In this document: positions 1 to 64,000 of the stretch, one piece after another
Position numbering within the stretch: the first letter of the stretch is position 1
How the letters are laid out: every line of letters starts with the position of its first letter
Source of the DNA: Fistulifera solaris
Taxonomy: Eukaryota; Bacillariophyta; Bacillariophyceae; Naviculales; Stauroneidaceae
Length of the DNA: 64,000 bases
NCBI GenBank assembly: GCA_030295235.1
Contig: AP026144.1
Coordinates: 434,001-498,000 of the forward strand
Direction of reading: 5' to 3'
The notes under the pieces: model-generated
Told to the model about the DNA's origin: nothing
The model's input: the letters and a program-made list of their open reading frames with translations, nothing else
The model's database searches: none
Position numbers and translations under genes: made by a program

Positions 1-548
1 TTGTCAGCAAGGTTACCGCTGGACCTCGGAAAATAATCCAGGTACCCGCTTTTTTTATCCATACCACAATAAACTCATAATCACGTCTTAATCAATCTCA
101 TATCCCCTCTACTCTAATAATAGAAACGCCTTTATCAATTTCTCCGTATCAGTTTTTGAGTCGGAAGACTGAATGCAAATGGTTTGAGACTTCGAGACAG
201 AGGGCCTCTCTGCTAGAATCTCCAGAGCTAGGTCCTTCACTTTTGTTCCGAAACAATTCAGAAAGCTCCAGGGAACTCCGACCGGTATTCAAGAATGCTT
301 AATTGATTATATCTCATCGGCATTCCCTGCATTATACAGTAACCTTAGTCGAATTTTTTCTAAACCTTGCGTGGCTTATATCACGAGCTTTGAACCAAAA
401 AGTTTGAAATGCAGCGATACTGGTACGGTACCGGTACCGGTACCGGTACCTGGTACTTTTCGAAAAGCAATGCCAGTCGTGATAATTGGCAAATAGATAC
501 TCCGTATTACATTCAAAACGGTAGCTGTATAAAAAGATCCTGCAAAAC
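1..548. other. Intergenic region upstream of the first gene
   Basis: No convincing coding sequence. It holds a GGTACC hexamer array at 422-456 and an AATACGGAGTAT-type motif (reverse complement) at about 497-508, which recurs elsewhere in the window. A TATAAAAAG string at about 527-535 lies only some 14 bases before the ATG of the next gene, too close to be an obvious TATA box. Confidence 0.5.
422..456. repeat. GGTACC hexanucleotide array
   Basis: About four overlapping copies of the palindromic hexamer GGTACC (CCGGTA register), ending in a TACCTGGTAC variant. It is about 95 bp upstream of the ATG at 549. Similar arrays or variants occur at 38986-39022 and 44285-44300. Confidence 0.8.
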
Positions 549-1244
549 ATGAGTGGTTTCCTTGCGAAAGCGAAGAATACAGCGATTATCGCCAAGATCA
601 AGGGTGAAATCGCTCTCCTAGATCGTGAAGATAAGCAGCAGCGGCAAGCGTTTGGCGTGGAACTGTACGATCTCCTTGATTCGATGTATTCGAAAAGTGG
701 TTGGGATAAAATGCCTCATTTCCTTGGCAAAGAGTCTCAGCAGATCAAACAAATTTTCGATGTTTGTCAGCTGGACATTCGACAACTTCTCGACAGCAAA
801 GACGCTAAGGAACGAGAGGTGGAGCACTTGCAGATCGACCGCGAACGTGCGCTTCCACCTACAACGAACAAAGAAAAGCTTGCTCAGGCAGGAAAATGGA
901 TGTCATCTCAAGGCAATGAAGCAAAATTGAAGGCTGAGTCTGCTTTACTTGACCACAAGATGAAAGCCAGGAAAGGTACTTTTGGCATTGATGTGTTTTC
1001 CTTGGTAACAGGGGATGCATCTGCTGAGTCGATTCTTGGAGAGGATTCTAGCGAATCATCGTCGAAAGGCGGTATATTAAGCGGTGTCAAAAGCGGAATT
1101 TCGAATCAAATCTCGAAATTGTCCGGAGATGAGAAGAAGATTCAGGACATCATCAAGAAGGCCAAGGCAGATGATGCTCTGATTCAACAGCGAAAAGAAC
1201 GTAAAAGACGCGAGATTGCTCGATTGCAGCAAGAAATCAGCTGA
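549..1244 (+). CDS. Hypothetical coiled-coil protein, 231 aa
   Basis: Family not recognised. The ATG at 549 is the first Met, and the frame is unbroken to TGA. The protein is rich in Lys, Glu and Gln. Long charged helices are likely at both ends (about residues 15-45 and 190-230, the latter ending in a KERKRREIARLQQEI helix). A Ser/Gly-rich linker lies around residues 150-185. There is no signal peptide or membrane segment, so a soluble, possibly scaffold-like protein is likely. The middle contains several short LxxKM / KAES-type helices. The codon use resembles neighbouring genes. No function is assigned. Confidence 0.75.
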   Translation: MSGFLAKAKNTAIIAKIKGEIALLDREDKQQRQAFGVELYDLLDSMYSKSGWDKMPHFLGKESQQIKQIFDVCQLDIRQLLDSKDAKEREVEHLQIDRERALPPTTNKEKLAQAGKWMSSQGNEAKLKAESALLDHKMKARKGTFGIDVFSLVTGDASAESILGEDSSESSSKGGILSGVKSGISNQISKLSGDEKKIQDIIKKAKADDALIQQRKERKRREIARLQQEIS

Positions 1245-1928
1245 TAGACGTGCGCAACCTATCAAGACAAAACATTAGTCGGTGTTCGAGGTCCACCAAC
1301 TATCGGGTCGGCGGGACCCGATAGAAAAGGCGGACAGTCATTAGGAATTCACCACATATCCTGTAGCCTCTAACTGTCAGTTTATTGTTTCGTCTCCTTT
1401 CTTCATAACTGGTCAAGCCTTAAGTACTTGGTCGTATTTGGCTCTTGTGATTGTGACCGTCTATTGAGTAATTTCGTCGTCGGCAATGAGTGTTGTCGCC
1501 ACTTTAATTGTCGCCGATGAGCCATCTAGACACTAACGGACGAGAAAATTCTTTTGTCGTATCTCTCTTGTCGCATTAACAAGTTTTCTTAAAAGCTTCA
1601 CAATTACTTGTCCTGTTCGAATGAGTGGAAAGGAACTAATTTGACGTCGGTCTATGCTCTTCGTTTAGGTCGAGACTGGAATCCGAGCATGGCTCAGTAC
1701 CAGTACGACTTCACCTTGGTTCCTATTAGGTCTTGCAGCGTGCGCGGATGCGTCCTCGCCATCTTCACGTTCTTTTGATCTCCCGTTTTCCTTCTCCACC
1801 TTCACGCGCTGGCTGTCAATCATTTCATTCAAGTTCCAGACCTTCTCATCATTGCGTGGATCAATCATTCACCTCAATATCTTCACAAGTCACAACAAGT
1901 TGCTAACAAGAGCACCTTGTCGCTCACG
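1245..1928. other. Intergenic region
   Basis: No supported gene. A perfect 10-bp stem with 5-nt loop lies at 1300-1324, 56 bp past the preceding stop. The rest is unremarkable 3' and 5' flanking sequence of the two plus-strand genes. Confidence 0.5.
1300..1324. terminator. Perfect stem-loop downstream of the first gene
   Basis: CTATCGGGTC (1300-1309) pairs exactly with GACCCGATAG (1315-1324) around a 5-nt GC-rich loop. The position in the presumed 3' UTR suggests an RNA hairpin. A role in 3'-end formation or stability is inference only. It is a GC-rich stem without a following T run. Confidence 0.4.
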
Positions 1929-4900
1929 ATGAACTCCAATGATGCGGAAGACAAGTTGCCGGAAGCAGGGAACTCCGCGTCAAAAATACATGCCGGTATG
2001 AAGCCCCTCACGTGGAGTCAGACGTCCAGGACGGCGCTGTTAGCTGGGATACAGGCTCATAATCAACGAGGCGCTGTCGAAGAGGCTTTTAAGCGTGAAG
2101 AAGCAGTTCGAAGGATAGAACGAGCCTGGTGCCGGTATCGCCATGGTCAGAAACCTGCTTCGGAGAACTCGCGGAAGCGTGAAATTTCGCGCGAGATATC
2201 ATCACTCCCACAGTCGTCTGCGTCCAATGACAAAGAACACTGGCTTTGGAAATCTTTACGCTCGTATTCAAAGTCGGAGCGTGAGACTGCCGCCAGCCTT
2301 CTCCTTGACACCATAGAAGGGCCTGATCTTGACTACGAGCATCAACGAAGAATTCCACCACTGGTCCGTTTGTTTCAGCGCCATGTGGTTCTGCACAATG
2401 ATTTACCAGCAGAGGTTGCTCTAGAGTGGATGGCAATTTTACAAACCATGATTTCAAGGGATCCGCGGTGTTTTCTTTCCTATTGGGATTGGGTGACGGA
2501 CGCTATATGGCGTTGCGCTCACCGTCGTGATCTAACAGCGTTGTGCTCCCTGACCAGCCTAGTGTTCCAATTGTCGATCCAGACACCGTCAAACTCTGAG
2601 AGTTCCAAAGACGGATTACTGACATTCAATCATGACATACTTTGGGGAGATAAAAGGCTCAAGAAAATTGTATCAGGTGACGACAGCGATCACCAAAACA
2701 TGGTCGAAACTGTGGTTCACATGAGCCCTCTAGCGCGTTTAATTGGAGCGTATTTCGCTACTCTTGCCGAAGGATCACAGCTTACTTCTACGCCCTCTGC
2801 ACGTAACGAGACGTTGTCGATGCTGAAGCAAATCATTGACCCGACTGTACCCCCAACTATTTTTCTTAATAGTACTGTTTCTACGAATAAACGAGGAATT
2901 GACGAAACTGCGGAAGGCAACACGAATCCATCACCCCGAAAACGAAGACGAACGGTCAGTCTTCTGGAGGGCTACGATAGCGATTTTACAAATTCAGGCG
3001 TTGGGGCTGCAGTGGATCCTTCCAACGAGGCTTTAGCGTGGGCGGACGAATACAATGGGGAAGACGACGAGGATGAAGAAGACGAAGAAAATGTGGACAA
3101 AACTGATGGTCGTTCAGAAACCAATGTTGGAGGAGAGCCAACTGAAAAAAGCCGCAGTCGATCATTTGGGTACGACGAAGATGAACACAACGAAGACGTT
3201 GATGACGAGGAAAGCAAAAGTAAAGAGGAAGAAGCCAACGAGGAACATAGTGAGGACGACGGAGACGAAGATTACTGCCACATGTACCGCAGCGAAAAGT
3301 TGGAGATTGCTGATTCTGATGAAAGTGAAGTCGAAGAAAGCGATGAAGACGATGTAGAAGCAGAGGACGATGATGTTATGGTCGCGGTAGACGCAAATGA
3401 AAGTACCAATCTTCATAGCGGTGCGAAAGCGTCAGGAGGCGATATTCAGATGCCTGAAAACGATCAAGTTGAAAATCGTGTGGTGACCTTACCTCTGCAT
3501 CCTCCAACGGCAGAACGGCAGAAAATGTATGTCGCGGCCTGCATGGAAGTGCTGACAACGCACTATCCACCATCCCAGCAAACTGCTGGTGGTACGTGTC
3601 GTCAGTCGTACCTTCAATGGCAGGGCGAACATGATTTGATCCAATCAATCAACAGTGTTATCAAACCTCAAAAGAAACCTTCGAATTTAAAAGTCATCAT
3701 GCGTCGTGCTCCCACGCAAGAAGAGTTCTTTCGTGGATCACTATCGCAAAATCCTGTTCCAATATCTGCGTTGAAAATTCAGAACACACGTCGTTCCAAT
3801 GATACTGATGTGAGCGAACCAACTGTCGGCGACCTTCGTCAGCATATCGCCGATGATTTACAAATGTCTGATAGCGCTGAACTCATTGAGATTCTTGTCG
3901 CCAATAAGATATTGCATACAAATCTGAAACTTCGCGTAGTTCATCAAGTATTATGGCGACAACATTTGATTGAACAACCATCTTCGGGCTTGATGTCGTT
4001 CTTATCATCAGGTAGCTTTTTTGCCAGGGGTAGCGGCCTTTCCATTTTCTTTTCATCTGATCGTGATCACGATGATGAAGCTCGACCGCCCAACGCTGTT
4101 ACGGAAGATACGCCACTCTCGGAATTGCCATCACTTTTAGCTACATATCGATTAGCCGGTGTAGATGGCGAGGCGACGGAAGATACAGTGGGTGTTGAGG
4201 ACATAATTGACCCTGATGCACCATCGAAAGCGTCATCCCCAGAAGAAAAGGAGCGCCAGTTGGAGGCTGAATTCGGTAACACACGTTTGGTGACCAACGG
4301 AAAGGGCGTTTATGTCCTGCTGCGGTCTATCCAACATTCCGTGTTGGACGCAGTTCGGAAAGTCCATAGGGATGACGTGGATTGCAGCAAGAACAACCCG
4401 TCACGCTTGTCTCTCCGTCAAAGTCGGCCGTGTGAGGGGCTGCAGCTTCTTCGTCATTGTGCCAAACTCCAACAGAATAGAAAGCGTCTTTTACAAGCTC
4501 GCGCTCCCACCATACTGCTCGCTCTCCTTCTCGAGGTACTCAAAGCACTCGAAGGTGACAACAGCAGCACCTTAGATGCATCTGCTAGCTGTCCGACTGC
4601 TGAACTGCTCCAGGAACTCATCGAGTCATTGACCTCTGATATATCGATAACAAATGCTGATACAGGAGACGACTATGAGGTATACCTTGATTTTGACGCA
4701 TCAAGCATGCCTTTATTACTCACATCCATCGAATCGATGTGTCTAAGTGCGCCACTCCGACGAGTTATAGCCAAGCTTCTACCCTTCCTTACATACGGAC
4801 GTTCAGATTTATCACGTGAACTTGCTCAGCAGTTCGATCGTCACATATGTTTGCAAAAGATAGTGAACATAGAAATTTGCAAATCCCCGAAGAGCGAGTT

Positions 4901-7110
4901 TGTTCTGATGAAGACCTTGGTAGATACGCTTATAAACTTACCGGTCAATGAGATATGCAACTCTTTGCGCGACAAACTGATAAGTTGTGGCTTTGTCGAG
5001 CGACTCGCTGCTTTTGTATTGAAAGACATGCCGCAGGATCCGCCGACATGGACCGCGGCGCTTTGGCCAGAACATGGTGTTCCCCAGAGTACCTTTTCTG
5101 AAAACAGCGTCGACCATACGATTCGAGAAGGCTGGCGCGCACTTTTCGGCCGACTTGGGGTCAAAACTGTTTTTAAGATTTTGACGGGACTCTGTCAGCA
5201 CCACGCTCCCATGCAACGCTGCCTAGCAAACTTTCCAAAGTTTTTGCAGTGCTGTCACTGGATTGAAGCTACATCTGACAACCCAGCAGACAATATAGCA
5301 ACTTCAGGATTGGGACTACTCGCTGAGACCTTGCTTGACGAAGTTGGGGAGGGGAACAATGAAGTTTCAGCCATGGTTACTTCGATAAGAAATGAGACGA
5401 AACTCAGAAAGAAAGCAATAGCCCTGGAACGACGCAAGGCAACTATGTTAAAAATGGGTGTTTACATTGGCGGCGTCTCTTCTTGTGACAACAATATGGC
5501 TGTTCAGAAAGCAGGACCGACTGCTGTCAATGTTCTCGGTTCGATTGGCGATGTATACGCGCCACAAGCTTTGTCACAAAGTCCCAGTCGTAGTACACAG
5601 AAAGGGAGACAGTCAAAGAAGAAGGAAGAACAAAATAACAAACCTGGATGGCTTGCAGAAGCGGAATCGATGGCAGATGAAACCGGGCTCAAATGTGTCG
5701 TCTGTCATGAAGGACGAACCCTGCAGCCCAAAGAATTACTTGCTCTGTACACTTTCACCAAAAAAGTGGTGCTGCCGTCGGGTAAGAACATGACTCGATC
5801 AAGCATTGACGGCACTGATGTCTTAAAAGTTCTCCCGGCGAAAATTCCCGTCAATCTCATCGACGACGCTTTTTCAGAAGAATGGCTTAGACGGGCTCTC
5901 GAAGCGAAACTAGCAGTGCAAAGGTTACCAGCCGAACCTTCACAATCGAGGCGCAGTTTAGTGTTTGTGACCACAACATCAGCTGGAAATGCGATACACA
6001 TCTCTTGTCACCAGCGAGCAAAACAGGCAGACCGCACCCACCCGAAGGCACCAAAATCTGAGTGGGAAGGGGCAAGTCTCCGCAACAATAGGGTAAAATG
6101 CAATTGCACTCTGCCCCTCATTCACAATCGCGATTCGGCGGTTCCATTGATTGACGTGACCACTGGTTTATCAGACTATCAGTCTGCGCTGGCCAGTATA
6201 CTTGGGTCCTCGTCATCATGCATGCTCTGGCATATACTTCACGATATTCGTTTCCTGCTTCTGAGAATTGCATATGGGGAATCCTTGAACGCAGATGCTG
6301 GTGGAGGTTCACTGGCATCGAATTGTCAGCTCCTGTTCCGTCAGATGCACCTCGCCGAGACCTTTGCAAAGCAAACCGACGACGAACAAAAGAGAGCCTG
6401 ATTCACGCCCAAGGTGTATCGGCTGGCTGTCTCCTTGCTTGCGGTGTCGTGTTCAAAGAGAACAGCAAAAAGAGAACTCTGAACTGTTAAGAGCCGTTGC
6501 GGATGGTACGCTTATGGGAGCAATCATAAGTATTATCTTTTACAATACAAAAGCTTGCGGAGGGTTGAAAGTAGACATAACATCAGAAAAGCCCCATCCT
6601 AAGCGCGAATGGGTGATTGGCAGAGATCGCTATCTCCGGGGTCTTATCGTGTGCGCCGGTCGTCGCCACGTTCTCAATCTGAATAGTTCTGGTTGTTTGC
6701 CAGGGCGGACACTAAGCGGGAGGAAAAGATCTTCCTCGTTTGCCGAATGGGATAATAACGACAAGGAGGAAGCAGTTTCACCGACAGAAACAGCATCCCC
6801 ACGATCGAAATCGAAGACCAGACGCCGAGCCGGTCGATCCAGTGCCCGTCCCAATATGCCTTCCATTGACGATTTTCAAAATGCGTTTCGCCCCATGATC
6901 ACGCTCTTTGCGATTTTAGATCAACTTTCGGCGGAATTTACGCAAACGATGGATGATAATCAGATCGAGACAAGCTCGCAGCGCATGGTACAAATCATTG
7001 AGGACTCCCAAGCCTCGCGTGGTATTCAGGAGCTGCTACGAAAAGCCAAGGTTCCTCTTGATAACGGACAATTGATTTCTCTTTTACAGCGAGGAATGGT
7101 CCTTGGCTAA
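1929..7110 (+). CDS. UBR4/BIG-type E3 ubiquitin ligase, compact form (two frame breaks)
   Basis: Predicted E3 ligase carrying the UBR4/BIG (calossin/pushover) C-terminal module. The hemi-RING is visible: GLKCVVCHEGRTLQP near residue 1255, followed by YTFTKKV, a paired ISCHQRA near 1360 and the KCN Cys near 1390. The HDIRFLLLR...ADAGGG segment that follows matches the UBR4 C-terminus. The N-terminal part has an IQ-like AVRRIERAWCRYRHG (about residue 55). A very acidic region spans about residues 375-500. No UBR box was seen. The start is the ATG at 1929. The main frame stops at 6401, and the UBR4-like C-terminus continues in another frame to 7110. One extra A in the A4 run at 6388-6391 and one in the A5 run at 6467-6471 reconnect them, giving about 1727 aa. 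Human UBR4 and plant BIG are about 5000 aa, so this copy is short. The N-terminus may be incomplete. Confidence 0.8.
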
Positions 7111-7470
7111 GAGCTTGATTCTACAGAGGCACAAGACGTCGTTTGTAAAGAAGAAAGATAGTATGATTTGTTACCTGGTTCGCTCTTTATAATGCTAGCC
7201 TTTTTTTAAATTTTAGAGCAGAACCGGAGCCGAAATCATCATCGTAGGGCTACTGCGGGATGGTTCTGTTCAGTCACGAGCTTCCGTACTGTTCGGCGAT
7301 AATTCTCACCGTGACTGATTTCAGTCATGTTCCCTCCATTTTTGACCTGCTGAAGGTGCATGGAAAAGAATGAAATGAACACCTTGCTGTGAGCCATCCC
7401 ATTCGCACCTTGTACACCTAATCGGTCAACATTCCTTTCTTCGTGGATCTATTTGTTTTACAGATACCGA
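7111..7470. other. Intergenic region
   Basis: Spacer between the UBR4-like gene and the next plus-strand gene. Nothing beyond a T7 run near 7200 and weak imperfect repeats (TTTCAGTCA / TTCAGTCATG around 7268-7330) was seen. Confidence 0.4.
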
Positions 7471-8142
7471 ATGAATATCTATTTTATGCTTTCGACGCTA
7501 CTCGTCGGATGCCACTGTTTCAGCCCGCATCAGACACGATCATGCTTCCGCAAAAATAATGTGAATACGTTATTTGCGACAACATTCCCCACCATCACAG
7601 AACTGTCTTCGGATCCCTTTATGAAACAGATTTCTCACTCGGAAGCCATTGTATCACGAATCATTGAAAATGAAGCCAGCGAGGAATTACCATCCTTGCT
7701 CAAAGCCCAGCTTTCGCACTCGGATGGCATCCGGGGTTTCTTTGCCACTTACTTGACCCACGAACGCTCTTCGAATAATACCATACCAACAGTTCTGCGA
7801 CAAGCCATGGAGTCGAGCGAAAATCACCAAGATTTAGTCAACTTGTCGTTCATGAATCTAATCATGCCGACAGCGATGGTAACGATGCATCAAGATCCGG
7901 AGCTTTCCCAACAATCGCGTATCACGGCCGAGAGGGGTCTTCTCATTCTGCAAACTCTCAGGGAGATGCTGGTGACGCAAGAACTGGTGGAAAAGGAGTA
8001 TGAAGCGATACTGGCTGCTTTGACAGAAGAAGATCACTCAAATTCATCCAAACGAGACTTCTGGATGCAGTTCTTTGAAAAGTGGGGATACGGAGACGAA
8101 CAACGACAAGATATTACAAATGCGCTGCAACGATTAAGATAA
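7471..8142 (+). CDS. Plastid-targeted conserved hypothetical protein, 223 aa
   Basis: Function not recognised. The ATG at 7471 is chosen because upstream in-frame codons are non-ATG and this start gives a clean hydrophobic signal peptide (MNIYFMLSTLLVGC). It is followed by HCFSPHQTRSC, a Cys-Phe at the expected cleavage point, then a basic stretch. That is the bipartite plastid leader of diatoms (ASAFAP-like, Phe at +1). The mature part is all-helical. It includes acidic helices and a Met-rich LSFMNLIMPTAMVTMHQ segment around residues 125-150. There is no obvious transmembrane helix. The stop lies 39 bp from the stop of the convergent TYW1 gene. Plastid stroma is the inferred location. Confidence 0.7.
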   Translation: MNIYFMLSTLLVGCHCFSPHQTRSCFRKNNVNTLFATTFPTITELSSDPFMKQISHSEAIVSRIIENEASEELPSLLKAQLSHSDGIRGFFATYLTHERSSNNTIPTVLRQAMESSENHQDLVNLSFMNLIMPTAMVTMHQDPELSQQSRITAERGLLILQTLREMLVTQELVEKEYEAILAALTEEDHSNSSKRDFWMQFFEKWGYGDEQRQDITNALQRLR

Positions 8143-8181
8143 AACAGCTTAACGCTTCACAAATTAAATCCTAATTGAAAT

Positions 8182-10428
8182 TCATATAGATACAACCAAA
8201 CCTCGGAACATGAGACTGGCATCTTGAATCTCTTTCGCACCTCCCCTGAGTTCCGTTACTGTGGATCCCGTCCCAATTTCCCGCATTCGCGCCTCCATCA
8301 ATTGAAAAAGGCGCTGTCGTTCCTCTTCGGCAAGTGGCTGACCGGTGTGATCGTGGGTTGGGATACCACGATCGTCATATTGAGTATACTTTGGTTGTTT
8401 CGTGGCCTTGCGGTGACGCGTATCGGTGGGATCAAACCCTTCTTCCTCCGCTCCGAACAGCGCCCACTTTGGGGTCGGTGCCGTGTAGTCTTTGACGTGA
8501 AAGGTAAACGATGGATCTGCCTCATGTCGTGCCGCCAGTTCCTGAAATTTGGGATAATTAATCCAAGTATGCCATTGCCGTTTCCCTTCAGAAGAGATTT
8601 CTAAAAACTGGTCGACGCGAGCTAGCAAGACACTACATGAATGCTTGTGTTCACAGGCCAAATCGTATTGTGGTACAGCACAGTCCGTTTCTCGTATCCG
8701 GTTCAATTCCGCTCGAAGAGTTTTGGCTAGGTCCACAACTTCATGATGCCAAGGACTGTTGGACATGTTCAAATTAGAAGCATCAGATTTGCCGCAAAAA
8801 GTAACTCCTTTAATTTCCACGAGGCTGACATGACCCAAAGCAATCAGTTTCGCGTATCCCGAAACTTCATCCGAATTCCAGCCCTTGACGACCGTCAATC
8901 GAGCCACGGTTCGTTGCCCTTTGTTCTTTAACGAAACCAAAGATTGTTTCAGCCTGTCCCAGGCGTCTTGAAACAAGGGCCGATCAATCGCAATCAGCGA
9001 CTCTTTGGTAGGTGCGTCGACACTAACATACAACTGAGTGATTGGTAATAAGCTTTCGATTGCATGAGGGTGTTGTCCATTGGTGACGAGAAACGTGGAA
9101 ATGTCGCGATGGTGCAATTCGGAAAGAAACTCATTGATACGAGGATACATGATAGGTTCTCCTACTAAACTGAGAGCACAATGTCGTACTGTATGTGCTT
9201 CTTGCCAACGATCCATTTGCACACCCGGAATGCCTTTGGTCACTTTGATCATATTCACATGCGTTTGTACTGCCTGCTCAACAATGAATTGAGGATCATC
9301 TGTTTTCCACCGCCATTCTTTTCCTACTGGATTCTTATGATGTCTCCAGCAAAACACGCACTTATTCGCACACGCCAGCGAAGGAGTTGCTTCCATACAT
9401 TGATAACTAGTAATACCGTAAAAAGTGTGCTTGTAACATCCTCCACGACCGCGCAATTGATGTTTCGTCCATCGACAAAGTTTCACTGCACTGTGTGTCC
9501 CGATCAGTTTGTATCCTTCCTTCTTTAATTGTTCGGCCTGACGAGGCGTCACCATTTCGCGGGGCTCACCATTTCCTTCTTGCTTCTTCTCCGACGCCAT
9601 GGCATTTCCCATATCTTCCAAATCCATGACGGTAGGTTCCTCCGCATCTTCTTCATCTTCTTCGTCGGATTCATAGTCTGCGTGCTCGTCCTCCACCTCG
9701 AACGGCTCCTTCGCGTGCTGATGGCAGCCACCGTTCGGCTTCGCTTCTGCTCCACACGCACAATCCTTTGATGATGTATCAGACTCCTCCTTTTTCCCGA
9801 CTTTAAGTTTTCGTTGCAACTCCATATTCCATTGATGAAACGTTTCTTTCGCATGATCCCCGACAGCGTCGTCTCCCACCCGCAATCGCAACAAACATTT
9901 GGCTCCCAATTTTTGAAAGTGGCGAACACATTCCCGGGCCGGTCGACCCATGGTATCATCGTATTCGGACGATCCCATGCCAAAGATAGCGACTTGTAAT
10001 TTATTTTTCAAAAAAGACTCTGAACGCGCCAATCGTGTTGCACATCTTGTAAGGTTCGTTCCAAAGTATCGGCCGCGAACGGTGGCCATGTTCCGTTCGT
10101 ATGTGTCGGAAGCAATAAAATGAGTACCGGCAAGGGAACTTTGTTGTGTTTGACGTCTCCTTCATCGTCTTTGACGTCTCCTTCATCGTCTTCATTCAAC
10201 AATTCATCCCACCAATCCCATTCCTGTACTGATCCTACTTGTACGACACGATTTGTCACTAAAGCCGAGAGTTCCGAATACAATTGTTCCGCTAATTTCT
10301 CGCACGTTCCCGTGATTGAAGCGTGCACGATGGAAATAGTACCAGGAGATAGAATACGTAATAATTTTGATTCTTCTTTCGTCGGCTGTCTTTGAGAACA
10401 CTCGACTTCCTGAATGGGTACATCGGGA

Positions 10429-10482
<54 letters not shown>

Positions 10483-10616
10483 ACTGATTCGAGGGTCCTT
10501 TCGGTCGTCGGCCAAAGATATCGACTAGAATACCAGGCAATGGTGATTCCGCCACCCAAAAGAGCCACTGCTACAGCTACTGATTGATTTCTTGAAGAAG
10601 CCTGCGACATTTTCAT
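8182..10616 (-). CDS. TYW1: TYW1, tRNA wybutosine synthesis radical SAM enzyme (one frame break)
   Basis: TYW1 makes 4-demethylwyosine on tRNA-Phe by a radical SAM reaction using pyruvate. From the N-terminus: a hydrophobic anchor (about residues 10-30, as in other eukaryotic TYW1), a poly-Ser run from a (GAT)18 microsatellite, a flavodoxin-like FMN domain (VHASITGTCEKLAEQL, then IFGMGSSEYDD), an acidic linker, and the radical SAM domain with CANKCVFCWRHH (Cx3Cx2C, about residues 412-420). SLVGEPIMYP follows, and the C-terminal wybutosine domain comes last. The flavodoxin part (10616 to about 10010) and the rest are in different frames. They rejoin if the A6 run at 10010-10015 (plus strand) had one more base, giving 811 aa, normal for the family. 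A 21-bp direct repeat encodes DEGDVKDDEGDVK near 10145-10190. Confidence 0.92.
10429..10482. repeat. (GAT)18 microsatellite inside TYW1
   Basis: Eighteen uninterrupted GAT triplets on the plus strand. They encode a poly-Ser tract (TCA codons) between the membrane anchor and the flavodoxin domain of TYW1. The unit length keeps frame, so length variants would be tolerated. Confidence 0.95.
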
Positions 10617-11078
10617 TTAGAAACGAAATGCCAACAAAGAGATTCTCTTCATTATTGTCAAGAACAAAGAGATGCATAAAAGTCATCAGTCGCCTCTTAA
10701 CTTTTTTTTTTTGTTGCGAATGGAGGAAAACGCGGACGGGCGGCGGCTAGACAGCAAAACTCTGGGTGCCCTGCGCGGCATGCATGCATGCGGTGCTCCC
10801 TGCAACGACAACATTCCTACGGGCGCCTACGTGAATAACCCATGTTGCTCGGATGAAACTATGTGACTATGTTTACACCGAAACTGTCGTAGTCCAGACT
10901 GTGTACGGACGACGACCGTACCGACTCGACCGACCGACCGACATACAGCACAGGACGAACCCACGTCACATCAAAAACGTCAACAACAAAATAATAATGA
11001 AACCCGCATTCACCGTTCAAACTACAAGTACTTGTAGTTGCTCTGATTCATTTGTATCATCCGTTTGTTTTTATCGCC
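10617..11078. promoter_or_regulatory. Divergent promoter region, TYW1 / plastid fibrillin-like gene
   Basis: The 462-bp spacer between two divergent ATGs must hold both promoters. Visible simple sequence: a T-rich tract at about 10702-10712, an alternating GCATGCATGCATGC palindrome near 10780, and a short CGAC repeat near 10930. No core promoter element is clear. Confidence 0.4.
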
Positions 11079-11252
11079 ATGATGATGCGTTCTTGTCATT
11101 GTTGGTTCTACTACTCGGTTCTTATTAGTGGGCTAACGACTGCGTCATGGAGCGCTTTCGTTGTACAAGTACCACAAGCAACTCGTGCGTCCGTGCTCCT
11201 TTGGAGTAAAGTCAAACGTGGCCAATTGGGCAATACCGTAGGTGTCGCCACG

Positions 11253-11283
<31 letters not shown>

Positions 11284-12095
11284 AGAAGAAGAAAGAATCC
11301 AAGAAAAAAAAGTATACAGATAAATCAGCGATTTCACCTGATTTGGCCAAATGGATGATGGAAAATCCGCAGACGGATGATAACGAGAAGACGACATCAT
11401 TGTCGGCTACACCACCGAAAACATCTTCACGGAGAGAGCGACAAAGTATTCGATTGGCCGAACAACAAGTACAAAGAGAAAAAATAGAAGGTTTGGTAGA
11501 GCAATTGGAGCAAATGTTGGACATCAAGTCCGAAAACAACAAAAAGACCGTGTCGGTTCCAGACATACTGGCCCTTGTGCGCGAATTGACACAACAAACG
11601 TCCTCTTCTCCACTAACACAACTCGTTGGCACCACTCAACGACGTGATTATCGACTCGCGTGGGTAGGATCCGATGATTCGGTGACGCACATTGGTACTG
11701 GCCTGCACAAAGTACCACTAGCACGATTGCAAGAAGTCTTTCTCAGTTTTCCGGGACGCAATCGGGTATTGTTGCAAGAAGTAATTCGCATCTTGGGCCC
11801 CTTTCCGAATGTGCGCAATACTTTATCGGGTTCCAGTCGATCCTCGACGCGGGATGGTGTGACGGAATGGAACGTACAGTGGGAGAGTATGGTGGATGGG
11901 ACGGGCAAAGAACTCTTGGCCGGGAAGGAAGAAAACATCAAATCGGTTCCATTGCGAGTGTATTACAGTGATGAAATGGTGATCATTGCGTCTCGGCCGT
12001 GCGATGATCCGTGGCAAGGGAATGGTGAAAATGTGTTACTCTTTTTGCGCGAAGATGACTTGGAGAACAAATTGGAAGCTTTGCGCGTCGCGTAG
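11079..12095 (+). CDS. Plastid-targeted PAP/fibrillin-like protein, 338 aa
   Basis: The start is placed at the ATG at 11079. From there a hydrophobic signal peptide runs to TASWSAFVVQVP, a good diatom ASAFAP-type cleavage site (Phe at +1) for plastid import. Next come a poly-Thr tract encoded by an ACA microsatellite (about 11251-11282), a Lys-rich stretch, and a helical region. The C-terminal globular domain (about residues 190-335) has YRLAWVGSDD, GTGLHKVPLARLQEVF, IRILGPFPNVRNTLSG, ESMVDGTGKEL and VLLFLREDDL. The pattern of short beta segments recalls plastid-lipid-associated (PAP/fibrillin) proteins, but this assignment is tentative. It could instead be a plastid protein of unknown function. 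The frame is unbroken. Confidence 0.6.
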
Positions 12096-12533
12096 TCGTA
12101 CCAGCACTCGTCTTTCAAACCCGTGTTCTCACTCAATGGTGTCATGTGATGGCAAAGGCGCTCAACATTGGCCGTTTTGGTAAAATTAGTTTCGTGAACG
12201 ATGTCATGTGAATACTTGAATCTCTCTAGAGAGTCGCAACTCTTTACACAACGACGCCACTATTTTTACTTGTAAATCAACGAAATAATCGACTCGTATT
12301 TGTCAGTGGCGCTGTTGTTAGTGGTATTGTTGTTGTTGTTGCTGCTGCTGCTTGTCTTCTCATCACCTTAGCCCAAATGCTGTGTGCTTGTGGAGGAGTC
12401 GTCGCTGGAAGTATGACTATAGTGTAAAGTGTAGAAGGGACATTCATATGATGATTTTCAACTACAAAGTACCCTGGTCTGCGGAACACACAGGAACAAA
12501 ACCGCAGAAGGAATAGCGGCGGCAAATACTACG
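12096..12533. other. Intergenic region
   Basis: Spacer between two plus-strand genes. It contains a CTCTCTAGAGAG palindrome near 12225 and a GTT/GCT triplet repeat at about 12326-12355. No gene was supported. Confidence 0.45.
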
Positions 12534-14558
12534 ATGACGAGGAAACATCGAAATGTTATTCGAACCACACAATACGGAGTGTTGTTAAAAAAGATGCGTC
12601 CCCAAGAAGAGCAACAACAAGGAAGCATCGAATCGATTCCGTCGCCCTCATCAAATGGAGGCTTTTATTTGCGATGGAGTCGGATTCAAAAGACGGTCAC
12701 CGTCAAAGACACGGCCACGGGCTTGTCGGGTCGCGCATCGATCGGGGGAACGAAAGCGCCCGAAACGACTTCGAAAAAGACCATTCTTAACAATTGCTCC
12801 GGGTCGGCCGCTCCTGGTCAAGTTCTCGCAATTATGGGTCCATCTGGAGCCGGAAAGACGTCGTTAATGAATGTACTGGCCGGTCGAGGCACTTATCAAG
12901 GAGGAAGTCTCACCATCAACGGCCATCTGATGACGAAACGGAGATTCAAAAGTATTGCTTACGTCAAACAGGCGGATATCTTTTTGAACATCTCACTGTA
13001 GCGGATCAATTGTCGTATACAGCCATGTTGCGACTCCCCGAGAGCATGACGAAAGCCGAGAAGAATCAACAAGTGACCGCCATTCTACACGCGTTACGAC
13101 TCACGAAAGTACAGCACTCTCCGATCCTGTTGTGTAGTGGAGGAGAAAAGAAACGTGTGAATATCGGAACGGAATTAGTGACGAATCCTTCTATTCTCTT
13201 GTTGGATGAGCCGACGTCGGGATTGGTACGTTTGGCAGCCAGATCTGACTGGATTCCTACAATTGAATGATGTCTCAGATGCTTGCAATGTTTTTCACTG
13301 TACCTGGTATCCAGGATTCAAGCAGCGCCGTCTCATTACTTCAGCTACTGCAGAGTCTTTCGCGTGAAGCAAATCGAACCATTGTCACGAGTATTCATCA
13401 ACCTTCTTCGGCTGTCTTTCGTTCCTTTGACCGTCTCTTGATGATGTCGGATGGAAAAGTGGTCTATTTTGGTTCACCAGTCGAATCACTTGATTATTTG
13501 AGTCGCTTGGATTTGACTTGTCCGCCAGGATACAATGCCGCGGATCATTGGATGGACCTATTGGTTGCCCCCGTCGATGGTAGTGAGGACTTGGCCAAAT
13601 ACAAATTGCAAGATGCGTGGGATGGGGAAGCGCTCGCCTTGGAAATGGATGCAGCGTTTATGGACGGTGATGATGTCTCCGTCAGCACGGAAGTTCATAC
13701 TCCCAAGTACAACACCTCGTGGCTTACACAATATATCGTACTCACGCACCGTGCTATGAAAAACAGTCGAAGTGCTATTTTTACGCCACTCAATTTGATC
13801 AAATCATTAGCACTCGGTATTGTGGCGGGCTTGTTGTACTTTCAGCTCGATTATGTGGAAGAAAACATCAACAACATTCGAAGTTACTACTTTTCACAAT
13901 GACCTTTTGGGTATTTGATTCCATGTTTGGTGCCTTAATGGCCTTTCCGGTCGAACGCGCCATCGTGACACAAGAGAGAGCCGCTTCGTCGTATCATTTG
14001 AGTGCCTATTTCATGGCCAAAACTACGGCAGATGCTCCCGTGCGGATATGCTTACCGCTTCTGTACATGACGGTCTCATACTGGATGATGGCGATCCGCA
14101 ACGAATTTGTTACCTTTGTTGCCTCAATTGGATGTACACTCCTGTCCGTCATGGCGGGAGAGGCGTTTGGGTTGCTGGTGGGTGCTTCCATTCTCGATTT
14201 GCAACATGCCATCACGACTATGACTGTGAGCATGTTGTTTCTCATGTTGCTGGGAGGATTCTTCGTCGAAAACATACCTTCTTTTGTGGAATGGGCCAAA
14301 TACTTGTCGCCTTTCAAGTACGCTTTCGATTCTTCGTTGCAGCTAGTCGTGGACCGCGATCTTCCGTGCGACGGCAGTGGAGTATTGGACGAGCTGTGCA
14401 ATGAAGATGGATATGCGCCCGTTGATGAAGTGTTGGACTTCATCGGTGTACAGGGGAGTCTTGGCTTTAATGTGGGTATGCTCGTCGTCTTGATCATTTG
14501 CTGTCGATTCCTTGCTTATTTGGGATTGCGAATGACAAAGACTGCTGATAGAGCTTGA
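12534..14558 (+). CDS. ABCG (WHITE-type) half-transporter, one intron, two frame breaks
   Basis: ABC transporter subfamily G half-molecule with nucleotide-binding domain first and membrane domain second. Visible motifs: Walker A IMGPSGAGKTSLMN, Q-loop YVKQAD, signature CSGGEKKRVNIGTEL, Walker [13 protein letters not shown] (split by the intron), and H-loop TSIHQPSS. Six-helix ABC2 membrane segments follow from about 13780. The ABCG signature VTQERAASSYHLSAYF is present. The intron is 13226-13314 (89 bp, GTACGT...CAG), between codons of SGL and DSSS. The frame breaks at the T5 run 12981-12985 (before EHLTVAD) and at the T4 run 13891-13894. One added T at each restores family sequence and gives 645 aa, the usual size. 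It probably works as a dimer exporting lipids or sterols; the substrate is unknown. Confidence 0.9.
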
Positions 14559-14892
14559 AGTTATTGAACATATTACTGAATAGCAAATTGTAGAAAAACG
14601 CATTGATGAATAGATTGTTTCTTGACCATAATACAAATGGAAGTAATGCAATATTATAAGTTTCGATTTTACAGCATCGGACATCGCTTCGCTCCGTGTT
14701 TTATGTCCACATGCGAGGCGAGACACTCTCGCCATGTCATTGCTCAACTCTTGTTACAATTCCTACCAAATATGTTCGCCCGACAGGCAGCCCAAAAGAA
14801 TTCTAGATGAAAAGCAGCTCGACAAAAGGGCAAAATCGAGTTCTGCATCGGATCGTTTTTTCTCTTTTTTAATCGTAAATTACCTAAATTAT
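14559..14892. other. Convergent intergenic region
   Basis: Spacer between the 3' ends of the ABCG (+) and ABCA (-) genes. AT-rich near 14860-14895; nothing else recognised. Confidence 0.4.
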
Positions 14893-17800
14893 TTAATGAT
14901 CATTACGTCCTTGTTTCAACTCTTCAGCCTCGGCTGCATGCATGTTAAAAACTTGCTCAAGACTAGTCTGACTGACACCATAATCAGACAGACGAAGATT
15001 CTCCTTTTCAGTTTCAATGCTGGCGAAGAGCTCCGAGATGCGCACGCCTTTCGAGCTGACTTCGTATCTGGCCTTGGTATCCTGGCGTTCACGCAAAACG
15101 TAGCTGGGGTAGTTGCCCTTCACGAAGTCTTCAACTTTCTTCATTCGGAGTTCGACAGTTGCGAAGGCGGCAAGAGTGTCCAAAGCCACACCAAAACCAG
15201 AAGTCGCATCTTTCCAGACTGCATACCCATTGGCGTTTTCCTCGTTGACCATGTCAGCCAAAAAGTTATCCTGGGTCAATGATCGGAGAGCAGATCGCGC
15301 CTCGTCTAAACTGTAAAGAACCTCGTGGGGGTTCTCGATTGATGCGTTCTTCACCTTGGCCAAAGACGTTGCGTAGGCAACATAATCGTCGTCCTCAGTA
15401 GCAACAATCTTTACTTTTAATTCCACCTGGTAGCCTTGTCCGAATTTGTTCTTGAGATGCTGAGCAGAGCCAAGACAACGGAGTTTTCCGTTTGCCATAA
15501 TCCCAATACGAGGGCACAAAGCCTCGCACTCCTCCATGCTATGGGTGGTCAGGATGACGCTTGTACGCTCGTTCGCCGGGACATTCGGTCCGCTAACCAT
15601 GTCACTCACGAGCTGCCAAATTTCTCGTCGAGCAACTGGATCAACACCCGTGGAGCACTCATCAAGGAACACAATCTGAGGCTGCCCAATGGTCGCGCAA
15701 GCAAGACTGAGTCGTCGTTTCATACCGCCACTGTATCCCGCACTTAATCTGTCGCTATCCTTTTCGCTTAAGCCCACCTCCCTCAACTTGGCAGCAGCTG
15801 CTTCTTTTACAAGAGCCTTGGGGACCCCCCTTGATGGAAGCATATAGTTCAACATGCTCGCGACCAGTCAAGTTCGCGAAATGGGCATCGAATTGAGGGC
15901 AGTATCCGATACGGCGGCGGGTTTTTTGCGGTTCTCTGGATACACTAAAGCCCGCCAAGGTTGCATCACCTGATGTGGGAGGAAACTCAGCTGTCAGCAT
16001 GCCCATAGTAGTCGTCTTACCCGCGCCGTTCACGCCTGCCGTGATTTATTAGGGATAGTTTTGAAAGTCAAGGTTAAGAAACGTTTAGGCTGTATCATCA
16101 TAGGCACTTCCAACAAAAAGAGCTTACCCAGAAGTCCAAAGCATTCTCCGGCTGGAATACCAAGAGACATATTGTCAACTGCTTTCTTGCCCGTATCGTA
16201 GGTTTTGGTTAGTTGGCTAATTACAATAAGGTCATCATTTGCTTCACCTCTTAGAACTCGATCTTGTTCCTCAATAACATCCGAATCATCAGGAAGGGTC
16301 TTTCCATCAGCTACATTTCCGCCCCCACAACAACAACGACAGAGCAGAGTTGCAATCACAGTGTTCCAAACTGACATGATTGCCGGATTACTCGACCAAA
16401 TATCGAGACAAATCGCCAACGCTAGATACACCACGGATTGAATGGCAAGAAATAAAACTTCCAGTCCCAAGATAGGCTCACTAAACGCATTGAGGTTTGA
16501 ATCCCCCTCCCAGTATCGAAAGGACTCGATATTGATGACATTGAACAATCCTTTTCCCAAACAAAAATAAGGATTCCAGCGCAAACACCAAGTCACGACG
16601 GACGCAATATCGACCAGCTTAGCATTGGGATCTGTTCGATCTTCACCAATGATCTGCAAAATAAAAATAGCTAAAGGACCACCCATACCTAGGGTCACGA
16701 ATTAAGAAGGTGAGAACTCGACAAGTTTTTTACGCTTGATCAAACAGACGACGAAAGCTTACCAATTAAAAAGCCACTGATCATCAAGAAGATGAAGCAC
16801 AAACTAGGACTTTTAAAGGCAAATGATACGCAGTATGCAAAAGCCGCGCTTGCAGGTCCAAACAAAAGAGCAACGTCAAGACACCGCCGAAAACATTGGC
16901 GGTTCTGGTTGTGAGAACGCCGACATCAAAGGCTAACATAAGTATCACTGTTATCCAAAGGGGGAATTTGATAGTTCATCACATCCCAAAGGAAAGTCGA
17001 TAACCAATACGCGCTAGGTTCAACACCGGCAACGGTCTGAAGATGCTTTGCCTTAGATTCTCGCTCCGCCACAACAAACGAGGCAAAGGCACCGCCAATA
17101 AATGGGAAACTGAGAACCACCAGGAACCATGCATTAAAAGCGTCTTCTGCTTCGCCAAAGCTCTCCTCATTCTTGGTAATTGGCAATGGAGCGATCGTGC
17201 ACTCGACATTAAAGTTGGTATTACCCAGAGCTTCGCGAACAAGTGCTTCATCAGCAAGAGCTTGGTAAAGTGGTGCCACGTGAAGTGCTGTGAAGTTGTA
17301 CTGAATCACGTAGCCAATTCCGCCGAAATCCAGACAATCGTCGGCACTTGTGTAGTTTAGTTCAGGAGCCAAACCAATACAAGCATTGGAAGCGGCCTGT
17401 TCGAAAGAAGACGAGTCCTCGAGAGTACTAAACTGATCCTTGGTAAAGAAAATAGCACCGTATTGAGTCGCTGCACTACCACCAACCCCCATAGAGGTAG
17501 AAAGAGCGCTAGATGATTCGCCTACGTCTTCGACTGCGAGATCAACACCTTCTGCCCCCGCATCATCGATCTGTGAAATGACAGCACTCGACACTGTAAT
17601 TGAACATTTCTCTGATCCAGCAAGCCGTCCTTGACCGCCGCAGAAAAAGTACGATTCGTTCGTTGTTTCGCTCTCTATCTTCTCCTCTGGATAAAAGCAG
17701 CTTCCAGGCTGACAAATAAAGGGATTTTCTGGACTATTGAAGGGAATTGGATTCCTTAGCTCACTGATGTCCATATTGTAGTCATTTAAATCTAGGACAA

Positions 17801-20800
17801 GACTGTCCAAGTTTCGATCCAACGCGACAAACTTAAAAAGCCTGCGGATGAAAAATCAGCTCACATGAAGCAAAGAGTACCTATTCAGCGTAGGAAAGAC
17901 TTACAAAAAGCCAACGAAAACGAACAAACTTGGTAAAGGGTAGTGCAACACCAAGCCTTCTTGTCGCGACGAAAGAATGCAGCCCTCTTCTTCAACAAAG
18001 CCCCTATGTGCCGAAAGAAGAGACCCTCGTTCTCCAAGTCCATTCTGGATCTTGCACTCTTGGTGCCTTCATCAGTTAAAGTTACACCATCCATGTGCTT
18101 CGACGATGCAAACTCCTTCTTTTCTCCAGTTCCTTCGCCTCGAGCAACCAACAAAAATACTTCATCTAGCGTCGTGATACCGACCCCGTAAGATGTCAAC
18201 GATCCCCTTTCTATTTCTTCGTCGAGTGCTTTGAACATTGGCCCGAATTGGGATGCCGCTCCGATGGGCAATTGATATGACAACTCAGAACCGACGTTAG
18301 TCAGAAGATTGGCATCCGAAACATTACTCTCAACAAGGTTCATCAATTTTTCGTCGTGTTCCCCCAAACCGACCAGATCCGGAGTAGAGTTCACCTTGCT
18401 CGATTTCACCTTTTCAATCGTTAGTTGATATCCTACACCAAAAGTCTTCTTGAGGAAAAGTGAACTGCCGGCACAGCGAAGCTGGCCCTCGGCCATGATA
18501 GCAATTCGATCTCCCAAAATGTCTGCTTCGTCCTGTGGAATTGACGGTATTCATTAGTAACATACGACGAGAAGACGATATATATGCACGCTAATGAAGC
18601 TCTTACCATGAAATGTGTTGTCAGAATAATACAGCGGTCACGACGATATTGGCGAATTACGTTCCAAGTGAATCTTCTTGAAAAAGGGTCCTGTAAAAAC
18701 GAAATGATAGGATTAGCGACAAGTAGAATGTCAACAGTGACCGGAGCAGTGTCAAGACTTGCCATTCCACTAGTGGGTTCGTCCAGGAGCACAACTTTAC
18801 TGCCTCCACAAAACGCCATCGCCACACTCAATTTCCTCTTCATACCGCCACTTAGGTTCTTCGAAAGTGTGTTTCTCTTATCAAACAAAGCAACGTCCCG
18901 AATAGCTTGATCAATGTGATTTTCAGCTTCTTCTTTGGTTGATGTGCTGTATAGACCTTTCAACCGCGAGAAAAATTGTACATGCTCTCGAACAGTAAGC
19001 TCAGGAAAAAGACAGTCGTGCTGCAAGCAGATACCGATATCCTGTCGAATGGCCAACATGTCGGAACGAATGTCTTTTCCAGCAATGATAGCATGCCCCG
19101 ATGTAGGTGATAGTGCCCCTGTGAGCATGCTGATAGTGGTGGTTTTTCCAGCACCTACCAAGTCACAATGTTAGAGCTTTCAAAAGTCAAAGAAAGTACG
19201 CGATGAAACGTGCTGTCCAATCTTACCATTGTGTCCAAGTAAGGCTGTGATCTGACCACTGTACATGGTCAAGTTCAGACCGTCGACAGCCACTTTATCG
19301 TCAAACTTCTTCACCAGGTTCTTGATCTCTATACTCTGCCCTTCTACTGACTGACGCTTTAATGCTTCACCGACCGGCTCAAGAGGTACATGCTCGCTAG
19401 CTGCATTCCCGTTGGCCTCTTCGCTTTCATGATGCGCCGACTTCCTACCAGGGCACCAATACGATGATGTGAACGGGAAATACAAGGGTTGTGCCTGTCC
19501 ATAGTCCGGACGGATAACACGGTTCAGATACCATGAGAGGATCCCCCAAATGATAACATCCGCAAACAAAGAGTTTAAGGCTTGACGAAAATTGTAACCC
19601 GACTCCAACTCACTGAAATCGATTGAGTTGCTGGAGATACCGATTCCTAAATCCTCAAGGCGGCCGATCTCTTGCAAGCCGAACGATAAAGCCACGACCG
19701 GGTGCAACCCAACGAGACTCAACACTGAACCACTGCTTGTCGTATAATCGACCGAAATAGAGATGAAGTACCCCGCGAGAAAGAGAAGAACCCCGATAAG
19801 AACCGCCCTCGTTGTCTTTGAAGTAACAGCCGCAAGTCCCATGCAAAAGGTTGTAATAGCTGTAAACGTGTATAACCAGAAAATCCACATGAAGGAATTA
19901 TCCGAGTTCTCGTAGACTTGGTTAGCAACCATCGCTGTCAACGTAGCAGAAATGATGTTGAAAACGAAGAACGACGAGAACCAGGACCACCCGATGTCCG
20001 ACTCAGCAACACTCATCATCTTCATTAGCTCCTTCTGTCGCAACTCCTTCTCCTTGACAATGTAGCTAATCATACTTGACACAGGGTACAGCATACCGAG
20101 CACAATTAGAAGAGGAGCAAAGGCTGGAACCAAGTCATCAGATACCGCAAAAAGGTTGGAAAAAGTACTTGCGAGTATCTACTTACCAGCAATCGCGCCA
20201 TAGAATCCTTCTTCCTCATATTCTCTCGTCGGAAACGGTACATACTGCACACCCGACTTTGAGATTTTGTAGCCTGCTGCTGCTGCACCCGTCTGATCCA
20301 AGATAAAGTCTCCCACCAATCGTTGAAAGGTAAGCACTCCATTGTACGCGTACTGTCCTGTGCACGAGTTGCCTTTTCTCTCCTTGCTCGGCAGCTCCAT
20401 CCAACGGAACACAAGGCTCATCGTCCGTCTTCGCAAACGAAGCAAACTTGGTGGTAGTGTCAGGCGTCGTGGCTACCGCAGGACGACCTTCGGCAGTGGG
20501 GTTGTTAAAGTTCGTCGAATTTTGGCGAAGCTGGTAACGATAGTTGTCTGGGTCATTTCCTTCAAACACTATGCCCATTGCTAACTTGGGAAAGCCAGTT
20601 TTGCCGTATTCGGGCGATTTCACATACTCATCCATAGCCAAGGTACTGTTGAAGAGTTGTATCAACTCAAACGGCACCGGAATCGCTTCCGTGTCGGTCA
20701 AGACAGGGTAACGTCCCAAGATGTAATCTTTCATCAACGACGCTCGCGCAAGGCCACCCTCATCGGTTCCAGAAAGGGCTACAATAGCAAACTCACAATA

Positions 20801-21356
20801 TTGCAAGCCATCTTCTCCGTCAGACTTGCAGTTTCTGTTTCATAAAGTTGAGTGAGGTTCTTCCGATATCAAAGATGCTGGAAGTATTAAAACAACGAAC
20901 AAGAGAACTACATACCGAGGATCGCATTTTACCATCGGCACTTGCCAACTGTATGCTTGCATCGGCATACCTGTAATGTCGAAGTACTCATAGTTAATGT
21001 TGGTGGAAGGATCCGTCACACTTTGGCCTTCACAAACACGCTTGGCTTGAAGGGCCGTCACGTAGTCGTCAAAAGTGAACGGCGTGAAAACATCCTCATT
21101 CGCCGGAAAGAAAGCAGGGACCGTTTCCGGCATAAAGTTACTCGTGCCCTCTACAGCGCTTTTGATACCCAATAGAACACCGACAAATCCCATGGGGAGT
21201 GCCAGTTCAAGCAGCTAAAGATCGAACGATGAGATGGTCGGATGGATATTCTCACAACAGCGACCTCGCAAGAAAACGTACCGTCGCCAGCCAATGTCGC
21301 TTGCGGTAAACCAGGTTGCGCCGCATGAGGGCGAACCAAGCGCGAGAGAAAATCAT
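14893..21356 (-). CDS. ABCA-type full ABC transporter, copy 1 (10 exons, five frame breaks)
   Basis: Full ABCA exporter, likely moving lipids, in the order TMD1-NBD1-TMD2-NBD2. Exons by inference: 21356-21282, 21214-20916, 20834-20187, 20123-19227, 19154-18763, 18690-18607, 18532-17905, 17841-16763, 16688-16128, 16035-14893. NBD1 has [33 protein letters not shown] and TTHFMDEAD. NBD2 has [40 protein letters not shown] (Cys replaces the usual Pro) and [10 protein letters not shown]. Large extracellular loops follow the first helix of each half. Breaks at T4 20374-20377, A3 17935-17937, G5 16960-16964, A4 16864-16867 and C6 15825-15830 (plus-strand runs) are each one base. After correction the exons total 1935 codons exactly. 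The second intron-bounded Walker B has a GC donor. Paralogue of the gene at 57472-63939. Confidence 0.9.
18691..18762 (-). other. GC-AG intron in ABCA copy 1
   Basis: The coding sequence ...DEPTSGM ends at 18763 and is followed on the minus strand by GCAAGT instead of GTAAGT. The acceptor is TACAG, and the next exon reads DPFSRRF. The paralogous intron at 61513-61576 has GTAAGC at the same codon, so this is a real intron with a non-canonical donor, or one with a base error. Confidence 0.75.
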
Positions 21357-21932
21357 GACAGTGTTTTATCACTTGTCCTAAAAAGGTGAGCGTTCAGTGA
21401 CGATTCGTTGCGGATACAATGGTGCGGTGCGAACGATGTTTTTTTATGATGTTATCTTTTCAAAAGACTGCCCGAAGTACGAATCAAAAGCATCGACAAA
21501 AGATCGCTCCACCGCGTTGCAAATGACGATGAAGTAGATCACGGAATTCCTGTGTGTTCCAGGTTCCCAGTTCCAACGATAAATGACGTAGTGCTACAGT
21601 CTGGTCAATAGACCTCCACTTTCCGCGCGTATGTGTATTTTGCAACCTCATTCTGACTCACTGAATGTAGATGACCATATTCATAAGTAAAAACGCTGCA
21701 AGCCGGAAACGGGCGCGTTCAACATAGACAAACGTCCTATCGAACCAATGCAGGCAGCATTTACACTTTAGTAGACTACAAACTACAAGCTCTAGAGGCA
21801 CCCAATTCAATCTCACAATAAAGGATTTGGAGTTGGTGGTCGGATCTAGTCCGGACCCCGCAACACGTCGAACAGTAACGCCGGTCGACAAGATACAAAT
21901 GACTTCTCGAAGGCCACATCCATTTCCGCGCA
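21357..21932. promoter_or_regulatory. Upstream region of ABCA copy 1
   Basis: The 576-bp spacer between the ABCA start and the stop of the GH3 gene, both on the minus strand, holds the ABCA promoter. No element was recognised. Confidence 0.35.
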
Positions 21933-24476
21933 TCATCGCGGGAAGAACATACCCACAAATGCGTTCCCGAAACCCCGGAATGCACTCAACACCTGACCAT
22001 TCATTATGGCTATTAAAGCGTCCAAAAGATTGAACGTGAAATTACCTCGACTGAAGGCGACAAGAACACGAAGCGGCAAATTTTCAACGTTCTTGCGCAC
22101 CATGAGTAGCTGGCGATTTCTCGAAGGACCTTGCGTGATATCTTTGGATGCCTCTCGGTACACAACCTCTAGCAATATCCATCCAATAATACTCTTGAGA
22201 GATGTCTCTTTCAAAAGCGAGTTCCGATGGAAATAAGATTCAAAAATTTCAGGAGGCGGAAGGCAAGAAAGCAACAGTCTTTTAGCAAAAGTCAGGTCGT
22301 CCATAGGACATACCGCGGCGACAGATTCTGGCGGATAAGATTGTTGTGCTTGGCTGCTCGCCTGCAACACTCCATTCGCTAAAGTGACCTGTCCTCTCAA
22401 GCGAATGTCTCGACTGCTGGCACCGATCTGAATTTCGAAAACCCCATTCTCTATTACCCAACCAGAAACACCGATATCATAGAACGAAAATGCATCTGCG
22501 GTCAATATCATTTTGATTTCTTTTTGTTCACCAGGAGTTAGACCGACTTTAACGAAGTCCCGCAGCTCGTGGATTGGTCGATAGACTGTAGAGTCAATAT
22601 CCGACACGTAGCATTGCGCGACTTCTTTCCCAGCCATGAGACCCATATTTGTCAGCCGAAATGAAACCTCAATCATCACAAAGCGGTCGTCTCCGTTGAT
22701 CCCCCCCGGAATCGTTGAGGACCCGCAGTCGGAGATCTGAATACTCGAAAGTTGTGTAGGAAAGACCGTGACCAAACGGATACAGAACAGGTTTCTGCGC
22801 CGTATCGAAATATCTGTATCCAACGTTAAGGCCCTCTCGATATTCCACGGTAAACTTTGTTCCAGGAAAAAATCTATCACAAGGGATGTCAGAAGCGCTT
22901 ACGGGGAACGTTTCCGTTAATTTTCCACTAGGGCAATCTTCACCAAAAATAAGATCAACGAAAGCTTTACCACCGGCCTCTCCCAACAGGTACCCCCTCC
23001 ATGATAGCTTGTACTTTATTGTACCATGGTAATTCGAGAGCTCCGCCATTGCTTAGGAGAACAATCACTTTCGAGCTAACTTTGCAACATGCTTCGACTA
23101 GCGCATTATGTTGAGCAGGAAGTTGCAGGTGCGTTCTATCAAAACCCTCGGACTCCATTATTTCTGGTAGGCCTATGCACAGTAATACTATTGAAGCATT
23201 TTTGGCAACTTCAATGGCATCGGACAAGAATTCTTCGTGGACGTCTTCCGGATGATCGTCATCCGCTTCGTAGCCCTTGGCAAAATCGACATTCTTAGTA
23301 AACTTTTTCAAAGCATCTAATACAGTAACAACCTTTTCGGACTGAACCGCTGAGCTCCCCATACCTTGATAGCGGGGATGTTCATTGGCGAAATCGCCTA
23401 TCACACCAATCGTCAGGCTTTCATCGCCTTTTTGGAGAGGGAAGTATATTGTTTTCGTTCCGCAATAGCACTACCGACTCTTTAGCAAGACGCAACGCCA
23501 GGTCAAAATGTTTTCTGAAGTCAATTGGATTTTCCAGCGCAGCCATGGTGTCTGACTCGTACGTTGACGGTGCATATCTTTGTATCAGATCCATTACACG
23601 TATTCCGCATTCTCTCAGGTCGCGTTCGGTGAGATCGTTGTCGGAAGACGACAACGCTCTTTTCAGGTCCCGGTTATGAACGCCATAACTTCCAGGCATC
23701 TCAAGGTCAATCGTAGCTTTAATGCCTCTTGCTCTATCATTGGTGGCGCCCCAATCAGTCATCAAAACACCATCATAGCGCCACTCGTCTCGTAGAATAG
23801 TTCTATTCAAGTAAATATTCTCACTGCAGTACACACCATTCACCTTGTTGTACGCACACATAACAGTCGAAGGATTTGCCTTCTTGATAACGTACTCAAA
23901 GTGACGAAGATAAAGCTCTCGCATGGTTCGTTCATCAACTACAGCATCGACAACAAAGCGATGTGATTCCTGATTATTGATTGCAAAATGCTTGATGCAA
24001 GCACCTACTTTCCCTGATGCTTCGACGCCTTCGACGTACGCAGCGGCCATTCTTCCAGTCAAACACGGATCTTCACTCCAATATTCAAATGACCTTCCCC
24101 CAGCAGGGTGGCGCTTCAAATTCATTCCCGGCCCGAGCAGTATTTGAATATTGTAGTGCAGACATTCTAGGGCCAGAGCTTCCCCGAGTTCTTTCGCCGC
24201 CTCTTGATTCCAGCTGCACGCCAGGGCCGATGCGGTGGGGAAACACGTCGCCGGATGCGATTCGCCGAGAGCCAATGGATTGATGGGTTTCCGAACGCCA
24301 TGTGGACCATCGGAGACCGCGATGGTCGGTAGACCGGGGAGCTTATACAACGTCCACAGCGATGCACCCGAAACGACTGAAAACTTTTGTTTTTCGTTCA
24401 ATGAATTCCATGTGCGCTCCGACACCGTTTGTTCAGCTCCTTCTTCAAGCTTCTCTAAATCGCCTGCAGAGCTCAT
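21933..24476 (-). CDS. Glycoside hydrolase family 3 beta-glucosidase-like (three frame breaks)
   Basis: GH3 enzyme, predicted to release glucose or another sugar from beta-linked glycosides. Seen in order: [46 protein letters not shown] in two adjacent blocks, [12 protein letters not shown], and the nucleophile region GVLMTDWGA (the Asp of TDW). The second alpha/beta sandwich domain and the fibronectin-III-like domain ([14 protein letters not shown]) follow. The C-terminal tail of roughly 140 residues beyond that domain is not familiar. The frame breaks at T5 23429-23433, C5 22993-22997 and C7 22701-22707 (plus-strand runs). Removing one base at each gives continuous GH3 sequence, about 846 aa. 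The start at 24476 (MSSAGDLEK) is chosen because it begins the typical GH3 N-terminus. The frame is open further upstream through a hydrophobic stretch, so a secreted form cannot be excluded. Confidence 0.88.
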
Positions 24477-24986
24477 TGTATTCGAATACAGCAATGCTAA
24501 AAAGAAAGAAACAACTCCGACACTGCCTGAGCCAGAGAGACCATTGTGGCCGACACTCACCAAGGAACAAGAGCGCTTGGAGATAGGGATCAGGATACCG
24601 GTAGTCTGGACAAAATGCATGCAATGATTTTTCCACGAGCACATTATTTCAACATCGTAAATGGATGAGTGCATTGAAAATGCTGCAGAAGTAATTGCAT
24701 CGTAATAGAGATATGCCGAAGATATCCATGATGAACTTTTTCCCTACAAACTTGCCGAGTTATTCTGTAAATCGACAAATTTGTGGAAATAGAACGTCGA
24801 GAATATATATTGATTCATGACTAAAAATGCAGCCATGATGGAAAGTCGCATACCTTATTGCACGCATTAATGACAAATGTAGCTAGCCTAACTAATGGTA
24901 CAAACAGAGGTTTTATAGTAAACAGATAAGTGTCATTAGAGAACAGAACAAAAGGATCACATCATATAAACATTTTACGTCTCAGT
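24477..24986. other. Intergenic region
   Basis: Spacer between two minus-strand genes, holding the GH3 promoter and the INPP4 3' flank. The frame of the GH3 gene stays open up to about 24674. AT-rich from 24750 to 24960. Confidence 0.4.
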
Positions 24987-27900
24987 TTAGCTCTCGATAC
25001 CACCGCCCGAGAACACTTTTCCACCTTTCAGGAAACCAGCTAAAGTACTCATTGGAGGCTTCAATCGATCGGGCATGAACTGGACTTGCAACGAGTTAAA
25101 TGCGTATTTGGCCTGCCCTACATTCTTTTCGCAGATCGGTAGTCGCGTACCGTGTATTCGCATCATACGAGCATCATCAAGCGTTGTGTCAACCACACCA
25201 CCACCGTTTCCATTTACTTTACTCAATTGTCGAAACCGCGTTCCAAACTGGGCTTGTTTGTAAGTCATGTGCATAGCGGTTCGATCCTTTCCTGACTTGC
25301 AAAATACGATACCGCCACCACCAAGTTGCTGCGCCAACGTTGCTGCCTCGTCGACGATGTCGTGGTTGATCCGACCAGCAGAACTCATAATGTGTTGATA
25401 AAGAGTTTCGAGCATGGGGTGGACATGTTGCGTAGCAGGGGGAATCGGGTTTATTGCTGGTGATATCAGGTATGCATACGCATTCAACTTTTGAAATGCT
25501 TCGCTATTCAATTGAACCAAAACGTCGTCGTCAGTAACGCCCTCGTCATCATCTTCGTCTTCAATAAGGCCTCCCTTTGGTTGTTCTGGTGGTGGTTGGA
25601 GAGACCGTCACCGGTCTCGGAATTCACGGAAATATTCCTGTTCTTCCATTTTTCTTCAAGCGAGCTCTTCATGTTCGAGCCGGCATGTGCACCCCACTGT
25701 CGAATCTATATTGTCAATAGTCGCGTGTAAGAAATGTGGAGAAAAACACTGGTAGCATAGTATGACAAATTTCCACTTACATCAACCCCAACTTCAAACA
25801 AAAGTGGAAAAAGCCTGACGGCAGTGCCTCCTTTCAAAGCTGCTGGGATACGCTGTTCGAAATAAGATTGAACGATACCAACTTGCACTATGAACTCCGT
25901 TTCAGGATGTGTTCCAGAAGGGAGTATCGCAAGCCATTTCAAGTAGGGAGAGTCGATGACTGATACGGACTCCGCGATGGGAGACAAGGAGCCATTGTCT
26001 GAGACAAGCATCACTTTCACCATACCTAGCATTGCAATTCCTACTGAAGCGTCCTCGATCATTCCCAATTCCTTTCCCGCTGCACTTAGAAGGCCTTCAA
26101 AGGAGACAAGAAATCCATGTTTCGCCCACAAGTCGGGCCAAGCAGATTGCATTCTTGAAGGATCACTCACATTGGACAAGTAACAAGATAACGCTGTTCC
26201 AAGTGCCTGCGAAAAACATGCCGCCCTTCGAGATGCACACGTCCAAGTAATGTGATGAAATGCTTGTACCGCTTCACAAAGTCTTGAGCGCATCTCAGCT
26301 AGCTCTGGGTGACGGGCTGGTACATGCGTTACTGGAGTTGTGGTAGCTACTTGGCGTCTTTCTACAAAGTAGTTCGCAATACCCATTGTTAGCGCCGTCT
26401 GAAGATTCGTTACAAGAATAGCAATTTCCTGTCTTTTAGCCTCTAAACGACGCAGGCCACCAGATACTGGACCAACCGGAGATGGACCGAGAACGCCAGC
26501 AGTTCGTGCAGCTGCTGCTTCTTTGCTGTTCTCCTTCACATTGGGGAAGATACTTCCAAATCCTTTGGCGTGATCCGACGGAGCACCACAAGAAGTGTTA
26601 AAAAAAGCACCACTGATAGAAGGATCTGTTCCCGATGGTTGCGACACAATTTTGTCGGCGTCAAATACACTCAGACTCATGCTGGAAGTGTGAACATTAA
26701 AAGGAATTCCCGCCAATGAAACTTCCGACCGACTCGACGAGGGTCGGAAAGGCCTTAGTGATTTATCTTCATGCGGGGGAAGCCTTTCAGTCTCTGGTTG
26801 ACGCGTTAGAGCCTGTTTGTACTTTTGCGCACGTTCGGCCCACATGTTGACATCAGGGGCGCGAGCATTCTCCATATGGCTTTCCATGTATGCTTTCGTT
26901 ACAAATGTTCCCATGGTAGCAATTTGCTGCTTTCGTCGTTCCCGGTCTGGAGTAGACGGCGTGGAGGCTTCCAAAACCTCATCATTGTAATCTAACGATG
27001 GAATGGTGAATTCCAGTAAGCGCGGCAGACCCATCAAAGCGACCAATCCACCCGTAGCAGGAGTCAACGGAAAAGGAGTCTTATTCATTCCTTGCATTTG
27101 TAAAGTAATCGTGGTCTGGAATGATCCCATGGGTTGTCCAACAGCGTCGACCAGTGTGCATTCTTTCAATATGCCATTACCAACATTAGGATCAGCCAAC
27201 AAAGTGTCCAGAGAGACCGTTGCATCCCAGATGATACGTGGCTGATGGGGATGAATTGTCCACACGAGCTGGAAATGCAAGTTGCCAAGGAAGAAGCCAT
27301 TCGCAGGAAAGGTGCCCCCATGAGCTTGCAAAAGTCCTGGTAAAACTCTTTCCTTACAGGGTTTCGGATAAAAGGTTATGCTCGGCTCATTTCCCGTGGC
27401 CGGCATGTACATGGGATTACCAAGCTCCACTTCAAAGATAGAATCAGGTCGTTGCCACGATACTGTCAAAACAGGAGGATTCGTCATGGACAACGGATTG
27501 CAACGATGATCGCCGATGCGGATATCGCAGCGAGCGTAAGGGGCATTGGGAGGAAGTACGTCGTGACGAGACTGTGAAATATACGTCGTCACGGACTGCC
27601 CATGATGCCAAGACACTTGACAGGCTTTGTGACACAATTGGGCGACCGCACAGGCCACCGGTAGTACTACCGTTGATTCAGTAGCACGTTCCGTACCAAC
27701 CAAAAGGAGGAAGCAGGTTGTGATGGGACGGCGAATGCGTACGATTGATCCAACGTTAGATTGAATCGATAACTCGACGGAAGCGGGTCAACCAACGACC
27801 AACCGTTCCCGCAAAGGTGAGGGAATTTCAAGTCGGGTAGCATGAGCACACTCACTTGACCATCTACTACCCAGCTCGAGTGCAAAGGAGCACCCGCAAT

Positions 27901-28584
27901 GTACGTCGAGGGCTTTATCGTGACAGGACAGGATCCCAACAGATAGTTTTTGGCCGCTTTGGTCTTCTCCAACCACGATGCTCCGCTGCGGATCCATAAT
28001 TTAATCACGGCCTGTGACAGACCAGCTGGAACCACCAAAGGTATCACAAAGTGCATTCCTTCTGCAGTAGCAGTGATCGGATACGGAATCGATTCGGTCA
28101 TGCTGATGACTTGATCATTGGCATCGTAAAGACCGGCTGTGACCATGTCGGGATTTCTCCCCTTATCGGCGCGTATCGCCAGATTCGTCATTCCCCGTTC
28201 CAATTTTTCGGTCGTCGATTTGGCTACCTTTTTCAAAAATCCTTTGAATCCTTTTCTCGAATCGGAAGTGGGAGTATCCATCTGCGGAGCGCTTTCCTGA
28301 CTTAGAAATTCAAAGGGATTCTCGGAACCGTCCGCAGAACCCGGCGACGGAGCCGGAGGAGGAGCCATTGGGACCGTGGTCGACTCGGAGATTTTGGATG
28401 TTTGACTGAGAATATATTCCACGCCACCTGGTAACCAGCAGTTGTTGTTGGTGCGCACAAACAAAAGCACCCGATTGGTGTTGTATTGTTTTTCCAGGGT
28501 CGACATGGGCGAGTATGCTTTGTTTCCCGGCGCGGAGTCTACTGAAGAAGCTAACGAAACGGTTGATGGCACTGCTGACATCAT
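24987..28584 (-). CDS. INPP4-type inositol polyphosphate 4-phosphatase (one intron, two frame breaks)
   Basis: Predicted phosphatidylinositol-3,4-bisphosphate 4-phosphatase. The Cx5R active site reads VFCKSGKDRTAM (about residue 1072), near the INPP4 motif CKSAKDRT. The family-specific KNVGQAKYAFNSLQ follows. The N-terminal half has beta-rich, possibly C2-like, segments (about residues 120-420), and a Pro-rich linker lies near residue 85. The intron is 25780-25706 (75 bp, GTAAGT...ATAG). Breaks: the A4 run 27702-27705 (plus strand), where one added base reconnects SSF to LVGTE, and one missing base somewhere at 25575-25610 in a linker. Corrected length is 1174 aa, longer than the 900-980 aa of animal INPP4. 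The start is the first of two ATGs (28584); the frame upstream begins only with non-ATG codons. It acts on membrane phosphoinositide signalling or endosomal traffic. Confidence 0.87.
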
Positions 28585-29449
28585 GATTGAGGATAGCACA
28601 GGCTTTGAAATTTTACGAGTGAAAGCAATGCCGACTTAGATTCACAAGATGCTGACAAGGGACCTCGTATATATGCTAACAGTCAACTTCCGTTCCAAAT
28701 TGCCGAAAGAAAGAAAGAAAGCTGAACAAGTCCGATTCACTCAAAGTGCGTTAAACTAGTGTATGAATACTATTTCGGAAACGATAAAGATAACAATAAA
28801 ATAAGGAACGATCGGCACTTCCTCTCCTTTGCCATCAATGTAAAAAAAGGCGAGGGAAAGGCAAAAGGCGCAAAGCGCCGCAATAAACTCGACGATGGAT
28901 GACGTTGCTGTGTTTCGTTGCACAGTCCGTTGGGATAGCTATGCGACATGAAGCAAACAAGATTAAGGTTAAGGTAAAAAGGAAAGCGTGGCAAAAGAAA
29001 TTCCGTATAAGGTTATCGTTCAAAACGGAAAAACAAATACCCCGGACAAATAAAAAACTTATTCTCGTTTTATTCAGAGGTTATAAGGTGTGCCTTTAAA
29101 GCTATAAGGTTCTCTCCAGTCTAGAAGAATTCCCTAAAAAAACGCTAGACTGCATGTCATATTCATTTCTTTTTTCAGTAATCGCTCGTGTAGATGTGTG
29201 CTTCGTAAGATTAGATTTTTTCGTCGCAACGGTTGCTGAGTATCCTATACCTGTATCGTTGAATGAGCCCCGTACCTGGTAGGATTTCGATAACATAAAA
29301 CTTGTCGCTTCCATGTGAGTACAAGTAAATGAACCGAACATAGTGGAGGGCTACTTGCTCGAGTACAACATTGCGAGCCTCAGACTTGCTCGAGTACAAC
29401 ATTGCGAGCCTCAGAGTTTCGCTTAGTAAACAAGTTCCCCGAAACACAC
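28585..29449. other. Intergenic region with a 31-bp tandem duplication
   Basis: No gene supported in 865 bp. It has an AAAG tetranucleotide run near 28708-28720, a perfect 31-bp tandem duplication at 29353-29414, and a TACCTGGTA motif at 29273-29281. Confidence 0.5.
29353..29414. repeat. 31-bp perfect tandem duplication
   Basis: Two identical adjacent 31-bp copies (29353-29383 and 29384-29414), each starting ACTTGCTCGAG. It lies just beyond the stop of the minus-strand methyltransferase gene, so it is in its 3' flank. Confidence 0.95.
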
Positions 29450-30439
29450 CTATGTCTTTTGAAGCTGAGCCACAAATTGGATAAGAGTACGCCCGTGATC
29501 GCTGTCGGTCACCACTCGATCACAGCAAATCTTCCAAGCCGTCCCTTGCACCATATCGCGGAGCTCATATCGATCCAAGACTTGCTTACTGTTCGGATGA
29601 ATATGTGGCCAATCGGAATCGGGAGTCGCTTTTCCAAAGTGACTAATTGCCAGGATAGTACCGTTTTGTAACACGGGAGCCGCATCCAAAATACAACGAA
29701 ACAAAACCTTGTTCCAAAAACGAACCGCATAGAAGCACCCAACTTTATCCCATGACTCCTCTAAAATACTTTGGAATTCACTGATTGGATCCAAACGAAC
29801 AGCACGACAACAAGTCCACTGTGACACTTGTCGCCGCTGACAGAATTCCAAAAATGGTAGAGCTTGTTTCACGTACCGTTGATCCATGGCAACGATGGTA
29901 CGATCTCGTAACGTCTCGGCCAAGAACACGACATCGCGTCCCACACCCGCTCCGAGATCCCACACTTCGAGGGCATTGGAACTTTCTTTCAATAAGGGAA
30001 GAAGGATGTTTTCGACCATACTGTCAGGTTCCCATAATCGCGGTAAGGTCTTTGGTACAGACCAAGCTTTCTGATCCAGATCGCCACGAAGAATAGCCTC
30101 AATGATCCAAGGTTTCTGTTTCCGAGCCGTCCCTTGCAGGATATACAACACATCTAATAAATTGGTGGTTTCGTCATCGACCCACAAGAAAAGAGGGACT
30201 TGACGAGGCGGTAATTCGAAGAGTCGATTCGGAAGGTCGTGCGGAGGAATGTGCACGGCAAACGACGTCGGTGTCGGATGGAGTCGAATGTCGAGTACTT
30301 TGCTACTCGTTCGTTGCAGATCCTTGTACCAGTCCTCGAAGGAAATGCTTTTGGGCATATCGATCATCTTTTGTTTCTTTATTGCGTCATGAGTGTTGTG
30401 ATCTTCGTCAACAGGTAATGTCCGGCTTTTGCTTTCCAT
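29450..30439 (-). CDS. Rhodanese-like / SAM methyltransferase fusion, 329 aa
   Basis: The N-terminal third resembles a rhodanese domain: VLDIRLHPTPTSFAVHIPPHDLPNRL followed by ELPPRQVPLFLWVDD (given here as two blocks). The catalytic Cys loop expected after the central strand is not visible, so it looks non-catalytic. The C-terminal two thirds is a class I SAM-dependent methyltransferase. It has motif I VWDLGAGVGRDVVFLAE (about residues 165-180), motif II IVAMDQRY, and a later hydrophobic strand AISHFGK. No substrate is evident. Similar fusions are known in other eukaryotes, from general knowledge. The ATG at 30439 is the first Met and the frame is intact. Its promoter faces the small plastid protein gene and includes a 33-bp satellite. 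Confidence 0.8.
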   Translation of the reverse strand: MESKSRTLPVDEDHNTHDAIKKQKMIDMPKSISFEDWYKDLQRTSSKVLDIRLHPTPTSFAVHIPPHDLPNRLFELPPRQVPLFLWVDDETTNLLDVLYILQGTARKQKPWIIEAILRGDLDQKAWSVPKTLPRLWEPDSMVENILLPLLKESSNALEVWDLGAGVGRDVVFLAETLRDRTIVAMDQRYVKQALPFLEFCQRRQVSQWTCCRAVRLDPISEFQSILEESWDKVGCFYAVRFWNKVLFRCILDAAPVLQNGTILAISHFGKATPDSDWPHIHPNSKQVLDRYELRDMVQGTAWKICCDRVVTDSDHGRTLIQFVAQLQKT

Positions 30440-31097
30440 GGCGATGGCGAGGTTTTGTGATGATGTGAATAACCAGAAAAATCGCAGATTTGCTGTGTAT
30501 TTGAAGACACTACCTGGTACCAGGTTCCAGCACCCGATAAACTCCCATATTTTCTGGGGACGTCAAGATTTTCGGGGACGTGGAAACGGAACGTACTCTG
30601 TACCCCCAGATTTTCCGGATACGTGAAAACACTCCATGCCCAAATTTCTGTGGACGTGAAATTTACCACACTCCCAGATTTTCTGGTTATGCGAAAACAC
30701 GATTGCCCAGATTTCCTGTGTACTCGAGGTAACCACATGCCCAGATTTTCTGGGTTTGTGCACACATCGCATCCACAGATATTCGGGGACGTGGATTTTC
30801 TGTGGACTTGAGGTACGCAGGAACTAAATACCCAGATTTTCTGACTATGTGAAGACACCGCTGTACATGGCTTGCCCAGTTGTCTTGACGTCCACAGAAA
30901 ATTTGGCAATGTGGTTTGTTCACCACAGAAAATCTGTGATTCGCACGCAGAAAATTGCAACAGTTCGAGCAACTACATGAGATGTGTGGTCAACATTCCA
31001 TTTGCCACTGTTTGTTTGCTACTCTTCCTCATTCATACATCAAAACGAGCTGACAGCGACTTCAAAGTAGGTTTAAGAAAGAGTTCTTTGGAAAAAT
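30440..31097. promoter_or_regulatory. Divergent promoter region filled by a satellite
   Basis: This spacer separates the start codons of the minus-strand methyltransferase (30439) and the plus-strand plastid protein (31098). A 14-bp perfect palindrome ACCTGGTACCAGGT lies at 30512-30525, and most of the rest (about 30540-30960) is a degenerate 33-bp repeat array. Confidence 0.6.
30540..30960. repeat. Degenerate ~33-bp satellite array
   Basis: About ten imperfect units built on CCCAGATTTTCTGG followed by a GNNACGTG/GAAAAC-like tail. Cores lie near 30544, 30605, 30640, 30673, 30706, 30740, 30773 and 30831, with 33-35 bp spacing in the best part. The last units (about 30890-30940) are in inverted orientation (CCACAGAAAATCTGTG). 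Because 33 is a multiple of three, the minus strand stays open for about 590 bp and would read as an 11-residue repeat with NPENLG / HRKSG motifs. Confidence 0.85.
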
Positions 31098-31457
31098 ATG
31101 CTATTTACAAGGTTTGTTGCATTTATGTTACTCTGGAAACAAACGCGTGCGTTCGTCTCCTACCGACGGACTCGCAAACCGCCGGCTGCCATGTATGCAC
31201 CAGACCTTGTGCATAATCCGATTGCATATTTCAAGGTGCAGACAGCATACAACGGCAGAAAAGATTCCGTCGATGAGACGACAGAAACCAATATGAGCAT
31301 CTGGGAGAGTATGAAGGAGCGTCCGGCGACCCTGATGGCCTTGCCAATCGTATTTCTTGTCAGTCTGGATTTACTACTCAACATTACCTTCCTCGTCAAA
31401 CGAACCATCGAGTACGCGGTATTTGGAAAAATACCCAGCACTGAAACTTGGTTTTGA
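31098..31457 (+). CDS. Small plastid-targeted single-span membrane protein, 119 aa
   Basis: Not assigned to a family. The ATG at 31098 starts MLFTRFVAFMLLWKQTRAFVSYRR in two parts: a short hydrophobic signal ending in TRAFVS, with Phe at the predicted cleavage site, then an Arg-rich stretch. That is a diatom plastid leader. The mature part is about 95 aa with one strong transmembrane helix (ATLMALPIVFLVSLDLLLNI, about residues 77-97) and ends in GKIPSTETWF. Size and topology resemble small thylakoid or envelope subunits, but no homologue was recognised. The promoter region contains the 33-bp satellite. Confidence 0.6.
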   Translation: MLFTRFVAFMLLWKQTRAFVSYRRTRKPPAAMYAPDLVHNPIAYFKVQTAYNGRKDSVDETTETNMSIWESMKERPATLMALPIVFLVSLDLLLNITFLVKRTIEYAVFGKIPSTETWF

Positions 31458-32706
31458 AATGACGGAATAGGAACTTCGACATCATGATCTTTATTCCTTT
31501 CGAATCAATTGGGGTAGTATGGCAAAAAATGGAAAAAGCAAAATTCTGTTTCGCGTTCGATCTAAACGATGGACTCTTCGACTGTATGATAAGGCCATTG
31601 TGTATCGCTCCGCTCTTTTTCTGGAATTTGCTGCCTTGCTTCTTCGATGCTCAAGCCCCAAGCCCAGCACGTCTGTCATTAGACGCCCATTTGCAATATA
31701 CGTGTCAATATTCTTCGGTTGAGGCCAATCAACTTCTAACTCATGGCCTTTTCCAAAGGAAGCTGCAGGCCCTTTAGGCCTCAGTTTCAAGCAACAACAT
31801 CAAACATTTCTTCCACACCCAACTCCTTCTTACCATCATTTGATCAAAGTTTGCCAGCAGCTAAGTCGGCTATGTTGACACAAAATGACATTCAGTCCAA
31901 ATCTAAAAAACCATTGTCGAAGCAACTTTGTAAAATTCGGTTCGTGTGAGTACGATTGAAAGAGAAAAATGCAGTCTTCCCTTCCCCTCTTGTGAAATGA
32001 AAATTGATTCTTTTGTGGTCAAACTGTGAAATTTCCGCGTTCATCAGGAAGCGGGACTGTAGTTATTCGTTTTCATGCGCTGGTCCAGCCGCTAGCTCTT
32101 CTTAGAGATGTCATCCTTTTAGTTGTTAAACAACTTCTCCAAGCGAGCTCTTCGAACCTAGGGCTGGAAAATGGAAAAACTTTGTACACAAACTTTCACT
32201 CCGGAACAGTTACTTTCACGCTTGAAAAATAAAGTGGTTTGATGCTTGAAGCGCGTTTTTTCATGACTAAAACGAGGGATTTCTACGTTCAAGACGCCGG
32301 GGTTGGGCCCAATAAAGATCCTCTCCACATTATGAATTATAGTAAAGTTCCCATGGTCAGGACCTTTTAATAGAAAAACGTCATCACTCTATTTTCCCCA
32401 GTACCTCGAACCTTGTCAAATTCCAAATGTCCAATTGATTCATGAGCGTCCAGCGTCCACGGCAAAAGCTGTAGGGTACCAAGTACAAAAGCGTTTTCTA
32501 ATTCATTGCCTCCGCGGCGGGGTTGAGGGCATGTTGTTCATGAAAAGCTCGTAAATTTCTTCAGCAAGGGTGACTCAACACGACGACACAAGACATTAGA
32601 GAGGCGCTCCAACTCCAAACTCCTCTATTTCATTCCAATCGATTATCTTTCACCAAGAAATCAAGTTACAGACTCTCACAGCGGATGTTAAGACAACAAT
32701 AGAGAC
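31458..32706. other. Long intergenic region, 1.2 kb
   Basis: No supported coding sequence; the open frames are short with no recognisable domains. A GTACC-AAGTAC imperfect palindrome sits near 32476. It likely contains the 3' flank of the small plastid gene and the promoter of the gene at 32707. Confidence 0.45.
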
Positions 32707-33723
32707 ATGTCCCCGCATGAAAACAGAATGGAACCATCTATCGACTTGCTGCACGAGGACGTACGTCCTGTCGGACCGAGTCACAGTACCGATCTACAAT
32801 TCACCGCAAGTTTTGAGACTCGAAGTGACTCGACCGATATCGAACCAACTAAGAAGCAGCCTATTTCTTATCAAGGATCTAAGGGTCCCGCATCATCGTC
32901 TCGCAAATCACAAGACGCCCACACGCAACGCCGCCTGGAAGTGAGAGGGGCTAATCGAGGCACTACAGTGATGCAACGCGATATTATCCCTACCAAATCC
33001 AATCGTGACCTCATGAGACAGATATCGGGCTTAGGGATGATCGATCCTGTCTATGGCACACGGGAAGCGTCTCCGTTGCACCAATCAATCATATTTGATG
33101 ACATGAGTTTAGGTGATATCCCGGATGATTTTAAAGACGCCGTTTCTGTAGCATCCGACCGCACAGCCACAGACGGAAATGGTTTTGATTCAACTTTTTT
33201 TACGGCTTCACTACTATTTAGTGCCGACGATCTTCCTTCTCTGGATGGGTCTTCTGTATCCAAAAATACCAAGAAAACGAGCTGGAAGGTGCACTCTTCT
33301 GACGCGGTTGATATCGAATCCTTGTTGTCAGGTAATGGAAGATCATCGCCGGTTAAGTTTTCCATGTCTAAAGCTAAAGACGCCAAGCCACCACTTCCCG
33401 ATCATCAGTTCCATGTCACTAGGTCGAAACCACAAGAAATTGCCGTGAAGCCGATTTCATCGAAGGAAGCCCACAGGGAAATCCCAGGCAGCGCTGACTT
33501 CTTCTTTTCAAAACAGACCTCGCATAATAATTCATCTCAAGTACCGCTCCCCACTTCACCTCGAAAATCCTCGATCAGTCATAAACCAAGAATGTCCCCA
33601 CGGAAATTACCCTCCCTGGCTCAGATATTTCCGGGGGGACGCCCACCACGCCGCGCAACGGAAACCAGCTCCACAGACCCTCGGAGAAATACTTCAAACT
33701 CGGTGTCTGCCCCCAAAGTATAA
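32707..33723 (+). CDS. Low-complexity Ser/Pro-rich hypothetical protein, 338 aa
   Basis: Function not recognised. The sequence is intrinsically disordered in character throughout, with many Ser, Thr, Pro, Lys and Arg residues. A C-terminal basic, Pro-rich tail contains repeated SPRK motifs (TSPRKSS, MSPRKLP) and PPRRATETSS, resembling proline-directed kinase sites. Possible ordered segments are RDLMRQISGLGMIDPVYG (about residue 102) and MSLGDIPDDFKDAVSVASD (about 133). No signal peptide or membrane segment. The ATG at 32707 is the first Met in an unbroken frame. Confidence 0.65.
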   Translation: MSPHENRMEPSIDLLHEDVRPVGPSHSTDLQFTASFETRSDSTDIEPTKKQPISYQGSKGPASSSRKSQDAHTQRRLEVRGANRGTTVMQRDIIPTKSNRDLMRQISGLGMIDPVYGTREASPLHQSIIFDDMSLGDIPDDFKDAVSVASDRTATDGNGFDSTFFTASLLFSADDLPSLDGSSVSKNTKKTSWKVHSSDAVDIESLLSGNGRSSPVKFSMSKAKDAKPPLPDHQFHVTRSKPQEIAVKPISSKEAHREIPGSADFFFSKQTSHNNSSQVPLPTSPRKSSISHKPRMSPRKLPSLAQIFPGGRPPRRATETSSTDPRRNTSNSVSAPKV

Positions 33724-34527
33724 CTCATAGGTAGAGAGATAACGCCACATAAACACAGTTAAGCACAGCTTATCAGTCGTACACTTTAGCTACTTACAAT
33801 ACCACGATTGAACCTTGCATTCATAGTCGATCACTATCACAAGGTGCTTTCAAACTATGAACTATAAATATTGAGTGATTTAGCCGCTTTCCTTGAGTAC
33901 TTGATTGAGATTTTGGCGACGACTCGATTACAGTCCCGTCACGTGTTGGGAGTTCTCATCCTAATGTACACCGTGCCCTTAAACATTACTGTAAACACAG
34001 TCCAAGCATGATACTGCAGGGCGACGTAGCGCCTCACATGTTTCTTTGATTAAGGTGTTGTTGCGGAATTGGGTTCCATTTGCTGGCTTTTTCCGACTCA
34101 GGACTATAGGTTAAAGTGTCTGAGGTCTGAGGTAGTTCCTTATGACTCACTTTCGTTCCAGTCCCGTCCACACGTCTCGAGCATTCCATTGAAATCAAAA
34201 TGCAATTCATTGTTTCATACGCTCTGTCTTCGATTGTGTCGGTAATGCGAACCTGACTTGCTTTTGCTAGGTTTTTGGGGTTTCTCGACTAATTCGTGTA
34301 AGGGTTAGGTTTATTGTGACTAAACTTCCAGTCCCGCCAATTTGTTCAATATCTCGTAAAAAGTAGGCGACCTCTCTTTCCTCTTATCACCCACACTCCA
34401 CACGCCACCGCCACCGATTTTCAACGCGATGATGCTTGCTTGTACTGGTAAAAGCGTTTGAAAAGGAAAAAAAATGTAATTCACGTTTTGAATTCAAGAC
34501 GTATTTATACTACTAATTGCTGTGAAT
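33724..34527. other. Intergenic region, 0.8 kb
   Basis: No gene seen. The octamer CAGTCCCG occurs three times on the plus strand (about 33931, 34159, 34329), twice preceded by TTC. A TGACTCA palindrome lies near 34144. Confidence 0.4.
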
Positions 34528-35196
34528 ATGCCCCCGACAAAGAGAAAAGTGGCCAAGGAAAAGCAAGCGTTGGAGGAGTGGGCTTCTTTGCTCGCAAAAA
34601 CGACGGCAGAGCCATCCTTCAGCGCGAAAGAAGAACGCGTGGCGAAGCGGGCCGCCAAAAAACGCCGACGTGAAGAACGTTTGACTTCAAAAGCGCATGA
34701 CCACAAACTACAGCAAGCTGTTGTTCAAAAATCGGAAGAGACATCTCTTGGAATGGACGATCATAAACTTTTGTTGCATTTGATCAGCAAAACAATAAAA
34801 CAATTTGTCAGCGCTGAAGACGCGCGTAAGAGGGGGCCGCTTTTTAGGTTTTCTTCTACTACCAAAGCCCGAAATGTCAAGAAAAGTTGGCAAGAAGACA
34901 CAATTCAACCGAGAAAGAAGGATTACGGAGGAATAGGCTTGGCTCGCCCGAGTTTGTATATCGATTTTAATGATCCGTCGTTGATTCCAAAGCTCGAAAG
35001 TGAATTTGCGGAACATATTCCCGGATTTTTCGGCAAGCAGCGAACAAAGGCAATGAAAAAACAGTTGGGCGGGAAGATGCTTTGGCGTAAACTATCCGAC
35101 AACAAGACGAAGGAAAAGATGGTGAATGGGAAACGATTGAAAGATATGAGTCCCGACGAGAGGGTTGAAGCGATGATAAAGATTGGAATGCTGTAG
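34528..35196 (+). CDS. Basic, probably nucleolar protein, 222 aa
   Basis: Family not recognised. The start is the ATG at 34528 (MPPTKRKVAKEKQ). The N-terminal third is a Lys/Arg/Ala-rich helix with clustered basic signals (KRAAKKRRREER, about residues 48-60), typical of nuclear or nucleolar proteins. The C-terminal half contains GIGLARPSLYIDFNDPSLIPKL in two adjacent blocks, then EHIPGFFGKQRTKAMKKQLGG and a short RLKDMSPDERVEAMIKIGML tail. This looks like a conserved domain of about 90 aa. A role in ribosome biogenesis is a guess from composition only. The frame is intact. Confidence 0.65.
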   Translation: MPPTKRKVAKEKQALEEWASLLAKTTAEPSFSAKEERVAKRAAKKRRREERLTSKAHDHKLQQAVVQKSEETSLGMDDHKLLLHLISKTIKQFVSAEDARKRGPLFRFSSTTKARNVKKSWQEDTIQPRKKDYGGIGLARPSLYIDFNDPSLIPKLESEFAEHIPGFFGKQRTKAMKKQLGGKMLWRKLSDNKTKEKMVNGKRLKDMSPDERVEAMIKIGML

Positions 35197-35526
35197 AGAG
35201 ACGACGAGCCACGTTTAGACATTTCTTCGAAGGAAGCCATTGATTTTCATCAGGTTCAGCACACAGCGCAACAAGTGCGAAAACGACATGAATTGTGGAC
35301 CACTGTGGTATCTCTAGAGACAACCATGCGAGCTTCATCTTGCTTTTAGGACAAACTAATTGCTTTGAGACGAAAGTCTTACGAAACCATGTTTTTAAAC
35401 CATGGGTTCTAGACGACTAATGGAGCAAGCAGCGATCTACGAAATTTCTTTTCTTTGCTCTCAACTAATGATTGATTTTACCATGCAGGAAAGTATAATA
35501 CGCCTTCGTTTTCGTGTTCGGTCTCC
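35197..35526. other. Convergent intergenic region
   Basis: 330-bp spacer between two 3' ends. The short direct repeat AAACCATG occurs twice near 35384-35404. Nothing else. Confidence 0.4.
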
Positions 35527-36960
35527 TTAATGGCCGCACTTGAAGATATCGACCTTCGGATTCCACGTGCTGGGGCAAGTGAACTTCTGCAAGTCGCGAA
35601 GGCGACGACCTCCCTCTCCTTTTTTCCTCGGATTCGTCACGCAAACGGTGCATGTCAATTCTGCGCAACCGTTGCCATCGCACACCGTATTGGTCCAGGC
35701 AATATGGTCTCCAACACCACCACTGTCTGCGACACTAAACTTTGCCGGATGGTCTTCAAATCCGACTTGGCACGAACCGCCAGTAAGCTTGTCAACGGTT
35801 TTAGCCGCCCCATTGCAGAACGAGCAGCTTGGATTTCCAACGGTCAAGGCAGCCGAGCATCCATTGGTCTTGGTATAGGAAGGGAAGTAGTCAAGCGGCG
35901 CATTCGGTGGTGAAATGACTCCAGGTCCACCGCAGTCCAAGTTTGCCGAAGAAATGGACTCATCATCGACGACAGTAATTGTCGCTTGGCAAGAACTCAC
36001 GGCACCAGAATTGTCTGTCACAGTGAGTACAACGGTGGTCTCGCCAAGAGGATAGGGGCCGTAGTTGTCCAACACGGAACTGACAATGGAACCATCTGTA
36101 TCGTAGGACTGATTGTCGATCGCAGCAATGAGAGCACTCTGGTCGGGCGGGTTGTGCTCACAATGACTGATGGCGCTGACTTCAATGTTTTGGCATTGAG
36201 CGACGGGTGCGGCGTTGCAATTGAACGAGCCTCCCTCAAGCAAGACCCAAGAATCAAGAATTCCATCTCCAGCATCAGCCACAGCGAGTTTGATCGTATT
36301 GGTGCCAGACTTAGGGATACCTTGGGCGGTCAGCTTTGTCGTCAAGCCATCCGCTTCAATGTTGAAAGCACCCCCAGAGTTATTATTGAAATAGACCGAG
36401 TTAATATTTTGATTCACGCTGTTGATAGAGACAGGAGTAACGTTGTCGGGAAGAAGAGCGATGTTGACCCCGTTGAGAAAGAAGCCAAATACGTCATTGA
36501 ACGCGCGTCCAACGTATTCCAAGTACTCTTCCGACCCAAAGACATATTCGAAAGCGAGATCAAGGGTGGCCACCTGTCCTGCACCACATTGAAAATCAAA
36601 CTGGAGGACGCAAGCGTCGAGGGTTGAGAATCCCGGAATAAGCGAATTTAAGTTCGCGTCTCCGGGACGATTAAAGTTAGTTTGTGTGTTGGGTGCATTG
36701 TTCGGCCCGGCAATGTCGACGACTCTACCAGAACTGAGAATTACTCCCGATTCCGGCAAGGTCAAGCCCGAAACACTCGAGCCACCAGTGAAGAGTCCTG
36801 CACAACCTGGCGCCCCAATCAACTGCGCGTTCGACACTGTTGCACCACCGGACGTGGACAACAAATTAGCGGCCAAGGCAGCTGCGTTACTGTTGACAGT
36901 AGCACCTATCGCTGCAGATGCTGCCGCAAAGACGCTGGAAAAGATGATGTAGCTCAACAT
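35527..36960 (-). CDS. Secreted choice-of-anchor-L domain protein, 477 aa
   Basis: Extracellular protein of bacterial-type architecture. A signal peptide (MLSYIIFSSVFAAASAAIGA) is followed by a choice-of-anchor L domain. Visible motifs are SGVILSSGRV, a FEYVFGSEEYLEYVG block, FNDVFGFFLNG, and a later IKLAVADAGDGILDSWVLLEGGSF in two blocks. Then comes an immunoglobulin-like HYR/PKD-type beta domain (about residues 255-330) with YDTDGSIVSSVLDNYGPYPLGE and VVLTVTDNSG. A C-terminal Cys-rich region (about 340-477, some 13 Cys) has no sorting signal visible. In bacteria such domains sit on surface or secreted adhesin-like proteins, so a cell-surface, frustule or matrix role is plausible. The ATG at 36960 gives the signal peptide directly. 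Intact, intronless. Confidence 0.85.
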   Translation of the reverse strand: MLSYIIFSSVFAAASAAIGATVNSNAAALAANLLSTSGGATVSNAQLIGAPGCAGLFTGGSSVSGLTLPESGVILSSGRVVDIAGPNNAPNTQTNFNRPGDANLNSLIPGFSTLDACVLQFDFQCGAGQVATLDLAFEYVFGSEEYLEYVGRAFNDVFGFFLNGVNIALLPDNVTPVSINSVNQNINSVYFNNNSGGAFNIEADGLTTKLTAQGIPKSGTNTIKLAVADAGDGILDSWVLLEGGSFNCNAAPVAQCQNIEVSAISHCEHNPPDQSALIAAIDNQSYDTDGSIVSSVLDNYGPYPLGETTVVLTVTDNSGAVSSCQATITVVDDESISSANLDCGGPGVISPPNAPLDYFPSYTKTNGCSAALTVGNPSCSFCNGAAKTVDKLTGGSCQVGFEDHPAKFSVADSGGVGDHIAWTNTVCDGNGCAELTCTVCVTNPRKKGEGGRRLRDLQKFTCPSTWNPKVDIFKCGH

Positions 36961-37739
36961 GATTTCGATTTTGTGAGCAGATCTCGAAGTGAAGTCGCGG
37001 AGTATGTCGAAGCGACCGTGAACAATGCACAGCCGTAAGACTTGGTAGAAAGTGCGCGTGATTTGCTTTATTTATGTCATCAAATGCTGCACAGAAAAAA
37101 ACGCTGCATAGCGTACTACAAATACTAAATAGTGAGCAGTTTGCACAGCGTAAACCGTTATAGTTGACCTAAAGTCTGAAGTCGAAGAGAGGCATAAACA
37201 ATTTTCTTACAAAATAGCAAATAGCTGTCTGCGTAAACTTATGATGCGCTGGATGACTAACGGGCGACGGCACGAGTCTCGAAGATCGAATCGTCTCAAA
37301 CTGGCCAATTCATTTGCTGCAAAACGGCTCCAAGTCTAACTCTATTGTCTATTGTAGATTGTTAGTCATCTCAACTAGAAGATCGACCAAAAACGAATCC
37401 AGATGTCAGACGCCAAAAGCCAAAAGCCAGCATAGGGAGGAGTTAAACGTCAAACCTTACCTAGAGAGAGTAGAGAGACCTTTTGGATATTTTGTTGGTT
37501 TTTCCTGTAGTTGACACTTAGACCAGTACCACATATATATTTTATTCCTAATTTTTTAATCGTCAGAATCTAATCTTGACATTGGTCGCGCGAAATTTCT
37601 TGCTTCCTTTTTCGTGCTTAATTCTTATCAGTAGGCGATAAGTAAGAGGCAAGAGGTAAGAGAAAGAGGCACCTGGTACAGTATTCTAGTAGACAGTAGG
37701 CAATAGGCAATCTAGTTCGACATAAAGTTCGACACTCTC

Positions 37740-38000
37740 TCAAATACCAAATAACGAATATCGATATTCACGTTATAATAGCGTATTATATCAAGAGCCA
37801 TTTTTCCCAATATCGATATTTGTCGATATTTGTACGCCTGACAGACGGATTTGAGGTATTTTACGATAAAATGGCTGTGTTTTGCGGGCGAAGACAGACG
37901 GTCGCCGGTATTAATATCGTTTATTATATAGTGTAAAATTCGATATTGATATTCGTAAAAATCCAAATATCGATAACTATAAGAGGCAAAGGTAATCTTG
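37740..38000. repeat. AT-rich palindromic tract (ATATCGATAT motifs)
   Basis: TATCGATA-containing palindromes occur at about 37757, 37811, 37823, 37942 and 37967. Local GC falls to about 20% at 37921-37980. It may be a decayed element or a replication- or centromere-related sequence; nothing in the sequence decides. Confidence 0.5.
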
Positions 38001-38985
38001 AATCTTGTTCCACTTGTTCCTTCTCTTTCTAAAAAAATCGGGCAAGGGGCAAATGGAAAATGTAGGCGCAATGCGCAGTGCGCAGGCGTTGGGCATAAGT
38101 AATGATAAAGGGTTGGTTAGTACATTTGTGAATTCACACAAAGGAAATATGAAATATACCCCTTGCTTCATACTTCATACGAACAGTGCTAGGGGCTATC
38201 ATACTACTAATTTTACATTTTACCTTTTACCAGAATAAAGAGGTCTAACAGCGACAGGACAACGTAAAGTACACAGTACACAGTTTCTAGTCTTTAGCGT
38301 CACACGTGACACGTTTTTAGACACGAAGAACGAAGACTATGAAGTATGGAGTGTGAACTACGTAGTACACCGAGCTCCGAGTAGATCTATGAACTATGAA
38401 AAAATTTATGCAAGATACGAAGTACAAAATTTTCGGATTGAAAGGTTCAGAGTTCGAAGCTCGAAGCTCGGGGCAGATGCTTTATAATATTCTCCTTGCC
38501 GAAAAGAAATACGCAGCCCAGAGTGAAATTATTTAGTCCTTCCGGCTCCCTATCCCACCCATGCTACAGGTTTATCTTATTTTTTAGTCCTCCCACCATT
38601 ACCATTCTAGTCAACGTAAATTTTATAATGTTAAAGTGGTTTGGTCCGACCCATCGTCTCTCATTAGATATCAACTTGTTCTATCGGTTATCGCTTGACC
38701 ACAGAATCTTTAATTGGAAACAAGAATTTTAAAGGGTTGTGGTTGCAAAGGACATCAAGAGAGGAACAGTCTTGTCACTTGCTGAAGGATGGCCATCATT
38801 GCAGACAAAGTGGGTTTGTAAACAATGGAAGGGAAGCTTCCACGAAAAACACATGTTTATATTCATAATCGAGACCAGTCTATAGGTCTAGACTAATGTA
38901 CAAGTACTCTTTGCCTTCCGACTTTCGCCTGGATTCGAATTTTGGCAGCATCAGGGTTTGGTTATTTTCTCTGCGGGCGTACTTC

Positions 38986-39022
38986 GTACCGGTACCCGGT
39001 ACTGGTACCGGTGCCGGGTACA
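38986..39022. repeat. Degenerate GGTACC/CCGGTA array
   Basis: Imperfect run of GTACCGGTACCCGGTAC-type units about 250 bp upstream of the kinesin-like ATG. Same motif family as 422-456. A related AATACGGAATT motif lies at about 39105. Confidence 0.7.
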
Positions 39023-39273
39023 AGTACAAGGACTGCTAATTAAGTACCTAATAAGGTAAGTGCGTGCGCCGTCCGCTCGCCAGAAAGTGCGGACCCTGAT
39101 TCGTAATACGGAATTCAGTACCGATGTTTGGTGCAACGGTTCTGAAGATAATATATAGAAAACGACTTGAAACTGTCTTGCACCAGCGATATATTTCGCT
39201 CATCACGCACCTGACCATGATATTCATATTGACGACGGCAACATGAAATGATTTATTCGAAAGTCTCACCCCG

Positions 39274-42200
39274 ATGATCTCGTCAATCTGTCTTGAAAAA
39301 GCTTTTGATCGATCCTATGAACATTGTATTGACGAAGCTGCAAGGAAACAGGTGAAAAAGAGGATACAGCGCTTGATTTTGTTTTCTCGATGGAAGGTAG
39401 CCAACTTTCCACAACCTCGCCCGCGGGGTTCGGAGAGATGCAGGAACGACCAAAGTCACCTTTTTCGCCATTGTTGCAAAAAAATAAAAAGAAAGAGACC
39501 AACGCAACAAAAGGGAAGAGACTTTGATGAATTTTCCTTGAACCCTTGTCGACGAGTTTCGATCGTTGTGGCTGTTGGCAATGGAAGCGAATCGATTGAC
39601 GACGAGAACCGAATCTGTATTTTCCCCACCAGAGACGCCGATTCTACCCGAGAGCTAATTGTATTGAATCCCAAAGCATATGGAAGGCTCATTCCACCGC
39701 GAACTAGTCAACAAGACGTTGCGAAAATGGTGTCTCAGATAGCTCCGCTCGCGCAAGAAGACTGGACTCGGACATTTCGATTTCAACATGTCGTTTGGCC
39801 TCCGAAGCATACTCACCAGAAAGAGTACTCCGTTATTCATCGAGACTTTCCTGATAATACTCTGATGAATCTCTGTTCGGGTGCAGCAAACGATATTCTT
39901 GCCAAAGATTCGACTATCAATCGAATTTTTGTGGCCCTGGGCAATTCGGGCAAAACAGAAATTCTCTTCGGCAGCATCGCGACCCAGAAACCTTCCGTCG
40001 CGGAAGTCTTTGCCCAGTCTGTTCAAGATCTCAGCCGCGAGGAGCTATTGCGTCGATATGGATTGCTGGGATGGACCGTACAATCTATTCTAGACCGCCT
40101 ACCCGAGGACAAAACTGCTGTGTGTACACTCTCCGTATTGGAAGTTTCGGACGAGAACTCTTTGTTTGATCTGCTGGCCACCCGCCCGTTCACTCAAGAT
40201 GCATCAAAGCGAGTTACGATACGCTATAATAATGGGTCGAATCATGCATGGTCAAAGGACGAAGTACAAGCACGTGGTACAGGGACGGTGGGCGCCGTTG
40301 TTGAAGGTCTTTCCAACCAGCCGATCGATTCGTTGAAAGGTCTCGCACACAGTATGAGAAGAGCGTTTGCGGCAGCTCTACACGAAAAACGGAAGACATC
40401 ACGCGGAACATTGGTAATATCCGTTCGTGTGTGGCAACAAGCGGAGAAATCACAATTTCAACAAAAGTTTGAAAAGAATACTGCAATTCAATTCGTGGAC
40501 TTGGGTGTGGTGGAGCACGATGAAATGCCTGCTTATTTTAAACGTAACGCTGCCATTCGAAAATCAGAATCAGTTCTTGGAAGCGTCTTGAGGGGAGCTC
40601 TCCTCAGAGAGGCAGGTCATGATGCGGTGATTCCCTACAGAGACTCGGCTTTGACTAAAGTTCTACAAAGGTCCATGGATCATCCTGATTCCCGAACAAT
40701 TGTAATGGCATGCTTATCGCCTGGCATTGAAGCGCATGATGAAAGTATGCTGACCCTAAGGTATATTAGCCGTTTAACGAGCAAACCAGGCCAAGAAGTG
40801 CAATCGACGTCTTTTGACAGCATAATGCAAGCTTCTACAACAGGAGGTTCACCAAGTTCGTCAGCTCCGCTTAACTTGTCAGAGCTTACAAAAGAAGACG
40901 GCTCCTCCGCATACTTGCTACAAAATTTGCTTTCAGACCCGCGACAACGACTAGCTAAATTGGCCATCCCTGGAAAAGTCAGTAAAGATGTTGCTAGGTT
41001 CTCTTTTGAAGTTAGCGATGACGAGCCAACTCCATACAAAGGACCTTCGTCACCAAAAATTAATCAAGCTGTTCAAGAAACACGAGTTACATCGGAGGAT
41101 CCCAAGTCGATTTCAGAAGAACAACGCGCTCCACCAGGAAAGCATATATCAAGTCTAACATCGCAGAAATCCGATCTATCCTCGACTGAAACACCCTCGA
41201 AGATAACTACTCCATTGGCTCAGAATATGAACAAGGCTGACTCCGGAGCGTCACCACCATCTTTTCAATCTTTGCGACCAAGTCCTCCTGGCTGTCATTT
41301 GAAAGAGAGACCTGGTGGGGTCTTTTCGAAAACGCAACTTTCGATGGGAGCCTCCGGCGACAGCGAAGAACCAATCACTCCGCATACGGTGGAATTAACA
41401 ACGCTTCATCAAGTCAATGTTTCGCCTATTCTTCCTAGAACGTCAAAGGATGTTAACTTATCTGGTGCAGGTCCATTAGAGCCGACAAGCATTGGTAACT
41501 CTGATCTGTCGTCCATTTCGCGGAACATGAGCGAGGATCTCAAACGATTGACAAAGGATACAAAGAAGGAGCAAAGCCAGACACCAAATTCAGCTAAAAC
41601 TCACTTTCAAGCAAAGCTTTCTCCCAAATTCGACTCGTCTGTCGTTCAAAAGAGCAAGAAAGCCATGAATTTTTTTACGCAAAACTTGGAGCGAGGACGA
41701 TACTAGAGCAAGTCCAAGCTTGAAATTTATTAATAGGAATCGAGACAATTCTAGAGACCGCCTTGTAATAAAAGCAGAAACATCTGTTGACCAAGCTATG
41801 AATGATCTTTCATTCGAGCTTCTTAGGCGTTCAAAGGCACTCGACAATCAGAAAATACTAAGTAATTCATTCAAGTCCGAGCTTGATGATCTTTCTATGG
41901 AACTTTTTGGCAAACAGACAGTCATGGAATCAGATAAGGAGCCTTTTGATGAAGTTTCCGATCTTTCTGGAAGGCGAGTTAAGCATGCTATGGATCTTTC
42001 GACTCCTCGCCATCTTGCTCCATCGTTGTCAGAATCACTCAATTCAAAAAGCTTGCAAGCATCCATCTCAAATTCTGCTTCATTGAAGAGAACTGCGTCT
42101 GCTGTTGAAGGATCCGTTGCCAGTGACTTGGATTCGCTTCAAAGTGCTATGGAACACGTCCGTTTAAGTCAAAACAGTCTCAGACACGCTAATAATTCTG

Positions 42201-43688
42201 CACGAAATAGCGAAAATAATCGTTACAAGTCCGAGTTGTCAAGTAGTCGACGCATCGCTATCCAGCGCGGATTGTCAAATGGAGATGCCGATTCTGTCGA
42301 TCACCATCATAATCAAGAAACAGAAGATAGAGAGAAAGAAATTAAGCACCTTCGTGATCAGCTGGAAAGAGCACTTGCAGAGAAGAGTGAAGTGGTAAAA
42401 ATAGCTGAAGAAGCTATTATGACGCAGGCTGAACTGGAAGAACGTGTGCTAGAGCTGGAACGTCAAAATTCTAGGCAAACAAATATTACTAGCTCGCTTC
42501 AGTCGGAAACGAATTTCATAAGGAATCATCAGCAAGAAAATGAAAGCAAAGATTACCAAAATGAAGTCAGCGGCATTGACGCGAAGCTTGTGACTCTTCA
42601 GCACCGACTGATGCATTCAGAACGAGAAAGAAAAACGCTTGGAGATAGAGGTCATCGATAGGCAGCGAGAATATGTACAACTGATATCAAAATTTGACGG
42701 TTCACTTGACAGAGAAGACGTCCCAATTAGTGTCCAAGAGGACGACCTACGCCGACTGCTTATATCCAAAGATTCGACTATTGTGGGTCTTACCGAGGAC
42801 AAGGAGAAGCTCACACGTGAGATGTCGAAACTGATGGATGAAAGAAGTGCGCTCATTGATCAGCTTGAAGAATTAGAGAAAGAATTATCCTTCGTTAAGA
42901 CAGAAAGGGATGATATGGCGACAAGAATGAATGTAGCACTAGAATCACAAGACTCTTTGATTCAGGAACTGGAGGAAACAAGATTTGAGCTTGATCGTCG
43001 CTTGACTGATGTCCAGGAACTTTCTTCCAGCATTAAAAAGTTACTGCGTGAGAAAGAAGAGTCTGATGCTTTGAACGAACGTATGGAGGAAGCTTTAAGC
43101 AGCTTTGAGAGCGAAACGAGGTTCCGGCTGGATAAAGTCTTGGATGATCGTCGCGAGGCTAAGTCCTTACTTGAAAACACTCTGAGAGACAACGCAAAAC
43201 TGGTGGAAACTATCAAAAGTCTTCGTGAGTCTCTCGAATCTGCGAGACAAGAAAGTGAAGAAGAGAGGCTTCGTTACCACGAGGAGGGAACAGCAATGGA
43301 AAATTTGGAACGTGAAAACTTGCTGCTTCGAGAACAAAACCGTGAGATGAGGAGCGCCCTTGAACAAAACGATGGACGATCTCGTAGCTTTGACGTACCT
43401 AACAGTGCAAGCTCCCACGACATAAGATCTACCAGTGGGCGTGACGGTGGAAGTCAGCTACGTCATGTTGGTTCAAGAACAAAATTTGATCCATCAAGAA
43501 TCTTGTCTCCAGCGAGCACATCGTCCATCCGTGCTGAGGATGTTGCCGCTTTCATGTCTTTAACTGCTAAAGCATCTCTGGACGAGAAGATTTTGCTTGC
43601 TTCGATTGGCGATGCCAAAGATGCTGAGATAGAGGCGCTTCGTCTCAGAATTCGTCTCCTTGAGAGAAGAAAGGCTGAGTATCAATAG
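39274..43688 (+). CDS. Kinesin-like protein with degenerate motor, long coiled-coil (two frame breaks)
   Basis: The kinesin-fold assignment rests on the end of the motor: VIPYRDSALTKVLQRSM, then TIVMACLSPG and a LTLRYISRL block (about residues 450-510). These match kinesin VPYRDSKLTRLLQDSL...STLRYA. The nucleotide-binding motifs are all altered. The P-loop reads VALGNSGKTEILFG (kinesin GQTGSGKTYTM) near residue 230. Switch I reads KTSRGTLVIS instead of NxxSSRSH. Switch II reads FVDLGVVEHDE instead of DLAGSE. A low-complexity Ser-rich region (about 510-830) and coiled coil (about 1000-1400) follow. The frame breaks at the T7 run 41670-41676 and the A5 run 42631-42635. Removing one base at each keeps the coiled-coil register and gives about 1470 aa. 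The ATG at 39274 is used; the first 100 residues are unlike kinesins. Probably not an active ATPase. Confidence 0.8.
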
Positions 43689-44823
43689 CATTTCTCAAAT
43701 CGCACGGTGGAGTAGACAAATCTGAATGTCGTTGTAACATATAAATGAGGTGTAACAGAGGTATGATTTTGTTGAAATAGCTAGCATGACGATTCAACGC
43801 ATTGTCTCTTAGTTCGTTTTCAAATTTAAACCCAAGCGGGTCTCGTTGTATAAAAAAGGTCTACGCTACTGGTATAAACCTTCTCTTTCGTTCAAAGAGA
43901 TTATTTGAAACGGTTTTAAAGGTGTAGTCCAATTGAAACTTGAAACTCCTGACTCCAGGCTCGCCTCGAAAGCATTGATCTTGCTAGAGTTTAGTATGTA
44001 GTTCGTTTGTTTTCATGTTCACGATGCCGTTGTTCCACGTAATACGTGCTTAGAAGGCTAGGAGGATACCGATACTGGACGTAACTGTTGACACGACGAA
44101 GAACGAATGGATGATGGTCTGATTGTCATTTTTCTGAAATCATTTTAGCTGTCCAATGTACCGTTGCCGAAGGACATGTTCTTTACAGGGCAGTCTGCGA
44201 CTTTTACTGCAATGTCTTCAACATCGTGGATTTGTATAGCTATTGATGTATAAGAATGGATCAATTTTTGGATCTTCTTCAACCATTACCGGTACCGGGA
44301 ACGGCGTTAAAATTCTGCCTCGTCGTAGACGCTACGTAGAATTTTGTACTGGGAGGCAGAATTTTAACGTCCTTACCCGGTAATGCAGTAGCAAGTAGCA
44401 ACCATTCCATTCGCCTCGCAGCTCGCTGATTCCAAACAACCAAATACGGAGTAATACCAAACTCCAAAAAATACGAAAGAACAAAATCTGAAAGCGTATG
44501 CACTGCAACTTAGCTCATTTACTTTCAAAGCTATATTCAAAATTCTTTATAGCATTTCCAAGTACGTTTCTCAGTTCTTTCCTTTCTCTGGGGCAAAAGC
44601 AAAGTCGTTTTACTACTGAAAAGACTTCTCCCAAAGGAATAGCGAATGCTCCGAACAGAAGGCCGGTGGCCAGTGCTGCTGTCGTCTGTCGTCTTCGTTC
44701 CGCAGCTGCAGAAGAATTCTTGAGCGCTCGACCGAGGTGACAGCTGCCCGTTGCCCGCGTGTCAAAGCAATCTGGCATCTTTCCAAATGATGCAAAAGAA
44801 AAGGGCTTTATAATATACCAACA
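43689..44823. other. 1.1-kb intergenic region with a fold-back element
   Basis: No gene supported. It contains the 100-bp inverted-repeat element at 44285-44384 and an AATACGGAGTAAT motif at about 44444. A TTTATAATAT string at about 44808-44817 is near the next ATG. Confidence 0.5.
44285..44384. repeat. 100-bp fold-back (MITE-like) element
   Basis: The ends ATTACCGG (44285-44292) and CCGGTAAT (44377-44384) are exact inverted copies. An inner arm of about 18 bp (GCGTTAAAATTCTGCCTC near 44304-44321) is repeated inverted at about 44352-44369. The arms enclose some 30 bp. The structure could form a long hairpin. No clear target-site duplication flanks it, so a transposon origin is unproved. Confidence 0.75.
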
Positions 44824-46069
44824 ATGCAGTCCCAAACGTTTGATTTGGGGGAAGGGTATCGTGATGCTCTTCCTGAACTTATTGCGGCGTTAGGATGCTC
44901 GAGGTCGGGTGCGGAGGGCGTTGGTTGTTCCGCTACGAAAAAAGAAGCTTCGAGTTTCGATTCCGAAATCGCATCTGTGAAGATAGTCGTTGCCTGCCCG
45001 AGCCTCTCACTTCAACATGAACACGTTGAATACAAATCCGTGGGACTGGGATCGCGCTCGCGAGAACAAGTAGCGGGTCATGCAGCTTCCCTCATGGCGC
45101 GAACTGAGAACATCACTGTGGGATTTTCTCACGGAAAGTTCACCGTCTACAATGACAAGGAAAAGGAGCTCTTGGAGAATCTATACCAATCTTTTGCGAT
45201 ACTGGTTCATAGCAGAGTGCGAGCTTATACTACTATGATCGCACGCCATTGCACGACGCTTTCCGAGAAACTCGCTTCTTCGAATAAACACGTGGAAACG
45301 AGAAAAAGGTACATTGGCAAGCTAGATCGTCTTTTGAACGCCGCTCACGCCATCCATCTCGACCAAATGGCTATGACCTTTGAAGTGGAGAACCTTGATT
45401 TGGATGCGGATGACTCTGTGGCTCCGCTTTCGTTCGGCTTTCAGATTGATCTGGACCTTCCAGCATCCAACGCCCAAAATAGCTCAGCCTACAAGATGGC
45501 GATCAAAGTCCCAGGCGAAGCGAAAGGTAAGAAATTTCATTTTGTCTACTGTTTTAGAACAAGCTATGTTGTTAACTGAAATCTTGTGTTCTTTAGTCAC
45601 AGCAAAGGATTCCATTTTGATCACTATCGACACGGATGAACTTTTGTGGACGCTCGTGGAGAAGGCTTCGGAGGTTGTGGATTTACTGGCGGAACATTTG
45701 ACGGATCCTAGCCGTTCAAATACCGCCCCAATGCCACGAAGCAGTAGTTTCCTGAGCATGCCCCCTCCCAAGCCGCGTGATCCCTCGCTTCAAGCCGGTT
45801 TGCATCTCCTCAGTAGCGCTGCGCTGGCGTCTTCGCCCCCGGTGGTATCTCCGGATGTGGGTGCCAAGCCTTCGATCTCTTCTGACGCACCTATTCCAAC
45901 ACTGATTTTGACAGACGCGAAATTAGAGACGGATGAGGAAGATGATGACTTTACGCACTTTTCCGTCGACCAATGCGAGAATATTGTGGATAACATATTC
46001 TGCAGCGGAATAGACGAGACTGTCTTCGGGGTGCCACCTTCCAAGAAAATGAAGTTAGAATCTTTCTAA
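44824..46069 (+). CDS. Hypothetical nuclear-type protein, one intron, 391 aa
   Basis: Family not recognised. Exon 1 is 44824-45526. The 70-bp intron 45527-45596 (GTAAGA...TTTAG) is supported because exon 1 otherwise runs into a stop and the downstream frame continues smoothly. Exon 2 runs to 46069, and the total is an exact codon number. The N-terminal half (about residues 1-180) is mixed alpha/beta, with a TVGFSHGKFTVYNDKEKELLENLY segment in two blocks and helices up to about residue 185. The C-terminal half has a Pro/Ser-rich linker, an acidic stretch (TDEEDDDFTHF), and a terminal PPSKKMKLESF with a basic NLS-like KKMKL. A chromatin or transcription role is only a guess. Confidence 0.7.
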
Positions 46070-46738
46070 CTTCGACGGAAGTCGTCTGACTTTCTATCTG
46101 TTCCATTTGACTCGGGATAATTCTGCCTATTCCATCCCGGCCTGTTCCTTCCCATCATCCTTTCAATTTTGCTGAACATACTATGCTACGACGGGCAAGC
46201 CGCCCATTAGAATTCCACGCAGCCTTCTTCACATTCCCGCACACTGTAACGATAATTAGAGGGGAAGATTGCGTGGACTATTTAAGAAATGACGAGAGAA
46301 TTGCAAGGTATCGCTGACACTAAGTAATAAACTACCCTTGCTCTGTGAATGTCGTACTGTAAACCCTAGCCGCGTTTGAACCGTTGGCTCGAGTCACGAA
46401 TACTCTATTCACGCTTTCGTACATCCAATCAATCGTGATGAAATGTTCAACGGAAGTTTCATTGGACGATGAGAGTATTTTTTTCATAGATAGAAACTGG
46501 TGCGCCGCACGCCTGTCAACCTCCCCCCTGCAACGGAGCGCGCACTCGATTTTTTCTGCCTCCAACGGTTCCGCCGGCGTTTTTCTGTGTTTCTCAACAC
46601 AACACAACACAACACAACACACGCTTGTGTTACGCACTCTCTCCTTTGGCAGGCAAACGAATGGAAGAAAGCATCTCCTCTTTGTAACAACAACAGAATC
46701 AAAGCTACAAACAAAACACAATAATAAAAACATACACA
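46070..46738. other. Intergenic region upstream of the LRR gene
   Basis: No supported gene. A pentanucleotide array ACACA/CAACA (about 46596-46622) lies about 120 bp before the LRR start, probably in its 5' leader, with A/C-rich sequence continuing to the ATG. Confidence 0.5.
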
Positions 46739-49700
46739 ATGCGCTGGACGGCAGTCGTATTACTCGTCACAACAGCATTCGCGGACGAACGCACATTACT
46801 CCGCGAATTGTTCGACAACACCGGCGGTCCCTCGTGGTCCGACAATTACGGCTGGTCCGAGAATCTCAACAATCTGTGCGAATGGACGGGCGTTACGTGT
46901 GCGAGTGAAATGTCTCCCGAATCCGTCGTGGGCATTCCGGCCGACAGCGTGGTGGGCATCGAGTTGCCCCGCAACTTTTTGTCGGGACGCATTCCCAGCA
47001 CCTTCTGGACGTTGCCCTATCTTATCTTTGTCGATGTTTCCTTCAATGCGGGTCTAGAAGTCAATTTAGAAGGTGTCGCGAATGCTAAATTGGAGTGGTT
47101 GAGCTTCGATGAAACAGCGACGCGCAGTGTGGAAGGAATTTCCGGACTCGCGAGTACATTGACGAGTCTGCACATGTCCGGTATTCCCCTCGAAGGGGAA
47201 TTTCCTACCGAAGTCTTGCAATTGACGGCCCTGGAGTATCTCTTCATGTCTTCTGCGGGAATTAGTGGGACTATTCCCGCTGAAATTGCACAATTGTCGC
47301 AGTTGGTGGAATTGGATTTGTCGGAAAACGCCTTGACCGGAGCCATCCCCAACGCGGTGACACTCCTCTTCAATCTCGAACTCTTGTCGCTTCGCAGCAA
47401 TCGTTTGAGTGAAAATTTGAGTTATTTGAATTTTGATGATCTGGCACAACTGAAATTCCTTTACCTCAATGGAAATCAGTTGACGGGTTCGATTCCGTCC
47501 TTCAGCTCGCAACAAAATATCGAAGAGATTCGTTTGAATAAGAATGCATTTTCGGGGGCCATTCCGGAAAGCTTTATGGTTTCGGCGGTCAGCAACGAAA
47601 ATATGACGATCGTGGTGGATTTGTCGGACAACATGCTGGATACTATTCCGGAATCACTCGATAATTTGGAGCATCTCGTTCTCGACCTTCGTCTGGCCGA
47701 CAATCACTTCACGGTTCTACCCACCAATCTTTGTGACAATGTGAACTGGCCGGGTGTCGCTGAATTTCATTGCAGCGGCATTGTTTGCCCGGCTCAAACG
47801 TATGCGCCGCAGGGACGTGCGACGGCCGCCAATGAGTGTACGCCGTGCCAGACCGGCAATTATCTCGGTGCTGTCGTTTGTCTGGTACAAGATGAATACA
47901 GTGTTTTGGAGCAGCTTTTCTTAAATACGGACGGTGAAGCGTCATGGAAAGTCAAGTGGACTCTGACGGACAGGAATTATTGTGCTTGGAAGGGTGTACA
48001 CTGTGACGCTCAAGGTCACGTCACCCGCATTTCTGTTCCCAACAATGGTCTCAAGGGAGCCGTCCCCGAAACGATCTTCAATTTGCCAAACCTCATTGAC
48101 CTGGATTTGAGTCGCAATGATATCACGGTTCCCTTTGACCGCATCGCTGATGCAAAAAGTCTGGCCTCTCTTAACATTGCATTCACGCTCACTGGCGACT
48201 TTGCGCCTCTTACCAGCCCTCAACAAGGAAGGGCCGCTGCAACGTTTCTATGCGGACGGAATTCCGATCAGTGGCACGCTACCCAGCGAAATCTGCGCCA
48301 TTCGCACACTGAAGACGCTTTCGCTTTCGGACTGCAAGTTGATCGGTGAAATTCCTACTGAGATTGGTAATCTAGGTCGACTCGAGGAATTGTATTTACA
48401 AGGAAATGAACTGAGAGGGACTATGCCGTCGCAGATCGGTCAGCTTCAAAATTTGAAGGCTTTTTCAGCGGCCAAGAATCAAATGACTGGCACTCTCCCA
48501 TCGCAGCTGTTACGCATGCCTAATCTGGAAGCATTATCGCTTGCCAGCCAGAAAGGCAAAGGATTTTCGGGTCCCATCCCGTCATTTGAGGCCAGCTCCA
48601 AGTTGACTTCTGTTTTCCTTAACGACAATGCATTCACCGGACAAGTTCCCGAAACGCTCTTGCGAATGGCCGATTTGGATGCTAGCCTTACCGTACAGTT
48701 GTCCAACAACAACATCAATGGAACAGTACCCGGTGCTCTGGCCAAATTCTCAGCCCTCAATTTGTACGTCGAAGGAAACTCGATCACTTATATTGATTCT
48801 CGTCTTTGCGGTCTTGATAACTGGATGAGCGGTTCCGTAGGAAAATACGGATGTGCCGCTATCCTTTGCCCTGCCGCAACTCAGGGTGGGCGCCAGATTT
48901 ATGAAGACGAGCCTTGTGAACCTTGCACTGCTGAAGCTGGATCGTTGCTCGGACAGAAATCCTGTGGAGACGGATCAGAGAGTCCAGCCTTTTCCGGTTC
49001 AGAGCAAGAGATTTTGGAACTCCTGTACAAACAGACTGGTGGTGTAGGATGGCATAACCAGGATCTTTGGCTTAGTGAAGAATCCGTTTGTCAGTGGCAC
49101 GGTGTGGGGTGCAATGCGAATGGGCAGGTCACATCACTTACGCTTGGTGCGAACCAACTGATTGGAAATTTCCCCACCGAAATTTATCAGCTACCCGCTC
49201 TGCAACGGCTGGTTATTTTTTCCAACAAAATCAACTTTAGCTTTGAGGGGATCAAGAATGCTGCGAACTTGAAAGTTCTAGTCCTCGATTCTACAGGACT
49301 TACTTCGCTTCGCGGTGTTGGTAACGCTCCAGCGCTTGAGGTACGCGCTGTCTGCCTTTCTAGGTTGACGCTGTTCAAATATTCGCTCACTTTTGTTTTT
49401 CAGGGTCTCAATGTACGTTTCAACAAATTGACGGGAGAAATTCCCCAAGATCTTTCTCGACTCGAATCTCTTAAGTCATTAGACATCTCCGATAATCAAT
49501 TATCGGAAGGCATTCCTGCTTGGATGGGCTCCATGAAGGCACTGGCATCGTTTAAGGCTTCTAACAACAAATTCTCAGGAGAGTTGTACGATTTTGCTGA
49601 CATGCCTCGTTTGACCTACGTCGACTTATCGAACAACGGCTTAACCGGTACCATCCCCTCAACCATACTTATGAATGCTGACCCAAGCAAGAAGATCTTT

Positions 49701-50057
49701 TTGTCATTGTCAAATAACCGCCTTTCGGGTGAAATCCCGAGTAATTTGGCTGCCCTTCCCAGGTTAGATTTGAACGTAGCCAACAACGAAATTACCAGTA
49801 TTGGAGATGGATTATGCACCATGTCATCCTGGAACGAGATGCAAGTGTCCTATTATGGATGCGATGGCATTGCTTGCCCTATTGGAACATCGAGTGCCGC
49901 AGGCCGTCAAACAGCCGAGGACCGACCATGTTCGCCATGCTCTAAAGCCCAGTTTATGGGCAGCACGGTCTGTGCCACCAGCGACGCATTTAGCTCAAGG
50001 TCCGTAGTAGGGCTGCTCTTTGCAACATTTGTTGGATTGATAGCTCTCATCGCGTAG
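46739..50057 (+). CDS. Secreted triple-module leucine-rich repeat protein (one intron, one frame break)
   Basis: Extracellular LRR protein of the plant-RLK type but without a kinase. A signal peptide (MRWTAVVLLVTTAFA) is followed by three similar modules at about residues 15-390, 390-720 and 720-1060. Each has an N-cap (LLxxLFxxTGG..W...CxWxGVxC) and a run of plant-type LRRs (LxxLxLSxNxLxGxIPxx). Each ends in a Cys-rich cap with a CPAxT...GR...CxxC pattern. The C-terminus is a 17-residue hydrophobic stretch (SVVGLLFATFVGLIALIA) with no cytosolic tail, suggesting a GPI signal or tail anchor. The intron is 49341-49403 (GTACGC...TTTCAG, 63 bp). It has no in-frame stop, so retention would add 21 residues. 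The frame breaks near the G3 run 48231-48233; removing one base gives 1084 aa. Candidate adhesion or recognition protein. Confidence 0.85.
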
Positions 50058-50412
50058 AGTTAAGTAACACATATATATACGGAGTATTTAAGAAATTAAT
50101 TACATCTAAATGATTCTCCTTTTGGCCCTCCTATACTTCTGACTTGCTAGCTACTTTTTTAATAACTAGACGAGAAAAAAAGGGACTTGACCCGTACATT
50201 ACATTCTCGCCAGGTTAAAAATAATAAGAGTTGAAACGTTTCTTGGTTATTCAGTCTGGTAAATGCGTGACTGATTTCGCAAGAATTTTTTCTCGCGCGT
50301 TGCGCATTTTTTGAAACATGTCGACACAAGCAAATGCTTCTCATTCCGTCTTCGCTTATTGCCTTTTTGTTATTCCTCGGCTGTCTCCCTTTCCTCAATA
50401 AATGGTATTCAC
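50058..50412. other. Intergenic region
   Basis: Spacer of 355 bp between plus-strand genes. It has an ATATATATACGGAGTATTT motif near 50070-50090. An out-of-frame ATG at 50318 opens 27 codons ending just before the next gene, which may act as a short upstream ORF. Confidence 0.45.
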
Positions 50413-51579
50413 ATGATGAGTAATAGTGATACTATCTCGAGGCAAATCCCACCGCTGATGCGCACCATCGTGTACGGCAAAACCGTCGGAAGTTACGCGT
50501 TGCGTCACGAAGTAACCGTCCCCAAACCCAAGAATAATCAGATTCTCGTTCGCGTTCATGCGGCCGGATTAAATCCAGTCGATGCAAAGTGCGTGATCGG
50601 TGATAAGCTCCCTCGATGGGACGGACTTCGCAACTTGGTTCATGAACACGCCGTGAAGGGTCATATTCCTGGCTTTGATTTTGCCGGTACCGTCGTCGAT
50701 GCTTCGCAATCGAGCTTTGCGTTAGGAGCCGCTGTTTTTGGGACCATGCCGCCGCTCCAAGGGACACTGGCAGAATACATTGCTGTGCCTCTGGATCAAG
50801 TGTGGGAAATGCCCGTCTCTAGTGCAACTAGTCCGACATCTATTGACTTTGTGAATGCGGCAGCTCTCCCTCTGGTGGGTCTGACTGGTCTGCAATGCTT
50901 GCAACCGCATTTGGAGAATAGACCTTCCGTTCTTGTACTTGGTGCCAGTGGTGGAACAGGTCACGTGATGCTGCAAATTGCTCATTGTTTGGGAGCTCGG
51001 CACGTCACTGCCGTCTGCTCGGCCAAGAACTTTGATTTCTGCAAACAGAACGGAGCCACCGACGTGGTCGATTATCATGAGCCTGGTTTAGTTGAAAAGC
51101 TTCGAGAGGCATCCGGTTGTCCTTATGATTTCGTCATGGATTGTGTCACTTCGGAAGACCCTCGCGATAAGGACAAGGTTCATTACCCAACTTTACTACA
51201 AGAACAAAAGGATTCTTTGCTTTCGCCAAACTATGTATATAGACGACTGGGTGGTGCTACTAGTGATTGGATACGAGCTAGTATGCAGAGAGTTGTCTCC
51301 GGAGGTGCAGGAAGCCCCAAAGGGTCTTTCTTTTGGTGGAAACTGGGTGCTGCAGGTTCCAACGAACAACTCTTCTGGGTGCGATTTCATCAGACTTGTC
51401 ACGAATTAGAACAACTCGCGCAATGGGTAAAACAAGGAAAGCTTAAACCATCCGTACAGGAAGTCTACCCGTTTTCGGAAAAAGGTGTCCAGTCTGCCAT
51501 GGACACTATACTTTCGCGAAGAGTTCGGGGCAAGGTTGTTGTACAAATCTATCCCCAACTTTCGGAGCAAGAAGTTTAG
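50413..51579 (+). CDS. MDR-family quinone oxidoreductase-like enzyme, 388 aa
   Basis: Medium-chain dehydrogenase/reductase, zinc-independent, NADPH:quinone/enoyl-reductase type. The N-terminal GroES-like fold contains ILVRVHAAGLNPVDAK (about residues 48-63) and GFDFAGTVVDA. The Rossmann domain has VLVLGASGGTGHVMLQIAH (about 177-195), the nucleotide-binding GASGGTG. The usual C-terminal GKLKPSVQEVYPFSEKG block and RVRGKVVVQI are present. There is no cluster of structural zinc Cys residues. The ATG at 50413 is taken (a second ATG follows at once). The frame extends upstream without an ATG, so an organelle leader cannot be excluded if translation begins elsewhere. Likely reduces quinones or conjugated carbonyls; the substrate is unknown. 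Confidence 0.85.
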   Translation: MMSNSDTISRQIPPLMRTIVYGKTVGSYALRHEVTVPKPKNNQILVRVHAAGLNPVDAKCVIGDKLPRWDGLRNLVHEHAVKGHIPGFDFAGTVVDASQSSFALGAAVFGTMPPLQGTLAEYIAVPLDQVWEMPVSSATSPTSIDFVNAAALPLVGLTGLQCLQPHLENRPSVLVLGASGGTGHVMLQIAHCLGARHVTAVCSAKNFDFCKQNGATDVVDYHEPGLVEKLREASGCPYDFVMDCVTSEDPRDKDKVHYPTLLQEQKDSLLSPNYVYRRLGGATSDWIRASMQRVVSGGAGSPKGSFFWWKLGAAGSNEQLFWVRFHQTCHELEQLAQWVKQGKLKPSVQEVYPFSEKGVQSAMDTILSRRVRGKVVVQIYPQLSEQEV

Positions 51580-52299
51580 ACGCAAAAGGATCAAAGTGTG
51601 CGAGGCTAGCTAGTTGACTTCTTTTGCTTGCATAACATTCCGCGACCAAAACGTCACGTCTGTTCCCTGTCAAGGAAGCTGCCGACATGTATAGTTTGAA
51701 CGCAAAGGGCATAAAGGGTTTATTTGCAACGCAATGAAGTGACAGCAAGCTTTCCATCCCAAATGTGACCATACGTAGGAACCTTCGTACTCTAAAACAC
51801 GTCATAGCATTCCGTTGATAATTTGCATAGCAGCCATTCCTAATTTTCATTAATACGCGAGCAACTCGTCTAGTTCCCTTTTAAACAGTCAAAGGGTCCA
51901 CGCCTCGTTTGCATTTGCAACGGACGCCTTGATGTCGAAAATCCTTGGGGATGGGTGTCTTCTATGTTTACTATCGATCGTGAATCATCGCAATCATCGC
52001 AAAACGTTCACGACTCACGACCGAAAGTAGTCACGGAAAGATTCTTTACACATAGAAACTATAGTAGTATTTGACATCCAAGGGATCCGCTTCGAGAACG
52101 AGATTGCGTGGAGGATGACGATGATTGATGATGATGCTGATGTGTCAAGAAGACAATGGCAGTCATTCGTCGTATTTTCGACACACCTGCTGCCTACTGA
52201 TACAAACAAATAGAAAGCTTTGTGCCGTGCGAGATAACATCGATTCGTTTTTGTTCAAGCGGGTTGTTGTGCTTAAAGCAAAAGTGAAGACATTTGGCA
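51580..52299. other. Intergenic region, 0.7 kb
   Basis: No gene seen. Simple sequence includes AATCATCGCAATCATCGC near 51984 and a GATGATGA-rich patch at about 52110-52140. Confidence 0.4.
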
Positions 52300-53001
52300 A
52301 TGCCCCCGATGACAAGGAAACAAGGCATGACAATCAGCCCCCTTTTATTATTCCTACTTGGTGTCGGGCTCTTGAACCAATGTGAAGGATGGGTCCCCTC
52401 AACAAAAATCAGAAATAGAGTACAGAGCTCCACGGAACTGTATGGGCACGATCCGAAACGCCGTGCACTAATTCCTATGTTACTATCTTTTCCTGCTACA
52501 ACTTGGGCCAAAGATTTGGGCGAGGAATATCGGCAAGGGACGGCGGCATTGGCAAATATGGACGATGCCGCCCCTGTGCCCCAAGACGCTTATAAAAAGT
52601 TGCCGTCAGGTGTTGTTTACGCGGATCTTCGACCAGGATCGGGAACAGAGATGGCTGAGCAAGGTTCTCGTGTGAATCTTCAATGGGTGCTGCGCCGATC
52701 GAATGGATACTTTGTCGACAGTTCTGAGCGTAATGATGGAGTTCCCTTCATTTTTGAGGTGGGAGATGGTAAGGCGATTCAAGGGATCGACGAAGGTGTG
52801 CAAGGAATGAAAGTTGGTGGAGTCCGTCGTATTTTGATACCTCCAGCGTTAGCCTACGTGGAGGGACTTGAGGATGGCAAACCAGGGCCCCTTCCGGCAG
52901 GCTTCGGTCCACGGCAACAAATGAGACGTGTGATGAATGTACGAAAGGATGTCCCGGGCGAGTATGTGTTCCTTGAAGTGCAACTGACACGCTTGCGTTA
53001 A
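52300..53001 (+). CDS. Plastid (thylakoid lumen) FKBP-type peptidyl-prolyl isomerase, 233 aa
   Basis: FKBP domain at about residues 95-233: SGVVYADLRPGSG, VNLQWVLRRSNGYFVDSS, FIFEVGDGKAIQGIDEGVQGM in blocks, LIPPALAYVEG and FLEVQLTRL. Compared with FKBP12, the key aromatic at position 59 (Trp) is Ile here and position 36 (Phe) is Val, so isomerase activity may be weak. The N-terminus has a signal peptide (ISPLLLFLLGVGLLNQCEGW) and then a second hydrophobic leader preceded by RR (KRRALIPMLLSFPATTWAKD). That is the pattern of a Tat-dependent thylakoid lumen signal. Inferred location: thylakoid lumen, where plant FKBPs assist photosystem assembly. The ATG at 52300 is chosen; the frame is intact. 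Confidence 0.82.
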   Translation: MPPMTRKQGMTISPLLLFLLGVGLLNQCEGWVPSTKIRNRVQSSTELYGHDPKRRALIPMLLSFPATTWAKDLGEEYRQGTAALANMDDAAPVPQDAYKKLPSGVVYADLRPGSGTEMAEQGSRVNLQWVLRRSNGYFVDSSERNDGVPFIFEVGDGKAIQGIDEGVQGMKVGGVRRILIPPALAYVEGLEDGKPGPLPAGFGPRQQMRRVMNVRKDVPGEYVFLEVQLTRLR

Positions 53002-53197
53002 CATAAAAAAGAAGAGAAAGAAGGCAATCGAGTATATTTAGTTTACGCTATAACGTAAACGCTATAACGTAATGAAAAACGAGTTATCCCACGTAACCCA
53101 GCAAAGGTAATTGACGGGAAGTGTTTTTGTAGAGAAGGTTTCTTTCAATTTCACTCGTTGCTCGTCTGATAATTTGAAGAGACTCACCAAAATGCTC

Positions 53198-53662
53198 TTA
53201 CATAGTAGCATCACTGTCACGACGGTGTCGAAGGTCGCGGGTCATCTCAACGCTACGCATTAAAGAACAGAGCTCGCAGTTATGCTCATCGTGCTCTTCA
53301 CGAGGAAGCGATGACGATACGGGTTGTGCGACACGATGTAAACCAACACGGAACGAGAATCCGGTCGCTGTGCGCCCTAACGTTAATATGTGTCGCATCT
53401 CTTGAGTTTCCATCATATTCACAGCAATGAAGTAGGCTTGATGTTGGTTGAACTGATTCTTCGTCTCGACAACCTTGGACTGGGCCGTTCCTTCGGAATT
53501 CCAAGAAATACGCTCGAAACGGGTCTTGCAGAGGGGGCACCGATTTTCGCGAGACGACCACTGCTCAATGCAATCCAAGCAGAACGTGTGACGACAATCA
53601 CTGATACTAGCCCGGGTAGTAGGGGTCGACCAGCAGATGGTGCACAAATCTTCGGCTTCCAT
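53198..53662 (-). CDS. RING-HC zinc finger protein, 154 aa
   Basis: The N-terminal RING finger is of C3HC4 type: LCTICW, then ISDCRHTFCLDCIEQW and RCPLCKTRF (about residues 6-50). It is therefore a candidate E3 ubiquitin ligase. The rest (about residues 60-154) has no recognised domain but contains a CELC pair and a basic C-terminal tail. The ATG at 53662 begins MEAEDLCTIC. The frame is open upstream without an ATG, so a longer form with an upstream exon is possible. The stop is about 200 bp beyond the FKBP stop (convergent). Confidence 0.8.
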   Translation of the reverse strand: MEAEDLCTICWSTPTTRASISDCRHTFCLDCIEQWSSRENRCPLCKTRFERISWNSEGTAQSKVVETKNQFNQHQAYFIAVNMMETQEMRHILTLGRTATGFSFRVGLHRVAQPVSSSLPREEHDEHNCELCSLMRSVEMTRDLRHRRDSDATM

Positions 53663-54188
53663 GTTGGAAGCAAGTTGCAAGCGAGAAAACAAGGGACAGT
53701 CACACGGTGCCGACTGTGTACGTGCGAATCGATCCTTTTCTTGAGCAAATCAGAACAATCCACTGATATTTTATCAACGATGGACGATGACACGTCTCTC
53801 AAAAGTTAGGAAACGATCTCTGAAATGATGATGGAGAGAACAATTTTTGCTTCAGGAAAGAAAAAAGGTGGAATGATGATCCAAACGGCGGGACGTGACA
53901 TGTCGGAATGTAATTGAGCGAAACGGGTGCGACACGACTTCCATATAGTACTATTTCTCTACTATCAAATGACAGATCTACAAACTATGCTCTATGAAAT
54001 CATAAAGTAGACGTGTTTCCGTTTGAAATTTGAGATCACGATCCGCGACCCGAATGCGTGGTTGCGTCGCAGTTTGGTTAACGTGCCGCCACGATGGTCG
54101 GAGCAAAATCTTATTTCGAGCTGCCGATCCGCTATCTACGTGTGCATTGTTTGACTTATCCATTTGTCATTTCTTTTAACTAAGAACA
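53663..54188. promoter_or_regulatory. Divergent promoter region, RING / TOM1-like genes
   Basis: The 526-bp spacer separates divergent starts. The reverse-strand frame of the RING gene remains open to about 53692. No motif was recognised. Confidence 0.4.
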
Positions 54189-55272
54189 ATGGGTGCTGTT
54201 GACGACGCTGTAAAAGGCTCGTCGTTACCGTACGTCGATAGTGACGGCATTACGACGTTTGAAAAAGGGATGGATATTGTGCTCGGGGTGAGTTTTTGCA
54301 ATTGTCTTTTTCTTTCAATTGCTTTGTGAAAGCATTACATCTCATCTTTTGCGCCATATATAAGGTCTGCTTCTTTGCGACAGCTCTCGTGTCTTATATT
54401 CGTCGAAAAGCCAGCTATCAGCAATCAAATTCTCCCTCCGCCGGCGCCGAAACCATGGTAATAACCGCCTTTTACTCTCTGATTTTCTTGGCCAGTTCCT
54501 TACGTGCTATCTGGTTTTTGGTCCCCGAAAGTGTATGGCAGCCTTCGTACACACCATCCGCGGTTTACGCCTGGGATAATGACCATCCTTCTTGGTTGGG
54601 ATCGGCTCTTTCCGAAATTATTATTACCGCCGGAAGCCTGGCTTTGTTTAGTATTTTCATCCTCATTCTCGTTTATTGGGCGGATATTCTCAAAAGTACT
54701 TTCAACCAGGGTCGCAACGAACGTCTCCGAAAACGATCTTTGTTTCACTGGTCACTACGCTGGCGGCATTCATGATTCTGAATGTGTTGGCCTTTTTGGC
54801 CAAGTTTTACACAACGGAGGGGATGATTTTGTTTCACGCCGTACTGCTGGCAGTCGTCAGTCTCGTTTGTGTGTGCGAGATCACCATCTTTAGTCAGAAA
54901 TTTCAAACCGTGATCAAGACACTGGGTTCGATTAATCAGGTGTCAACCGATGTTCAAGTTCGTCGTATCTTATGGATCACTATCACCGGCAACTTGTTTT
55001 TCATTACGCGAGCTCTATTAGAGATTGTTTTCGCTGCCAATTTGCTTTTGTTTTGGAAAGAAAATGGAACAGTGGGAAAGGCATTCTCTCATGAATGGTG
55101 GGATATTTACACGGCACTTAAATACTCTTCGGAAGTCACCATCCTGGCGCTGATGTTGTACATTTTGCAGTCGAGATTTCACGCCGCAGCATCGGCTGTA
55201 TCAAATGCAACGAAGGGAGGCGCTTACGAACGTGTACCCGAAGCCGGAGACACAACGAGATTGGAGGTGTAG
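54189..55272 (+). CDS. THH1/TOM1/TOM3-like seven-transmembrane protein (one intron, one frame break)
   Basis: Multi-pass membrane protein of the THH1/TOM1/TOM3 domain type. Features: TAFYSLIFLASSLRAIWF, the paired helices up to LFSIFILILVYWADI, then FQTVIKTLGSINQVSTDVQ and a C-terminal YTALKYSSEVTILALMLYIL. About seven hydrophobic helices are visible. Exon 1 is 54189-54287. The intron is 54288-54364 (GTGAGT...TAAG, 77 bp), and exon 2 runs to 55272. The frame breaks at the A4 run 54730-54733; one added A restores continuous helices and gives 335 aa. Plant relatives are tonoplast or endomembrane proteins. The cellular role here is unknown. Confidence 0.82.
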
Positions 55273-55418
55273 CTTGGTGAATGACGGGTGGCCTCATCGT
55301 CGTGGTTCGAACACGGTTCTTTCCAGTGTGTGGTTGTGATTAAGATTAAGCAATGAAATAATAGTCGTAGAAAGTGGAACGAAATCTTTGGTGTTGTAAA
55401 AGACTAGCTAGTCGTTAT

Positions 55419-56558
55419 TCATGACTTTTTCGATCGCCGTGATAGAAACAAAATGATCAGAAAGAAGACCGCGCCCAGAATCCCCAAGGATAGAAAGAAT
55501 GTAGCCGAAATCTCACTTGCGGCGACTTCCAGCACACACGTAAATCCGATATCATCATAAGTTTCTACGAACGGGAAACTATCCACAAACACTGTATGCG
55601 TCTCATTGGTGATAAGTAAAGCCAATGTTCGATTTTCACTGGCGCAGGGCGGAATCACTTCATTGCACACAATATCGGAAACCACCTCGGGAAATCCTTT
55701 CTCAAAATGATACTGAATACGTCGACACGGAGTGGATTGGGACACAAAGTCTTGTGGTGATTTCCAATCGACTTGACTGCCATCGTACCAGGCGCCATGC
55801 ACATTGGTGGAGGCGATACAAGGACCAACGGTAAAGGATGTGGCTCTCGCCTGTTGCGGCCGCTGCATACCCCAATCACAACAAGTTTTGGGACACGAAT
55901 AGTCGATCGATGTATACGGAAGCTCGGACCACTCATCCAGCGGCAAATGGCTCGTTCGTTCTTCGAGCAAAGCGGTAGTATTGCAATCGTTATCACAAAT
56001 GATTTGTACATTTGGTTCCAAGAGGAGTCGCTGTTCCGTCCAACAAGCTTGACTGCAATTGTGACAGCGGTGATTGAAACTACACCAGCTCCCATCGTAG
56101 ACACAATCGGCGTGTTGTTGGCATTCATAATCGTACGGACATACATCTCGACAGGTCTCCTCATTCTGTTTCGACAACAGCACATGTTCCGCACAACCCA
56201 TTTGCGATGCACAACTCATACACAATCCCTGGTCGGCAGGTATACCGGATCGTTGTCGCTGACAGTACGATCCTTCGGCGCATTCTTGAGATGATGTACA
56301 AAAACAGTAATCGGGACAAGCACCGTCCAACGGACGTCGATGGGGACAATTTTCGCACGATGTGCATACATTTTGGTTCGTGTCGTGCAGTGCGCAATAG
56401 GCATTCGTGCCGCATTGTTCGTGGGAGGTACATGAACATTGAGCAGGACAACCAGTCTTCAAGACGGAACAAAAGGCACAATGCAGGCATCGCGGTGATG
56501 AAGGATCATCTAGCGAACAGAAATGATCGGGCTCGCACGCGTCTAGTCCGCACGACAT
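55419..56558 (-). CDS. Cys-rich single-pass membrane protein, 379 aa
   Basis: No family recognised. The first two thirds (about residues 1-230) carry dozens of Cys in CxxC / CxxxC / HCxxC spacing with repeated units of about 35-40 residues: CAFCSVLKTGCPAQCSC, SCENCPHRR...PDYCFC, and CHNCSQACW. This looks like an extracellular disulfide-rich ectodomain. A less Cys-rich region (about 230-345) follows. Next come one transmembrane helix (ATFFLSLGILGAVFFLIILFL, about 352-373) and a short basic tail RRSKKS, giving type I topology. No signal peptide is seen after the ATG at 56558, so the true start or a first exon is probably missing upstream. The frame is intact. Confidence 0.7.
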   Translation of the reverse strand: MSCGLDACEPDHFCSLDDPSSPRCLHCAFCSVLKTGCPAQCSCTSHEQCGTNAYCALHDTNQNVCTSCENCPHRRPLDGACPDYCFCTSSQECAEGSYCQRQRSGIPADQGLCMSCASQMGCAEHVLLSKQNEETCRDVCPYDYECQQHADCVYDGSWCSFNHRCHNCSQACWTEQRLLLEPNVQIICDNDCNTTALLEERTSHLPLDEWSELPYTSIDYSCPKTCCDWGMQRPQQARATSFTVGPCIASTNVHGAWYDGSQVDWKSPQDFVSQSTPCRRIQYHFEKGFPEVVSDIVCNEVIPPCASENRTLALLITNETHTVFVDSFPFVETYDDIGFTCVLEVAASEISATFFLSLGILGAVFFLIILFLSRRSKKS

Positions 56559-56898
56559 TTGATGAATAGGAGAATAGGAAGGCGCTTGTTACTTATGATG
56601 ATGATGATGATTCTTCGACTTCAAAATAATAAGCTCGTTCCTTCTTTGACGAAAACAATCTGGCTTTCGCTTGGCTAGGCTACCAGGTATCAACGAAGAA
56701 GTACCGGGTCCCTTTTTGCCTTTCGGTTTTTACCTAACAAACGGTATTCTATGTGACATCCTCACTCAACGGGCAACGACAGTCGAGGTGACCTTAAACG
56801 CCAACCAAACTATTTTGTTACGGTTGTTACCCGGTACGGTATTCTTCTTCCTGACTATTCATTTTGTAGATACTTTGTAGCATGTCAACACAGCTACC
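56559..56898. promoter_or_regulatory. Divergent promoter region, Cys-rich / Cgr1 genes
   Basis: 340-bp spacer between divergent starts. It contains a GAT/ATG triplet run near 56596-56608 and TACCAGGTA (about 56681) and ACCCGGTACGGTA (about 56829) motifs of the family seen elsewhere. A first exon for the Cys-rich gene may hide here. Confidence 0.4.
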
Positions 56899-57311
56899 AT
56901 GTCAGCTCTAGACAAACCAGATATACAAAAAGGAAGAAATGTTTCGGGAAGATCCTGGAAAATTGTCCCGCAGAAGCGAGCGAGTCACATCATTGTCAAA
57001 CCGCGGAGTACCAGTTGGGAAGAGAAACATCTGCAGAAGCAACGATTAAAAGAAATCAAAGAATTGCAACAAGAAATGACCGAACAACGAAAACAAGAAA
57101 TTTTGCTCAAAAAGAACGTCGTCTCGAAAACGAAAAGCGTCGGGCGGAGAATGAATTCAAGGCCATGCAGCGATCGGCACAAGTCTTGAACGTTCACAAG
57201 ATAGGATCCACGCTCAAGGCCATGTCCAAGAAACAGTTGCGACAAATCAAAAAGACACGAATCAACAATAAGACGGGAGTTGTAGAATACGTTTCGGCGT
57301 ATGCGAAATAA
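56899..57311 (+). CDS. Cgr1/CCDC86-like ribosome biogenesis protein (one frame break)
   Basis: Small basic nucleolar protein of the Cgr1 family, which acts in pre-60S rRNA processing. The N-terminal half has GRSWKIVPQKRASHI and a Trp-Glu-Glu start of a long charged helix. The C-terminal half has a family-typical SAQVLNVHKIGSTLKAMSKK in two blocks, then KQLRQIKKTRINNKTG. Most of the protein (about residues 45-110) is a coiled-coil-like Lys/Glu/Arg helix. The frame breaks at the A5 run 57109-57113; one added A joins the two parts exactly in the helix and gives 137 aa. The ATG at 56899 is the first Met. Confidence 0.85.
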
Positions 57312-57471
57312 GAAGTGTGTTGTGGAATGAAGTAAAGAGGGAAACAGGTTCAGTTTGGATTAACGCGAAATATTTGAACTAAGGAATGTTAATCAAGGAA
57401 AAAAAAGAAATCAAGTACTTTTTGTTTTGGTCGCCATCGTGTCTAATTTTTCCAAATGAATTACGGCTTTT

Positions 57472-60400
57472 TTAGCTGTCGAAATGACCTTCCTTGAGCT
57501 TTTCTGCTTCGGCTGCATGAGTGTTAAAGACTTGCTCCAAGCTGGTTTGGCTGACACCGTAATCAGCTAGGCGCAAAATATCCTTGTTTTCTTCAATGCA
57601 TGCGAAAATGTTCGAGATACGGATACCGTCCGATTTTACTTCATATCGCATCTTCATGTCCTGACGCTCACGTAGAATCGAACCGGGAAAATGATCGTTC
57701 ATAAAGCTTTGCAGCGATAGGATTCGAAGCTCATTGGTCGAAAAGGCAGCGAGGGATTCCAGCGAAACGCCGCCCGCAGAGGTCGCATCTTTCCAAACTG
57801 GATAACCGTATGGGTCGGTATCGTTCAACAATCCAGAAATGCTCTCATCTCCTGTTAGGTTGCGGAGCCTCTCAACACTTTCTTCGAGATTCAGTTGACA
57901 AGATTCGCCGTCAAACACAAGCTCTGCCTTCTCAGCATCCGTAATTGGTTCTGTATCACTTTTGTCTTTCGACCGACTTTGCAATACTTTTGCGGTGGCA
58001 ATAAAGTCGTCGTCATCACGATCTGCTATGCGTACTTTCATCTCCACTTGATAACCCTGTCCAAACTTATTTTTCAAGTGCTGCGCTGACCCAAGGCAAC
58101 GAAGCCGCCCTGCTGCCATGATGGCGATTCGAGGACACAGTGCCTCACACTCCTCCATGCTATGGGTCGTTAAGATCACACTTGTTCGCTCTTCAGGTGG
58201 TAGGCTTTCAGAATAGACCATATCGCTGATCATCTGCCAGATCTCTCGCCGGGCAACCGGATCGACACCCGTGGAGCACTCATCGAGGAACACAATCTGA
58301 GGCTGCCCGATGGTCGCGCAAGCAAGACTGAGTCGTCGTTTCATACCACCACTGTATCCAGCACTCAACCTGTCGCTATCTTTGTCACTCAAGCCAACCT
58401 CCTGCAACTTGGCGGCAGCTGCTTCTTTTAGAAGAGCTTTGGGGACACCTTTGATGGAAGCGTAAAGTTCAACATGCTCGCGACCAGTCAAGTTGGCGAA
58501 ATGGGCATCGAATTGAGGACAGTATCCGATACGGCGGCGGGTTTTATGCGGTTCTCTAGATACGCTATAGCCAGCCAAAGTAGCATCGCCCGATGTTGGA
58601 GGAAACTCAGCTGTCAGCATGCCCATACAACTGGTCTTTCCTGCACCGTTCACACCTGTGGTTTTCATTGACAACACGAATATGCATGAGTTGAAAGTAA
58701 AAACGATCCATCTACCTTAGACACTTGAAACATCAAATCGTCAGTGAGCAATAAAGTAGCAAATCTTACCTAAAAGTCCGAAGCATTCACCAGCTGGAAT
58801 ACCTAAAGAGATATTGTCAACTGCTTTCTTGCCCGTATCGTAGATCTTGGTTAGCTGGCTAATCACAATAAGGTCATCATTAGCCTGACCTGACAGAACT
58901 CGGTCTTGCTCGTTCAAAACGTCATCGTCGTCGGGAAGAGATATCGTCTCTATGGAATGATTTCTTCTCCTTTGAGCAATAAATTGGAACGTTAATATGT
59001 TGAGAAAGGACTGCCAGACAGATAACACACGGGGATTTGTCGACCACCGATCGAGCTGAATGGCAAGCGACATGTACCCGATTGTCTGGCACCCAAGAAG
59101 TATGATTTCATAGAGCATCACCTGCTTAGTCCACACCGATAGATTGTAGTCGCCTGCTAAGAATGCAAAGAGTTCAATATTGATGCACTTGAAAATCGCG
59201 TTCCCCAAGCAGAACGATGGATTGAACCTTAAAACCCATTGGATAATATTCGCAATGTCAATAAGATTCGGTTTTTCATCAAGAGGATTGATACCCAAAA
59301 GTAGTAGGATGAAACATGCTAAAGGACCGCCCATGCCTATCAAAAATCCTGCCAAAATGACGAACATGTTGCATAAACTGGCCGATGAAAAGCGAAAGTG
59401 ATGCAGTACGTGAATCCAGCGGTAGCAGGACCATAGAGGCACAAAACTACAAGAATTCCGGAGAAGACATCTCGTTGGGAGGTGGTGAGCACGTCGACGT
59501 TGAAAGCAAACATAAGCATGACCGTGATCCACATTGGAATTTGATAGTTCAAAACGTCCCAGAGAAATGTTGACAACCAGTAGGCTATCGGTTTTACTCC
59601 GGCAACTGTCTGTAGATGTTTAGCCTTCGACTCACGCTCAGCGACGATGAAAGAAGCAAACGCGCCCGAGATAAAAGGAAAGCTCAAAACCACAAGAAAC
59701 CAGGCCGAAAACGCATCTTCCGCCTTGCCATACTGTGATTCTTTGCTTGTAATCGGGAGAGGTGCAATCGTACATCTGATTTCAAAATTCGAAGCATCCA
59801 ACGCTTCCCGGACTAGTGCTTCATCCGCCAAAGACTGATAAAGCGGCGCCACGTGTAATGCCGAATAGTTGTACTGAATCACATAGCCGACTCCTTGATA
59901 GTCCTCACAGTTTTCAATACTGGTGTAGTTCCCCGTTCGTGACCGACATACTTCATCAACTGCATTGCTGTAAAAACTGCTTTGAAAATCATCGAGAACG
60001 CTCGTTCGATCATGCGTGAAGAACAATGCACCATATTGAGTGGATCCATAGCTCTCTGAGGTATCATATAAACTGCGAGACGACTGGGATACTGAACTGA
60101 CGTTTGCTCCTTCGGCGCTGGCACCAGCGGCAGCGATTCTCGTGACGACTGATTCCGAATCTTGAATCGTACATTTTCGATTGCCATCAAGGGAGCCTCG
60201 GTATCCACAATAGAAATACGTTTCGCTGTTAGCATCTATTGAAATAATAGGGTCGTCTTCCGGGCGGTAAGTGCAACTTCCTGGCTGACAAGTGAAAGAG
60301 TTGCTTGGAATATTAAATGGAATCGGATTTCTAGGTGATGATGCCACTTTATTGTAGTCGTTGAGATCCAGTATGAGGGGATCCATACTGCGATCAAGAG

Positions 60401-63400
60401 CAACATAGTTGAAAAGGATGAATCCCAAACAAACACAAACGCTAGGGGAGAATAGTTGTGCACAACCACGCTTTTCTGTCCCGACGAAAGAAAGCAGCTC
60501 GTTTCTTGAAAAGCGCCCACATGTGCCTAAAGAAAAGACCCTCTTGCTCTAGGTCCATTCTTGAGCGCGCACTTTTGTTGTCTATTTTTGAAGCAAAATT
60601 CATGTTGCTACCATGTTCTTTTGAATAGGAAGACGTAATTGAACTTTTTCCGGAGTTGTGACGGGCGACGAGAAGAAAAACCTCGTCTAATGTCGTGATA
60701 CTTACACCATACGAGCGAATCAATCCTTTGTCAAGTATCTTGTCCAATCTCTCGAACATAGGAAGAAAGTGGGACGAAGCTCCTATTGGTAATTGAAAAC
60801 TAATTTCGGATCCAACATCGCTGAGTAGAACTGCGGATGGGACGGAAAAAGAAACCACTGTCTTGAGAAATTCTTCTAAAGAATTTTCGCCGTTCTCTGG
60901 TGACAACGGAGGGTCAAATTTTTCATTTTCAGATTCGACGCAACCATCTCCAATTCCATCGTTAGTCGCAGCCCCTTCTTCAGTACTATCGTTCAGTCGT
61001 AAAGCAGTCAGCAAACTCTGTCCCCCAATTTCAAAACAGGTTCTGGACAGCGACCAAGCTGACAGATTCTCTTCGGCGCACCCACGAACATCGTCATCTA
61101 CTTTGTCATTGCTGTAGTGAGCTTCTCCTGCTTCACCTAACTCCTGCTTTCTATCCAGTGCGTCCGTACTTTTCTTGGTAGCGTTCGCTTCGATCGCATT
61201 ATCACTGAATTCTAAAGCATTTATAGTTTTTTCGATTGTTAGCTGGTAGCCAACTCCGTAGGTCTTCTTCAAAAACAATGAGCTCCCCGCACATCGAAGC
61301 TGTCCGTCAGACATGATTGCAATGCGGTCGCCCAAAATGTCTGCTTCGTCCTGGTAAATTAAGCACAACAATGACTCATTAGCCAGCCATAATCAAATGC
61401 CACTATGCAGATGAACCACGAACCTTACCATAAAATGCGTGGTGAGAATGATGCAACGATTTTGCCGATAATGACGAATCACATTCCATGTGAACCTCCT
61501 CGAAAATGGGTCCTGGGTTAATTAGCGAGATTAGAAAAGTTAACAGGAAACGAAAAACGCGACTGGCTTTGCTTACCATTCCGCTTGTCGGTTCATCTAA
61601 CAAAACGACGCTACTGCCCCCACAAAAGGCAATTGCAACACTGAGTTTACGCTTCATACCACCGCTCAAGTTCTGAGAAAGCGTGTTGCTTTTCTCCAAC
61701 AAAGCGACATCTTGAATAGCTTGCGTTATGTCAGCTTCAGCATCCACAAACGACTTGTCTCGGTAGAGACCCTTCAGGCGAGCAAAGAATTGTATGTGCT
61801 CACGGACAGTTAGTTGTGGAAAGAGACAATCATGTTGCAGACAAATACCAATATCTTGACGTATACGCTCCCTGTCATATCTAATGTCTTTGCCACCGAC
61901 GATGGCATATCCTGACGTGGTGCTGTCGCACCCGTTAGCATATTGATTGTTGTCGTCTTTCCGGCTCCTTAATCTTGATGAGAAAAATTGGTAACAGTGG
62001 CAAAATAATCAAGTTCAAAATCTTACCGTTGTGTCCAAGTAACGCAGTTATCTGTCCATTGTACATTGAAAGACTGAGACCATCCACGGCAATCTTATCA
62101 CCAAAAACCTTTCGCAGCGATCGCACCTCAATAGACTTGCCTTCCTGAGCCTGCCTCTTGAGGGTGTCGCTTACGGGTTCCAGGGGTATTGAGCTGTTAT
62201 CGCTGTCATCATCTCCTGGATCCGTTACGGACGAAGTGGAGGGAGTGGTGCGATTTGGAAACCAATATGATAAAGTCATTGGAAACCAGAGCGGCAAAGC
62301 CTGACCATAATCGGGCTCGATGGTGCGATTCAAATACCAAGTCATTACACCCCAGAATATCGAATCGAAAATCAAATATCCAAGTGCATCATTAAACGTA
62401 AACCCAGACTGGTTGTCACTTTGGGCCATAGAATTACTATTGAGACCAAGTCCTCTATCTTCCAATCGACCTATTTCCTGTAGTCCATAAGAGAATGCCG
62501 CCACAGGATGTAAGCTAATCAGCCCGACCCATGTGCCATCATCTCTCGTGTAGTCAATGGGCACTGAGATTGTCAGAAACACGCCAATGAAGAAAGCAAG
62601 TAACCCAAAAAGGACAGCACGCGCTGACTTGGATGAGAAACTAGATATCATCATGGAAAACACAGTCACGGCCAAGAAAGTAAAAGCCCAAAACTGAAAA
62701 AGATAGCGAAACTCTGACGCTTCGTAAAGAACACTCGACATGACTGTCGTGAAGAAGGCAGAAATCATATTCCACAGAATGAAGGTCATGAACCAAGCCC
62801 ATCCAATGTCAGATTCCGAGACACTCATCATTTTCATCAATTCCTTTTGACGCAACTCCTTTTCTCGCACAATGTACCCAATCATGGCGGCAACAGGATA
62901 AAGCATTCCCAAGGTGACTAAAAGCGGGCCCGTTTCTGGGGGTTAATTGTTTAGACGATGATTTTATGCGAAGAAGGATGATTCTGAGTAGTGTTCCAAC
63001 GTGGAATGAGTACTTACCTGCAATCGAAGAGTAGAAACCGGAATCTTCGTATTCTTTGATCGGAAACTGCACGAATCGAACTCCTGCTTCCGCCACTTTG
63101 TATCCTGCATCAGCGGCCCCCGTCTGATTTAAGATAAAATCTCCAACGAGTCTCTGAAATGTCAAAACACCGTTGTAGACATATTGACCCGTACAAGAAA
63201 CTTCCAGCGGACCTTGTCTCGGTGTATTTTCGTCGGGCGTGCAAACACTAAAATCATTGCGAGCGTAATGTCGGAAAAGTCGACTCGTATCCGGTGTCGT
63301 GGAGGTTGCAGGTCGCGCCGCCGCCTCGGGAGCATTGAAATTCGTCGAATTCTGGCGAAGAGCATAATAGTACTTCATTGGGTCATCACCCTCCCAGACG

Positions 63401-63939
63401 ATCCCCATGGCTATTTTTGGCGTATCGAAGCCTTCATAATCGACCGCTGTAACATAGGCGTCCATCGCCTCGGGGCTGTCAAAGTGTTGCACCACATCGA
63501 ATGGAAGCAAACCAACTAATTCGGGGTATTTGGAATAAAGCCACGATTCAAAGTCCAGAGCACGACGCTTGCCGCCTTCATCATCCAAACGACTTGGTGC
63601 CAAGGCGATTGTTCCGTACTCACAGAACTGGGACGCATCCTGTCCTTCTCTTTCACACAGAGTCGAATCGCATTTCACCAAAGGTACTTGCCAATTGTAT
63701 CCGTTTCGTTCAATTCCCGAAATGATAAACTCCAAATCTCCTTCTTTCCCTTTGATGCACGTACGCTGGGCTTGCATAAAAGTAAAGTAATCACGGGCGG
63801 TCAAGGGCGTCAACGCGAACGGATCCGGAGGGAAAAACGCCGGGATCGTGCCCGAAAACAGTCCCTCCGAATCATCAACCGCCGATTTGATGCCCACCAA
63901 AACCCCAACAAATCCCATGGGGAGTAATATTTCCAACAG
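57472..63939 (-). CDS. ABCA-type full ABC transporter, copy 2 (5' exon outside window, three frame breaks)
   Basis: Paralogue of the gene at 14893-21356. Exons: 63939-63018, 62935-62027, 61967-61577, 61512-61429, 61350-58770, 58655-57472. The first coding exon lies beyond the window; the exon seen starts at [15 protein letters not shown]1: GHNGAGKTT (split), [32 protein letters not shown]2: [45 protein letters not shown]. Large ectodomains with NxS/T sites follow helix 1 of each half. Breaks at GG 61919-61920, G4 60445-60448 and A4 59388-59391 (plus strand) are each one base. After correction the visible exons total 2024 codons. It lacks three introns present in copy 1. Likely lipid exporter, substrate unknown. 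Confidence 0.9.
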
Positions 63940-64000
63940 CTGTGTTGTTTTGATGATAACAATGAATGAGTGAGAGCTGAAAGCACAAAGTATGAACGAA
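63940..64000 (-). other. Intron of ABCA copy 2 (incomplete)
   Basis: The acceptor CAG ends at 63940, directly before the exon starting LLEILLP. The donor and first exon (expected to encode about 25 residues as in copy 1) are beyond the window edge. Confidence 0.7.

Follow-up and report, generated by a model that had tools for sequence, protein, structure and literature searches.

The locus examined here raises the question as to whether a gene that encodes a recognizable kinesin head, with changes at each of the three motifs of the nucleotide site, specifies a motor at all, and, if it does not, what such a head might do. The DNA analyzed (the window) is a 64,000-nucleotide stretch of the Fistulifera solaris genome (C22:434001-498000; the genome is 51.7 Mb in 61 contigs).

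Gene extent, frame breaks, and kinesin fold

Alignment by tblastn of an intact relative of 1467 aa (P0008) with the window places a kinesin-like gene on the plus strand from ∼39274 to 43688, and the alignment spans the whole gene. Relative to P0008 there are four frame changes, each within a homopolymer of 5 to 7 bases.

39274..43688, + strand: whole gene, split over frames by four homopolymer breaks (tblastn of the 1467-aa P0008; pieces P0001-P0003)
39355..39359, + strand: frame break 1, homopolymer A5 (P0008 alignment)
39478..39484, + strand: frame break 2, homopolymer A7 (P0008 alignment)
41670..41676, + strand: frame break 3, homopolymer T7 (P0008 alignment)
42631..42635, + strand: frame break 4, homopolymer A5 (P0008 alignment)

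The first-pass annotation placed all of the motifs before the first frame break, which is incorrect: two of the four breaks (A5 at 39355-39359 and A7 at 39478-39484) are upstream of the motor, and breaks 3 and 4 are downstream. The P-loop, switch I, switch II, and L12/alpha5 share one open frame between breaks 2 and 3. An open frame at 39247-41706 (819 codons, stop to stop) contains all of the peptides quoted in that annotation, which are present at 39934-39957, 40396-40410, 40498-40515, and 40636-40668.

Four frame breaks in one gene, with no second copy visible in the genome, could point to an ordinary kinesin gene that is decaying into a pseudogene in this strain. We reject this explanation as very improbable: all four breaks lie in homopolymers, other kinesin copies in the assembly also differ by single homopolymer bases (some of these differences are perhaps true divergence), P0008 is intact and altered at the same places, and altered motifs occur throughout the family described below. 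The missing second copy is uninformative, since the matching stretch of contig C21 is N from 498501. Errors of assembly, rather than gene decay, are the most likely source of the four breaks.

The sister contig C21 aligns with window positions 464-30321 (86-94% in the listed pieces), and beyond the matching stretch it consists of N from 498501 up to 555000 or further (at least 56.5 kb); contig pairs of this genome differ by ∼6-14% in the pieces compared, in keeping with an allodiploid diatom. Neither the head nor its flanks turned up a second time in genome searches, and because C21 reads N at the matching part, absence of a sister copy cannot be judged. For the same reason we dropped the idea that the gene is hemizygous, its counterpart on the sister chromosome having been lost. 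P0008 could be either the sister copy or a protein of another species.

The kinesin identity proposed in the first-pass annotation is borne out. The head matches PF00225 at 77.4 bits, compared to a cut-off of 29.3, over profile positions 99-324 of 327, with the P-loop part outside the match; the kinesin motor is the sole Pfam domain matched in the gene pieces, and in P0001-P0003 neither an FHA nor a kinesin-3 associated domain was matched, even at E values as high as 1. The annotation had also suggested structure prediction and fold comparison, with an unrelated fold counting against it; in a fold search, the predicted structure of positions 39493-40992 matches the kinesin fold. The best PDB sequence matches are KIF13B, OSM-3, and KIF1A (E about 4e-9 to 2e-8), and in a tree in which few kinesin families are sampled and long branches meet, the family forms a clade separate from the KIF13 rows. 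Beyond the head lie a short signature and a long tail.

39550..40815, + strand: kinesin-fold head, model residues 20-441 of positions 39493-40992 (Pfam, model, and fold matches)
40936..40950, + strand: DPRQR, the family signature that follows the head (present in 68/70 members)
41669..42661, + strand: tail, second reading frame, P0002 (P0008 alignment)
42612..43688, + strand: tail in a third reading frame, P0003; charged, with a heptad-like pattern (P0008 alignment; coiled coil by eye)

P0003 and P0008 are 70% identical across 357 alignment columns, and the long tail, judged by eye from its sequence, is probably a coiled coil. The two family members without DPRQR, of 579 and 459 aa, are short records that stop before the head is complete, and the signature is present in none of 10 other kinesin matches.

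Elsewhere in the window are a UBR4-type ubiquitin ligase piece (1917-6401), a radical SAM protein with a wyosine-forming domain (8182-10089), two ABCA-type transporter gene regions (14893-19305 and 57472-62105) with 67-79% DNA likeness in the matching pieces, and two overlapping leucine-rich repeat frames (46739-50057) that are perhaps one gene split by a frame break. Positions 44287-44383 hold an inverted-repeat, MITE-like element of ∼95 bases, both strands of which have matches at tens of genomic sites, with identity of up to 98% (at least 79 matches among the best 40 of 413 candidates, counting both strands and the query itself).

The nucleotide site in the window and across a diatom family

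The nucleotide site of the window sequence is altered at each of its three motifs.

39934..39957, + strand: P-loop equivalent ALGNSGKT, canonical GQTGSGKT (alignment and pattern count)
40396..40410, + strand: switch I equivalent TSRGT, canonical SSRSH (alignment)
40498..40515, + strand: switch II equivalent DLGVVE, canonical DLAGSE (alignment)

The Walker A pattern is [AG]x4GK[ST], and ALGNSGKT still fits it, such that to call the P-loop of this sequence lost is an overstatement; compared to the GxxxxGK[ST] of active kinesins it reads AxxxxGKT. The change is either Ala for the first Gly or, as placed by the aligner, a retained Gly with a shortened loop (G-NS-GKT versus GQTGSGKT); the gaps in the P-loop and switch I were placed by the aligner and their exact position is uncertain, and P-loop classes were counted by pattern rather than by column. 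Switch I is altered at the Asn, the first and last Ser, and the His, and reads KRKTSR where active kinesins have NxxSSR, a motif strictly conserved in the alignment presented in PMC5076506; TSRGT nonetheless retains the S-R pair. Switch II is altered at the Ala, Gly, and Ser, departing from the DxxGxE of active kinesins by Val for Gly, and DLGVVE keeps the Asp and the Glu. For this one sequence, the earlier description of all three motifs as degenerate is too strong. The same genome encodes many ordinary kinesins (53 six-frame kinesin matches overall), and the 11 open reading frames kept as controls from 15 distinct ones (four pieces, from L010 and L020, were excluded) all have P-loop GK[ST], SSR, and DLAGSE.

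Three protein searches, each capped at 7,990-7,995 scored candidates, gave 3, 38, and 47 matches, with 9 listed twice. Ten of these (P0036-P0044 and P0084) were taken to be ordinary kinesins and removed before counting, giving at least 69 relatives; 8 of the 10 were included in a tree built with the P-loop, switch I, and switch II columns removed and fall outside the family, and P0040 and P0042 were left out without comparison. In this tree the window sequence and the 69 relatives form one clade (100/100) versus 19 ordinary kinesins. The window sequence pairs with P0008 (100/100; 83% identity over 397 columns), and this pair is nested in a clade of 22 (95/94) that contains Seminavis; Pseudo-nitzschia sits in a separate clade of three. 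The eight named relatives (P0024, P0031, P0052, P0054, P0056, P0062, P0065, and P0069) are all diatoms, both pennate and centric: Seminavis robusta, Pseudo-nitzschia (from a Psemu1 label), three Thalassiosira, Cyclotella cryptica, Conticribra weissflogii, and Skeletonema marinoi. Three marks that we propose for the family are all present in the window: DPRQR, Gly at the last Ser of SSRS, and Arg or Lys in alpha4. This kinesin-like family of diatoms is apparently new: among the open-licence PMC papers listed, titles and opening parts of abstracts held no description of it.

The following counts are for columns that are identical in all 19 controls. In switch I, the last Ser of SSRS is kept in none of the 70 members (Gly in 67) and the second Ser in 3; the Asn is kept in 13, the Arg in 26 (with His instead in 36), and the His of SSRSH in 61. 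At switch II, the Asp is kept in 63 members, the Gly in 6, and the Glu in 18, with Asp in a further 37 (Glu or Asp at the last position in 55/70). Seven of the 70 rows do not reach the P-loop, and the 63 covered divide into GxxxxGK[ST] (29), AxxxxGK[ST] (2, the window sequence and P0005), GxGR (8), K[ST] only (8), and none of these (16). The tree requires three changes of P-loop state (GxxxxGK, GxGR, other). The 29 members with GxxxxGK[ST] all belong to a single clade of 34; its named species are centric, and the switch I Ser is missing there as well. In the clade of 22 with the window sequence and Seminavis, 21 rows reach the P-loop and 19 of them, P0008 included, have no GK[ST]. A subclade of P0074-P0080 and P0082 has the P-loop GSVGSGRS or GSVGSGRP in 8/8 rows, with Arg for Lys.

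The first-pass annotation had noted that orthologs with canonical motifs would argue against its reading, and none of the 69 relatives combines a P-loop GK[ST] with both the Ser of switch I and the Gly of switch II. P0008 alone has this Ser and this Gly together, and its P-loop is GNCSRT. The window sequence and P0008, although 83% identical, have lost different parts of the site, the pattern expected of relaxed constraint, and at the level of sequence the ATPase site of the family is evidently no longer under its usual constraint.

A competitor to loss of function is a slow or nonhydrolyzing kinesin, in which ATP or ADP would be bound as a structural cofactor or switch, with no walking. GxxxxGK[ST] in 29 of the 63 covered members, together with the ALGNSGKT of the window sequence and the switch II Asp in most of the family, is consistent with this, and nucleotide binding may persist in some or all members. 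Nonetheless, the switch I Ser is gone in 67/70, including the clade that keeps its P-loop, and GK[ST] is missing from nearly all covering rows in the clade of the window sequence, including P0008; on balance we consider a nucleotide-binding head of this type unlikely.

The microtubule-facing surface and alpha4

Two further sites of the head are in the L12/alpha5 block and in alpha4.

40636..40668, + strand: L12/alpha5 microtubule-face block YRDSALTKVLQ (family alignment)
40558..40560, + strand: alpha4 codon, Arg for the invariant kinesin Asn (KIF5A N256, Ncd N600; Asn in 19 of 19 controls)

In L12/alpha5, the Arg, Thr, and Gln are each present in 70/70 members, the Leu in 69/70, and an aromatic residue precedes the Arg in 69/70 (Tyr in 47, Phe in 21, Trp in 1). 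As judged from this alignment, most of the microtubule-facing L12-alpha5 block is still under constraint. Part of the microtubule face has changed too, in that the L12 Lys position, which is Lys in 10/19 controls, is Thr, Leu, or Ala in 61/70 family members. Alpha4 and its preceding loop are richer in Arg than in the controls, with Arg in 42/55 at a position that is Glu in 18/19 controls, and in 67/70 at another where 5/19 controls have it.

These features bear on the possibility that the head is a relic of the fold, serving as a protein-protein scaffold with microtubule binding lost. Some degenerate kinesins do act in signaling, as with KIF26A, which is described as having no motor activity and as inhibiting GRB2- and FAK-dependent signaling (PMC10585591), and loss of the L12 Lys in most members fits such a role; the invariant L12 Arg and Thr, and the Arg enrichment around alpha4, do not, and we think this explanation improbable.

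The change at alpha4 runs through the family: the Asn of INKSL, present in 19/19 controls, is replaced in 70/70 members (Arg in 68, Lys in 2), in centrics and pennates alike, as is the switch I Ser loss. A typed stretch of Ncd can be aligned at corresponding positions with chains of both kinesin-1 and Ncd, which identifies the alpha4 site as KIF5A N256 and Ncd N600; we assume here that KIF5 chain positions equal residue numbers, and the count to 600 likewise assumes the start of the Ncd construct. Over the same stretch 1n6m scores below the other Ncd chains. This entry is given as the N600K chain of Ncd, which is called an uncoupling mutant (PMC2906495). Lys at this site in Ncd and Kar3 is reported to block microtubule activation of the ATPase and to give tight binding to microtubules in the ATP state as well as the ADP state, with ATP still bound and hydrolyzed; N600K Ncd binds microtubules and does not move them, and KIF5A N256S shows no rigor binding (PMC3000839). 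The passages on these mutants in PMC3000839 and PMC2906495 make no mention of Arg at this site.

We infer from the conservation pattern and these point mutants a role as a scaffold or nucleotide-free microtubule binder, in which the diatom heads probably hold microtubules rather than walk on them. The head would grip microtubules irrespective of nucleotide state, because Lys in place of the alpha4 Asn uncouples other kinesins and every family member found has Arg or Lys there; two heads joined by the tail could then form a static linker or anchor on microtubules or, alternatively, one head could be the passive partner in a dimer. Our favored interpretation, which we hold to be rather likely, is that the gene encodes a diatom pseudokinesin (a kinesin-fold head, DPRQR, and a long tail), either a nucleotide-independent microtubule holder or a passive head. 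The GKT, S-R, D, and E that persist in the window sequence, and the P-loops of the 29 members, count against it, as do the switch II acidic residues and switch I His retained in most members, the altered L12 Lys position, the lack of rigor binding in KIF5A N256S, and the ATP binding and hydrolysis that the Lys mutants still show. The pseudokinesin reading of the first-pass annotation gains from the family motifs and predicted fold, and its statement of loss at all three sites was overdrawn for this sequence; the finding is stronger than first reported as a family, and weaker as a single sequence.

A broader scenario, which we advance tentatively and with somewhat less than even confidence, is that diatoms own an old family of kinesin heads turned into permanent, nucleotide-insensitive clamps. 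The alpha4 change from Asn to Arg or Lys and loss of the switch I Ser would have come first, decoupling the motor, and stepwise decay of the P-loop after, with surviving intermediates (GxxxxGK[ST], GxGR, and no lysine).

Relation to known kinesin-fold proteins

Known pseudokinesins are mostly single genes in yeast and animals. With a family that spans centric and pennate diatoms and shows graded loss of the ATPase site, the order in which the engine is lost and the role that follows would become askable, and the resemblance of the alpha4 change to a published decoupling mutation makes a direct test possible. Twenty-five kinesins were counted in T. pseudonana, four of them unresolved (PMC1434745), a chromist and protozoan group is recognized as Kinesin-20 (PMC5076506), and a large kinesin survey left out the 166 most divergent kinesin-like sequences, with scores under 100 (PMC2867816). 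Surveys may have missed the diatom family; the head encoded in the window reaches 77.4 with the current Pfam, whose scoring version differs, which makes the comparison only suggestive.

The heads of Vik1 and Cik1 are C-terminal, whereas that of the diatom gene is N-terminal. The likeness, drawn by description, is in a kinesin-fold head that is missing parts for ATP binding and hydrolysis; graded loss is seen in the diatom family, for which no Kar3-like partner is known. The noncatalytic heads of Vik1 and Cik1 have a microtubule binding site and give Kar3 a foothold (PMC4338441). PseudoKinesin-21, compared by description only, is likewise a named orphan pseudokinesin group, and differs in being currently unique to fungal taxa (PMC5076506). 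Among the sequences compared, DPRQR and the alpha4 Arg were seen in the diatom family only. KIF26A/B, VAB-8, and Costal-2 also have degenerate kinesin heads, but are animal proteins, compared here by description. Cos2 is said to "may have no motor activity" (PMC2867816). Ncd N600K and Kar3 N650K share with the diatom family a basic residue for Asn at alpha4 (Lys in the mutants, Arg or Lys in the family); they are single engineered changes in heads that still hydrolyze ATP, whereas in the diatom family the ATPase site is altered too.
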